A stretch of DNA of 64,000 nt, from NCBI GenBank assembly GCA_015501055.1, contig JADNYV010000001.1:620001-684000 (forward strand), in the 5' to 3' direction. This stretch comes from Mucidula mucida (Eukaryota; Basidiomycota; Agaricomycetes; Agaricales; Physalacriaceae). Made by a program: the position numbers and the translations under genes. The notes under the pieces were generated by a model. The model made no database searches. It saw only the letters and a list, made by a program, of their open reading frames with translations, and had not been told where the DNA came from. Positions 1 through 64,000 of the stretch are shown here, piece by piece; the stretch's first letter is position 1; each line of letters starts with the position of its first letter.

Positions 1-170
1 TTGTAGGCTGAGTCGGATGGTCTTTTCCGACCATCGCCCAAACCAAATATATTATATCATTGCCAACACATTGCTTGATGCGAGTGAAGTACATAAAGGT
101 ATTTGGGTGTTACTAATTGTGCTTTACGAGTTGTTCGCGTAAGGTTAGGGTTTCCCTCCTCTTGACCATC
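1..170. promoter_or_regulatory. Upstream region of TTI1 with telobox-like motif
   Basis: No gene is seen here. The stretch is the 5' flank of TTI1. It contains the 13-mer GGTTAGGGTTTCC at 143-155, about 15 bp before the start codon. The same 13-mer occurs in reverse orientation between DCD1 and PAB1. Promoter function is inferred from position only. Confidence 0.4.
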
Positions 171-3100
171 ATGTCATTGTCAGAGCCAGAGTCATCCAAA
201 CCCATCTTCCAGCGGGTAATATCGGTCATTTATACGCAGCTAGGTGATCTGATGATTGATTAGCTGAAAGCCGTCTGTGTGCCCCTGCTGGGCTCTGCCT
301 CTCTAAGCCCCGCTTCAATCCCCAAGACGTCCCAGCTTTTATCAGAGCTTATAGCCATTCTTCGCGACCTTCACGCGTCTGAAATCGTTCTTTCGGAATC
401 CATGATATCTTATACCTTCTTCCCCATATCATCTATCCTCAAGCGCAATGCTTCCGCCGATATTCCTAATCAAATACTCGAAAAGATCTTGTTGTCTTTG
501 GAGCTGCTGTCGGAGGACTGGTGGTGGACGTGCGACACGACGATATGGCAGCAGATCTTTATGCTTTCCGGCGCGATTTTGGGAGGAATGGAGATGCCGC
601 AAAAGGAACGCGACGATGAGACCAAGGAAGCCGCCGCGCGGTGCATTTGGTCGCTCTTGCGAATACGCGATGGAAACGATGAGCGAATACATGCCTACTT
701 TGCGGAACCTCGCTTCACTCTGTTTCAGGGATTCGCGCGTTCGCCAAAGTTCGTTCCTATCCTTGGCCAGACCTTGAACTCTCTTTTGACGGTCACTGAT
801 TCGCATTCCCTTTCTCTACAGATCACCAGTCTCAAAGTTGTTCACGTCCTTCTTTCCTCGTATTTCCCCGACGCGCTGCTTCCATCTGTACTTCCCGGCG
901 TCGTGAGCACCACATCCAAGTTGGCGCTGAATTCCAATCGTAAAGGTTGGGCTAATGGTGACCTTGTCTCAAACGCGCTCCTGGTTTTGTCGGAGATCGT
1001 CATCAAATCTATTGGCGACGATGTTTGCACGCGTGACGGTGCCATAAGACCCGTCCAGGATCTGGAGGATATAATTGATTTGGTCAACGAGCCTTCCCCG
1101 CCGCCGGCATCACATAGCGTTCCCTATGGCACGACACGAACGTCTTCGTGGCTTACTGGGACTTCTTCGCAGCTTCACATTGCCCTTAACGCCCTCACAC
1201 CTCTTGTCAAACATCCTTCTCCAGTTGCACTGGTGGCCCTTGGCAAAATGTCATCAGCCGTACTTCTTGCGACCCCCACCTCTCTTCCGCAATCACAGAC
1301 ACTTCTCTTGTCATTCCTTCTTTCCCTCTCCATCAATGACTTCCCTTCCGTTTCCAACGAAGCACATACAACACTTCTTGGGTTGTTATCAGCCAAGTCA
1401 AAGGCCCGTCACGTTTTTGTGCAGACACTCATGCTCCATACGCGTGACAACTTGCTCGCTCTCCCTCGACTGCTACCTCTGGTCGCGGACGCAAAGGTGG
1501 AGCACATCGCTGGGCTCGTGGAAGCCGTGTGTCGTCTCGCCACTTCTGATCGGGACGATTCACTACAGCTCAATGCCATCTCCTCCGAACTTGCGAGGCT
1601 GCTCGGCCCTGCAGGTGGCGTTGAAAAGTGGGGCTGGAGTTTGCTGTCGGTCCTGGAGTTTGTGAACCCGGCAATTGTCGTCACATCGACTTCCAGTGCT
1701 GCGTTGATGCTTGAGCATGGTACGGCACAAGAATGGCCTGTATTCCCGGATGTTATGTTCAAAAATGTGGCGCAGCGGAGCACGTATATGGCTTTGGTTA
1801 AAATGTTTCACGCTTTAGGTCGTGCTGCCGGCGATGGCTGCCTCTTTTCAGTGGAATGGTTTGTCAGTGTTGGACATAACGGCTCTGGGCCGAGATCTGT
1901 CGCTGCGCTGTGGTGTGCGTGTAGACTGTTGGAGGGATGTGCGCGGCTGAGTCTACTGTCTAGTATGACCTTGGAAGCCCTGGACTACCCGAAGAGTAGA
2001 CGGCTGTCGAAGCTTGCACGAGCGCTGGCTAAGAGCACGGGTCATTTGTGGGATCAGTCCGATGTCGAGATGCTGGATAAAGCACCTCCAGAGGATGTCC
2101 ATGGCGAGAACACGCTCGAAGTCCAACACGTGCAAGGTGTTGAGCAGGTAAAGGAAACCTTGAACATCTTACAGCGTGCTTCTACTGCAAAAACGACTCG
2201 TGTGGAACTACAGCCGATGCTACACAAATCATTACTTTTGCAACTCATCGCTATATGCAGTGGGATCTTACAAGCCCGCTTCAGCTCCCTCTTCATTGAC
2301 ACTTTGTACCCTGTCCTTCATTCTTTAGTGTCACCTGTTTCGCACCTCTCGAGCACCGCCCTAGCCTCGTTGAACTTTATAACTCTATCAACATCACATG
2401 CGTCTGCAGGCAACCTATTGTTGTCCAATTTTGACTATGTCCTCAACGCTGTCTCCCGTCGCTTAACAAGACGCTGGCTAGATGTTGATGCCACAAAAGT
2501 CCTTGTGATTATGGTTCGCCTTGTAGGAATCGGAATTGTCGAAAAGGCTGGAGATGTGGTCGAAGAGTGTTTCGATCGCTTGGACGATTATCATGGGTAT
2601 CATGTTCTTGTCGAGGGACTGATAGAGGTTTTGGTGGAGGTTACAAAAGTTGTTAAGCAGGACGGCGACAGCGTGCCGCCGGAGGTTTCAATTCGTTCTC
2701 GGGATCGCCCTGCTCAGGATTTCGAGGGCTTCTTTGAATGGTTCGCACACAGACATGAGCAGCCTGCTGAAGAGGAGGAAGACTACGGACCCGCGCCTCA
2801 TAAAGCCTGGGGAGGCAGTGAGAAGGAACCTCAGGATGATAACGAAACGCAAGATATACCAAGCGCTGCGACAGACGAGGAGCCCCCTCCAACTGCCACA
2901 CAGGCCTTGACGAAACAGATAGTCTCTAGGTCCCTATACTTCCTCACTCACCCATCACCAATCATTCGAGCGCGAATCTTAGCGCTTCTTTCTTCCTCCG
3001 TTGGAGTTTTACCTGGGAACGCCATCCTCCCTTCCATCCACTCAGTCTGGCCGATCATTCTGAATCGACTCTCCGATCCCGAACCATTCGTCGTCAGTGC

Positions 3101-3590
3101 CGCGGCATCGCTCGTCGAAGCGCTCTCCCGCAACGTTGGCACCTTTATGTTCAGACGCATATGGGACGACGTATGGCCGCGCTTCAAAGTGATGCTTGGA
3201 AAGCTTGATGCCAGTGATTCGCACAATGCGCTAGCGCGACGGGGACCCGGCGCCATTGGCACGGAGTCGGCATATACACATTCACATCGGCTGTACAGGT
3301 CACTTATCGTGACCATGACCGCTGCCACGAAGGGAGTGGATCCAAAAGACACGTCCGTGTGGGAAGTGATTGTGGCGTTTCGGCGATTCTTGCATTCGAA
3401 AGCTCACGAAGAGTTGCAGCAGTGCGCGAGGGACCTCTATGTAGCTGTTGGGGAAAATAACCCAGATGCGGTGTGGCTTGGACTTTATGCAACCTGTCAG
3501 GATTTGTCGATAAAGACACGATCTTTGAGGCAGCCCAAGTGGGATATCAAGGACAACGCAGATCGAATTTGTAAAGTATTAGAGATATAG
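171..3590 (+). CDS. TTI1: TELO2-interacting protein 1 (TTI1), HEAT-repeat protein
   Basis: TTI1 is a subunit of the TTT (Tel2-Tti1-Tti2) co-chaperone complex, which with Hsp90 stabilises PI3K-like kinases such as TOR, ATM and ATR. The protein is about 1123 residues, close to the human length of about 1090. It is helical throughout, in the manner of HEAT repeats. The conserved N-terminal stretch with FFPISSIL, IPNQILE and LSEDWWW is present, followed by a C-terminal HEAT region after an acidic linker (about residues 880-920). I place the start at ATG 171: a 45-nt first exon, a GT-AG intron at 216-263, and then an uninterrupted exon. A purely single-exon reading would have to begin with GTG at 279. 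The gene ends 62 bp from the convergent DCD1 stop codon. Family identity is from remembered motifs. The intron is inferred. Confidence 0.85.
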
Positions 3591-3652
3591 CAATTAAAAT
3601 GTATCAGTATGATAGTGTGATCTAAGTCTGGAGGTAAATGCAAGAAGGTGGT

Positions 3653-5051
3653 TCAGATTGCATTGAATGTGGTTGTAGAGGGCGGATGCCGTCTGAGGTC
3701 TACGCCGGCCTGTTCAAAAAGGGCAGCTGAAGCAGCATCTCTGAGTGAACAGATCAGGCGTCAGCTTAAGTGGTTGAATATGAATTGCTTACACTTTGTA
3801 GGACAGGTTGTAAACTACTGCTGTGACGCCAGTCTGGATGACCTTGACGGTACACTTGAGGCACGGACAACTGCGGTACGGATGAGAAATAAAACACGCG
3901 TTAGTCAGGCAAAGAAAACTCACGTATTGCAGTAAAGAACTGATCCGCCCACCCGTTCCCTGCCCGCTTCCAGCAACGCGTTCTCTTCAGCATGTAAGCA
4001 TATACAGTGATCCGAGTCATCGCCTGTGACAATGGTCTTGTTGCAGTGCAGACAACCACCTTCATTACAATTTAACAGGTGCCGCGGGGTACCGTTATAT
4101 CTATACAGTATCAGTATGATGCATCGCGGGGAACAAGATACTCACCCGGTTGCCACAATGCGATTATCTCTAACCAATATGGCTCCAACCCTTCTCTTCA
4201 TGCAATTCGATCGTTGTGATGCGAGAGATGCCAATGTCTAAAGCACGTTGAGCATTGCAGCGTGGAGAGGACGTGAACGCACCATGAAATATGTATCCCA
4301 ATCTGGGCGGAGATGTACAGCATCGAGTAGGTCGAGGTGACTGAGATGAACGTTAAAATCAATGATGGTGTTGAAGGTGTTGTTGACGGTCATGTGAACG
4401 AGATCCTTCATCCCGGACAGCGATTCAGACGCATTGATAGTTGGATTGCTGGTACCAAAGACAAGCTGGTCATCTTCTTGCACGAACGCTTCCAAGCTCG
4501 CGCTAAGTTGGATGTTATATAGGCAGCGATCCACAGTGCAACGACGTACCTTCCAGACCGATGGAATCGCGTGAGCAACGGTGCATCGATGCTCAACAAC
4601 ATAAAGAACGGCCGTTTCGTGAATGGCTCCACCAGCTCCCGAGTGCACAGATCCGAGGTCACGAATCTGCTTCGCCAATTCCGGGTAACATGGTCAAGCA
4701 TCTCCAAGGTAGACCTGAACGTCATGGTCATGTTCAGGCTACTCTTGAATGTGTGCGGAGTCGGTGAAGGACTGGGATCCATGGAAAGAAAGGAAAGATG
4801 CTTGTACGCGACGTCTTCCTCGTTGGGCAGAGTAGTATCCCCGGAGCCGTCGCTCGAGATGGAGGATCGTCGAGATTGTACGTCGTCGTATTCCTGATGT
4901 CCTCTGGGATGAAGGTGAGCTCCTTTGGTAGAAATAGAGCACGTACATCATCGAAACAGAGCCTGACGGGAGTGAAACCTTCTCGTGCCACCAGGAAATC
5001 TTCAACAGTGGACTTGCCAGCCGATCTTGTTCCTATTATCGCAATGAACAT
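3653..5051 (-). CDS. DCD1: Deoxycytidylate (dCMP) deaminase, fungal type with N-terminal P-loop domain
   Basis: The enzyme converts dCMP to dUMP, the substrate of thymidylate synthase. The reading starts at ATG 5051 with FIAIIGTRSAGKST, the N-terminal P-loop-like segment typical of fungal DCD1. The C-terminal half has the zinc deaminase signature: NGTPRH, NCNEGGC, HAEENALLE and CPCLKC. These supply the zinc-ligand His, the catalytic Glu and two Cys. At least five introns are needed. Donors lie after residues ending HRSGR, DTYFM, IVATG, LYCNT and SYKV, and every junction keeps the frame. The last codons read FNAI then TGA at 3653-3655. The gene is convergent with TTI1 and divergent from PAB1, with 486 bp between start codons. 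Both neighbours serve the folate/thymidylate branch, so shared regulation is possible but unproven. Confidence 0.93.
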
Positions 5052-5537
5052 GGCAAATTATGGCCCACTGGATGGCAGGTCTGTTGGGTATATGGGCGCG
5101 TGTCGTATTGCTTCAATGACAGATAACGAATGTCATGTCGAAGATGGCCGTACAAATGACAGTCGCATCCTGCTGATCGGTACTATTTGGTGACAAACCA
5201 AACAATGGCGACGATATCTGCAAAGTTGAATGCAATTTTACATGAATAGCCTGCAGAGCAATGTAGCACGACATACGTTTGACGATGGCCTCATTTTTAT
5301 GACGCGGAAACCCTAACCTCGGTCGTCTTGCCGCTTATTTGGTCCATATTTCGACTTGAATTTCGACCTCCATGCACATCCCCCCGTCTCCTCGATAGCA
5401 ATGATACACGGCCTAAAATCTTTCAAAAACACCATATTTAATCAGCAGCTATATTCACTGCAGCCCACATTGGCTTCACACTAGATCCGACAATCCTAAT
5501 TGCTTATAATCTACACCTGCAAAAGAGCCGGGAAATC
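5052..5537. promoter_or_regulatory. Bidirectional promoter region between DCD1 and PAB1
   Basis: These 486 bp separate the divergent start codons of DCD1 (minus) and PAB1 (plus). No convincing ORF lies inside. GGAAACCCTAACC at 5306-5318 is the exact reverse complement of the 13-mer upstream of TTI1. It resembles a telobox (AAACCCTAA). The regulatory role is inferred. Confidence 0.4.
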
Positions 5538-7874
5538 ATGACCATAGACGGCCCCAGAATTCTTCTCGTCGACTCCTACGACTCCTTCACGTACAAGTGC
5601 GTGCATCCATATAATCCACGAGACTCTGTTCTAACGTTTTCTGTCAGCCTAGCTTCTCTTCTTCGCAGATCTGTTCCTGGTTGTTCTATCCATATCATAA
5701 AGAACGATGACTTCAACATTCATCAGCTCCTCCCTTTCCTTCGACATTTCTCTGCAGTCGTGGTGGGTCCCGGTCCCGGTTCTCCAGAAATCGAGACGGA
5801 CATCGGTGTCGTCAGGGATTTATGGAAGTTGGCGGGCGATGATGTGTTGCCGATATTTGGCGTATGCCTAGGACTCCAGAGCTTCGTTTTGGAGTTCGGA
5901 GGTTGCATTCAACGCCTCTCTATTGTCAAGCATGGACAGATTTCTCGTATACAACACGACGGAAGCGACCTTTTCGAAGGCGTTGGACTTGTGGAAGCTG
6001 TTCGATACCACTCTCTTCACGTTACTTTGCCATCGGTGGCGGATTCCGACCTTCAACCGTTGGCTTGGGCGGATGATGAAGCTGACAACGGCCGCGTCCT
6101 CATGGCCGCTACACATAGAGATCTGCCCTTCTGGGCAGTCCAATATCACCCAGAGTCGGTTCGCACCAACGGTGGGGGTTTAGAAGTGCTGTCGAATTTC
6201 TGGCGACTGGCGAAACAGTGGTCGAGAAAACAAGGGAGAGTTCCTACGCCATGGACTGCAGACGCTCGCCAAGCTTTCGGGTTCCCTTGGCCTCATTATT
6301 CCACAACCTCGCCTGCCTCTGGCCTTCGTTTTACCCCTTCGGCTCTCCTTATCGTGCAGACTGAAGTACTAGTCCTTCCGTTGTTGACGGTGCCAGTAGT
6401 CTGCGAATTACTGGGGTCGTACAATGATGACAACCCTTTCGCTCTTCTCGACTCTGCAGCACATCCCGGCCGTTTTTCTATCATCGGTTGTCCAACGTTA
6501 ACATCCCCTCAGATCACATATTGGGTTGGTGATGAGAGCGTACATATCACTCGTGGCCAGCATACAATGAAGGAGCATATGGCGAGGAAGGATATTTGGT
6601 CTTGGCTTTCTGCGTACATGCTTGAACGCAAAGCTGTCGGCGGACATTCCGAGGTGCCGTTTTGGGCTGGATTTCTGGGGATTCTGAGTTACGAAGTTGG
6701 TTTACGCCAACTGGATGTGACTCCAAAGTCTAGTCAAGACGATCGCAGGAAACTTCCCCACCCAGATGTCAACCTCATCTTTGTGGAACGAAGTATTGTG
6801 ATGGACCATCTTACAGGCAAAGTCTATGTGCAATCCATCTCCCCCGACGATAATGAATGGCTTCGAGACATGGCCCAGACGCTATACCAGGCTTCTACGA
6901 GACCTACCGCCTCAAAATCTACGTCGTCAATCGCCGACTTTTGTTCGGAAGTGACGCTTCCGGACAAAGATAGTTATATCAGCGGAATCAAGACGGCAAT
7001 GGAACATTTGTTCTGCGGGGATTCGTACGAGCTGTGCCTCACAGCCATACACATATTCGGGCGTCACCTCAATCGTCATGGTCCAGATACAAAGCACTAC
7101 GCGAGCGCAACGCTGCTCCTCATTCAGCTTACTTCCGTCTCAAACCCACCACCTTCCTTTCCTCATCACCGGAACGTTTCCTCTCGTACTCCCGCTCCCC
7201 AGATTCATTATGCCAACTGCGACCGATAAAGGGCACCATTCGCAAAGGGCCAGGCATAGACCGAGCATACGCGGAAAAGGCTCTGGCTCAAAATCCGAAG
7301 GAGGTTGCGGAGAACCTGATGATTGTGGACCTCATTCGTCATGATCTCCATAGCGTCGTGGCGAAGATGTCCAGGTCACGCAGTTTTGTGGTGTCGAGGA
7401 GTACAAAACTGTTTGGCAACTCGTCAGTGTGATTGAAGGACGTCTCGGTAGTGGTTCCGGTGATTCTGACGGGCTGTTGGGGTGCAGGGTGTTGCAAGCA
7501 AGCCTGCCACCAGGTACACGGGCGTCCCATCTTTGTTCTTTTGATGTTGATATCTTTACAGGGAGCATGACTGGAGCACCGAAAAAACGCAGTGTTGAAA
7601 TCCTTCAAGACCTGGAGAGCAGTGATCGAAGTTTGTACTCGGGTGTGTTTGGGTATTGGTGTGTCAGTGGCTCGGGAGATTGGGCAGTAACCATTCGGAG
7701 CTGCTTCAAGTACGACGACCCACGACTGACGAGGAAGATTGGATTGTCGGTGCGGGAGGTGCGATCACTGCTCTATCGGACCCAGAGGCTGAGTGGGAGG
7801 AGATGGTTGTCAAATTGGGCAGTGTCCTTGGTATCTTTGAGCATTGTGAGCATGATGATGAAACGCATCCGTAG
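5538..7874 (+). CDS. PAB1: p-aminobenzoate (aminodeoxychorismate) synthase, fused PabA-PabB, with three apparent frameshifts
   Basis: The bifunctional enzyme makes 4-amino-4-deoxychorismate from chorismate and glutamine for folate synthesis. The N-terminal glutamine amidotransferase has GPGPGSPE, the nucleophile Cys in FGVCLGLQ and the His-Glu pair in QYHPES. The C-terminal chorismate-binding part has YELCLT, SSPERFL, KGTIRKGPG, DLIRHDLH, VEEYKTVWQ, GYWCVSG and VGAGGAITALSDP. An intron at 5597-5647 joins SFTYN to LASLL. The component I part sits in three successive frames. The shifts fall near 7045, 7360 and 7719, and each is repaired in principle by one extra base in a short C or G run. The terminal stop is at 7872-7874. 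This is either sequence error or a damaged gene: the conserved motifs on both sides of every break show little other decay. PAB1 is genetically linked to the A mating-type locus in Coprinopsis cinerea. Confidence 0.92.
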
Positions 7875-8031
7875 ACTTCAATCAGATTTGATGCAGTGCA
7901 CTGTACCTTCAACTGTACTGTACACGTGATACCTAGACGCCCAATAAATTTACGTCTTCATGGGACATCTTTTGGCTACTTCTTTCCTACTAACATCTCG
8001 GCTCATTTGACGAGCTATCAGGATACATACG

Positions 8032-9123
8032 ATGGACTCTGATGCACGTCCCTTCAGTCCACCGCCACCTAGCTATAGTGTGGGTGGTTCTCTCTTCCCG
8101 GAGAGCGAAAGCTTCAACTTCCACGGTCTCGGTAGAAGCCGAACGTTCGTCTGTTGCAGCTGCGATATTTTCCCCTGCTAGACTTTCACCACAACCCGAG
8201 CCTGTTGTCTTGACATGGTCACCGCCTCCACTACCTCAACCATATACATCGTATGTGCCAAATACTGAAGTTCTCCCGAGGTGAGTGCTTTTTCATGTTT
8301 GACATCCAGGTGAGTGCTCACTCTGACTGTTCAGTTATGCACCCGCCAACCCGTAAGTGCTCGACTACTAGTTGATCATCCATAGGTTACCTTTCCCTCC
8401 TTTGACAGTGTTACCTACATGTTCTCACCTTTTTCGCACGACTCTATGCTCCTCGTACCCTCCTCGGCATCTACCGATACGCGTCCAAAGTATTGCTTCA
8501 TGCCATCCTCGTTTATCACAAGTCAGTCTTAATTAACATCGGGACTGGCATGGTTTTCGGGTTACTTACTAAATGATGCACTTACAGCTGTGTGCGAAGG
8601 AGCAACGAGCGAAGGCTCACTGATTGGAAGTTTCGAGTACGTGGTTATGTAGCTATATGGTATGGGTACACTTGACTGATTGTCCACCAGGATGGGTATA
8701 GCAGACACACCCGCTACTGTGACGATTCACGGGAGACAGCATCGCATAAGGGATGTTCTGAAGAGGAGTGCGGGCGTCGTGAGTATCAAATTTCAACAAT
8801 CCTCCGCGGATTCAACAACTGTTCTGGGACTGTCAAGAAGAAAGTATACAGAAGGTATGATGTCTTCCGGGTGTTTAAAATCAACACTTGACATTATGTA
8901 GTGTTATTCCGGGAACACACAGGTCTTGTATGCCACATTTAAGCCACTCATCTCCATGCGCCTCCCCGACGAACCAGTCCAGTTGCAGACGCTCACAATA
9001 ATGCCGCCTGGACAGGATTATTTGGATGATATAATACTGACCATCCTCATACTTGAGCGGCGGAGACTGACACCGCTCAGATCAGCGTCGAAGGATCAGA
9101 GGAAACTGTTCAACTACAGCTGA
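8032..9123 (+). CDS. DUF6593-type protein, copy 1
   Basis: The gene encodes a basidiomycete protein of unknown function with a proline-rich N-terminus (FSPPPPSY, SPPPLPQPY). A domain that I assign to DUF6593 from memory follows. The domain signature reads VTYMFSPFSHDSMLLVP, CFMPSSFIT, GSLIGSFEMGI and, near the end, YLDDIILTILILERRR. Several introns are required. One model contains an 18-nt exon at 8335-8352 that supplies YAPANP in frame. The N-terminal splice is not settled: frame must change between about 8100 and 8170, and the donor there is unclear. Compared with copy 2 at 12.8-13.8 kb, this copy lacks about seven residues (the HISVNMN segment) between RPKY and CF. It lies just downstream of PAB1 on the same strand. 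Confidence 0.6.
8335..8352 (+). other. Putative 18-nt micro-exon of DUF6593 copy 1
   Basis: The stretch is bounded by an AG at 8333-8334 and GTAAGT at 8353. Including it joins the upstream LPQPY-type proline-rich exon to VTYMFSPF in frame through YAPANP. The call depends on the surrounding gene model. Confidence 0.45.
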
Positions 9124-9527
9124 AACTCAAAGGGAAGGTCGGATCTAGTCGGACTCCTCATCGTGTTGTATTATTAGGCTTCATTACCTCTTCGAACTGC
9201 TGGTGTGCAGTATATATATCTTCCAGCGCTACGACTGCGCGTATCCGATTATAATCGTCTCAGACCGGCAAGCGACTCCACCAAAGGAAAGCTCAAGTAC
9301 GTCGTATTACTATTACTGTAGAGTGACATGAAATGCAGGCCAATTGCTGTCGTGGGTATACTAAATGTATCAAAGGTGTCGTGGAATATACTATCGTCGT
9401 GGGTCTATGGTATCGTGAATGCATTATGTATGGTGAATTTGTGGTGAATGGCTCAGGAATCGTGAAATCTATGGGGATGACGGAATTAGAAGCAATCGAT
9501 CGGACGGAACCAATTTGGGCATACCAA
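9124..9527. other. Intergenic, convergent 3' flanks
   Basis: These 404 bp lie between the stop of DUF6593 copy 1 and the stop of the minus-strand low-complexity gene. A plus-strand ORF of 100 codons (9333-9635) runs antisense into the minus gene and shows no family motif, so I do not call it. I see no repeat or RNA gene here. Confidence 0.4.
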
Positions 9528-10153
9528 TCAATAAGAATACCTCCGCTTCCGTCGACTAGAGTGTCTGGAGCGGGAATGCGTGGAGTTGTCGCGTGTGGGC
9601 TTGGCATTCGTGTTGACGCCCATAAAAGTCATTAATCGAGAGAATACGCCTTTTTTCTGAGGCTGCGGCGCGTAATAATAAGCGGGGGCGCTTTGCTGAA
9701 CTGGTGACTGCTCATCGAAGCTCAGTAAGGACGAGACATATTCGGAGTCAAAAGTACGCACTGTTGCAACTACGGCTCTTCGTCCGGGAGGAGGAGGGGG
9801 AGGAGGGAAGTACGGCTGTGGTTGATATACATAGGATTGGTAGGGCTGCTGCACCGGAATCACTGGCGTTGTGTACGACCTGTCGGCTGGCGAGGCTGTG
9901 GTCTATGCCCCGAGCGAGTGTTGTCCGTGCTCGACCTCCGCGGCTGGGGTCTTGAACTTGACGAAGGGCGAGATGAAGACGACGAGCGTCTATGAGTACC
10001 ACCGCTGTAGGTATGCGACCTCTGAGGCGTCTTGGAGAGCGTTATGGGATTGGCAGGATTATGCCTCGACGTCTCGACAGCCCATCTATGAACGCTACGC
10101 TGCTTGGCTTTGTAGCGTTCGACAGCCTCCGGACTATAATCGTACTCAGTCAT
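9528..10153 (-). CDS. Basic Ser/Arg/Pro-rich protein of unknown function
   Basis: I do not assign a family. The reading begins at ATG 10153 with MTEYDYSPEAVERY, a start I recall from agaricomycete hypothetical proteins. A Ser/Arg/Pro-rich stretch with runs such as RRSSSSSRPSSSSRPQPRR follows. A second exon carries a polyproline run (FPPPPPPPG) and ends in a basic tail (SRHSSRRKRRYSY). The two halves are in different frames. A 53-nt GT-AG intron ending before RSYTTPVIPV joins them in frame, giving a protein of roughly 190 residues. No membrane segment is seen. Disorder and nucleic-acid or cytoskeletal binding are possible from composition alone. Confidence 0.5.
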
Positions 10154-10248
10154 GGTGGTGGAGAGTGAAAATCATTTGCTTATTTACGCGTGTATTGCAA
10201 ACACATCAATCCGGATCGACGGACCGACAGTTCCCGGTCGATTGCATC

Positions 10249-10285
10249 CTGCAGATCTTCTGCAGATCTTCTGCAGATCTTCTGC
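10249..10285. repeat. Tandem repeat, three copies of an 11-mer
   Basis: CTGCAGATCTT occurs three times head to tail (10249-10281), followed by a partial copy CTGC. It lies about 100 bp upstream of the start codon of the minus-strand low-complexity gene and about 100 bp beyond the aminotransferase stop. Confidence 0.8.
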
Positions 10286-10380
10286 GAGTTCTCAGAAGGA
10301 CCCATATTCGAGGCACATCACTAGTGATGGACAGTAAAATATAAAACCTTCAATATGTCAGCCTACGTCTCGTAATCCAA

Positions 10381-11991
<1,611 letters not shown>

Positions 11992-12795
11992 GATGATGCT
12001 GCGAGTGCTCGCGTAGACACAGTAGTAGATCCCGGTTTGGATTTCGTAGGATAGTGAGATCGTCACGGGTCCGGGTGTTTAAGGCAGGACAGCGATAAGG
12101 TGTACTGTCTGTGCAATTTAAGTATAAGGAAGCCACGCTTGACGGTACGAAACTGACTTGAAGTAAGTACCAAGGCCTTGATGGCTCCGGATTCCATATG
12201 CAGCACGACTTGATGATGATCAGATAAGAGTGGAATGAATTGCCCGCGGCGTGCGCACCGGTCTCGCTCACGTGTCAAGGTCTGCGCGCGACAAGAGACC
12301 TAATCTGGCCTCAGAAAAAGCGGCTTTCCAAGGGGACATATAAACACTAGGAGCGCCGACAGACGGTGCTTGTCTGCGCCACGCAGATATCAGCACTGCT
12401 TGCCGCCCAAACGAATCATTAATCACCGTCGCGTGTGGGGCTCAAGTAAGCTCTGGGGTTGAGCCCAACTTTGATGGAACGGTATATTAGTCCGCTTCAA
12501 GTACGAGGAATCATATGGTACGGTGACCTTTGTGATGGTGGGTACATTTCCTGGAAGAAGTAGCGCCAGCAGCTGAACGAGACGTGCTTGCCCTCAGGCT
12601 GGCAGGTCTAGGCAGGTCGATCATATCATCGGATTATGTAACCGGTCTCGCGAGTTGGCGTTCGCCGTGTGCACGTGTCCGTGTACGAAAGCACCTTCTG
12701 CGACACAGCATTGGATATTATGCGTACTGATAGGTCTCAATCCAGCTCTTGTGACATCTTTCACACCTGCCTCCACCTCCATCTATGGTGTCGTT
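11992..12795. other. Intergenic region between divergent aminotransferase and DUF6593 copy 2
   Basis: These 804 bp hold the two divergent 5' flanks. The short ORFs on both strands show no family motifs. I see no RNA gene or mobile element. Confidence 0.4.
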
Positions 12796-13810
12796 ATGAT
12801 TCTCCCTTCCCCAAGGTAGCTTGGTCTTCTGTGTCTAAATTGTAAACACACTGAACGTTATCGCAGTGAGACTTCAAAGCCTGGACTTCCAATTGTTAAT
12901 GCCGACACTCCGCCGAGTTCTGCAGGCTTACCTCCGCCCCCGCCATGCCATCCCAGTCTTCACTTTGGCCGCTCAAGTTCACCCATCCCTCCAAAGTCTT
13001 ATTGTCATCTAAAGAAAAAGTACTGGTCCTGATGAGTGTTTGGACAGATACGACGTATTAACTCGGCCAATATCGACTATCGTGTACAACTTTGGTCCGA
13101 GTTTATCGCCATTGGACCAAAACTCCATGTTACTTTACGCGCCTCACGCCATGGTGGCAAATCAGAAAGGTGCTCGGGAACCTTATCACATTTCAGTGAA
13201 CATGAACTGCTTCACGCCCACCTCATCCATTACAACTATCCGAAAGTCCTCATGCGAGGGCGATGTCATTGGAGATTTCGAGTAAGCAATGACTACCTAT
13301 CAGGCTGCGTGAGACGCTAATATCTAGTGCGCATAGGATTGGGCCGAGCAACGCTAAAATATCAAACACCGTTTGCTTAGGTGGAAACGAATATTCAATC
13401 AATGATATCCTGACATCATATACAAAGTTCTTCAAAAATGTGAGCTGTCACTGCATTGCTCATCAAGAGGCTGAGGGGTCTCCCAGAGCTGGACATGGAA
13501 AACTGTTACCAGGAATGACAAGCTGGTCACCTTAACTTGGGATGATAACGCTGGAGGTGGCGCAATTAGTGTGAGTAACCAAGCTCGGTTGCGGGTCGGA
13601 CATTCCAATTTCCGATAGTGCTTTGCCTCCAAGGAACGGACCCAGACCAATTTTCTTGCCAAATTCACCCCAAGGAGTTTGCTAAGACGAGCGGGGAGAC
13701 CAGTTCAGTATCCGAAACTTGAAGTAACGCCAACAGGTCACGACTACTTTGAAGACATCTTGATGTCTGCGCTCATTATCGAGCGGTTACGGACGGATCC
13801 TCCTCCATAG
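12796..13810 (+). CDS. DUF6593-type protein, copy 2
   Basis: This is the second copy of the basidiomycete family found at 8.0-9.1 kb; its function is unknown. ATG 12796 starts MILPSPS. A proline-rich region (GLPPPPPCHPS) is joined by introns to the core domain: NFGPSLSPLDQNSMLLY, then PYHISVNMNCFTPTSSITTI, then GDVIGDFE. The C-terminus reads HDYFEDILMSALIIERLR and stops at 13808-13810. Unlike copy 1, it keeps the HISVNMN strand. At least four introns are needed, and the middle part (13440-13700) is modelled only loosely. The two copies flank the aminotransferase and the low-complexity gene. They are divergent enough in sequence to be an old duplication rather than a recent one. Confidence 0.6.
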
Positions 13811-13944
13811 AAGACGTTCTGTGTATATATCATCATCAGCACTACTAGCAGACAGGTATAGAAACTCTACGCCATTAGGGCAATGTGCTTCAACTCGCTG
13901 ACATAGCAATCAGAAATGTATCATGTGTCTGAAAGCAATGGTTC

Positions 13945-15302
13945 TTACTTCTGGACTTGCTGTCCGACTTTCATGGGTTCATAAACAACCTCATCGCCAT
14001 CGTGATAAGCAAGACCGCCGCGAAGACTTTGCGCACGATCCGCTAATGCAGGAATTGGCGCCAAATCGTAGTCGGAAGAGAGGTGCCAGAAGAATGTCGA
14101 AGATATCCGAATAAGAGGACGGTCAGGGTATTGTTCTTTACGCTTTTCAATGACCTTGGAGAGTAAAGTAAGGTATCACATTGCGCTACAGTCGTCACCA
14201 CTTACTTCGATAGTCTTGTCACTCACAACAACCTCGTGGAATCCAGCCTTGATGAGACCTCCGCTCAGGTGCTCTAACTGCTTGCCTGCTTGCACCAACA
14301 GGTAGTTCCCCTCCGGGATCTTGACCGGGATGCGCTTCCCCGTATTACGCGCCCAAACGTGCAATCCGGGATACCTTGATCGGCCATGAATCGTCAGGAA
14401 GTTGAGATCAGTATGGAAACCGGCGAGGATTGTGTCCTTCTCGCCACATTTCCTTAGATCGGAAGCGGTCGGTGCGAGGATATGAGGGCTGTACCACGGC
14501 ATAAGAACAAAGCGGAGGATGAATCACGAAGTTACTTGCCCGTATCTCCCAGCCACACGAAATGTGTCCGCGTGAAGATCAAGGCCTATGGAAGTCATGT
14601 CGGCCAAGTTCTCAACTCTTTACCCTGCATTTAGACAACTGAGTGAAATGACATACAAGACTTACGCGCGTTTCATAGAGGATCCCCATTTATCCATGGT
14701 CGGTACCCATCGCTCCTTGACATGCTCGGCCTGAGGAATGACATTTGGGGCATTGAGGGATGGATATTTCGTCTCGTAGGGTGGTTTCTCCGCCATTTTA
14801 TAAAAAAAGCGACATTTAGGATCGGGAGAATGCGCGCTGATATCCAGAGGTCGTTCGGATGGATCCAGTCTCTCTATGATACGAAGACACTAGTGCTGTT
14901 TGAATTGAGAGATATAAAGTAGGATAAGAACACTTTACTGGCTCATCGACTGCACATTTAGGCTTCTCTGTATTCTCGAGGGTTGCGCCAACCTGGTAGC
15001 TCAGTTCAGGACGTTCGTCCTTTTGCAGCATCTCCAGAGGTTGGGCAAAGTAGTCCTCCAACAGATCGAGAAAGGTCCTGTTATCCTCTTCAGAGACGCG
15101 GGAATCACGAAGGATGAGCGCTCCATAAGTAATCAAGGCATCAGCGGCCTATCGAAACGTTGATATGGAAATAGAGTTCCGTTAAGTTGAGACTGGCCTT
15201 TTTACACTCGGTCTGCACTGCAGGAGAATCTCTAGGCTGAGACAAGAAGAGATCAAGGTCAATGATGGGCAAGCCCATAGATACAGGAGGTGCAGTGGAC
15301 AT
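13945..15302 (-). CDS. Isopenicillin N synthase-like 2-oxoglutarate/Fe(II) dioxygenase
   Basis: This is a non-haem iron oxygenase of the DIOX_N/2OG-FeII superfamily. ATG 15302 gives MSTAPPVSMGLPIIDLDLFL, the usual N-terminal strand of the family. Later blocks are ADALITYGALILRDSRV, LLEDYFAQP, RLDPSERPLDIS and GFHTDLNFLTIHG with the iron His and Asp. They are followed by QLEHLSGG with the second iron His and the tail FFWHLSSDYDLAPIPAL. The stop TAA is at 13945-13947. The first intron (15149-15197) must use a GC donor to give ECKKAADALITYG. The others are GT-AG. The gene is divergent from UBC12 (305 bp between start codons). The substrate is unknown: the closest described proteins are generic fungal clavaminate/IPNS-like enzymes, and no biosynthetic cluster surrounds it. 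Confidence 0.85.
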
Positions 15303-15607
15303 GGCGGTTCGAAGCAAACGGATAGCTTTTCTACGTGACAAAACCACAAGGTCAACAAGTTTATCTCAAGTCAGATGTCGTACACAAGGCGCTACGCGCT
15401 ATTTCTCCCGAAAATCGAGCAGTAAAATAAGTCATTTTCGTCTGGGTTGTTCGCACTATAATCGGGTGGCCGTCAGTGCAAAAGTCCGGCAAGAAGGTAC
15501 TGGAAGTGTAGTGGATTGTGGCGGTGCATTCTGTCTGGATTCGGAAGCGCTTCAGAACTTGTATTGCTACCACGACCTTTGACTCAGTCTCCTCGCCACT
15601 TGCCACG

Positions 15608-16416
15608 ATGATCAAGGTACCGATTTTCCACTCTCCTTGTTGCCCGTGTGTGGGCGCCCCGCTCATCGAAGATAACAGATATGGAGTATGAAGAAGAACG
15701 AGGATGCGGCGGCCAAGAAGAAACCTAAAGTCAGCGCCGCTCAAATAAGAGTACAGAAAGGTGCGGCCGTGATCTCTCGACATCAAAAGTTTCCTGATGT
15801 CTCTTTCACAGACTTGACTGAGTTGGATTTGCCCTCGACGATGACCACCAACTTCCCCGATGCCGCCGATCTTCTCAACTTTACGCTCACAATCACGCCT
15901 GACGAGGGTGCGACACCTATCTGTTGTTGTTAACCTGGTACTGATTCCACGTAGGCATGTACAAGGGCGGCTCCTTTGTATTCTCCTTTGCTATAAACAC
16001 CAATTACCCTCACGACCCTCCGAAAGTCAAATGCACGCAAACCGTGAGTTGCGCAGTGGTTGCCACGATGACATGCATTGATCAAGGGTTTCATGCAGAT
16101 ATACCACCCCAACGTTGACCTCGAGGGCAACGTGTGCTTGAACATCCTCCGAGAAGACTGGAAACCTGTACTCAATCTCAATTCAGTCATGGTGGGACTA
16201 CAGTACCTGTTTCTCGAACCGAACGCGGATGATCCTCTAAACAAGGGTACGTGCTTATACGATCGTGTGCGTTTCGCGACTAATACACTAATTCCCATTA
16301 CAGAGGCTGCTGTCGAGATGAGCAAGAACAGGGACCAGTTCTTGAACAACGTCAAGGCATCCATGCGTGGCGCCTCCATTAAGGGCCAGCAATATGACAA
16401 TGTTCTTGCACGATAG
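15608..16416 (+). CDS. UBC12: NEDD8-conjugating enzyme E2 (UBC12)
   Basis: The protein transfers NEDD8/Rub1 from its E1 to cullins. Exon 1 is only nine bases (15608-15616, MIK). With the 62-nt intron removed, the N-terminus reads [11 protein letters not shown], matching the UBC12-specific tail that docks on the NEDD8 E1. The E2 core follows: [46 protein letters not shown] with the catalytic Cys, [24 protein letters not shown] and SMRGASIKG. Four further introns are present. The length, about 190 residues, fits the family. The gene is convergent with the hydroxyisourate hydrolase (230 bp between stops). Confidence 0.95.
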
Positions 16417-16645
16417 TGTTCTTTATTTCCATCGCACACGCTATCCCCATTACCGTTCCCATGCTGTCGTCTCTGCACATCTCCGTACATACATTCACTA
16501 TACTTCTGCATTTTCACGTCTCCACCTCTCTCATGCCTCGTTATTAGATAGACACAAACATTTAGATTTCGACATCCTTGATCGATTGTGGCTATATACA
16601 TAATACAGGCGTTGGCTTCAATCTATTAGTTGTTTCCGTCGTTAC

Positions 16646-17176
16646 TCAAGTGCCCCGATAAGTTGTGAACGAGTAAGGACTAATGAGGAGAGGAATGTGA
16701 TAGTGCTCAGTTGGATTTTCTAACTCAAAGGTAATCTGCAAAGTCCTCAGTCAAAGTCAACAGAGCTCGCGTGACGTACTTCGACCCAAGGATAGAAGCA
16801 TTTCTGCCCTTTGTTTTCAAAGTACTCCTTGACTTTGAATACAATCTTGTAAAGACCAGGTGTCAAGGTACGCTTCGTCTCTTCGGAAGTCTCTATAGGT
16901 GGAAGAAGATCGAGACATCGTCCGTCCGAGTTAGTGACTCTGAGCCAAGTAGAAGTATAGGCATCCAGATGCAAAGAGAAAGACGCACCCTCTCGCAATC
17001 GGATTGAACAAATCAGCTCCGCCTTCTTCTTGAGCTTTCTCGAATTGCTGGAGACGGATTTCAACATTGGGAGCTGGCCGCCCGGAACTGGAGTCAAGAA
17101 CTACGGTGCGTCAAGTATCGTCGTTTGGCTGTCAACAGAGTAACACACTATGGCAAGTAATTGGTGACTTGTACAT
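16646..17176 (-). CDS. 5-hydroxyisourate hydrolase (transthyretin-like)
   Basis: The enzyme acts in purine degradation, hydrolysing 5-hydroxyisourate from urate oxidase. Four exons join to MYKSPITCHILDSSSGRPAP, EIRLQQFEKAQ, VTNSDGRCLDLLPP, TPGLYKIVF, CFYPWVEI and HYHIPLLISPYSF. The active-site His of CHILD, the Arg of the GRC block and the His of HYHIPLL are present. The C-terminal tetrapeptide is YRGT where the family normally has YRGS. The substitution is conservative and probably tolerated. No N-terminal PTS2 or C-terminal PTS1 peroxisomal signal is evident. Start codons of this gene and RRP1 are 135 bp apart and divergent. The ATG at 17176 is chosen because the intron after CH places ILDSSSG in frame. 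Confidence 0.92.
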
Positions 17177-17311
17177 GATTTATTGCGCGGAGATCAAGTA
17201 TGAATCCAAGACGCGACTCGGAAGCATCGTAGCTTTTATCAGCAGGCATGATGTCACCTGATCAGACCGCCTGGAAAATTGCCTAAAAAGTTCTTTTCCG
17301 ATACAACGGCC

Positions 17312-18434
17312 ATGTCGACCTCTTCCTCAACACCGCCGCTAGCAAAATATTTCGCGTCGACTGGTACGAATCATGTATATATTATGCCCATAATTGACCC
17401 AAAGATAGAGAAAAAAGTCCGCGATAAAGCGATCAAAAACTTGTCAACATTCCTGTCTGATTCAGAAGATGCGCTGCCTCCCCCAGAGATGGCCAAGCTG
17501 TGGAAAGGGATATTCTATTGTATGCCGGCTGTCTTCATGGTCTCTACTCGTTTACTCATCTCCACAGGTTTCTGGATGTCAGACAAACCACTCGTTCAAC
17601 AGGAACTGGCGACAGAGCTTGCAGAGCTCATTTTGACCATCACTTCAACGCCTGCCTCCTTGGCCTTTTTGAATGGTTTCTGGGAGACAACTGTACGGGA
17701 ATGGAGTGGGATTGACCGTTTGAGGTGCGCTTCATGTCATCTTAACCTCATTGCTCATTAACTCTCGTCAGAATTGACAAGTACTATATGCTTGTGCGGC
17801 GTTTTGTGAACGCGGGGTTCAGACTACTGTTACGGACCGAATGGGATTATGATGCGGTCGAGGGATATTATCGAATACTGACTAGAGAAGGCGGTCCTTT
17901 GTGGTGAGTATTCTCAGGTAGTCGTTGAATGACTACCTAACATATTTCAGCCCGGGCGACATCAAGGTCCCAACCAGTCTTATATATCATCTTGCCGACA
18001 TATACCTTGAAGAGTTAGACAAGGCCATATCGAAAACTTCTACCGATTCCAAAACCCGACCTGCGCCACTCTGCGTTTTAATATCTCCCTTCCTCGCAGT
18101 AGCCGCCCGTACTCCCATCTCGACGACGTACAACCGCATTCAAGCTGCTGTTTTGACTCCGCTGTTAACAAATTTGGCTTCCGAAGACCGTCCACCTGTC
18201 GCGAAACGCGTTCGATTGGAACCTGGCGCGTCAGATGCGACATACACACATCTTTTGTCGAATGCGTGTGTGTCTTGTGACGAGCGGGATACCTTGGATC
18301 AGCCCACGTTACGGAGTAAACTTCTGCGTCAAATATTTAACGCAGCTGGCGATCCGCAGACACGGTGGAGTAACCGTCGGAAGCTGTACGATCTATGGAA
18401 GGAAGGGGGAGAGGCGGATTCGGACGATGCTTGA
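17312..18434 (+). CDS. RRP1: Ribosomal RNA processing protein 1 (Nop52 family)
   Basis: This is a nucleolar protein needed for 60S ribosomal subunit maturation. Conserved features are LAKYFAST, KVRDKAIKNL, LWKGIFYCFWMSDKP (across an intron), FLNGFWETTVREWSGIDRLR and DKYYMLVRRFVNAGFRLL. These match the N-terminal Nop52 domain, which fills most of the protein. It is short (about 320 residues), like the fungal rather than the animal form. A region with KRVRLEPG is a plausible nuclear signal. Introns interrupt after FYC, at IDRLR and after the GGPL segment. The stop follows EADSDDA at 18434. Confidence 0.9.
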
Positions 18435-18702
18435 CTATCGTGTCGTATGCTGGTTGATGGTAGGCTATGATCGTCTGTACCATCATTTTCATCGAAGAGA
18501 ATGGAACTTTTTGTGGCGTTTTCGCTACCTGTATCCATATCAGCAGACCAACTCAGACTTGCGTATAGTTTAGTTGTAGTGTGAGCCAAGCCATTAGTAT
18601 GTGGGTCGTTTTCAAGTTGAGTTGCCGCCGGCAATCAAATGGATTGTATAACACTTCTCTTCCCCGAATCCGATCTTCCCCTGCCCCCGTCCCCCCACGA
18701 CC

Positions 18703-20691
18703 ATGGAACTACCTCTGGATATCCTCATAAGCATTTTAGAACATTTGCCCGCATCACATGCTGCAAATGGGGAGGAATCCATCCTCGTCTTTATTGCTTT
18801 TCTCGAGGCAAGCTCGTTGTTACGCGAAGCAGCCAAGATCTCTACACTCTGGCAACCTCATTACTCAGCCCGCTACCATCATTGCAACGACTACGAGGAC
18901 TCACAGCGTCGATCTGAAACCAAAGGCGACTGGAGACTTTTATATGCAGCGCGACGACGCATAGACCGGAAGGCGCTGAGTCTACTGGATCGAATTGTTC
19001 AGCAACGGAATGGCCAACTAGATCATGTTGCAGCACTCTGCAGCATGTCATTCGACGTCTGGGACGTTCTGGAGATAGAGGCCTCTCAACCGGTGCCCCC
19101 ACTCCTGAGAGCATTTTACAACGACCCATCGGACGCCTCCTCAGTCGCCCCGCACGCGATAACGCGGCGGTATTGGGCACGTACCATCCTGGAGTCTATC
19201 GCAAGGATCTATGCTGTCAACTTATGGGACAGGCAGCAAAGGGGAGACCTTTCGGTAACTTTTGTAGATTCGTTTTCTGCGCTCTCCTGCTTTTCGGGCT
19301 TTTCGCCGAAATATGTACGTGTCATCAACCACTTGCGTGGCGTTCCTTACGAATTCCCAGATATCCCTTCTTTTCGAGAACCTTATTTCTCGCTGCCGGG
19401 AACATTTGACGCAGAAGAACTGCGTTTTGTTGCCCGGCGAACCGGGTTACAATGTCGTGGACTTGTGCACGCAAATTTGCCACTTCATGGCTCGTGAAGG
19501 GTTTGGAGCTGTAGAGCGTGAGTGTCGACCAAAATCCCCCCTGGCAGTCAATGACTTTCTTACAGCACATGCGTTCCACAACATAAACAATATATTCCCC
19601 CATAAATACTTGACGACGAACAAGAAGAGTATACCCATATCTCTTGTTCACATATTTGTTGCCGTCGCGCGTGGTCTAGGTATCTCCGCATCTCCGATCG
19701 ATTTCCCACAACGGGTACTTGCGCATATCTCATCTCCAGATCCGACGGCCGACGATTTCTATGTTGACGTGTTCGGCGCCGAGACCAAGATGATATTATC
19801 TCTTCGAGAAGATATCGTTAACCTCGTTATGAGGCATGGGATACCCCCTCAGTCGATGGCGCCGTACATATCGCCCTCTTTGTCGCCCCCAATGTTACTC
19901 CGCACCAGCCGAAACATCCTCGCCTCTCTAAATGCGGGAATTGTGGTGGCAGACAATCAACCTCGAGTCCCGCTCTACCTGGCATTTACCTTGTATCTTC
20001 TCATGACGACCCGGGAGCAATTTGCTGCGCGCGCCACCGCATACATGGGTCTGGTGGATTGTGTTACAGTTCTTCCGCAATCTATAGCTCCCATATTTCC
20101 CGAAGGAAGCGCTGTTCGGGAACACCTGGAGGAGAAGCGCAGAAGCGTTATCGAACTTCATTCGAGAACGATACCAGTTTCTCTACGCTCTGCCCCGGAA
20201 AACCAGCACGTTAAGTTCCATGTCGGCACGATATTCCAGCACAAGACCTACAAATATAAGGGTTGTATATGTGCTTGGGATGTGCGTATCACTCAACTCG
20301 GGCTTATATACTGTCTCTGACCCTGCTCTAGAATGTCTGTAAACAAGACGAGAAGTGGATACAAGAGATGAATGTGGATAAACTCCCTCACGGCCGCAAT
20401 CAGCCATTCTATACCTCGTTTTCAATTGACGGATCAGAAAGATGTATGATTTCTGTATTGACACATTAGCCTATGCTAACATTTACTCCAGACGTTGCAG
20501 AAGACAACATAGAACCCTTGAAGGCCTCGTTGGACATGATCCTGCAGTTCTTCCCGGTTATTCACAATTTCGCTGTCTACTTCAGTGATATCGAAACCGA
20601 GAAAACATCTGATCGTGCACGACTGATCCTCAGTCCGGAGCTACAGCGTGCCTTTCCAGAGGATGACGCTGGACATCATCACTTCCTATAG
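18703..20691 (+). CDS. F-box protein with C-terminal YccV/HspQ-like domain (FBXO21-like)
   Basis: This is a probable substrate receptor of an SCF ubiquitin ligase. The N-terminus MELPLDILISILEHLP is an F-box helix. The middle part carries the transglutaminase-like/SirB1 region seen in FBXO21, with IPISLVHIFVAVARGLGI, SPIDFPQRVLAHI and DDFYVDVFGA. The C-terminus, KFHVGTIFQHKTYKYKGCICAWD then LPHGRNQPFYTSF, YVAEDNIEPL and YFSDIE, is a YccV domain. That domain binds hemimethylated DNA in bacteria, a role not shown for eukaryotic members. Four introns are needed. The first, at about 19315, moves the frame so that FSPKY continues into ISLLFENLISRCREHL. Length is about 590 residues. Confidence 0.88.
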
Positions 20692-20946
20692 ACACTACCA
20701 AATTTAACCCACTACGGCGAACCCACTCTAATATTAATTGACAAATAGGTCTCCATCTACCCCATATTATTACCAGGAATTATGCTCCGTTTCGTTAATC
20801 ACCGTATTACTTCTACGTAGACTTAGAATGATCATTCTGTCCTCGGATGATGTGGCGTGCCCTGAGACTTTCGGAGTTCGGTCCGATAACAGTCACAATG
20901 TGACAGACGCGAGAATTGTTGCTTTCTTTCGTGCAACTTTGATTCC

Positions 20947-23001
20947 ATGTCTTCGTACGCGAGCACGAGCCGCTCAAATACCGTCGCGCCGACGGCATAT
21001 CGGAACAACCAGCAAAACACTGCTACCAGGACTCACAATGTCAAAGACGACTATGAAAGTCTGTCGAAATTTACATCGGTGCTGCGTCGACACTCATCGA
21101 AAGTCTGTTTGCAGGATGGTATACGGAGCCCGTCTATAACAACCGCATGGCTCTCGCCTTGCAGTCTGGCATAGATACCGAAGTCGCCTGGGCATTAGAC
21201 CGACTCCTGCGGCTCAGCATCAATGAAGCTATTATCTTAAGGAGTATGCCTGGCGTTATAGATGGCCTTTTTATCCTCCCAGAGTGGTACATCCTCGAGG
21301 GCCATCGGAAGTTTAACATCGAGGGCGCGTTATTTGCCCCACCGCGCGCTCTCGAGGCAAAACGCAGAAACGCGATCGAGGCCATATCAGTCCTACGAAA
21401 CGCCGCCCTGCTGGATGCCGATTGTCAAGAGCTAGTCAACCAACCCCATACCATCCCTCTGATCGTCAACTCCCTTAGGTATCTCAATTCAAGCAGGGAA
21501 GAAAACACGGAATTCCTGCTTCATGCTATGGAACTAATGAACACCATTGCTGTCCACTTCACGCCCCAAACCTTGACCACGATTGCGATAAATATCATCC
21601 ACCCTCTCCAAAAGATTGCGTCGGAATCCTCCAATAGACCTTCTATCATTGCAGCATTCAAAGTACTCACCATTCTTCTCGCGGAACCTCTCAACTCACA
21701 TCTCTTCCACCCTCAATCCCCCGCACTTACCGCATCACTGCGATATTTGCCACTGATCACTGACAAGAAACTGGTCGATGCGTGCCTGAACTTTCTTTAC
21801 ATCCATTTATCACAGCATGCCATGGCGCAATTCTTCCTACTCCATCCCGACATGCCAAGCATCCTTCGAATCATGGTTAACATACTTATCCATGAGCAAG
21901 TGGAGGAGACAAAAACGAAGGACATTACGGGTGATGTACGAGTTGTGTCGTCTTTAGGACTCATAGAGACGCGAGATCACGATTTGACCGAAGCGGAGTT
22001 GCAGACTCTTCTTCCAATGCCCGAGCCACAGCGTTGTTTCGAATGGTGAGAGCTCTACGTGCATCTGACTTTCACTAACAACTATATCAAGGATGAAAAC
22101 AATGTTCGTTGCGAAATCGGATGGGGAGCTCACGCAAGTGGACTTCTGGAATCTTTATAAGGACGTGTTTGGCGCCCAAGGAGACCCGTATCCTGGTCCG
22201 CTCGGCGCGTCTGAGGTCATCAAAAATGTCAATGCTGTATTCCACGAGGCGCAGGCCATGGTCTTGTCTGATCCTGTACAAAGATTCATCATCCGTGGGG
22301 TAGACAGACGAAAGGATACTCTAGCCGCTGACAAGCTCAAGTGCCAATGGGATCGAGGGAAGTGCTTTGTACCTTCGTTCGGCTCCCTGGGCGAATTGTT
22401 CGAGCACCTTCTCTGGCATGTTAATTCTATCGACGCCCCCGAATCCGATTGTACATGGTCGACATGCCCGAAAGGAACTCTTCCAAGGGTAGCTCTCCGA
22501 GGACATGTTCTGACCCATCTTTCCAGCAAGTATACTCCGGAAAGGCATCCATCCCAAAGCGACACAGTAACGATCTCCGCTAAGGCTACAGAAAACGATC
22601 CTACTCAAAGTCCACTTAAACGAGCACCTCCTCCTCCACGGAGTACGACTATTAGCTACCCTTCGCCAGTAATAGACCCTCCGATGACCTCCTTGACCGC
22701 ATTGCTATGCATACGAATACTGTTCAGAACAGCATTTGTATCAACCGAGGAGGCTCCTCGTGTTGACGAGGACCACTTTGGATTTCCCGGAGTTGTCGAG
22801 GACGTGCAGCAAGCTGATGAGCGGCCGAGGATGAGCGGAGAAGCGCTGATTCAAGAGAAGGAGGGCCAGAAACGCGGGAGGCAGGCGTTTGTCAGTGTTC
22901 GAGCATTGATGGAAAAAGTACTCATACGGGATGAGGCGTTGATGAATTGGGTAGCCGAGATGGTAGATGCAGGTATCAGTGGATCGATGCTAGATTCATA
23001 G
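20947..23001 (+). CDS. RSC9: RSC9-like chromatin remodelling subunit with two C2H2-type zinc motifs
   Basis: This is a subunit of the SWI/SNF-type RSC remodelling complex. ATG 20947 starts MSSYASTSRSNT. A 56-nt intron brings DDYERWYTEPVYNNRMALAL into frame with the long helical armadillo-like body (EVAWALDRLLRLS, FILPEWYILEGHRKF). A second intron at about 22048 joins RCFEW to MKTMFV. The conserved RFX-like segment GELTQVDFWNLYKDVF follows, then two zinc motifs. The first has Cys pairs in KCQWDRGKC and His in EHLLWHV. The second has CTWSTC and GHVLTHL. A proline/charged region and a helical tail complete about 650 residues. The COG1 start codon is only 90 bp beyond the stop. Confidence 0.87.
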
Positions 23002-23091
23002 CAGCATGTATTTTTTGGCTATTGGCGAAATGTTTTGGACTGCGAACTCAAAGCAGCTTACATAATCGGATCGAGCTATAGTTCTGCCACG

Positions 23092-26000
23092 ATGTCGCGC
23101 AGACCCTCTATAATGTCGGTGAGCGGTTCGTCGTCGTCGATGGCCAACGGACACGCCACAAAGCCTGTATCTCCACCCATGAGTCGGGACATTTCCTCTC
23201 CTTCATCCCGGAAACTCTCGTTATCCAAACTGCCGTCCGCCGACGACCTCGAACCTGATGAACTATTCGCCAAATACACCGTATCCGAGGTCAAATTCGT
23301 ACAGCACCAACTCAGGTATCCATAGAGCTGCACAGACGCGCTGGAATATTGACGGACGTGGTTAGAGCCGATGCCGATGCGAAGCAGGAAGAGCTGCGGT
23401 TAATGGTTGGGTGCGTGTCGCTTCCCCGGACGCGTACCAATGCCTTAATATAATCCGAAAGCACAGTGAACGCTACCGCGACCTTCTGCAGGCGTCGACT
23501 TCCATAATATCTATGGCACATTCGTCCAAACGACTGTTGGAAGCCCTGGACGAGACCAAAAGTGCTATCTCAACCCAGAAAGTTCCACCTCTTCCAAGGA
23601 AAAGCATTGCGAATGGTGCTCAAGGTATGTGATTGGATTCAAGTATCCCGGTGCTAAGCTCATTGAAGTACGCCAGACACACATTTGCATACATTGCAAT
23701 TACTATCGGCACATATAAAATTACTCTTGGACGCTCCAGAACATCTATGGCGGCTCATAGAGAGGAAAAAGTACTTTGCGGCTGCGTGGCTTTACCTGCT
23801 CTCCGACGTTGTATATCGTGCCCTCCGACACGAAGAAGAAACCTGGGCTGAGCAGGGCATACATCTTCGAGTCCGTCATTCTCTTTTCCATAATAACCTC
23901 AATTCACATGGCACCTCAAGGAACAATTCCCGCTGATAGGGCGACAATGGGAAGCGGTCTCACAGTTTCGCTCACAGATCGTTCACAAGGCTACATTGGC
24001 ATTGCGAGAATCCTCAGCTTCGTCGACGGTAAGCTTTCGCATAGAATAACCCAGCTTGCTTGCTAAGTTGCATTCAGGATGTCTGCGCCACTGCACTCAC
24101 CCTCCACCTTTTGGATTCGCGCCCATTAACAGAAACTCTTACCGTGTTTCTGACGCAACGCACTCGGTCTCTTTCCATTTTGCTATCATATGGCTTGGGC
24201 AAGTCACCAATGTCTCCCTCGTCGCGCGCCACAAATGGTCACCCTCCAGAACAGGCCGATTCCAAACCGACTGCACGGCAAATTAAAGACATCACGCAAG
24301 CTGCTCTTGACAACATTGCATCGACTGTCAGGACGTCCCGGGATGTCTTCGAGAACTCTTCCTCGTCATCTTCTATCGCAGAATCAGTTTTGGGCTACAT
24401 CCAGTCCGACTCGACAGTGCAGTCTTCTGCTTATGCCTCCCTTCCAACAGAACTACAACTGACGACTGAATCCCTTCTCATGACCCTCCCTTCGTCTACC
24501 CACTTCATGCTACTTCCTCCTCATCTGAAGTTCTACAAACCTGCGGTGGACGTTAATTCTCCAAAGTCGCGCGTCGCCCCGGCCGATCTGAGAAGGGAGG
24601 GAATGGCATGGCTAGAGAAGGCAACGACGAGTATAAAAGTGTCGTTGGACCGCTGGTTCTTAGACCTTTCGACTGTCAAAGATGTTTGGACCACGCGTCA
24701 TTCACTTCGAAAATGGATTTTGTCTTTTAATGCATTCCAGGAGCAAGAAACGAGGAGTCTCATTGATATCATCGATGCCGCCTGCCGGAAACGAATTTCA
24801 GCTATATGGAAGTTGATCTTGTCGCAGGCGGAGACAAGTTTCCGAGAGTCTATATTACATGCGGTCTCGTCGTTCAATGAACATCAAATAGGTTCGGCTT
24901 CTTTGTCAACTGCTTTGGTTATACCTCTCACCCGCTGTAGATGCCCTTCCTATGCAGAATCTCTTTCAAAATCCTCCTTTAACGTCGATGGCCCCTACTG
25001 GACCTGCGGACGCCTCTTTTCAGAAATACAAGTCATCATTGAGGAAGCAGTTACTGGGAAGAACTGCATTGTTGGACGAAGTACTCAAAACACTAGAATC
25101 TTGTGCCCGCGCACTGCAACATGACATGACGCAAGTCCTGAGCACTGAGGATGATGATACGACGTAAGCACCAGCACGTATTCTGAAGTTGAATACCCAA
25201 TGTTTTGCAGCCGTCTAGTTCACGATTTGAAGACAGAATATCAGCCAGACGCAATGGTGTTGTGTTCTCGTGTCGTGCAACAATTGGATAACGTCTCAAG
25301 TTCCATATCAGAGCATTCTGGTTGGTTGTTTCCATCTTGGTATTCTCCACCAATACTGACGGTTCTACGTAGAAGCGGAGGTGGAGAGTCTTGTCTTTGT
25401 GGGCAGGATTGCAAACGAGCTGGCGTCGACTTCGAGTTTTGTGAGCAATCTATGTGTCGAAAACAACACTGTAGAAGGTTAGCCTTGTCCATCTTTTTTC
25501 AATTCACCAGGGACGCTTAGACTCAGTCGATTAGACTTACGAAAAAAAGCAGCGGCACTGCGCGAGACAATCGTTGAACGATGGCGTATCTATACCGTCT
25601 CAAACATCATTTCGACGAATTACTCATCACCGAATATTCCCAGTAAGCAAACCGCCTGTCATGTCGTCTCGATGACTCAGTCTTTTAAGCCGCCTCCACC
25701 TCATTAACATTATCTTGGAATCTGACGAACTCGCTTCTTGACTTGACCTATGCTGTACAGAAGCTAGGTATAGCGCGCGAATCATCCCGTCAGATACATA
25801 TGGTCGACAAAACACTCCAGTTGTTCATCAACACGCTGTTTGATAAAACAGCATTCTCTGAATCGGTGCAAGGTGTCTTCGAGATCACATTCCTCGAGAA
25901 GATCAGTTTAGACTGTGAAAATGTCGGGTGGAATGCGGTGCGAGCGCGTCTGGAACAACTGAAAGCCGATACTCAATCAAAGGTGAGTTTCAGTATGAAT

Positions 26001-26293
26001 TAATCAATCATCTCTTAATTCATGCACAGATTTCACCGGCTACAACAGTTCCTGATCAAGAGAGCGTTGAGCATGGTGCGAGCGAATACTTGTCCAGGAC
26101 TCAATTGCTTTTTGGAGCCTTATTGTCTCCGAGACTGCCGTCTGCACCTGTGAACGCCCAGGAGAAGCTCGGTGGGCTGCTGCCTTTTGGAATACCATCA
26201 GTCGATCAGCGCGAATTTCAACCTGTCATGGAAGTTGCAAAGTCAGCGGATGGATCACTCCCGCAAAGGTTCAATGAAATATTAGTGGCGTAG
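23092..26293 (+). CDS. COG1: Conserved oligomeric Golgi complex subunit 1 (COG1)
   Basis: This is a lobe A subunit of the COG tether, which retains and recycles Golgi glycosylation enzymes. A Ser-rich leader precedes the Vps51/COG1 block DELFAKYTVSEVKFVQHQLR, DADAKQEELRLMVGERYRDLL and TSIISMAHSS. Helical segments follow: LWRLIERKKYFAAAWLYLLSD, QFPLIGRQWEAV and LTLHLLDSRPLTETL. There are many introns, at least nine. The reading frame holds across all those I traced in the 5' half, and the last exon ends at 26293. The protein is about 900 residues, in the fungal range. The start is taken at ATG 23092 because the upstream in-frame segment lies in the RSC9 3' flank. Confidence 0.87.
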
Positions 26294-26676
26294 GTTATAG
26301 ATATACAGTATTGACAATCCTATCCTACAGTAATAGCAGGCGATCCAGTGCAAGGACTGTTCCGGTACGTGTGGCGTCTATCATCGACTATCGAAGACGC
26401 GTGCACATGTGGTCAATACAAATTACAATGCGAATGTTGCGAACAATCAATGGATTCCGCAGAATGAATCCGTGATGTGCGCGAAAGCGGAAAAAGTCAG
26501 GGACGGAAAAAGTGACTGAGCAAACACTCTGTCGTCAACATATACATGATGAAATATGTTTTGACAGCCAAATTCCTCCTCCTCCTCCAACCCCATCGCC
26601 CACTAGAGCCATTCTTTTACCTTCTCGAGTTGGATGCAGTATTGAGTCTTGGACGTTCCTCCGGGGAAGAACCTCG
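26294..26676. other. Intergenic COG1 to 7TM gene
   Basis: These 383 bp hold the 3' flank of COG1 and the 5' flank of the 7TM gene. I see no gene, repeat or RNA here. Confidence 0.4.
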
Positions 26677-28250
26677 ATGAGCTCGTCTCCCGGCGGTCAG
26701 CACAGTCCCGATCCTGTCATAATTAGGCGCCCTCGCTCATGGCATCATAGAAGAAATCGAAGCGTTCAATGGCACTTGAAGTACATCTACATCGCGCTGC
26801 ACATCGCCGGCGCCCAGATCGGTCTGCCCATCCTCATCCTCACATTCGCTTTGTCCAAGGCCATCCACCGACACCCCACCGTCGTCAACTTGTGGATCAC
26901 CTGGGTTATATATTCTGTATCTTACTGTATATTGTGAGTTTCTTATGGCGCTTGTGTGTTGAGTTTTTTCTTTCTGACGGCCCGCTAGACTTTATAGCGG
27001 TCAAAGCGGTACTTCGTACCCTCCTACATCTCTCTGTCTGGCGCAGTCGGCTTTGATTCATGGCGGGCCGCCGATGTGCGTTATTCTGATATCCAACGGT
27101 TTCGTGCTGAAGATGATTAGGTCTGGCACCGCCGGATTAATGGTTGTGTACCAGGCGCGTCACCATGATATGCAGTCCTGTCGCGACGTGAAACTCATGA
27201 GCCCGCTACATTAGATTTGGAATACTTTCAAGGAACCTGTCCAGTTTCACGGAGCTCCCTCGAATAGACGTTGGTCTCTGAACGTTAAAATTGTGTGTAT
27301 TAGTTTTGTTTGTTCTAGACGCCACATCCTGACCTTCCGATAGTGCCTCGGAATACCCTACCTTGTATTAGTGACATTTACGATAGCCTCCGCTGTGGTA
27401 TGTTCTTACTGAGATGGTAATGCTGGAGTCACTGACCGAATCCAGCTTGGAGCCAAATATCCCGAGAAGATCTACATTTCACCCAGTGGTCTCTATTGCA
27501 CCATGCATGACCTCGGAGCCTTGTCAGTATTATCTGGCTGAGTGGTACATGGATTACTCACCTCTAACTAGCGCGCGTTATGGTGTCCCCGTGTTTTCCG
27601 CTGTCGTGGTAGGCCTAGTCATTATACTGGAAGGTGCTTGACCTTTGTTCTATTATTCGAATTCCGAGCTGATCACGACGCCTAGGAGTCATCCTTATAC
27701 GATATTATCGCATGTGGTCACAGATATCCAGAGGTTTTCCGTTGGCTACGAGGAGAACATCTCTTTCATTGATCTTGCGGGTGATCTTGTTTAGTTTGTA
27801 CTCGGTTGTCGTGTTCAGGTGCGTCCGCCTTTAGTTAGGCGGCCTCTTCATCCTGACCACGCCCTATGCAGTGTTGCGATCTCTTTCATGTCGAACTACT
27901 CGCGAACGGTAGCATGGCCTTACATGGTTGAAGCCTCAGGTATGATGTTTCTTCAGGCGATGTGTTCATGCTGACCGAGTACTAGTCCCACTTTGCGCTG
28001 TCGTCATATTTGGAAGTCAACGTGTCAGTCACAGTTTGGTCAAGGAATAACGCACCTAACTCTTCAGAATCACTAGGACTTTTTTGATGTATGGTGCTTT
28101 TGGCGACACGAACGACCGCCAGCTAAGGTGTCGGACAGTACGTTCTCCGTGGGGACCAATAATAAGAATAATAGTCTCGGGACACCGTCTTCCCCAACAG
28201 CATTAGTATTTAGGACTTCTCCTGCACATATTCTTTCATCTCCGGTTTAA
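26677..28250 (+). CDS. Seven-transmembrane protein, GPCR-like, agaricomycete family
   Basis: The family is not named, but the topology is clear. After a short polar N-terminus (MSSSPGGQHSPDP) there are seven hydrophobic segments: IYIALHIAGAQIGLPILIL, LWITWVIYSVSYCILLYSG, SLCLAQSALIHGG to MVVYQ, GIPYLVLVTFTIASAV, GVPVFSAVVVGLVIILEG, LSLILRVILFSLYSVVVF and SVPLCAVVIFGSQ. A cytoplasmic tail begins DFFDVWCFWRHERPP. It is unlike STE3 pheromone receptors in the parts I can compare. About eleven short introns occur. One (27155-27214) has GC as donor, preceded by CAG. With it, VVYQ joins IWNTFKEP. The stop TAA is at 28248-28250. A sensory role is only inferred from topology. Confidence 0.75.
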
Positions 28251-28439
28251 TAGAGATGATATACAACATGCATGTATATGGCGAATGATACGTGGCGGCA
28301 CGAGTTAATGAAACCTTTCTCGACGTCGCGCAGAGCATGCCGAGCCCTCAGAGATACAGCACAGATCGCGTCTCACAGAGTGATGATTTGTTCCGACAGG
28401 TGCATACAATAGGGTACCGAAAACGAATGAAATGTAGGA

Positions 28440-28849
28440 TTAAGCTCCCCCGCTGTATAGTCGCCTGAGTCGTGAACGATGGCAGAGGAATGAAGACATA
28501 CACTAGAATGTTGTTGCTGATGAAGCGTAAGTAACTTGACGTGTTAGAATGGTATGGGGCTCACATGGGTATATGGATGAGCTTGACGAAGTACCCAATG
28601 AAGCCCATGACAGCGAATCCGACCGCGACTGCCCTGCAGATTTGAAGGTATTCTATGGTATTATGAGAAAGGTGAGGTATGTGAGCAGAAAGCTCAGAAA
28701 CCTTTGGATGAGGGTTTTGTGCAACGTGTAAGGAACTACAACAAAAGGTTAGCAACGACTAGAGGTGGAGACGACAAGCAACGCACCTGGTTTCCGTCGC
28801 GCGCAAATTGCTGTGGGATCTCGATGAATTCGCGTATTTTGTCAGACAT
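28440..28849 (-). CDS. SSS1: Protein transport protein Sec61 subunit gamma (SSS1)
   Basis: This is the small tail-anchored subunit of the ER Sec61 translocon. Five exons join to about 70 residues. [21 protein letters not shown] is the cytosolic helix, followed by [11 protein letters not shown], then [20 protein letters not shown] and [18 protein letters not shown]. The match to the human protein is close over the whole length, including RCTKP, VGFA(V/I)MGFIG and [12 protein letters not shown]. The last two coding exons are tiny: 15 nt (NNIL part) and 13 nt including the TAA at 28440-28442. The alternative acceptor of the last intron would give a longer tail. I chose the one that yields the conserved ending. 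The start codon is 160 bp from the divergent PPR gene. Confidence 0.95.
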
Positions 28850-29008
28850 GGCGGTGGAGGTGAGAGGGAGAGAGACGTGTTTGATGATGTGGTCAATTCA
28901 GGACTACTTTCTCACGGCACCAGCTTTCCTTCCAGCCAATCGTGCACGAGTGTGTCTAGTCCCTCGTATTTGCTATCAGCACTCACATGTCTCTTTCAGC
29001 CCGCATGA

Positions 29009-31330
29009 ATGTCCTTGCGCACCGCTCTCCGCCTCGGAGCCAGCAGCGGCGCAATCCGCCTTCGTTCTCCTTGTAGCCCGCTTTCATGGCGCCTCTGGTC
29101 GCGTCTTCTAGCGACACACGCGCACGACAACTTTTGTGAACAAAGAATTGAAGAATTTGCTGCCGTTTACAGAAAATCCGCGACCAAGCGCGATGACATC
29201 CACAACCACTACCCCAGTCTTGTCTCTACTGTCAAATGGTCGCTGTCCAACGACCCCAAGCTGACCGTGACTTCCCCTCCCGAATCATATACACAACAAC
29301 TCAATGCCATGCTCGAAGTCTTGGCTCTCTCCGCGTCCCCGACAGATCTTAAACTCATAGATAAACTTCTTGAAGACATGCCCGTCGTTTTCCTCATGCA
29401 TCCGAACACGGAAACACACAACCTCATCCTTCGCGCGCTCATAAAGGCCAATAAAATTCCTACTGCGGTGAACTGGATTAGCAACATAGCCAAGAAGCCA
29501 GGAGATGTTTTTCCAACACTCTTTCAGTACCACATGATACTCGAGGCGTGCATGGGTAAAGAGACTCCCAATTATCTGCTCAGCATCATTCGTAAAATGC
29601 GTAGTTCTGGTTGCCCTCCCACTCAAGAAACGTACGCGTTCGTTATCCGCGCCCTCTGGGAGCAACACGACAATGCGACCGCGTACAGAACGCGACCGAG
29701 CCTCCTCACTTTCCGATCATTGATCAAGGATATGACAGAGGACGGACTCTCCGGTCAGTACGAAATTGCAGACATGCTTTATGACGGGTATGCGTCACGA
29801 GGTTTCATGTCGGACGCTGCAACCATTCTTCAGGATTATATGGCATCGGGAGAGGAAAATGTGGTGGTCGAAGAACAACAGAGGTTTCTTGAACTGTGTA
29901 GCCAGCTGTCGGAGGCTGCACAAAAGGGAGGAGTCCATTCCGCTCTCAACCTCTTTGTGCAGCTCAGGCCCGGTGACTGGATGAGCGAAACGAGCGCAGA
30001 TTGGCAGGTCAAGGTTCCCGCACGGAGGATGCTTAGGGCGATCCTCCGCAAATCATCCTCCGTAGCGGATCTCACGCGTGCCGAAGAAGTGACGGGCATA
30101 AAAGCGTCACTCTTTCACTGGACAGATCTGATAACAAATGCGGTACGCCGGGCCAACGTCTCTGGAGCCATCGAGATTTACGAAACAGCCAAAGCCGCTG
30201 GGATTACGCCAGACGCGCCTATGGTCGGCCCAATCATACAGGCATTGTGCTACAAACACGAAGAAGCCTCGTATCTCTCTGCTCTGGCGATATACAATGA
30301 GCTGAAAGTTTCTCAACCTCTTGTCGGGTATCGAGAGAAGGATAGCAGGATGGATCGGTCGAAGGGCCCGGACCTCAATGTCTACCAGAACCTCATGCGG
30401 GGGCTTTCACACGTCGCCGCTTCACTGCCGAATGCGATGGAACTTCTCGAGCAACTCACCAGTGACATGAAAGCGCGAGATATTCCACTGTTCACCGTGT
30501 CTGGCGCCAAAATTGTCATCCTAATGCACCAGACATCCTCCGAGGATCAGGCTTTCGCTATATACGAGAAGTATAAGAAGGATTTGGACTCGCCGGGCTA
30601 CATTGAAGTCCTTAATGGTTTCAGCAGTCTCACATACGGCAAGCGCGTCCACAACCCTTCTCTCGTCAGGTATTTCCAGATCGCCAACGACATGAAGCGC
30701 GCCGGTTTACCGCCGATGTCCGACCGTGTCTTTACCACTCTCCTTAGCACTTACAGCAAAATAGTCACACAGCTACGCAAGAACGGTCAAGATGCTCACG
30801 ATTACCTCCGGAGCATACAGACCAGTGTTCGCCGTATACATGATCTCATTACTCTCGAGGCAGCACTGTCGCCGAGTGCTGTCATGTGGAATACCGTGAT
30901 GGACTTGTATCAGCGTCTGGGCTGTTATGGAGATGCATATAGGGTCTGGGAGCAGATGCTCTTCTCCGGGCGGTACGACGAGGCCAGTGTTAGCATCATC
31001 TTCGATGTCTGTGCATTCTCCGGTTCATCGTATTCCTTGCGACAAGCGCTATCGCGCTTGGAGGCGGACAAGTACAAGCTGAACAAGAGAAACTGGGACA
31101 GTCTTGTTGAAGCCTACTTGCGATTGGGTATGCCCAACGAAGCGGCGAAAGCAGTGTGTCTGGAAATGCCGAAAAACGATGTCCAGCCAGATCAAACGAC
31201 GGTGCGGACGTTGCTTAATCTTGCATCGGAAGACAAGGATCTGTTCAACGCGATTCAGCAGCGTGTGGAGAAGTATTTACCTGGGGAGTGGGGGAAACTT
31301 CCAGCGAAATTCCGGGAGCCCATGGTGTAG
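29009..31330 (+). CDS. Mitochondrial pentatricopeptide-repeat (PPR) protein
   Basis: A single-exon gene of 773 codons. The N-terminus (MSLRTALRLGASSG, then SPLSWRLWSRLLATHAHD) is rich in Arg, Ser and Leu without acidic residues, as in a mitochondrial presequence. The body is a series of degenerate 35-residue helical pairs, for example TETHNLILRALIKANK, TQETYAFVIRALWEQ, AVMWNTVMDLYQRLG and NKRNWDSLVEAYLRLG. Fungal PPR proteins bind mitochondrial transcripts or act in ribosome assembly and translation. The exact target cannot be read from the sequence. The lack of introns is unusual among its neighbours. Confidence 0.82.
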   Translation: MSLRTALRLGASSGAIRLRSPCSPLSWRLWSRLLATHAHDNFCEQRIEEFAAVYRKSATKRDDIHNHYPSLVSTVKWSLSNDPKLTVTSPPESYTQQLNAMLEVLALSASPTDLKLIDKLLEDMPVVFLMHPNTETHNLILRALIKANKIPTAVNWISNIAKKPGDVFPTLFQYHMILEACMGKETPNYLLSIIRKMRSSGCPPTQETYAFVIRALWEQHDNATAYRTRPSLLTFRSLIKDMTEDGLSGQYEIADMLYDGYASRGFMSDAATILQDYMASGEENVVVEEQQRFLELCSQLSEAAQKGGVHSALNLFVQLRPGDWMSETSADWQVKVPARRMLRAILRKSSSVADLTRAEEVTGIKASLFHWTDLITNAVRRANVSGAIEIYETAKAAGITPDAPMVGPIIQALCYKHEEASYLSALAIYNELKVSQPLVGYREKDSRMDRSKGPDLNVYQNLMRGLSHVAASLPNAMELLEQLTSDMKARDIPLFTVSGAKIVILMHQTSSEDQAFAIYEKYKKDLDSPGYIEVLNGFSSLTYGKRVHNPSLVRYFQIANDMKRAGLPPMSDRVFTTLLSTYSKIVTQLRKNGQDAHDYLRSIQTSVRRIHDLITLEAALSPSAVMWNTVMDLYQRLGCYGDAYRVWEQMLFSGRYDEASVSIIFDVCAFSGSSYSLRQALSRLEADKYKLNKRNWDSLVEAYLRLGMPNEAAKAVCLEMPKNDVQPDQTTVRTLLNLASEDKDLFNAIQQRVEKYLPGEWGKLPAKFREPMV

Positions 31331-31671
31331 CATATGAATATTCTTAGGGTGCTACATTACAAGCAAAAGAGAAGAATATATTATAGTCAATGATCTATGG
31401 CATTAACGCCAGGCCGTCGAGACATGCATATCTAGAGAATCCAAAGACGGCGTCAGAGTGCACGCTAGATAAAGTAATCAGGATCACATTGCGACGACGA
31501 GCACTGGGCGTACATTGGTTCTGGTTCTCGCGTGTCGGTGACGCCGTGCAATCCGTTGGCATCTATGTCACGAGCAATCGCGCGAAAGGCTTCTCCGGGC
31601 GTCCTAGCTTTGACCTCCGTAATTTTGCTAAGAGAGGTTGGAGTAAATCAATCAGAGATTGAGGTATCAAA
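31331..31671. other. Intergenic between convergent PPR and ARMH3-like genes
   Basis: These 341 bp are the convergent 3' flanks. The plus-strand ORF at 31390-31662 has no recognisable motif and is not called. Confidence 0.35.
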
Positions 31672-33965
31672 TTACTGCTCATAAAATTGCGCCGTAGTAA
31701 TCAGCTTCATTAAGACTTCTGTAGGCTGTTGCTGATTTAATGAATGTCGTTTGTTTGTCGCTTCGGGCATGGCAAGTTTCTTCATCAAGACCGCTTGGCT
31801 CTGAAGATCGGATGACGAACGAACGAGCTCGTACTGGATAGTCCTAAGCCAGGAATTACACATTGGAAAGGAAAACTTACAATGAGCTCATGTATCGCAC
31901 GCGGTGTTGGCAGAAAGAATTCAGATTTGGATAGACAGAGGTTCAAGAGTAATACGGTCTGAGAATTGGTCAGACAAAGTAATTGGAACGAAAGCAACAC
32001 GAACCTCTGTGATGAGCTGCTCTACCCCTCCAGTCGTTAGAAGACTGTCCAGTTTGTAGCCAAAAAGTGGAGAAGTCCGAACAACGCGCTCCAAAATTCC
32101 TTCCATGAGTATTCTAAAGTCCAAAGACTCATGGGTTACTCGTACTTGGGATGGAATAGCACACCGACCTAATCGATTCCGCGTTTTCTGCAAGTAGAAA
32201 ACAATTCTGTGACAGATCCAGATACATTTTCTGACAGATATACTTATGAGCTGCAGAGTTTTGCTTGGTGTCACACTCACATATAGAGTTGGACCTCTAG
32301 CCGTATGTGCAAATTGTGGCGTAGCCAGAGTACACAACAATCGAATAGGGCGCATATTGGAGGGCGGCCCGTCCGTGCTGGAGCGGGAAGAAGTGGTAAA
32401 CGCTGAAAGAAAAAAGTCAACTTCGCAGCATTAGCGGTTGCAGGTAACGATAAAACAAACCTGCCGACATAAACGTATGTATTGCTTGCATGGTCTGGAA
32501 AAGACAGTCAAGGCCGCGTCGTTCTCTACAAGTGCCAAAAGTACGCTTAGGCCGAGGCCTGCGTATGCTATAGAGCGAGGCTGAGATGTCGACGTGGCGT
32601 GAGTTAGAAGATACGAGAGAGCGATATGATCGTCAACGGTGGATGATATTGGCTGTCCTCGTCCGATAGACTTTCTAGAAAGATGGAAGAAAAGAGCATG
32701 TTGCCACGGAGGAATTCGTAGAGTGGAAGGAGAATGACAGTCGCTTCGATGGGTCTGAGAATGCATTTCAGTGATAGTACTGGCTTCAGAAGTAATAAGG
32801 TAGCGTACTGGCTCTTGAAGAGCTCACGCGGTGTATCTACCGGCGTTGATGAAAGAGCGCGATCCGGACGAAGTGAAGTGATAAACGTATTAAAAGTCGC
32901 GGCTAGGGTGGGAGACAAGTCATCGTCTGAAATCTCCTGATATTGCCTGGATGACGGGTGAGTCGAACAACATGGACAGTGAACAACATATTTACTTTAT
33001 TGACGTTGTTAGCGCAAAATTAGCAGCCCAGCAGATCTTTCGCATTAAGTCTTGGTCATCGGAATCCTTGATTCGCGACAGATATGGATTGAGCTTTGCA
33101 GCATCTGATTTATGGAAGTCTGCTAGTATGGCAAGAAGAAGAACCGCTTCGAACGTATATTGTTCAGTATCTGAGTTCTTGATGAACTGTAGCGATGCGT
33201 AAGTTAAGGTCAAGGCATCAGGAAGAGGATGTTCACAGAGGCTATGGACGGAAACAGGTCACGTCGAAGAAAATAAGCAGCTGGACTCAGTTGCGCTACC
33301 CCACACAGAAATATCAGACTAAGTTGGAGGGCAGCGTGGCGGATTTGAGCTAGAATATTGTGAGATGGCGGCCGTTATTCTCCCTCGGCATAGGTGGGTC
33401 CTTACCCGGACGATCCGAGTTCATGAACGCCTCATTGACAAAGTCGACAAAGCTCTACTGACTTTTCAGCGACGTTCCATGTTGTAACGAGCTTCATGCA
33501 CCATGAAGAATGCGTCACTATTTCTGACACCGCCTGCGAAAATCTCCATCGCCTCCCATCCCGTCAGGTTCTTTTCCAATAAACATTTAGTTAAAATGCC
33601 GAGAGTCTGCAAGACGTGCAGTGTCGTTTCTTCGTCCTTCGAGGAATCTCTGGAGTACTCCAAGCCGAAAGAAAAGAGTTCATTCAGAGGTTTCTACTGG
33701 ACTCACGCGTAAGCTTGACCTCGCGGTTCGAAATGAGCAATGCAACCTTCAGAGGTCCGAGGCAAGCATGTGTCGGGATCTTTCTCAGTTCCTGTTCAAG
33801 ATAATCTCGGTTGACAGAAAGCAGAAAGAGACTTGAGTAGAACTGCGCAGGTTCTTCCTTGGGGCTGATGTCGCTCGCTCCAAGCCCAGAGAGCAGACGG
33901 GAGTAGATCGTAATGAATTTGGATTGTCCAACAGAACTCGGTGACGGATGATGGCGGGTGTTCAT
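31672..33965 (-). CDS. ARMH3-like (DUF1741) armadillo-like helical protein
   Basis: Blocks match the metazoan ARMH3 (C10orf76) family: AQFYSSLFLLSVNRDYLEQEL corresponds to the FWEELFLMKVN region. ETTLHVLQTLGILTKCLLEKN and AMEIFAGGVRNSDAFF follow, and YEAVLLLAILADFHKSDAAKLNPYLSRIKD corresponds to the YDAVVLLALLVNYRK region. In animals the protein acts at the Golgi with PI4KB and GBF1. Numerous introns break the gene into short exons, and I did not resolve each one. The 3' end (TAA at 31672-31674 after TTAQFYEQ) and the 5' end are less certain than the core. The ATG at 33965 follows a CCTATAG that looks like an intron acceptor, so an extra upstream exon is possible. Confidence 0.7.
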
Positions 33966-34764
33966 CTATAGGCAAGAAAGATACAGGACGAGTTGCAGAA
34001 TCGAATCTCAAGGAGATGGACGTGGCCAAAAAGCAAGCCGGGGATGTCGGTCCGACAGTCAAGGGCCAGATAGTCGCGCCTTGTATCAGCTTGTATCATC
34101 CTGGTATCATCCCATCATCTCATACAGGTGCTTTTCAGGAACGTCTGAGCAGGAAATGATTCACCTTTTGCCTTTCTTTTTCTTTTTCTGCTCTCTGACG
34201 CGTCGTCACAGCTCAAAATGCTCCCGCGAATTCGCAGGATATCTGGTAGTACGCGTTGAAGATATCGATGCAGTTGCGAGATCACCATATACATAGGGCC
34301 CCATGACAAAGACCCAACTACCCACTCTCAAGTTGAGCGCCGTCAATGTAGAGCTGCCGTGGGGTGTATTGAGCACTTGACTTTATGTATCGCGATCTTC
34401 ACAGTTGATTTGTCGCGATGCTATAATTCAAAATGTATCATCTCAGGTCTGTTGTCTCGGGAATTAATTCTGAGGTCGTTTACTGGCATTTAGCTATGTC
34501 GTGACTCTTCTTGCAATCAGAAGTCGACAACGGGGGTGTCCAGTGGGGACTGCATGCGCACGCGTCAGCCTTCCCGCAGCGCTTCATCACGAATATTCTG
34601 TCTTTCTGCTACCAGATTCTGTATCAGATATCATCCGTGAAGCAAGTAATGCAAGTATACAGAGCCCGCTAAACAGCTTTAATTTAATACCACAGGCAAA
34701 GAATAGAGTAGCGTAAACATATTTTGAAGCAGTGTACAACTCAGAAGAAAAAACCGTGACATCA
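33966..34764. other. Intergenic region, ARMH3 5' side
   Basis: These 799 bp run from the ARMH3-like 5' end to the 3' end of the TMEM115-like gene. A pyrimidine-rich run (TTTCTTTTTCTTTTTC) is at about 34171-34187. An upstream ARMH3 exon may lie here. Nothing else is recognised. Confidence 0.35.
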
Positions 34765-36114
34765 TTACCGACTATCCGAGTTCTCTGACTCGCCTACATC
34801 TACTTCCCCTACACTCTTTTTGGTGACATGATTATTCGGTGCAACAGCAGCGGAGGGCATGGCGGGTGCGTCGGGCCGCGGCGCAGCTGCAATTGGAGGA
34901 GGACGGGGGCTCTGCGTAGCCACGCCATTCGGTGTTGCGGATGAGGGGCCGGGAGAGGCATTGTTGGCGAGCCTTTGGTCAAGAGCCTTGAGAGCCATTG
35001 CCCTGCAACTCAACTTCAGTAACATGATGAGTAGATGAACAGAGTGTACATACCGTCGCCTTTCGGCCTCTGCCCGAGCACTACCAGGGACTTGACTGTA
35101 TGTGCCACTTTCTAGGTCACCATGAGAAGCAGGAATGAGGTGGAAACGATTCGCCCAATAGAAAACGAAGTTTCCAAGCATGGACAATGGGGTACTGGAA
35201 TGGAAAATCAGTATCATAGGGGATAAATGAAGGATTTGGCGCACTGCACGAATGGGGGAAACCATGAAATAAGCGAGAACGTTTCGCTGCGGTCGCCATA
35301 AGAATCAGTACCTCCGACCGTCTCGCTAGTGTTCTTCTTGTAGAAGCGAAGATATATCCATCCCACGAACCAACCGAATTGGATAATAATCCATGGACAC
35401 TGGAAGCCCAAGAAAGTCATCACCGTTGAGACGGTCAAGTATGCCATTGGGAGATTCTGAAAACAAGATGAATTCTCGTAAGGAGGAATCAGCATGTCTG
35501 CTCACTTTTACACGCGTCTTGATGACGCCCATTAATTGAACTTGATGCTCGGGAATCAATTGAGTAAAAGCGACGAGAATGGCGATTTGCAGCGACATTT
35601 GCCCGTGGTATTCCATGCCGTATCTGTATACCCCATGAGATTTTGAATGAGTGTAGAACAAAAGTACAAACAAGAACATGTCCGCATTTCTAGTTGCAAT
35701 GAATTCTATCCAGTTGAACCCAAACCCGATGATATTGGAAAACCCGACGACCGCGACGATGAACTTGACGGTTTCAATGCTTCCCCAAAGACGCTCCAGA
35801 TATCGTAACGACGCGGGAACGAAGATGAGCGTCCCGATAAACTGGGGGTAGGCGGAGATTTATGAGCGACTGGGACACGCAGTGAACGACATACGCACCT
35901 CGGGAATGCTCGTTTCAACTACAGCCGACGTGACGAACGTCCATGGATAAAATACACTCGATCCCGGTATTAAAGTGAGATAAGGTGTGGACTCGACTCC
36001 TTGCCATTTTAGCCAGGCGTAAAATAGAGAACCAACAATGGTGGCCGCAGTAAACAACCGCGTAACGACGGGAACTGACGAGATGAACGTCAGAGGGGAT
36101 GATAACATGGCCAT
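34765..36114 (-). CDS. TMEM115/DUF1751 rhomboid-like Golgi membrane protein
   Basis: This is a polytopic membrane protein of the DUF1751 family (human TMEM115), a catalytically dead rhomboid relative of the Golgi. ATG 36114 gives MAMLSSPLTFISSVPVVTRL, followed by the first membrane segment. The family blocks are YLTLIPGSSVFYPWTFVTSAVVET, RYLERLWGS, NIIGFGFNWIEF and YHGQMSLQIAILVAFTQLIPEHQVQ. FLGFQCPWIIIQFGWFVGWIYLRFYK and FYWANRFHLIP complete the conserved core. The cytosolic tail is Pro/Ala/Asn-rich and disordered. There are several introns; the stop TAA is at 34765-34767. Human TMEM115 associates with the COG complex, and COG1 lies 12 kb away. The gene is divergent from the wax-synthase gene. 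Confidence 0.87.
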
Positions 36115-36386
36115 GGCTGGACGGAGAGCGGCAGCAGCACAGCACTCAACGATTCAGCGTGCTGGTAGGTCGGAAGGCGCAGTGAACACGTGAGAGTGCC
36201 TTTCGAATGCCTTTTTTGGAAGGAGGCGCCGAGGCGGGAGATGCCGCGCGTCAAGGTCAGAGACTCGGAGTCAGCAATGCCGACTGCGGCTTGCCGCGGA
36301 CTTACCTGGAACACGAAAGGCAGGGTAATTGCCAATATTTATTCATTCTCTGTTTCGCTCTCAACCTTGTCGTCAACCTTCAGCCC

Positions 36387-37810
36387 ATGTCCTGGTGAGC
36401 AGTGCTCATCATCATCTCCTTCTCCAATTCCTGACCTGCAGACAGTGCGGCTCCGACTTGGTTTGCCATCGCCCCGCCGGCAGTCCACTTGAATGTGGGC
36501 ACCTACTTTTCCGTTTACTTCCCGCCTCAACTGGCGTACTATCTCACTGCGGTGCTCGTCACTCTGCCGGGAACGTATTTCATCCGATTAGCCTTGCTTC
36601 CGTTCACCCTCTATGTTACCTATCGCGCGAGCACCAAGCTGGATCTCGCCAGCGGCAATGTGGCATTCGAGGAGGCAAATCTGGGTCTCTTAGTAAGTCA
36701 CCAACAATCGGAATCATGCACTTGCTCACAAGCAATACAGACCCTGATGGCTATGATTTTCTTTCGCGTTGTAGGCTGGACCTTTCACTATAGACACTAT
36801 GTTAGAGTTGGCAAAGGCCGGGACGCGTCCAAACCCCGAAGTCTTTCCGAAATCTTGCTCGATGGCATGTCCATCTACTTTTCGCGACATACACCAAACT
36901 AAGTCTCTCACAGCCTGTGATCTTTGCTGCAATTTCCGAGGAATCGGATGGGATTTCTCGAATGGAAGAATCTTCATAAACTCTCAAGCCGCCGAGGTTA
37001 CAAACACGCCAAATCCCTCATCCAAGAAGCGAGAGTTCGTTCGCGAAGCCATTATTTCATACTTCCTCAACAGCTTCGTCTTCGAGGCTTGTCTGGCCTA
37101 CTTGCTTAGGTACCCTTTACCATCCGCTCCTTCCTCCCCGTCTATACTCTCCTCTTCTCTATATGCCGTACGGAGGATCTGCCACGCCCTTCTTTACCCG
37201 ACTTTCACATACACGAACCTTGGAGGGTCTTACGCCGTTTACTCGTTGATCGGTGTTCTCATCCTCGGTCAGGACGTAGACGACTGGCCGCCGTTTTACG
37301 ACAGACCCTGGAAGTCCACCTCGCTTACGGAGTTCTGGGGCAAGCGATGGCATCAGGCCTTCCGCGACGCGTTTGGTCAGACCGGAGGGAGACCTTTTGG
37401 TATCCTGTTCGGGCGTGTTGGCCTCGTGCTTGGGACATTCTTTGTTTCTGGACTCTTCCATGACTTGGGGTACTGGGGCATGCATCGAGCTCGTGGCGTG
37501 GTATGTTTCTCCTCTCAATTGGTTTGCACCATATTTTTATTGACCCGCGGCCCAGTGCTGTAATACCACGTCGTACTTTGTGTTGAATGGAGTAGGCATC
37601 TGTCTGGAGGCGGTATTCAAAGCAGTAACTGGGAAGAGAGTTAGTGGCACCCTCGGTTGGATATGGACCGCGGCCTATTTAATTGGGTGCGCGTTGGTGA
37701 CGATGAGTCCTTTCTGTATGCAGGATTTGATGCGGTCATATTCTGCGGCTGCTTTGACACAACCCATTTATATCGGATCACTCGTTGTGAAAAGCTTGAT
37801 ACCTTTCTAA
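36387..37810 (+). CDS. Wax synthase-domain membrane O-acyltransferase (MBOAT_2 type)
   Basis: This is a predicted integral-membrane acyltransferase that would transfer acyl groups from CoA to a hydroxyl. Conserved blocks are NFRGIGWDF, LGGSYAVYSLIGVLILGQ, RPWKSTSLTEFWGKRWHQAF and VSGLFHDLGYWGM with the family His. Multiple hydrophobic segments surround them. The start is placed at ATG 36387: a first exon of eight bases joins, by an intron ending at 36445, to APTWFAIAPPAVHLNVG. Other introns follow ANLGLL, the KPR segment and HRARGV. The junction near 36840-36912 is the least certain. The product is about 380 residues, ending LVVKSLIPF at 37810. Relatives occur singly or in secondary-metabolite clusters. 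None is seen here. Confidence 0.78.
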
Positions 37811-38178
37811 TCCTTTCGTAGATCGTCTTTCGTTGCTGTACCATACTTATTACCTGCTTTAGATATCGACTGTTCCTTTACTGTAGCGCTGAAATTCGTA
37901 GTAGCTCAATTGACATCAAGTACATTATTCGACAACATGATTGAGCTCATACTTACAGTAAGCTTGACTGGTTCGTGAATGTACATTGGGAGCTTGCCTT
38001 ATGGTCAATGAAAACTTAAAAACTTACAACAATATCGTTCCTCCAGTTCGGCAGAACAAGTGGTCGAAACCCAGTTGTCTCGACGCTGGACAACGCGAGG
38101 CTCGTGATATCACAAAGTAGTACTCTAATCACTTAACACGGAGCTTGCAAAGAACGTTCACCACCACGCCGCCTACAC
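37811..38178. other. Intergenic, wax synthase to lectin
   Basis: These 368 bp hold the 3' flank of the wax-synthase-like gene and the promoter side of the lectin gene. No ORF or repeat is supported. Confidence 0.35.
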
Positions 38179-39013
38179 ATGTTGCAACTTACTCCCACCA
38201 CGTCCGTTGACTCGTTCGCCACCGCTTCCAGTTCGATGGAAGACACGTACCCCGGCGTGTACCGCATCGAATGCGCAAGCACCGGAATGTGTGCAGATCT
38301 CTCCGGCCAGAACTTCCGATCTGTCATTGGTATGGAAGACGAGAAGTCGGGTCCTGCAATGGAAGACTGAGATCAACCTCTCATACAGGATTCAAGGCCC
38401 ACGATGGAGACAATCAACGGGTATGTGAAGTCTGTGCAGATACAAGACTCAGTCGCTGAGGACAACAGTGGGAAATCACAGCGCTAGGAGCTGGTTTTGC
38501 CATACGCAGCGTATATAGCGGCGCGTACTTGACCGTCGAGCTCAAAAACGAGAGCAAAGTAGTCATCGCGAACATGTTCCCGGTGAGCTGGGACATACGC
38601 AGCGTAGACGCCCAGAGGTCGGGATTATATCGGTGAGTCAATTTATACATGATGGCATCGCCCGTCTGACTACAACAAAGTATCCGTTGGCCTGACACGG
38701 AATATGTGTTGACATTGCAAGGAGGAGACCTGGCACCGGTAAGAAACTGGTTACTGCATTGCTGGGCAGAAGGCTGACAAGCTGTTAGCTCCACCTCGCG
38801 AGACAAGACTCTCATGGTACCGCCAATCAAATGTGGCGTCTCCAAGATTGTGAATCTCGACGGGAGATGGACCAAGAAGGCAGTGGTATTACCACTGTTG
38901 ACCAAGGACAAGGGAGATTGGTCATAGACGTCGATAAATTTGACGCAGGGAAGGGACAGCTAGTCGTCAGTACGACGACAACGACAAAGATCCGGAGGGT
39001 GTTGGGATTCTGA
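38179..39013 (+). CDS. Ricin-B-type (beta-trefoil) lectin domain protein
   Basis: A small carbohydrate-binding protein of the beta-trefoil fold, without any toxin A-chain. Blocks are GVYRIECASTGMCADLSG, then across introns FKAHDGDNQRWEITALG, GFAIRSVYSGAYLTVE, PVSWDIRSVD and YRIRWPDTEYVLTLQGG. The HGTANQMWRLQDCE block follows, with the QxW motif typical of ricin-B repeats. No signal peptide is seen, as in many mushroom cytosolic lectins of this fold. Five exons are joined, with the stop at 39011-39013. The start may be ATG 38179 or the internal ATG 38236 (MEDTYPG). Likely roles are sugar binding or defence, inferred from relatives. Confidence 0.82.
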
Positions 39014-39147
39014 TCGCAGTTGTAGTCTAGAACCTGTAAGATAACGCGTTGGAAGCGATGCATATTTAACACCTCGGACTTTGAGTATGATTTCCAAAGA
39101 CAAGCCAATTTCCCTGCCGACAGTCGGAACGAGAGGTGATGACAGAA

Positions 39148-40161
39148 CTATCTTGCACGTTGATTGTCTGAACGGCGGTATGGATGAACCGAATTACGCG
39201 CAGTATAACACCGTTCGTTCCTTTTGTGAGGCTCGTCGTACTGAACTGCAGCGTCATACATGAAAAGGTTCTGGAATGGCGAGCAAACGAACATGTACAC
39301 TTCTGTGAGATGTTAGTCCAAATACTAAATGGGAATGAGGCATAAGTCATACCGTGTACAAAATGGAGAGTATTCTTCCTTTCGCCATCCACGTCTAGAA
39401 ACTCAACGAGATACTCGATAGCACGTTCCGACCGAACGTCAATAGACTTCATAAAACTGATGATGAAGGTCGAAAGCCACTAAGAAAATAAATCTCGATC
39501 TTTCAAAGATACATAGAAACTTACCTCGACATCCAGGTGCGGCCATATTCTGAGTTCTCTCTGGAGGAATGCAGTTGTTCGCGCCACCAACTCCGGGAGT
39601 TCCGCAAACTGCTCGGGCGTTGGATAAGGCCGGGATATATTCGATGAAACACGCTATGAACATGAAATATAATCCACCGAGTTCAGATCCGTCGACGAAC
39701 CTTTGCATACAGATTCCGTTGGTATAAGCTTCTTCTTCTATCGACAGCCTGTTGAACTCGGTCTGCTTCAGATAGAAAAACAGATCGGGGACCCCAGACC
39801 GTCGTTCTTGAGGGTGGTCTTCTTCTCTGGACGCTACGCAGAGGTAATAACCCGGGTGCTCTGGACAGAAAGTGTTTCGTGCGATCGCATAGAAGGTAGT
39901 CTCCAATGGTTTGATTGCATAACGGACATTTGCGCGACTGGTCTATCATGATTTTGTTACAAGTAGGCTTTTAGAACGTAAATCCTGCGTACCTGTCCAT
40001 CGCAATATACAGTCAAAACAAAACCGATGTCTACATAGAGGCACAGAGGCAATTCGAGAGTAAGGGTGGAGGCAAATAGGACAGTCGTCAGCCGTGTCCT
40101 CCGACTCGTCGTCCAGCGTTACTTGGGAGCTAGACGCCCTTGGACTTTGAGCCCTAGTCAT
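39148..40161 (-). CDS. RING-finger E3 ubiquitin ligase (C3HC4)
   Basis: The N-terminal RING reads CPICLHPYSRIASVPLCRHRF then CFDCILRW and, across an intron, KCPLCNQTIGDYLL. All eight zinc ligands are present (Cys-Cys-Cys-His-Cys-Cys-Cys-Cys). An Arg-rich segment follows, then a conserved C-terminal region with RPYPTPEQFAELP, LQRELRIWPHLDVEWLSTFIISFMKSIDVRSE and FLQNLF-type residues. The overall layout recalls basidiomycete relatives of Topors/ICP0-type cellular ligases. Introns separate RING halves and later blocks. The stop TAG is at 39148-39150. Start is taken at ATG 40161 (MTRAQSPRASSSQ). An upstream in-frame ATG at 40248 overlaps the FAM32A start and is less likely. Confidence 0.82.
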
Positions 40162-40246
40162 CGTTAGTGTCAAAGCAGGGGAGACCACGTGGTTTCCATT
40201 TCTGTCATTTCGGACTTTTTGAAATTGCTTTCTGCACCGAACGCCC

Positions 40247-40799
40247 ATGTCGGACTATAATATCCGACCTGGAGGGTCACTCAAGCTCAAGGGCACCGTT
40301 GTCGATGGCGGTATCGCGAAGAAGTAGTGCTTTCGTCAATACCAACTGGACTCAGGCTGATTATTCGAGCAGGAAGAAGAAAAAGTCCAAGTCAAGCAAG
40401 ACTGACTCTGATCGCGCCAGAGAACGCGAGCGCATAAAGGAACTGGTCGAACAGGATGAGGCTCAACTAGTGCCATCGGGCAGTAACGCGGGCAGCGGCC
40501 GAAATTCTCCTGCAACCACGTCCTCTCGAAAGACCGATGCGGAACGTCGTTTTGAGGAGATACAGCGAGAGCGAGTGAGTACATTGGTTTTGGCATGGCA
40601 TCGCAGTTTAAGATGTTTCTCGTCCAGCTTGCTCAGCGTGTAGCAAAACTCGCGAACAAGACGCACAAGGATCGAGTGAATGAGTTCAACACACATCTGG
40701 AATTGCTCAGTGAGCACCATGACATTCCGAAAGTATGTCGTATGTCCACGCCTTGTTCGCCCTCTGACTGTATTTGTTCGCTAGGTTGGTCCTGGATAA
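40247..40799 (+). CDS. FAM32A-like protein
   Basis: A small, basic nuclear protein; in humans FAM32A is a late spliceosome factor that aids 3' splice-site use. ATG 40247 gives MSDYNIRPGGSLKLKGTVVD, matching the PLKLKG start of the family. The poly-Lys segment (AKKKKKSKSSK) spans the first intron. A variable middle is followed by the conserved tail [30 protein letters not shown]. Three introns are needed. The last one separates only the final residues, and TAA is at 40797-40799. The start is 85 bp from the divergent RING gene start, so the two share a very short promoter region. Confidence 0.9.
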
Positions 40800-41042
40800 C
40801 GTCACTTGTTATCTCTCTTGTGTGGATCTAGTTTGGTGGCTGGAAGGTTTCCATCATGGTCTTCGAATATTTTGCTTTTGCGCTGGAATGTACACTCCCC
40901 GTTATGGATTGTAATTAGTAGATACTCTGAATACAACAGTAAACCACAGAAACAATGGAAAATGCTGTGTCATCTCGTAACTTGTGCGATCAAACCAACT
41001 CCTTTTACTCTGACCACCACAATCAACAACTTTGCAGCCACC

Positions 41043-43197
41043 ATGGCTCCAGTTCGTTCTGACGCCAAAGGACATGTCTGCCCGCCGTCGAATGCCACTC
41101 ATCCGTCTGACCGCTGGGAATCCCTCTTTGTTTACTCCTTCATATGCAAATTTACCAGCTTGCGGGGCAAGGTGGACGGTCTCGAGAGTCCCATGGAGTG
41201 CGTCCTCTAAATTTTGGCGCCTGCTATCCTGCTCATCGTACCGCTGCTCGGTTTGGCGCTTCCAGTCTCGAAGAATGCTTGATGACGAAAGAGGCCAATC
41301 CAGTCTTGATGCAGATACTTAAAGCATTCATCCTCAACTTGCGCCCTCAGACGCGTAATTTAGGGTGAGTTTATCCACCAGCACGTTGCTCCCATGCTTC
41401 ATGGAGCCTAACGGCACGCGTATCGCCAGCATAGAACAGATTTCCGCCACCATATCAGGCGTCCTGGCCGACTACTTCAAGACTTCCGAAAGAACGGTCT
41501 TCTGGGACGATACGCTACGACGGAACGTGGATCCATTACATGACCTCCAGGGCACCTTTTTTGAGGCGAGTTGGGACCTCAAAGTACGTGTCTATATTCA
41601 TCTATCCTACTCCGTGGACTGATTGTTTGTTCCGTGTAACCAGCTCAAAATCCTGCGACAACTAGTGGAACTGCAGCTGTCTCACAGCGTAGACATAAGA
41701 GCAAAAGTCGATCGCGCATGGGGCGTTGCGCCAACCAAAAGCAAGAAGAAAGAGGCCGCCACCGCGCATGTCAACACCGACCTAACGCAAGCAGATCTCC
41801 AGATTGTTCCGGTCGGTCAGGATGTCAACCGCAAACGATATTGGGTTGCAGATGGTCCGTGCGTTTTCTTCAAACCCCACAGTTAGCCCATGTATTTGCG
41901 GGTATTTGCCACGCTGACACGCTTTTCTCGTGTTATTTTTGCTGCAACGTTTACTTCATCTTCATTCCAATCATGAGAAGGTTGCTGACTTTGGTATCAT
42001 GTAGCCTCACCGCGTATTTATGTCTCAACAAACCCTTGGAAGACAACATCGACCTTTGAAAGTATCGCCTCTACGCGGGAGGAGTTTGTAAACATCATTG
42101 AACAGCTGAAACAAGAGCTGCCTAACGATCCGGAATCTGCCCGTCCTGCTCGACCGAAAAAGGTTGAGAGTCAGCATTTAGCGCTCATCAAATCACTAGA
42201 GGAACGTGTACCTCTCATTGACGCCGAAATATCTGTGAGTATGTTTCTAGTTACATTGTATTGATTGTTGGAGTTCGAAGGACTCACGTACCTGTTTGTC
42301 TCCGTGTCCCTTTTGACTCTGTTGTGGCTTGTTACTGATGATGATCCTTTGTTAATTCAGCGTATCGACAAGGCGCGGCGAAGAGCTGAACAGAAGTTGG
42401 CCCTTTATGCCCAAGCAGAGCTGCGCGAAACGCGAACAAGACGGCAGACCAAAAAGCCCGATTATGTGTACGCTCCAGAATATGAGAGTGATGTAAGTGT
42501 ACTTCTACGCCTTTATCCGGGCTCTTCTGATGTGCTTGACGTTTATTAGGGAGGGGAAGGTGATGAGTATAAACAGGATGATGAGGGTTTCGAGGAAGAC
42601 GACGACTTTATAAACGATAACGACGAAGACGATGCTCGGCCTTCAAGGGGTCGGCGCGCAGCTCTGCCTAGTGAGAGACGGCGATCAACTCGCACGTCAG
42701 CCCGGAATGCCAATGGGAAACGGGAATCTTCATCAGATGATCCCTGGGCAGGACTACGAGACGAACGGCGGCGCTCAACGCGTTTGGGTTATGTCGAACC
42801 ACCTCCCAAACGTGCTCGGACTGAGGAGAGTACTGTGAGCATGAACTCTGCCGAGGCCGGCCCTTCCTCGCGTCCAGAGAATGGACATGGGAATGGCATG
42901 AAATTGAAAGCTTCAGGAGCCGCGGCGTTGAAGCCTACAGAGGTGGCATTGGAACAAATTGCTGGGAAGAGGAAGTCGAAGTTCTGGGTTTATGCTGTAC
43001 CTGCGGAGGCTGAGGTTGCTCCCAACAGGAGGCCAGAAGAAATTCACGACGAGGCGATGGATGTGGATGTGGATGTGGTCGTGGAACCTAACGGACATGA
43101 TGCGGATTCGACGGTGTCTCATAGCAATGGGAACGGAAATGGCTCTGACTACCATCGGAGCCTGGAAGGTAGTTTGTCGCCCATGCATTCCTCATAG
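41043..43197 (+). CDS. WHIM/RSF1-like chromatin-associated protein
   Basis: A fungal protein related to RSF1/WHIM-domain subunits of ISWI-type remodelling factors. The assignment is by layout and remembered basidiomycete homologues. Conserved blocks are DRWESLFVYSFICKF, LMQILKAFILNLRPQTRNL, LKLKILRQLVELQLSHSVDIRAKVDRAW, LQIVPVGQDVNRKRYWVAD and SPRIYVSTNPWKT. A helical region (EERVPLIDAEISRIDKARRRAEQ) precedes a long acidic stretch (EEDDDFINDNDEDD). Basic clusters (RRSTR repeats, PPKRAR) and a disordered tail ending HSS complete the protein. About seven introns are joined, each preserving the blocks. It is about 610 residues. Histone contact by the acidic and basic tails is inferred. Confidence 0.72.
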
Positions 43198-43755
43198 TGG
43201 TCTTTGGTCGCGCTTTTCCTGAAATATTATTATCGGGGGGACATTCTGTTCATCTTAACGTATTTGCATCGCTCATAGTCTCTTCCCAGTACTTTATACC
43301 AACATTCAGCATATGTTATTGTGTGCATGTACACTCTGTATATCCTTTGAACGCAACTTGACCTCCAGGCTCCGAGTGCGATACTTTTCTCCGCGTTGAC
43401 GTAGGAATCGCGCGATATCCAATTGATGGATGTGTTATTCCGTGGAGTCTATCGATGGCCGTTAATGCTGAGTAAATCCTTTCATTGTCTTTGAGAGATC
43501 AAGGACTCTTCTCTGCTTTGAGATATGCAAGTTCTATGTCTGGCGTAGGATAACAATGAGACAATGAGTAGACTCTGGAAACTAAAGTCCGGTCGAATAG
43601 GATGCAAAGGAATTGAAAACAGGGTTGTACGGCCACAAAGCCGCGATCAAAGCCACGTGGAGGCCCAGACAATCTCCTGGATGACTTGTTTTCAATCTTG
43701 ACAGTCCGGACTTGCGCCTGTTGGCGCCGGAAATCCTTGACTCCCTCCCACCTTG
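43198..43755. other. Intergenic upstream of mip
   Basis: These 558 bp lie between the RSF1-like gene and the mitochondrial intermediate peptidase gene. A minus-strand ORF at 43499-43915 is antisense to the mip start and shows no motif. No repeat is seen. Confidence 0.4.
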
Positions 43756-46245
43756 ATGATTGCAAGAGTTGCCCGGAATGTCTTGCCAAAGCCTGCTGCC
43801 CGCCCGTTTCGCTTTCGGGGCTGCCTCGTCGCCAAGCAGGAGTCTCGTCGTACCACCCGCAAATTCTCGACAGAAACTCGGCCGACGATTCCTGCATCAG
43901 CAGACGACCGGACACTCATAACACTCTTCGACCAGCCGTCGACCAGCTTCAGCGGCGGTCTCTTCTCCAGGACTGGATTATTCGGGCACGAGACTTTAAC
44001 GAATCCGCGGGCTCTAATCAGTCTAGCCAATGCGACCTACGTACGGGCACAGCTGCTCACAAATCGTATTCTCAAGGCGCCCGAGTCTCGAGACGAAATG
44101 TTCAAGGTCGTCAAGAACTTGGACCGCCTCAGTGATATGCTGTGTGGTGTTATAGACCTCACAGAGCTCGTACGGAACTCTCATCCTGATCGCGCCTGGG
44201 TTGACGCCGCAAATACAGCATACGAGACGTTATGCGAGTTCATGAATGTTCTGAATACTCATGTTGGGTTATACGAAGTGCGTCGTTGTGTTGTTGAGCT
44301 GCAGTGAGCAATGTTAATGCCTCTCCAGGTCTTGAAATCTGTCCTGTCCGACCCTGACATTGTGAAGTCACTTTCACCGGAGGCGTATAAGACTGCCCTC
44401 ATATTCTGGCACGACTTTGAACAGTCGGCTATTGCTCTTCCGCCGGCACAACGCGAGAAATTCGTGTCTCTAGCAACAGACATCATCGTCCTTGGCCGAC
44501 AATTTCTCAAGGATGCTGATGCTCTTCGGCCTCCAGCATCCATAAAACCTTCAGAACTTTCTGGTCTGACAGATCAGGGCATGGGCGTTCGGCTCAAGTA
44601 CCAAGCACGCTTCACGCAACGCGACTTGTTAGTTTACCCAGGCTCTTTGCAAGCGCAAATGATTATGCGTTCTGCACCAGCCGAAGAACCACGGAGAAAG
44701 ATGTACATAGCAGCGAATTCGAGCTCACCGGAGCAAATCGCTACGCTAGAGCAGCTCTTACGAAAACGCGCGGAGGTCGCCCATCTTGTCGGCCACAGCA
44801 GTTACGCTGAAATGACATTGGACAGTAAGATGGCCAAGTCTCCAGGCAAGTCTTAGTTTTCGCTCTATTTGACGCCATGGCTTATATTCAACCATAGAAA
44901 ATGTGTCGCATTTCCTCGACGCGCTTATGGACTATACACGTCCGTATGCTAAAGCAGCAATAGGTGCTCTCAGTCGACGCAAAGAGGCACATCTACGTAC
45001 TCCACCTTACCCCATTATCCAAGCTTGGGATCGTGATTTCTATTGTCCACCCGAACCCCCGGCCCCTCCGATTCCTCTCCCCCCTTTGACTGTCGGAACC
45101 GTCTTCATGGGTCTTTCGAGGCTTTTCCGCCATCTGTACGGCGTGACTTTTCGCCCGGCAGAAACTTCCCCGGGAGAAGTCTGGCACAAGGACGTCCAGA
45201 AGCTCGAGGTCGTAGATGAGACGCAGGGTATCATTGGCTGGGTTTATGCTGATCTATTCGCGAGACGTGGTAAAGCCAGCGGTGCTGCTCATTACACCGT
45301 CCGGTGTTCTCGGAGAACTGACGACGACGACGATGACTCAAATGCACCTGCTATCTTAGACGGTAATGAGTATAATGTGCGTGAGTCTGTCGACTTTGAA
45401 GCTCAGAAGCGACATCGGTTACCTGGGCAAGAAGGCGTATACCAACTACCTCTTGTCGTTTTATTAACGGAATTCACTCGACCAACATTGGCTGGCGGAG
45501 CTGCGGGGCTCGAATGGCATGAAGTAAAGACGCTCTTCCATGAGATGGGACATGCCATGCACTGTAAGCTACTACTTCTTACCCATTGTAGACGTATTGC
45601 TCATTGCCTATAGCAATGCTCGGGCGGACGGACTACCAGAATGTCTCTGGCACTCGTTGTGCGACAGACTTCGTAGAGCTCCCTTCCATCCTCATGGAAC
45701 ATTTCCTCTCCTCGCCCGATGTTCTTTCCCTCTTCGATGTGGACTCTACCATGACTCTCCACCAGGGTGTCAACAACACTGAGGACCCATGCCACTCCAT
45801 TGACACATACTCCCAAATCCTACTCTCCGCTGTCGACCAGATTTATCACTCGTCTGGCGCCCTCGACCCTAACTTTGATTCTACTAAAGAGTATGCCAAT
45901 CTGCATAATACTCGCGGATTAATACCGTACGTCGAAGGGACTTCTTACCAGACTCAATTCGGACACTTGTTTGGATACGGTGCCACGTATTATTCATATC
46001 TATTTGACCGGGCGATTGCCTCTAGAGTATGGAGTCATGTCTTTGCGAAGGACCCTCTTAGCCGCGCGCAGGGAGACAAGTTCAGAGGCGAGGTGCTGCG
46101 GTATGGCGGAGGGAAGGATCCTTGGAAGATGGTAGCCGCGATCCTATCGAATCCCCAGTTGGAGAAGGGTGATGCTGAGGCTATGCGGGAAGTAGGTCGG
46201 TGGAGGATTGAAGACGAGATGGGCTTCGCCGCTGGCATGCACTGA
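43756..46245 (+). CDS. OCT1: Mitochondrial intermediate peptidase (mip/OCT1)
   Basis: This is an M3-family metallopeptidase that removes an octapeptide from precursors already cut by the main processing peptidase in the matrix. The N-terminus ([22 protein letters not shown]) is a basic presequence. Thimet-type blocks run through the protein: [22 protein letters not shown] with the zinc HExxH motif, [33 protein letters not shown] and [15 protein letters not shown]. Four short introns are needed, one just after the HAMH of the zinc site. Length is about 780 residues. This gene is the classical conserved flank of the A mating-type (HD) locus in Agaricomycetes. Here the homeodomain pair begins 10.6 kb downstream. 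Confidence 0.95.
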
Positions 46246-46493
46246 TGTATCTTAGACGACAATATACTAAGATTTCAATCTCCAAGATAACTCTAATTTT
46301 GGGCTGTGATACCCAACCACGCAAAGGATCGAGGTTATGGATTATGTTAAACCTAACTACAATATGGTCATCTGGGGGTAGACATATTTTGGCATATACA
46401 AGTCTATAACACTAGCCTACAAAGAGGGTAAACGTCGAGGTCATGATTATAAATTTTGGAGTGCAGCACAAAGAACGAGACGGAACCACTGGC

Positions 46494-49228
46494 TTACATC
46501 GCCGACATATTCACTTCCGATAACGTTTTGAACGCATCCTTGTACGCGTCTAGTAGTGCTTTCACCCTCGTCCGCTCAGCGACCAGCCCTTCGTCCTCGT
46601 TCAACATATCTGCGAATAGTTCCGGCTTGTATAAGCTGGCCACTAGCCGATTCTGCACATGCTGGCTCGTATGGTTCACCAACAAATGCATAATCGCCTT
46701 GGGCACCAAATCCTGGATGGACTGTCGCACAATCTCAAAGTACGACGCTATGAGCGATCGGATCAAAGAGGTCTCCATTTCCTCTCGGACACTCATGTTC
46801 ATCGACTCGGACGGAAGCGCTTCAATGTGACGTCCGAGAGATTTCATGTCAAAGGCAGCATTCGAACCATCGAGGCTGCGGCGTCCGGCCATAAGGCCTG
46901 AGTTCAGCGTCGCGTCTGCCGTAGAGGTATCCCGCCCAACGCGCTCGATCTGCCCCGTATTCGTCTGTCGGTCGGGAACAACCGGGCCTGGGCCGTTTTG
47001 ACCAAAGAAGTAATCAAGGAAGGTCTCCCTAGCCGTTCCTTTGGCTGCGCGCCCTGCTGCTCCTGTAGCAGCCATCGCGGAATGTGGTCGGTGGGGTTGT
47101 TCATGAGATACTCGATGGGGCTTTCTGACAGTAGCCGAGTTAAAGGCTGGGGCAGCAGGGTGTGCGCGATCGTGTAAGGTTGACGACACAGATCGACCAC
47201 CAGTGGTGGCGCTACTAGTGGTGTCTTGGGAAGAGGCATCGTCGTCATCTTCGGCTGAAGAATTCACACCATTGACAGGTTCGGCAGAAGCTGGCTGTTA
47301 ATCAATGAGGAACGTATGGTCTTGACAGAACATAGAAACTGACCCTTGGTGGCAGCTGCGATCTACTTTGTGGGCGGGATGCCTGCGCAGACATGGAGCC
47401 AGAGACAAAGGCCGGATGGTTGGTGTTGATATAGGCCGCTTGTATGGCAATCAGGCTTTGTGTGTACTCCGATGTGGGATTCAACCGCTCTCGCAGGAGA
47501 TCAGACACGACTTCTACGAGCTGAGCGTGTAGACGCGGGAACCGTTGCAATTCCTGTCAGGAAGTTTAGAAAGATGACTGGTTCGAAGGAGACGGGCAAC
47601 ATACCATGCTGGTACAATTATGGCATATCTTGACCAGCTCCTCGTATACCAACTCTACGCATCTCAAACTCGGGGCTTCCAACAACTTTATTTGCGGCTT
47701 CACTAGCAGATCAAAAGCGATCTCGGGAACAAATAAGCTCGGCCTAGGACCCATCGAATTTCTGATAGCTGTCCGTATATCCTGATCCTCCAAATTATGG
47801 GTGGAATTAATCGAACTAAGTGCTTGGCCGAATATATCGTTGAAGATGTAGTAGATGCGTGCCCCGCCGGATAATTCCTTTGTGGAGATGTCGATGTTAG
47901 TACCATCTATGGAAGAGACAAAGTCTCGGGCAAACTGAGTCATAAGACGAAGGACAAGCGCGCCCTGTTGGTTCTTATCGCCATAGATGGCTGCGTCTCC
48001 GAACGAGCTGAGTTCCTGTTGAGCCTGGCCCATGAGGGTATTCAGGCGAGCCTTCATGTCAGGAAGCTTCTCCCGGATATGGTTCAGTAACACCTAGGTA
48101 ACGGGAATCTGTCAGCAATACGGACGAATAGGAAGATTAAGAAAAGGCAGTCGAACCTGGTTCAATGTCTTGGCCAGATACTTGGTACCATTCTTGTGCG
48201 CGATATTTCTATACGAAGGGTGATTCCGGAAGAAAGCTGTCTCCTTCTCCAATGCATCCTGCATGCTCTTTTCTACATTAATTTCTTGCTGACTGCGGTT
48301 TACGACGCCGATGAAGCCCAATTTAAGCGGATAAACGCGCCCAGTAAGAATATCAAGTGCATTCGTGCCAGCGTCCATCAAGTCAAGTTTGGTAAGAACA
48401 CCAATGGTACGTCGCCCTTGAGGATCAACGGTCCTCGCAAGTTGAAGAGATTCAGAGTTGGCTAGGTCAACGTTCGCAGCCGATACAGCGAGGATGACAC
48501 TATTGGGATTAGAGATGTAGTCCAGCACGAGATTGCGTATTTGTCGCTCGATGTCACTGGGCTGGTCGCCTACCGGAATCTATACAACAATTGATTTCAT
48601 CATGAAAGGAATGGACGCGCTGTGAAACGTACCTTTGTAAGACCCGGTAAATCCACCAACGTCAAGTCCAGAACGTCTGGACTGTAAATTTTGAGGAAAA
48701 TTGCCAGCTTGCTCACGCCCTTATTCTGGCCGGCCACCCTAAACGTCTCCTGTTCAATCTCCTTTCGTAACTCGTTATAATCTGTGAACCGTTTGTCGAG
48801 GTGCAGAAATTGGCCCCATTCTGTGTAGCCTTGGTTGGGTTCGCCTTCAGCAGGAACCGGTGTGTGGATGAGCTGCAGGACGAGAGGGCGCCGCGTGACA
48901 ATGCCCTGTCCTCGCGGAAGAAAATCGCGTCCAACAATGCTGACGACCAAGCAACCGTGATCAGCGTGGCTTTCATTGTATGGTAACAACCACATACGTC
49001 TCGAGAACACTGGATTTTCCCGCCGACTGACTGCCAACCTACAATATGGTGAATGTTACGCGAGGCGCTCACTGTTCCGAGCTAACGTACCACGACCAGT
49101 TGAGGCATATCCAGCTCCCCTCCTATAAAAATGTTATTATGGTAATTTACAGGCAGTGGTAACGGCGTACCCAAATTGCTGAACGTCTCCTGCAGTCGGT
49201 TAACTAGCTTGATGAGGTCCGAATCCAT
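46494..49228 (-). CDS. DNM1: Dynamin-related GTPase DNM1
   Basis: This is a mechano-GTPase for mitochondrial and peroxisomal fission. ATG 49228 gives [22 protein letters not shown]1 reads [13 protein letters not shown] across introns, G3 is DLPGLTK, G4 is TKLDLMD and the G5 region is GVVNRS. The middle/stalk domain holds [17 protein letters not shown] and [16 protein letters not shown] disordered insert B rich in Ser/Thr/Asp follows (about residues 560-640). The C-terminal GTPase effector domain holds [28 protein letters not shown]. The stop TAA is at 46494. Length is about 800 residues, with roughly eight introns. It is convergent with mip (248 bp between stop codons) and so sits between mip and the HD genes. 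Confidence 0.94.
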
Positions 49229-51305
49229 GATTGCGTGCGGTGTTCGTGAAAAAAGGTCGTAAGGAGTTGGAAGCACAAAAGCGCGTCGTAACGGCGAGGG
49301 TGATTATGAAAGGGCTCGGGCCGGCGAGCCGAACTCAGCTCTCGGCACGATGCGCGACGCGTCCATTAAACGCTTAGAATACCAACGCTCTTGCAGCAAA
49401 GTTATAGCGTTATATTCATTGGTATACGTGAGCCGAATCCACCTTCTGAAGTCAACGAGATCGAATCTAAAAACTCTACAGTCAAGTACCAGACGTCATA
49501 TTTCTCTTGTATCTACACGAAGTACTGTAAAAACTGATTTTGAGCAGCCATTGTCGTCTTCAGTTGAACAATTGTAAGGCTCACGGAGAACATGCTGTTA
49601 CAGGAGCGCTTTCTCTCGGATTCCGAATTTTTCTTCTGATCATCCTTGTAGAACTGTTGTAAAGAGTCTCGAAGAAATGCATATGTGTACTACGCCTGTA
49701 CCTCCCGCCAACAGAAATCTGCATTGAAACCTGCCATTGGCGGGACTGTCAAGTACGTACTTGATGTCGCCGACATATATGTTTTTGTGGGACGATTTGT
49801 CAGTAATAGCATGTAGCCAACGTCTCCCTATAGCGCCTCGTCTTCTTCCCTTGGGTAAAGATCGTCGTCAGAGCCCAGTATCGTTGATCCTGTCTAAAGC
49901 TCGGAGATCCGACTTTGGCAAATCATCAAAGAGATGCACGTGAGAGCGTTCTAAACTTCTAATGACCAATGCCCACCACGGTATGGTATGCCCTACGGGA
50001 AGCACGCTGATGCCTTTATGATACTGACTCTCACCTGAGTGTTACTCTTTTAAGGCCTTCGCTGAATTGCTGAGGACTCAGAGCCATACACACGATATGC
50101 AATTAGTAGAAGTTGACTCAACGCATACTCAGAATGGGTCAGGCCGAAGGAGTACCTGAGACACGCACACAGAGCTACTTGTCAATTCAGTCTGTTCCAC
50201 CACATGTCTCAGGCCACAAGAATAACCTAGAACCGCCTTTTCGCGTTAAGCGGCATCCATGTTGACGACTCGTACACAATGCGATGGTACGACACATGTC
50301 ATTCCTGCAAGGATTCATCAATCATCAACGCCATATCTGTCTGTAACGATAATTGAAGACTGGAAGTCAACCCGAGTGACGAATCCTACCGCCTCAATAG
50401 CAGGACGCATAAATAGAAAAGCGAGTCAATCTATTTCAAACAGCATACCTTATGCAACTTTCTTTTGGCCGAGCCGTTGGCTGAACTATGAGTGATAGGC
50501 AAAGGTGAACAGTGCCTTTTGATCAGAAGAGACGATCTGAGCTCACGTCGGAAGGTAAAGCAAAGACACCGCAATTATGTGCTAAGCACAGCTAAAAATT
50601 GACTTTCCACAGAAGGAGTCGAGCGAGCGTCCAAAATGAAGACGACCATAGCCGAAGAGGTACAGAGCAATATACGGGCAATTTCAGTTTATGATTGGTG
50701 CTGCCAGTGTACGAAAGAACACGCAAGAGAGTCACTGTAGCTCACCAGGAACTTGAAGAGCAAGGAACCCGTTCTGAACGCAAGTCCGATGATGAAACAG
50801 AAGCTTGTAATCGAGACCACCGAACCAGTCTCTGCCAGTCTTGCTCAGCCCCGAGTCCTTGCGATTCGGCATTATTACGGCGTCCACATGTAATACCGCT
50901 ACTTTGAAGAACGAATGAAAAGCGTGGAAGAGAGTGTCAGAATCATCTGACCACAGAGCGTCCGGAGTGTCATAAATCGCCAGTAGAGCTGAGAGTTGCC
51001 TAAGCTGCGGGATCACCACGAGGAAGTAGGAGAAAAGGAGGCAAGAAATCACATCTCGTACTGAGGTAGAGGTCATAACGCGTTGAAAACTTGAACGCAG
51101 GAAGAAAAGCTGCTTGATGATCGATGATCGAGATCAAGATCGAGACTGTTTCGGCAACCCGCATGAGGCGCACTCAGACGGCAGAATCAGCCCTGGATCA
51201 GTTTGTCTCTCAAGTGTCCGTACATAATGCCACATTTATCCTCTAGTATCACTAAAGCCCCGGTCTTCCCTCCCTCCCTATTCCCATCTGGTGCAGCCGT
51301 CGCTT
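49229..51305. other. Gene-poor 2 kb gap between DNM1 and the fucosyltransferase-like gene
   Basis: Apart from one weak minus-strand ORF (50732-51076), no coding sequence is supported here. ORFs are short and lack family motifs or consistent splice patterns. I looked for homeodomain helix-3 remnants (WFxNxR) and for transposon features and found none. At over 2 kb, this is the largest apparently empty stretch in an otherwise dense window. Confidence 0.45.
50732..51076 (-). CDS. Possible small uncharacterised protein
   Basis: The ORF is 114 codons from an ATG and starts MTSTSVRDVISCLLFSYFLVVIPQLRQL, with one hydrophobic N-terminal helix that could be a signal anchor. A GT-AG intron (after SFFK, about 45 nt) could change the later part. 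The first 58 residues look protein-like, while the remainder is less convincing. I know no homologue. This may be a lineage-specific gene, a remnant or chance. Confidence 0.25.
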   Translation of the reverse strand: MTSTSVRDVISCLLFSYFLVVIPQLRQLSALLAIYDTPDALWSDDSDTLFHAFHSFFKVAVLHVDAVIMPNRKDSGLSKTGRDWFGGLDYKLLFHHRTCVQNGFLALQVPGELQ

Positions 51306-53119
51306 ATGAACTTCAAGTACTCCCCGTTACACTCCAGGGCATCTTCCTCAGCCTCCGCCATGGAAGACGGATTAGATGTCTATCCGCGGAAACCGACTAA
51401 CTTTAGACGACCTCGTCTCGTCAATGTCGCGATCCTTTTAGGGCTTGCCTCGCTGTTATCCTTGGGTGTATGGACGATGCATCCATTCGGAGAGATGTCG
51501 CCGACGAGTGAAGCAGTAGCAGATGATCTTCTCGAGAGCCCGCCTTCCGTCGTGGAGGAGAACACCACATCCTGGAATACCCGAGTACTGCGTGGAGGAC
51601 CAGCGGCACATTTTAGAGGTGCGCGATCCTCAGAGTCTTGTCAGATCCAGTTGTACTCACCCTCACTAGATGCATTACGCCCTGACGTCAAGTATATAAC
51701 GTCGTGGCCTGCTGCAGGCTGGAGTAAGTGCCCAGAAATTTTCCTTTTCTATATGCTAATTCATTTCCTTCTCTTCAGCGAACGATGTAATGACAATGGT
51801 TCGTCCTTCCTTGTCTCTGTTATTTTCTGTTGGATTTACAAGAGATTTCTTGTAGGTAAACATGATTTACCTCGGTGTTATCACGGAAAGAGTACCTATT
51901 GTACCGCCATTTACTCCCTCACACGTCCTTCAAGACGGCGTCGCGTCAGAGATTCCTTTCGGCGACGTGTTTGACGTTCCGCGGATGCAAAAGTTAATGA
52001 ACACTCCGATTCTTGAATGGCGCGATGTCAAAAGTCAAGCCACCGGCGAGAGTGATGAGCTTGGGTGCTGGAATGTCTGGGAAGCCACTCAATATCACGA
52101 ACCATATCCCCGACGCAGTAGTGTTCCCGGCCTCTTGAAACTTGGTATGCATTTCTTTGCAATGTTTTTGGCTTGACTCAATATGCGTTAGATATTTCCT
52201 ATACCTTGGCTCCAAGTTGGATCAAACTCTATCCCAATTACGAACACGACTCGCATGCAACATTTTGGTCATTGGCGCGGCTTGCATACCCTGAAACCCG
52301 GGAAGCGAGTCTTGTTACACCTCTCCCCTCTCCGAATAATGTCTCCCTTCCTCCCGACGAACAACTTCTATGCTACGATTATCTCTACTATGTCTGTGCG
52401 CAGCAGGTAAGCTCAGAATAGCGCGTAGTCTCGATTCAACTAATCGCACTTTCTAGCCGTACGAATACGATTGGGAATACAGCCCGGCCTGGCGATTTGT
52501 TGCCCAACACATGCATTTTACTCCAGCGCTTGAGCATCTCGCGAACATATACATCAATCGAGCAATCGGTATTCCAGAAGATGAGCCCACTCCTCCCGTA
52601 AGTTGTTGAGTTCATTCTTTTCAGCGGCCAACTAAATATATTTCAGTATATCGGTATTCATGTCCGTCATTCCGATTTTGGTTATGCTTGCGGAGATTTG
52701 GCCAAGGAGATTGCTTCGCACCTCTATCGGCAATAGCGCGGCGGGTCCAAGAAGTCAAGGATGAAGTGATGGAGAAGAGCGGGCGCATCGTCGATCACGT
52801 CGTCGTAACTAGCGACGAGAAAGATCCTGCATGGTGGCAAGACGTCGCTAATTTGGGCTGGGTCGCGCCTGACCACAGTCAAACCATTCAGTTGTTTGGG
52901 CCATGGTACGTTATCATTAGCCCAATGTCGGTGGCCTGTCACTTACGTTCAAACCAGGTATCCCGTTCTTATTGACGCTGTCATCCAATCTGGGGTGTCG
53001 GATTTGTGGGGACGGCTCGGTCGACTATGTCCATTATCGCCGCAAGACGTACTGGCGCATGGCAGAATGGAGCTACGAGATATGTGGAATGGGGTAGGCC
53101 AGGGGCCGATGATCACTAG
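51306..53119 (+). CDS. Type II membrane glycosyltransferase, O-fucosyltransferase-like, with two apparent frameshifts
   Basis: The protein has a short cytosolic N-terminus, one membrane anchor (VNVAILLGLASLLSLGVW, about residues 43-60) and a lumenal region. The lumenal part resembles the agaricomycete O-fucosyltransferase-like family. Blocks are KYITSWPAAGWTNDV, MIYLGVITERVPIVPPF, PYEYDWEYSPAWRFVAQHM, YIGIHVRHSDF (the GDP-sugar-binding HxR motif) and VVVTSDEKDP. The C-terminal motif GFVGTARSTMS and the ending WGRPGADDH then TAG at 53117-53119 are in a third frame. Two single missing bases explain this: one near 52707-52710 (before DCFAPLS) and one in the G run at 52992-52995. The gene is either misread or recently damaged. 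The donor sugar and acceptor are unknown. Confidence 0.78.
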
Positions 53120-54402
53120 GACTTTTCGGGCTATCTACCATCCTCCTACATTGGACAGGACTGCATCATTTCACAGTAATAACACAACTTGTATTGATAC
53201 GCTACATCGACTACTGAACTATCAGAATTTGGTTTCCAATCACTTACAGACCAGTACTTTGACGAGAGTTTTGTAACACATTGTGGCGTACGGTTCGTCA
53301 TGCTCACACTCCTCGAAATGCACGGTGTCATGGCGCATGATTGACGGACATTTGAGTATGGTGCTACACGTTTGCCACTAGAAGGGCAGAAGCTGAGCAC
53401 TGATGTTGCTCCTTCGGGCCTTGGAAGGCCCAGTGCTAGTACCGGCAGTTCCCGGATCTCTCGAACTTGAAGGTGTCGAGAAAGCTAGTCGTCAATTATA
53501 TCCATTCAGAGGATGTCCAACTATCCGACTGGCTTTGACTTTTGTACATCGGCGTCACTCTTCAGTTCGGCATCGTCAGATATGCAGATTAGTTTAGTGT
53601 TAAGGAACATGGCATCTAACACTTCCATGGACAACAGTACAACGAGCCTCACCTTCACAATTCTCAAAAAACGGGTCCTTGCCCGGTGAGAAGTTTAGTT
53701 GAAGGAACTATGGTCTTCCAACACTGAATCCACCGATACGTCCAGCTGAACACGACTCGGATGTCTCTCGCCTCGCAACATCTGAATACTTACTGAGGAT
53801 GGCCGCGGGACGCTGCCAGTAAAGCGCGCCTCTGAAGGTGAAACTGGGAAGAGGCAGAGAAGGTGCGAGTGGAAGTACTAGCAAACCGCCGCGACGAAGA
53901 TGAGCCACAGATAGATACGGTCCACTGTCCATCCTGTAGCACGTCCATACGCCAAGGAAAGTGTAGGGATGAGTGGAGATTCCCGAAGTCCTCGTAGCTT
54001 CGCGAATTTGCCAATCTCGAAGGGGAAGCGTCGCGAAAAAGAAGCGAGCTTAGGGGAGAACACACGTGTTCGCGAGGAGCGACTGTGGTGGGAGACAGGA
54101 GCCTAGATGGCGGGAGTTGGCGACGGAATGGTATTCTGAGTGTAGTATTATTCCAGCAAGTATTAGGTGGTTCACAGAGGGCATTGAGGCAAAACCAAGG
54201 ATCGAAAGTAACAAGAACGAATGAACGGCAAACGCCGACGCGAGCAAGTCGCCGATCTAGCTCTTGGTCAACGGCGGAGTCTGAAACTTCCTTTCTCCTC
54301 GCCGTCATCATTGCTCCTTGACGGTGGAGACATTCCTTCTCGCCTTGCGCTCAGCGGCGAGCCACTTTCCTTTGCAATCACTTCGTTCTTGCAGGGACAA
54401 GG
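53120..54402. other. Gene-poor gap between the two glycosyltransferase genes
   Basis: These 1.28 kb show no supported gene. The longest ORF (53790-54311, minus) is Arg/Ser/Pro-rich without a motif and overlaps others in every frame. I see no repeat. Confidence 0.4.
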
Positions 54403-55962
54403 ATGCTTTACTTGACATCAGATGATTTCCCCATATGTGCGTACCCTGTTCTACCCTGAGAGAATTTTGACCCCAACAACCACCCACACAGTCGTGCCGT
54501 TCGGGCTGATTGGGTATGTTGCTCGCCTATCGTCATTCTGCTCTGCTTCACGTTGAATGCCAGGTTCTATCGTTACTTCTGGTATATCATCCGCATATCC
54601 GCATCATTTGCATATCGCCCAGTTCCTCTGCCCACCAATCCTACGTACACCCCCTCTGAAGACGTCACTATCATCGTCCCAACCATCGATGCCGGACCAG
54701 AATTCATCGCGGCGGCACGCTCCTGGCTCGCGGGAGCTCCGCCTAAAGAGATCATTATTGTCACTGAAGAACGCATGCTTGAACCCCTACGCGCTCTAGC
54801 GGAAGAGGTAGACAAAGAAAGAATCAAGGTCATGACGGTCCCGTTTGCGAACAAGCGGCTGCAGATGGCGGCAGGCATCAAAGCGGCACAGACGGACATT
54901 CTTGTTTTCGCAGATGACGATGCGCTTTGGCCGCCGACGCTCCTGCCATATGTTCTTGCCTGTTTTGAGGATCAACGGATTGGTGGCGTCGGAACCTCCC
55001 AACGTGTTCAATCAGTTGGAGACAAGATGACTGTTTGGGAGGTTCTTGCCGCGTTCCGCCTTACCATCCGTAACATCGAAATTTCTGCGTCAACGCACAT
55101 CGACGGCGGAATTCCCTGCTTGTCGGGCCGTACTGCCGCGTACAGGACGATTATCTTGAAGGATCCCGAGTTTCTGTGGGGATTCACGCACGATTATTGG
55201 TTGGGTAAATATCAGCTCAATAGCGGCGACGATAAGTTTTTGACGCGGTGGATGGTTTCTCGCGGATGGGCAACGTACGTGCAATGCTGCAAGGAGGCGG
55301 AGCTTCTTAGCACGATGAAGCCGAACTGGCGATTCTTGAAGCAAGTTCTGAGGTGGACACGGAACACATGGCGTAGCGATCTCCGCAGTCTTTTCACGGA
55401 GCGGTTTATATGGACGGCACATCCCTATGTGGCTTATACGATGGTGGACAAGCTTTTCAATCCCTTTACACTCCTTGTTGGACCTTGTCTTGTGGCATAT
55501 GTAGTATACAAGAGTACGATTCCGGTGGAAGATGGTGGCTACCATTTGCCGTGGTGGAACGTGATGTACGTACGCGTTCTTTCGCTTGGCCTCCGTTGAC
55601 ATTGCTGTAGTTTGAGTTATCTCGTCTGGTTGACTGCTACACGTACGGCGAAGCTCCTCCCGCATCTTTGGACGCGTCCTCAGGATGTGATCTATGTCCC
55701 TGCGTTTATCCTGTTTGGATATTACTTTGCGATCATGAAATTGTACGCGTTGTGCACGTTACATGAAGTGCGTATTCTGTTTTCTTCCTTATCTTTCTAA
55801 TCGTCCACTTTCATGTAGACCGGGTGGGGCACGCGTGCCGGAATCGGCGATATCGGCGCTGCAACTGCGGCGATGGATAAAGAGAAGGAGGAAAAGAGCC
55901 CGTTCCGCGATGAGAATAGGGAAGTGGGCAGTGTGGGCTATGAGGCTGGTAGAGATAGGTAA
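54403..55962 (+). CDS. CPS1: Family 2 glycosyltransferase, Cps1/hyaluronan-synthase-like
   Basis: This is a membrane processive glycosyltransferase like Cryptococcus Cps1 and type 2 capsular polysaccharide synthases. ATG 54403 gives MLYLTSDDFPI, joined through two introns to VPFGLIG and FYRYFWYIIRI, a membrane helix. The GT2 catalytic domain has VTIIVPTIDAG, EIIIVTEE, ILVFADDDALWPP with the metal-binding Asp cluster, GIPCLSGRTAAYR, NSGDDKFLTRW and the QVLRW motif (QxxRW). C-terminal membrane segments follow (NPFTLLVGPCLVAYVVY, DVIYVPAFILFGYYFAIMKLYAL). The charged tail ends GRDR with TAA at 55960-55962. It is about 475 residues. The polymer made is not determined by sequence. Confidence 0.87.
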
Positions 55963-56848
55963 AGAAAGGACTATAAGCGATTATTGTCGTGGAGGTTGGC
56001 ATCTGGACTTGGACTTTTTCTTGGGACGCTCGAGCTTGTTGTGATACTACCATTATACATCGGATTGTCATAAGTACTTTGCATTACATACATAATAGAC
56101 ATGAATAGTATAATCAATTTCTGGTACATAAACCTTTGAGTGCCGGCTAGCTATGGTAACCTGCTTGGTGGAACCAAATTGTGGCGCAATGTGATGGCAA
56201 GTGGAGCGTCGTGTCGCGTCTCTTTTCACACCGACTCGCCTGCCATCGAACGATTAACGCATAATCCACGTACAACTTGTCAACGACATTTTGAAAGGGA
56301 TCTATGACCGCAAAACATCAAGTGGGCACGAGAATTTTCGATAACAATTCGAGATCTAGAGATACGATACAAGTAAAGCAAGAGACAAGAGTACATAAAT
56401 AGGAATAAATACAGATACAGTATGCAGCATGATAACGAGAAAAGCATTAGACAAGTTGGCAAAGCAAGGCGACAATAACGAGAAAACCATGAGTAGCAGT
56501 AGGAGATGTGACGAGAAAGTAGTACAACGATAGCGAGAAATAACAGCAATGACAAAACACAGCTATTGGAGAGCAATTAAAGTGATTTTTTCATGTAAGT
56601 GGAGAGCACTTGATGCGGTTTTGTTGAATGTGATCACGGCGACATGAAGACAACGGTGACGAGCGCCACAAAAGGCGACAGTCGGAGACCATTCAGGAGA
56701 GTAGGCCCTGTGAGAAGACACCAGATGATGTACAGCGCAGCAAGGCACGAATGCCATGCGCCACAGAACGGACGACCTTCCTCAAACTCGAGGCGGGATT
56801 TAGAGCGGCAGCGAGGCCAAGACGAGAACCGAGAACACTCCCGGTCAT
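55963..56848. other. Intergenic between CPS1-like and HD2 (convergent 3' flanks)
   Basis: These 886 bp contain A-rich, simple-looking sequence (about 56330-56560) but no gene that I can support. ORFs on the minus strand are low complexity (Leu/Ser/Tyr-rich) and arise from that composition. Confidence 0.4.
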
Positions 56849-58859
56849 CTAGAACATGTTCCCCATCTGTGGCAGCAGACCCCAGTTCATACTGGGCATC
56901 CCATAGCCCATGTTCGTGTTCATCCCAAGGCCCATAGACATGTTCATATCCATCCCGTACCCCATGCCCATATCCATGGGCATGCCAAGGTTAACGTTCA
57001 TAGGCATAGGATATCCCAAGTTCGGATCGAAACCCATACCGATCACACCGTACGCGTCTCGTCCAGCGACGCTGAAGCCCTCAACAGCCAGCTTGACGTT
57101 GGGTTGTGGGACTTGGGGTTGCGGCTCGGGACCACCGAAAAGACTATCCATGTCGTCATCATCTTCGGATGAAGCAGACGAATTGGATGTAAGGGACGGC
57201 GTGCGGGAGGAGGTGGACGAGATGGAAGAAGATGACGCGTGCGAACGGAGCGACGATCTCGACGGTGCAGGGGCCTTGACGTGTGATTGAGTTTGAGTAG
57301 GATACGGCTCGTACCGCGGCGCAGCCGTCGGTGTCCGCTTCTCCCCAAGCCTCTTCTTCTTTTCCTTCTCCTTCTGCCTCCGTTTCTCCTTCTTGGCCTG
57401 TTGCTCCCTCTCCCTCTCCTCCTCCGCCTTCCTCCGAGCTCCTTCTCCTCTCTTATAATCCAGTGCCGTCTGCCACGCGCCACGCTGGCTTCTCACATAC
57501 CACCGCACGTCCATTGTCAACGCAAGTGTAGCGGCACCAGAGCGTTCACGCTCGTCATCATCCCCCGCATACTCTCCATACACCCTCTGACCGAGGTCCC
57601 CGAAATGGACGCGGCCAGGATCACTGAACATTTCGGTGATGAGGCGCACGCTGGCTTTCACGTCTTTTCTCGTCGGCACAGGTTGCGGGATATGCGCAGG
57701 TGGCGCTGGTGTAGGGTGCACGGTCGTTCGCTGGGAATACGGTGCTTTCAAGGCGGAAAAGTCGAACGTAATTTCGCCCGCTTTCCGTTGAGCCGCCCAC
57801 TCCTCCATGGTCTGCGATGGAAGAGGCGCTTTCAAGGCGAGACAGTCGACTGGGGAGCCCCGCTCTACGATGTCGGCGTTCTCCCTTTCGATGACAGTTC
57901 GTCCAACGACCTTGCCTCGTTCCCAAAGTCCCGACAGGCCAAAGCTTCCCCAACCAGTCGCCCATCTCCACTTCTTCTCTTCATCCTCCTTGCGTTTCTT
58001 TTCTAGCCCACTCGCAGTTTCGTCGGGGGATAGTCCGACACCGTAGTAGCCCTTGAGCGGGACATACGATGTGAATTCGTTGATTTGCTTGAGAAGGTCA
58101 GCGGGTACACCCTTGGCGGCTTTATCCTTGTAATGTGCCTTTTGTAAATTGACACCGGTTTGCTTTCGCACGACGGCACGGCGGTTCTGGAACTGCACAA
58201 CATCAGTATCTATGAAATGATCAGGGGAACGAAAACCGGTAATGCTTACCCAAACATCTATCTGCCGCTCAGACATAAGACCCTTTTCGGCCATTATCCG
58301 TTTGTCGGAAGCGGGAGGGAAAGGATTCCAGAGGAAATACGTAGTCAAAATGGGAATGAATGCCTGCAGAGGAATGGGTCAGCGTAGGAAAAAAAATCAA
58401 GGACCCAGGAAAACATACATTGTTGAATGGCTTGGACGATGTGCTTGGGATGGTTGATGCCGCTTGTATCGAGCGAGCAATTTCCTCTTTGGTCTTGTAA
58501 TGTTGTTCCATGACACCAGGTAAGGCCTGCTGAACGAATCTCTTTCGTAACATATCCGCAAACTTTTCCGGTATGTTGAGACGTAGCAAGTCTGTCCCAA
58601 ACGATTTACGCGCGTTATCGAAGGCTCGTTGATACCCTTCTCGTAGTTCCTGTATAGAACGAGCGAGAACTGTACGCAGCTCTGGAAAGACTGAAGTATC
58701 GTCAAGTTCAGCTTGGACATCGTGTGGTAACTCGAGGATGAGAACATATGGCGGTGGAGGTGCTGATTGCGAGGAGTGAGAAGGCCGAACGGAGGTAAGG
58801 GCTTGCTTGAATAACGAAGAGATTTGGCTGATGCGCTGGTAGCGCTGGGTATCCGACAT
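56849..58859 (-). CDS. HD2-type homeodomain mating-type protein
   Basis: This is a typical-homeodomain partner of the basidiomycete A (HD) mating-type system. HD2 binds HD1 from a different allele, and the heterodimer regulates sexual development. ATG 58859 starts MSDTQRYQRISQISSLFKQAL, a helical N-terminus expected to carry allele specificity. The homeodomain lies at about residues 140-198: FIPILTTYFLWNPFP, ERQIDVW, then FQNRRAVVRKQTG. W48, F49, N51 and R53 are intact, and an intron falls exactly between W and F. A Lys/Glu-rich helix and Ser-rich and acidic (EDDDDMDSLFG) stretches follow. The last 50 residues are Met/Gly/Asn-rich. Total is about 632 residues in three exons; TAG is at 56849-56851. 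It is divergent from HD1. Confidence 0.92.
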
Positions 58860-59052
58860 CCTGTACGGGAGGGAGAAGAGTGCGTTTCGGGAGATCACTA
58901 CCTTGACAGGATATTTAGGACTCCGAAGAACAATGGATTAAGGGTGTTTGGCTATATTTGACAACAGATACTACGGCACGTCTCGGCACAGATTGTATAT
59001 CACGCTTGTGAAGCGCCTTGAGCCTTCCAACTCCCACGACTGTGCACTCACT
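58860..59052. promoter_or_regulatory. Divergent promoter between HD2 and HD1
   Basis: Only 193 bp separate the two start codons, the arrangement normal for HD pairs. I can name no binding site with confidence. Regulation by shared elements is inferred from the geometry. Confidence 0.5.
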
Positions 59053-61716
59053 ATGGCAGCGATTGAGACACGGCTCATTTCAGCTTTCGAATCCTTCCTT
59101 CAAATCGCACACGAGCCCTGCAACAGTCCCTCTGTCCACGATTTCGCCTCACAATGGCATTCGCTCTATACAGATACAATGGGAAAGCTGGACGAATCTA
59201 GCGATTTACATTACAGGATCGCCGACGCCATGGATGTGATGACTCGAGGCCTTTTGCATTTGTCTGTTGCGGAAGACGAGATGGCGGACCTTCTTGTCGA
59301 GAAGCAAGGAACAGTTAAAGCGGGACTGATACCACGACGTGCTACGCCACCGTCAGCCAAAAGGCAGTCTTCGCCTACACTTTCGTCCGCCTCTCCGTCC
59401 CGCGAGGCCTCTCCCGCAGACTTTTTGGACTCGTCAACGCCTAGGCCTTCTCTGTCGCCTGTCGCTTCTCCCCGCGTACCCTCTTTTGACCTCGCGAATA
59501 CCACAGAGCAGTTCGTTCATAGGCTGGTGCCAATAACGCCACCCAGACCACGGCGGGATAACTCTAATGAGGCCATCTCCCCGTCATCTCCTTCTATAGC
59601 GTTGACACTGAAGACCTTTTCAAACAAGGAGGAAGTCTCATCAGGATTGTTGTCGCGCACGGCCACTGAGGACGAAAACTCTCAGAGTAGTGCTTCTCCA
59701 CCCGATCGTACTGCAGGTGCGTTTTGCCTCGTTTGGGCCTCGATTGCACCGTTGACAGCTTCAAACTCAGGCACTCAGAGCGTTGCTGTTGAAGACCATG
59801 GTATGTCTCTGCCTCTTGTGCATGTGGGTCTCGACTGACATACTTCAAGGCGTAGAGCTCCGAACAACGACGCCTGACGCACTTCAAGAATTAGGAGGTG
59901 CTTCCTCCCAAGCAGCAGGTCTGTTTGTTTTGACATTTCTAGAGGAGCCATATATTGATCCTTCCCGTTGTCATTGAAGCAGAACTAACGTCCGTCTCGA
60001 AACCTGCCCCCACAACGCCACGGTCCCCATCACCAATTGTGGACTTTGATTCACATGCCGAGTTTTCTTCCCTTGCGACCCAAGAATCCCGCAAAGGGTC
60101 CTGTTTACCACCTGCATACATCAGACCACTCCTCACGCACCTTGTGGCAAAGCCCTATAACTTGTACCCATCCAAAACTCTCATATCGGAAATTGCTCTC
60201 TCGAGCGATACGTCCGAAAAAGACATGAACGCCTACCTGAGCCAGTTGCGCTCAAGACTGGGATGGAACGCAATCCGCAAAAAGTACTTTCCTCCAACGC
60301 AATGGAGCATCAACGAGATGCTTGCGTGGCTGGATGGGTATTGGCAGTACACGCACTCCGAGCTTCCTTCGCTCAAGGATTATGATTTCTATATGGGTGC
60401 GAACGGCATCAGCGGCACAATGTGCGGGCTGGACGTTCGATTGGCGGTCTTGCATGACGACTTGAGAGGCATTTACGACAGGATGATAGGGAGGGAGGGT
60501 GAGGGTAGTGATGTTGGCAAGGCGATCAAGGAGGGCCTTAAATGGTCGGGCAAGCACGAGTGGGAAAAGAAGAGGCAAGAGCTTGAGAAACAAGGCGAGG
60601 CGTTGAGGAAAGTGCAGAGGGAGGAAGAGAGAAGTCTCAAGAGGAAGCTTGTGGACGACGAGGACTATGACGACGAGGGAGCGGCTAGACAAGTACCGCG
60701 CGCCCGCGTGGTCTCTGCACCTCAACCTCAAAGCAAGAAACGTGGTCGTTCAGAGTCTCCGGAATCTGAAGACGATGGGGACTCGACGCCGCCGCCACCC
60801 GCTAAGCGACATTGTTCACTCCCAACGATGTCGTTGTCGACACCGCCAGATCTCGCCAATTGGTTCAAAGTTCAGACGCCGATGTCGACGTGGGACGCAC
60901 CGGTGACGTTGAAGGCCTTTAGCTACGGCACAATGCCGATGCCGTCGCTCGTCGACGATGATAGCGACTCAGAGAGGGGAAGTAGTGTTGGACGTGAGTA
61001 TCCTTTTGTTTTTGGCTCCTTTTCGTTTGTTTGGTTTCGTGGCGCAGTCATGGTGTTCTGTGCGTTGGTGTCTCGTCAGTTGTGGCCGATTAGAACGCAG
61101 GCCAGCGTCGATGGTAAGGAGGGGAGGAAGGAAACAACGAGTTTCCATTTCAAATGCTTTTATATCCCCTGGTCCTTTATCTGTCCATTCTCGGCGATTT
61201 CTATTGTTTCTGCATATCCAATTCTTGGATCCATATTGGGTCAGATGGTCTTGTTCGGCGTTGGGCCATTGCGTTTCATTTTTCAATTGTTCCTCTCCGT
61301 TCCATTTCGTTAACGACGATGCTGACTCGACATCTTATCTAGCATCTACACCTGATTCTTCAGAACATGTCGACCTTCCTTCGTTCGATTTCTCAAGCTT
61401 GGTGCAACCTATGGATTATGGAGGGATGCCGAAGCCATTCGAGCTTAACGTTCCTACACTCCCAGATGTTGCATTCCCCGAGCTTCTCAACGCCCAGAAT
61501 CTCAACATTGACCTTTTCGCTGGTCTGTCTGCCGCGCCGGCATCCACAGGCAAGGACCTCCCGTCACTATCCAGCTCTGACCAGTTCATTTCCATCCCGA
61601 CATCTGATGAAGCTCCGTTTGATTTCGGTGACCCCCAATCCTGGAGTTTCAACTATGAGGGCTTGGATCTAGGGAGTATGGGCTTTGATCTGAACTTTGG
61701 GTTGGATGGCGTGTGA
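59053..61716 (+). CDS. HD1-type homeodomain mating-type protein with degenerate recognition helix
   Basis: This is the HD1 partner of the A mating-type pair. ATG 59053 starts MAAIETRLISAFESFLQIAH, a helical N-terminus for allele discrimination. After a Ser/Pro-rich region the homeodomain lies at about residues 295-355: PYNLYPSK, SEKDMNAYLSQLRSRLGWN and AIRKKYF. The HD1-specific R(x)GWNxxRKK(Y/H)F tail is clear, but helix 3 has Tyr, Leu and Gln where W48, F49 and N51 are expected. Downstream are a charged coiled region (WEKKRQELEKQGEAL), basic clusters KKRGR and PAKRH that fit a nuclear signal, and a final acidic/aromatic exon (FDFGDPQSWSFNYEG). Introns are near 59719, 59802 and 59921, and a 349-nt intron lies at 60994-61342. 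Length is about 715 residues. Confidence 0.88.
60994..61342 (+). other. Long intron of HD1
   Basis: The donor CGTGAGT is at 60993-60999 and the acceptor CTAG at 61339-61342. Splicing joins the SDSERGSSVG exon to PSTPDSSEHVDLP in frame. At 349 nt it is six to seven times longer than nearly every other intron here. The upstream frame stays open into it until 61313. Confidence 0.65.
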
Positions 61717-62408
61717 GAGGGAACGAGCAGTCTTCGTTCTTCTGCCCACCAAGTGTGTGGTCCCGCCTTTACAGGCCAGAGGGATGTGGATACGCCGGTC
61801 GTATTCCTGCCCTTCTCCCCTCCGCCAGCGCCGCGGACATGACATCGCGTCGCGTCCCATACCTGCCTTGGGTCGCTCTGATGTCACGTCGCGCCGCTCG
61901 CTGCGCCTCATATGCCGCTTGTTGTAGCCCTCACCGCGTGGAGACACAAACTTATGGTCTCATCTGTTTGCATTCATATCTACGCACTTCACTCACACCC
62001 ACTCGCACTCAAACATACAATTATACCCCCCAAACACTATGCTTTTATGTCTATGTTTTCGTCTATGCTTTTTCTCGCTATCGCTATTGCTATCGTTATT
62101 GTATCATTATTATTGTTTTCTTTTACCACTACTGTATTGATATTTCCGTACGAAACGATGAAGAACTTGCTTGCAGAATGACGCTCTTTGCAGCTGGCGA
62201 ACTCCGCTAAAAGAGGTGGTGGGCAAACTTGCGTCCCACACTTCCTCTTTTTCCAGTGGTACCATTCGGTGTCATACGGTATATAGAGTAGGAATAGATA
62301 ACCTTATGTAGTGCGGTGTCCATATTAAAAACTTTTTCCCAATACTATCACGCATCAACGCATTAACTTATAACCTAACGAAAAGTACGACTACACGAGT
62401 CCATCACT
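61717..62408. other. Intergenic between convergent HD1 and membrane-protein gene
   Basis: These 692 bp are 3' flanking sequence. A T-rich pseudo-repetitive tract (CTATCG/TATTGC-like) lies at about 62070-62150. No gene is supported. Confidence 0.4.
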
Positions 62409-63700
62409 CTAGCGCTTCCCACCTTGAACAGGCGGCGTATACCCCGGCGGGGGCCCATCCGACGCCCACTGCAGCATATTCATCTGCTGGCGCAACGCCG
62501 CTATCTGCGCCTTGAGCTCGTCCATCTCCTCGTCCCGTCCCCCCGGCGTCTGCGCCATCTCGTTCTGTATCGCGCGCATCTGCGCCTGCAAGCGCGTGCG
62601 CCGCGGGTCTATGGGGGATGCGGGGGGTGCGGCGCCGGGTGGGAGTGAGGACGACGATGCTGCAGCGGACATGACGATGGCGCCGCTTGGTAAGGAGGAT
62701 ACGACGTCTTGGGGTATATACGACGAGGACCTCATAGGGGTGTATTCAGAGGAAGAGGAGGATGGAGTAGTGAAAGCGGGATAATTGTATTCGGTGAGCG
62801 GAAGGAGCGACTGCGCGTTGTCGTTATAGGGCGAGGACCTGGACATGGGTGGCTCGTGGTTAGGGTTATGGTACCGGCGGCGCCGCTTGAGGAAGAACAA
62901 GATGGCTAGTCCGACTCCGAGCGCGGCGGCGAGTCCGCCGACTACGCCTCCGACGATGGCGCCAGTCGAGGAAGATGAGCCATGGCCATGAGAGGAAGAT
63001 GAGGTGGCGGAAGAAGAGGTTGAGGTAGAACTTGCTGTACCAGAGGCCGCCGCGTCTTCATCATATCTACAGGACCGTAAATGAGATGCATGATTTCGCT
63101 TCTGGAGGCGCGCGAACACACGTACGTATACACCGCATAGTCAAAGCTGACAAACACATTATAGTCAACGCCCGATGTGCTGACCAGCACGCTGTGCGCG
63201 CGCTGCTCGAGCCCCGCCACCGAGAATGCAAGCGCGTTGTACTCCAGCGCCGTTGTGATATCAGAGGGCGTGTGCGTGAACAGCCCGGCGCGCTCATCGT
63301 CCAGCGTGAAATTGCACTCCGTCCTCGTCGTAATGCCGCTTCCCTCGTTGTTGGCGAGGATAAAGTACACATACAACGCAACGCCTGTTTTGTTTGTTGG
63401 TATACATAAGAAAGTAGCAAGTAGGAGTAACGCACCCTCAAAAGAAAAAGAAATATTGGTCGACCCAAGGGTCGGATTATAAGTGGCCGCCATCCAAGTG
63501 CCGTCGAACGCTGAGGACGGGGAGGGCTGTATCGCGCACCGCGCGCAGTGCGTGCCGTCCCAGGCGCTCATGGGCTGATACACGGGCACCACGCCCGTTT
63601 CCGAGTCGCCGTTAGTGTCATCGATGGTGCGATTGACGCGCGCGCCGCGGGCGCAGTTTGCTAGCAAGCAAAGCAAGACGAGAAAGCAGGCGCCCATCAT
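62409..63700 (-). CDS. Single-pass membrane protein with extracellular domain and cytosolic coiled coil
   Basis: No named family is recognised with confidence. ATG 63700 gives MMGACFLVLLCLLANCARG, a signal peptide with cleavage likely after the Ala/Gly stretch. The extracellular part (WDGTHCARCAIQPSPSSAFDGTWMAATY, then FSFEGVALYVYFILAN across an intron) resembles the lumenal domain common in agaricomycete one-TM proteins. A Ser/Thr-rich stalk (TSSTSTSSSATSSSSHG) leads to one membrane helix (IVGGVVGGLAAALGVGLAILFFL) and a stop-transfer cluster KRRRR. The cytosolic part ends in a coiled coil (LQAQMRAIQNEMAQ, ELKAQIAALRQQMNML). Two introns are present; TAG is at 62409-62411. A surface sensor or wall-anchor role is possible. 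I cannot show that it is the beta-flanking gene. Confidence 0.72.
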
Positions 63701-64000
63701 CAAAGTTGGGTCGTCAAAAACATGGAAAGTGTCAGTGATATGTATGGAATCAGGCACTAGGCTTTAGCGCGCCAGGGCCGTTTGATTGACAGGTTTTCCC
63801 CGGCGGGAGTAGAGTATTCTTCGCGCTGGCACTAGTGTGTACATTTATGATTATGGTCCTGGCCCCCCCCAGAGAAATTTCAAGGCGGTGGTAGAGGTGC
63901 GAGATTATGCCACCCGTCACATGACCGGAAAGACGCAACGACGCTCAAGGACATCTCAACGACCGTGGCTCAATTGGAAACTACGACGGACTCAAAGCTT
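63701..64000. other. 5' flank of the membrane-protein gene, window end
   Basis: These 300 bp lie upstream of the minus-strand membrane-protein gene and hold no supported gene. A short C homopolymer is at about 63863-63870. Confidence 0.4.

What the first reader, a model, noticed from the sequence alone, without database searches (positions are those of the whole stretch)
56849..61716. Complete A mating-type (HD) locus with a divergent HD2/HD1 pair
Seen: two divergent genes 193 bp apart. One has an intact WFQNRR helix split by an intron between W and F (HD2 type). The other has the HD1-type tail GWNxxRKKYF. Known: Agaricomycete MAT-A loci consist of such pairs, with mip and (in Coprinopsis) PAB1 as linked genes, and both are in this window. 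Inference: this pair controls A-type compatibility. Only one pair is visible here, so a second sublocus, if any, lies outside.
Basis: partly seen in the sequence, partly recalled or inferred. Interest (0 to 1): 0.9.

Follow-up and report, generated by a model that had tools for sequence, protein, structure and literature searches.

The report
Mushroom A mating-type gene pair
This is part of the mate-recognition gene locus of the porcelain mushroom, and the same genome assembly also holds a sharply different version of it, as expected for genes that let a fungus tell self from non-self before mating.

Summary
Two divergent genes, start codons 193 bp apart, encode an HD2 protein (632 aa, WFQNRR split W|F by an intron) and an HD1 protein (715 aa). 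The genome is Mucidula mucida (Physalacriaceae). The MIP-side flank is 97% identical. The promoter shows no similarity, and the N-termini are 12-67% identical in 40-residue blocks, with synonymous divergence 1.0 to saturated against 0.00-0.07 in neighbours. The rest of each protein is 82-100% identical. The locus is not complete in the window: a second HD1/HD2 pair starts 2.9 kb past its end with the same pattern. Genome searches found no further pair. All 4 HD1 models lack WFxNxR (Asn51 is Gln or Ser), and the window's HD1 has no Pfam match, though a weak model resembles homeodomains. Degenerate HD1s are known in Polyporales. One haplotype carries a truncated third HD2 N-terminus inside its second pair, possibly a fossil of an allele swap. 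Verdict: an ordinary, well-supported MAT-A locus with two instructive details. Function was not tested.

The parts
56849..58859 (-). HD2.1a gene (HD2 mating-type homeodomain protein, 632 aa, 3 exons)
   Evidence: Pfam PF00046 E 3.2e-8; profile of four HD2 models matches two Flammulina velutipes HD2 proteins, E 1.6e-101 and 1.5e-96
58193..58249 (-). HD2 intron 2, splitting WFQNRR between W and F
   Evidence: GT..AG; removal restores WFQNRRAVVRK
58364..58418 (-). HD2 intron 1, inside the homeodomain
   Evidence: PMC3140503 passages report both HD2 introns interrupting the homeodomain at the same places in Flammulina and Coprinopsis
58500..58859 (-). HD2 variable N-terminal (specificity/dimerisation) region, residues 1-120
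   Evidence: 0.58 identical between haplotypes (75 of 130 aligned columns of residues 1-140); dS saturated over residues 1-120
58860..59052 (.). 193-bp shared divergent promoter
   Evidence: 0.42 identity to the other haplotype's 176 bp against 0.43 mean of 50 shuffles
59053..61716 (+). HD1.1a gene (HD1 mating-type protein, 715 aa, 5 exons)
59053..60116 (+). HD1 variable N-terminal region, residues 1 to about 299 (exons 1-3 and part of 4)
   Evidence: 20-60% allele identity by 40-residue block, dS 2.1
60105..60275 (+). degenerate TALE-like homeodomain of HD1; helix III YLSQLR in place of WFxNxR
   Evidence: assignment as a homeodomain is inferred
60261..60290 (+).
   Evidence: read directly
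60105..61716 (+). conserved HD1 C-terminal part (last 420 residues), with basic KKRGR and AKRH stretches (probable NLS, recalled type, not predicted here)
   Evidence: 0.95 allele identity, 400 of 420
44873..46245 (+). MIP (mitochondrial intermediate peptidase), 3' part, two overlapping open frames
   Evidence: Pfam PF01432 in both; 98% identical allele on C480
46494..47297 (-). C-terminal exon of a dynamin-like gene between MIP and HD2
   Evidence: Pfam GED
54460..55599 (+). family 2 glycosyltransferase, direct neighbour of HD2
   Evidence: Pfam PF13641; dS 0.00 to the other haplotype
5442..7229 (+). PAB1 (para-aminobenzoate synthase), first part
   Evidence: Pfam GATase + Anth_synt_I_N
62409..63763 (-). 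gene of unknown function lying between the two HD pairs
   Evidence: open frames; frame 62409-63140 has no Pfam match and is 95% identical between haplotypes

Best explanation
The pair is one of two tightly linked subloci of the MAT-A (HD) locus of the mushroom Mucidula mucida. Each haplotype carries pair 1 (HD2.1/HD1.1, in the window) and pair 2 (HD1.2/HD2.2, 5.2 kb further on). The hypervariable N-termini decide partner choice: HD1 and HD2 of the same pair and haplotype should ignore each other, whereas HD1 of one nucleus should dimerise with HD2 of a compatible nucleus. The heterodimer would then enter the nucleus and switch on the dikaryon programme. HD2 supplies the DNA-binding homeodomain. 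HD1, whose recognition helix has lost WFxNxR, would supply dimerisation, nuclear import and activation rather than base contacts. Shown here: anatomy, two pairs, allele divergence concentrated in N-termini and promoter, a more conserved remainder, no further pair found in the genome, loss of the motif. Inferred: non-self dimerisation, role in mating, division of labour.
For: Divergent pair with a 193-bp promoter. MIP and PAB1 linked. HD2 profile hits two named Flammulina velutipes HD2 proteins (E 1.6e-101, 1.5e-96), which differ from each other in the same pattern (N-terminus 0.37, homeodomain 0.93, C-terminus 0.96). Second haplotype on C480 and C318: MIP-side flank 97.4%; pair 1 core unaligned (C318 1359-2931 against window 58692-60105); pair 2 core unaligned; 95.0% beyond. 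N-terminal dS 2.1 (HD1.1), 1.0 (HD1.2), saturated (HD2.1, HD2.2), against MIP 0.05-0.07, dynamin-like exon 0.04, GT2 0.00 and the gene between the pairs 0.07. HD1/HD2 relatives only on C1 and C318. None of 27 STE3 exon matches lies on C1, fitting a separate B locus. Crosses in Flammulina indicated that its HD-b pair likely controls clamp formation (PMC5100862, abstract and passages).
Against: No cross, expression or interaction data. Only two haplotypes compared, from one assembly whose dikaryotic origin is inferred from colinear duplicate contigs. HD1.1a has no Pfam homeodomain match and no PDB sequence match. Two HD1 searches found no HD1 of any other species, so HD1 identity rests on position, pairing with HD2, HD1.2a's sub-threshold Homeobox_KN match (E 0.0038, 17.5 bits against a cut-off of 24) and a low-confidence model. 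Divergence is not limited to the N-termini: synonymous divergence of the rest of HD2.1 is 0.56 and of HD2.2 0.22, above the flanks.
Confidence: 0.92

Rival explanations
1. The two genes are developmental or housekeeping homeodomain genes that sit near MIP but do not determine mating type.
For: No functional data. A largely conserved HD2 gene does occur at an HD sublocus, FvHd2-1 at HD-a of Flammulina (PMC5100862 passages).
Against: Allele divergence is concentrated in the N-termini and shared promoter, with dS of 1 or more against 0.00-0.07 in the neighbours. It recurs at both pairs and matches the Flammulina pattern.
Confidence: 0.03
2. C318 is a paralogous second locus or contaminant, not the other haplotype, so the divergence is between paralogs.
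For: Haplotype status is inferred. No read depth was available, and C480 and C318 are separate contigs with a gap of about 1.3 kb in C1 coordinates.
Against: C480 and C318 together are colinear with C1 over about 60 kb (blocks of 81-97% outside the two unaligned cores) with both pairs in the same order. The MIP query has two matches, C1 and C480. C-terminal parts are 0.93-0.96 identical to the C1 allele but 0.50-0.58 to the paralogous pair.
Confidence: 0.03
3. Only pair 2, or only pair 1, is active in mate recognition; the other is a polymorphic passenger.
For: The function of the Flammulina HD-a sublocus remained undecided in PMC5100862 (abstract). Pair 2 of haplotype a has a disturbed promoter with an HD2 relic.
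Against: Both pairs have intact reading frames in haplotype a and, as far as the contig reaches, in b; both show N-terminal dS of 1 or more. Subloci are described as functionally redundant (PMC3140503 passages). A later paper's title, seen only in a reference list (PeerJ 2019 7:e6292), calls the second Flammulina sublocus active.
Confidence: 0.2

Closest known systems
Flammulina velutipes HD-b sublocus (Physalacriaceae; PMC5100862, PMC3140503; abstracts and passages seen)
   Same: Divergent HD1/HD2 pair (199 bp apart in one strain); polymorphism in N-termini and the intergenic stretch; HD2 introns inside the homeodomain; HD2 homologous at E 1.6e-101.
   Different: Flammulina subloci are about 70 kb apart with a lone HD2 201 bp from MIP. 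Here two full pairs lie within 15.5 kb, and MIP is 10.6 kb from HD2 with a dynamin-like gene, a probable O-fucosyltransferase (not tested) and GT2 between.
Oudemansiella raphanipes mating A locus (PMC9961838, passages seen)
   Same: Close relative; two clusters of HD genes with Mip and Bfg at the two ends; one divergent HD1/HD2 pair described.
   Different: The passages give gene order only; no allele comparison at sequence level was seen. The Bfg gene was not identified here.
Pycnoporus cinnabarinus HD1 a1-1 (PMC4101180, passages seen)
   Same: HD1 with a degenerate helix III recognition motif beside an intact HD2.
   Different: Polyporales; also a helix II deletion. Here three helices are predicted (weakly) and the motif is lost in both pairs and both haplotypes of an Agaricales species.
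Trichaptum xHD2 (PMC8970355, passages seen)
   Same: Extra truncated HD2 copy within MATA in some strains.
   Different: There upstream of the alpha pair; here inside the pair-2 promoter, between HD1.2a and HD2.2a.
Coprinopsis cinerea A locus (recalled; PMC3140503 passages on gene order)
   Same: Multiple redundant HD1/HD2 pairs, MIP and PAB1 linked.
   Different: In most known basidiomycetes MIP is directly flanked by an HD1 gene; here the pair nearest MIP has HD2 on the MIP side.

Membership tests
Agaricomycete MAT-A (HD) locus | At least one divergently transcribed HD1/HD2 gene pair | tested here: met
   Two pairs per haplotype
Agaricomycete MAT-A (HD) locus | Linkage to MIP | tested here: met
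   MIP ends 10.6 kb from HD2
Agaricomycete MAT-A (HD) locus | Linkage to the beta-flanking gene | not tested
   No reference sequence at hand; two frames past pair 2 that were scanned have no Pfam match
Agaricomycete MAT-A (HD) locus | Allele hypervariability centred on N-termini and promoter | tested here: met
   two haplotypes only
Agaricomycete MAT-A (HD) locus | Heterozygosity required for mating / clamp formation | not testable with these tools
   Needs crosses
HD2 mating-type proteins | Classical homeodomain with WFxNxR | tested here: met
   WFQNRR in 4 of 4 HD2 models; PF00046 above cut-off in the 2 of 4 scanned
HD2 mating-type proteins | Sequence homology to a known HD2 | tested here: met
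   Flammulina HD2, E 1.6e-101 and 1.5e-96
HD1 mating-type proteins | TALE-type homeodomain | tested here: inconclusive
HD1 mating-type proteins | WFxNxR in helix III | tested here: not met
   YLSQLR (HD1.1a, b), YFRSLR (HD1.2a), YLRSLR (HD1.2b): Asn51 lost in 4 of 4. Some exchanges there are reported as tolerated in HD1 (PMC4101180), so it is not strictly defining
HD1 mating-type proteins | Paired divergently with HD2, with variable N-terminus | tested here: met
Two-locus (tetrapolar) system with a separate STE3 locus | STE3 genes unlinked to the HD locus | tested here: inconclusive
   27 STE3 exon matches, none on C1; contigs are not mapped to chromosomes

The most novel reading that the evidence does not exclude
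Haplotype a preserves a fossil of a partner swap inside an HD pair. HD1.2a is followed, in the HD2 position, by a truncated HD2 N-terminus (69202-69529 in window-continued coordinates, frame-shifted, no homeodomain) of a third HD2.2-type lineage. Then come about 0.9 kb of single-copy DNA, a 30-bp element conserved in front of HD2.2 in both haplotypes, and the intact HD2.2a. On this reading HD2.2a arrived with its promoter from another haplotype and replaced HD1.2a's original partner. A new HD1/HD2 combination was thus fixed although intra-pair recombination should risk self-activation. In addition, HD1 N-termini are about as different between alleles (identity 0.37-0.46) as between subloci (0.31-0.43), so HD1 specificities may be as old as the duplication of the pairs or may have been exchanged between them.
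Probability: 0.35. Interest if true: 0.6.

Novelty: new member of a known kind. Interest (0 to 1): 0.36.

Why it matters
Two searches of one open-licence library for this species (12 papers listed, passages of 2 opened) showed no account of its MAT-A locus; other papers may hold one. Two of the eight genes came back from the protein database as named records, both 'hypothetical protein'. The locus shows in one assembly a textbook footprint of balancing selection. It gives an Agaricales case in which both HD1 proteins have lost the DNA-recognition residue, which makes the proposed division of labour (HD2 binds DNA, HD1 does not) testable. The HD2 relic offers a concrete fossil for studying how new mating specificities arise. 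For most readers it is an ordinary mating-type locus.

Tried and rejected
No sequence match of the HD1 region in the PDB (0). The first structure model of the HD1 region was poor (pLDDT 52.8); a two-sequence alignment gave 60.1, still weak, so the fold matches are suggestive only. Genome-wide Pfam scans did not list the window's HD genes.

A 12.8-kb DNA query did not even return itself and was discarded, except for one paralog noted in passing; the shorter MIP query worked. Repeat origin of the DNA between the HD2 relic and HD2.2a: no second copy was found in the genome. A second copy of the promoter element next to HD1.2a has 5 mismatches in 19, and 1.4 such hits are expected by chance in 93 kb, so it is not counted as evidence. 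The beta-flanking gene was not identified. A population survey and read depth could not be done.
Full report
WHAT WAS CLAIMED AND WHAT IS THERE. Gene models with GT..AG introns give HD2 on the minus strand (632 aa, three exons) and HD1 on the plus strand (715 aa, five exons), with the start codons exactly 193 bp apart. WFQNRR in HD2 is intact and split between W and F by an intron. GWNAIRKKYF follows the third helix of HD1. Pfam finds a homeodomain in spliced HD2 (E 3.2e-8) and nothing in HD1 at E<=1. Six-frame searches of the genome with PF05920 and PF00046 listed 4 and 40 matches, none at this pair. MIP and PAB1 are in the window.

SPECIES. The first HD1 search's only hit is a Mucidula mucida protein on a contig of 2,154,531 bases, the exact length of C1 on which the window lies. 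A second named protein of that species lies on a 36,915-base contig, the length of C318. P0001 equals my HD1.2a model apart from 14 extra residues at the start and a read-through into intron 2. P0003 equals HD2.1b apart from a skipped stretch near its end. M. mucida is in Physalacriaceae, Agaricales. Both are named 'hypothetical protein' there.

SECOND PAIR. Reading past the window shows HD1.2a (minus, 69079-66929 in window-continued coordinates) and HD2.2a (plus, 70520-72273), divergent. Between the pairs lie a gene whose scanned frame has no Pfam match and another unmatched reading frame. Genome searches with HD2.2a and HD1.2a report 11 and 9 exon matches, all on C1 or C318; a DNA search with pair 1 likewise (6 matches). 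So there are two pairs per haplotype and no others at this sensitivity.

The assembly contains parts of a second haplotype. C480 (25.5 kb) matches C1 30403-56017 at 97.4%, and C318 (36.9 kb) matches from 57363 onward. The MIP query is 98% identical; the last four full kilobases before HD2 are 98.8-99.9%. Identity collapses at the pair: 81% over window 57363-58691, no DNA match between 58692 and 60105, 92.7% then 88.4% over the spacer and HD1.2, none again between 68540 and 70413, and 95.0% from there to 93000. The promoters of pair 1 (193 and 176 bp) are no more alike than shuffled sequence (0.42 against a mean of 0.43). In blocks of 40 residues, HD1.1 alleles are 20-60% identical over residues 1-320 and 85-100% after. 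HD1.2 alleles are 12-67% over 1-240 and 90-100% after. HD2 alleles are 40-67% over residues 1-120 and 82-100% after, HD2.1b being cut off by its contig end.

SYNONYMOUS DIVERGENCE. By a simple Nei-Gojobori count, dS in the N-termini is 2.1 (HD1.1), 1.0 (HD1.2) and saturated (HD2.1, HD2.2). For the rest it is 0.11, 0.14, 0.56 (first 300 codons only) and 0.22. For MIP it is 0.05-0.07, for the dynamin-like exon 0.04, for GT2 0.00 and for the gene between the pairs 0.07. This is the signature of an old balanced polymorphism centred on the specificity regions. Two things do not fit a simple picture: HD2.1 is also divergent beyond its N-terminus (0.56), and the bins at 34 kb (0.85), 38 kb (0.91) and 80-81 kb (0.90-0.91) are less alike as well.

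COMPARISON WITH A TESTED SYSTEM. A profile of the four HD2 models retrieves two Flammulina velutipes 'Putative homeodomain 2' proteins (E 1.6e-101 and 1.5e-96). Those two differ in the N-terminus (0.37) and agree in the homeodomain and C-terminus (0.93, 0.96), the same pattern. In Flammulina, crosses indicated that the HD-b pair likely controls the HD pathway, read as clamp formation (PMC5100862, abstract and passages).

AN HD2 RELIC. Between HD1.2a and HD2.2a on C1 the promoter is 1440 bp instead of 215 bp. It contains an open frame of 96 codons, most of it like HD2.2 N-termini, then a remnant in another frame, and no homeodomain. An independent six-frame match there is 52% identical to HD2.2a residues 6-93 (E 3.3e-9). 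With the two pieces set side by side by hand, which favours likeness, it is 0.57 identical to HD2.2a, 0.51 to HD2.2b and 0.29-0.32 to HD2.1. It therefore looks like a third HD2.2-type lineage. C318 has no match there. A 30-bp element (29 of 30 identical) stands before HD2.2 in both haplotypes. A simple reading is that HD2.2a, with its promoter, was placed beside an older HD2 partner that then decayed; a tandem duplication with later loss is not excluded. Some Trichaptum strains carry truncated extra HD2 genes (PMC8970355, passages).

HD1 SPECIFICITIES. N-terminal identities are 0.46 (HD1.1 alleles), 0.37 (HD1.2 alleles) and 0.31-0.43 between subloci, whereas C-termini are 0.94-0.95 within and 0.50-0.51 between subloci. 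For HD2 the alleles remain closer (0.58, 0.70) than the subloci (0.34-0.39). HD1 N-terminal lineages may therefore predate or cross the sublocus split. With four sequences near saturation this is a lead, not a result.

MECHANISM. Shown: pairs, promoter, allele pattern, motif state, no further pair found. From established knowledge of the family: non-self HD1/HD2 dimerisation, nuclear import through HD1, DNA binding mainly through HD2. Inferred: that this holds in Mucidula and that HD1 here makes no base-specific contact. STE3 receptors are on other contigs (27 exon matches, 0 on C1), consistent with a two-locus system but not proving it.

VERDICT. A genuine MAT-A HD locus, correctly recognised; half of it was in view. 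A new member of a known kind, with moderate interest from the HD1 motif loss shared by both pairs and from the HD2 relic.

Noticed in passing
L003 (G000:C451) 313-1800; also contigs C209, C122, C612, C73, C116, C177, C383: Genes with two to about six tandem homeodomain-like units of about 60 aa, in C451 apparently one per exon and ending in W[YF]xxR without a conserved Asn51 (read by eye). Clustered PF00046 matches on these eight contigs suggest a family.
   Followed up: partly
G000:C1:689202-689529 (window-continued 69202-69529): Truncated HD2 N-terminal relic between HD1.2a and HD2.2a, with no match in the other haplotype.
   Followed up: yes
P0004, on a 4,114-base contig; not found in G000: A 331-aa protein 98% identical to HD2.1b over 283 residues but with a few differences; perhaps another record or strain of the species.
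   Followed up: partly
window 46494-55960: A dynamin-like gene (Pfam GED), a probable protein O-fucosyltransferase (named by eye, not tested by a family search) and a GT2 gene separate MIP from the HD pair; window 51609-53117 has a 69% identical copy at C1:569227-570735.
   Followed up: partly
G000:C14 (about 7.4, 45 and 113 kb), C902, C804, C559, C857, C59, C117, C349: STE3 pheromone receptor matches, some perhaps allele pairs (C14/C902, C804/C559); candidate B locus.
   Followed up: no
G000:C1:41564-42616 and G000:C103:32969-34021: Homeodomain matches with identical spacing on two contigs, perhaps a further haplotype pair near the start of C1.
   Followed up: no
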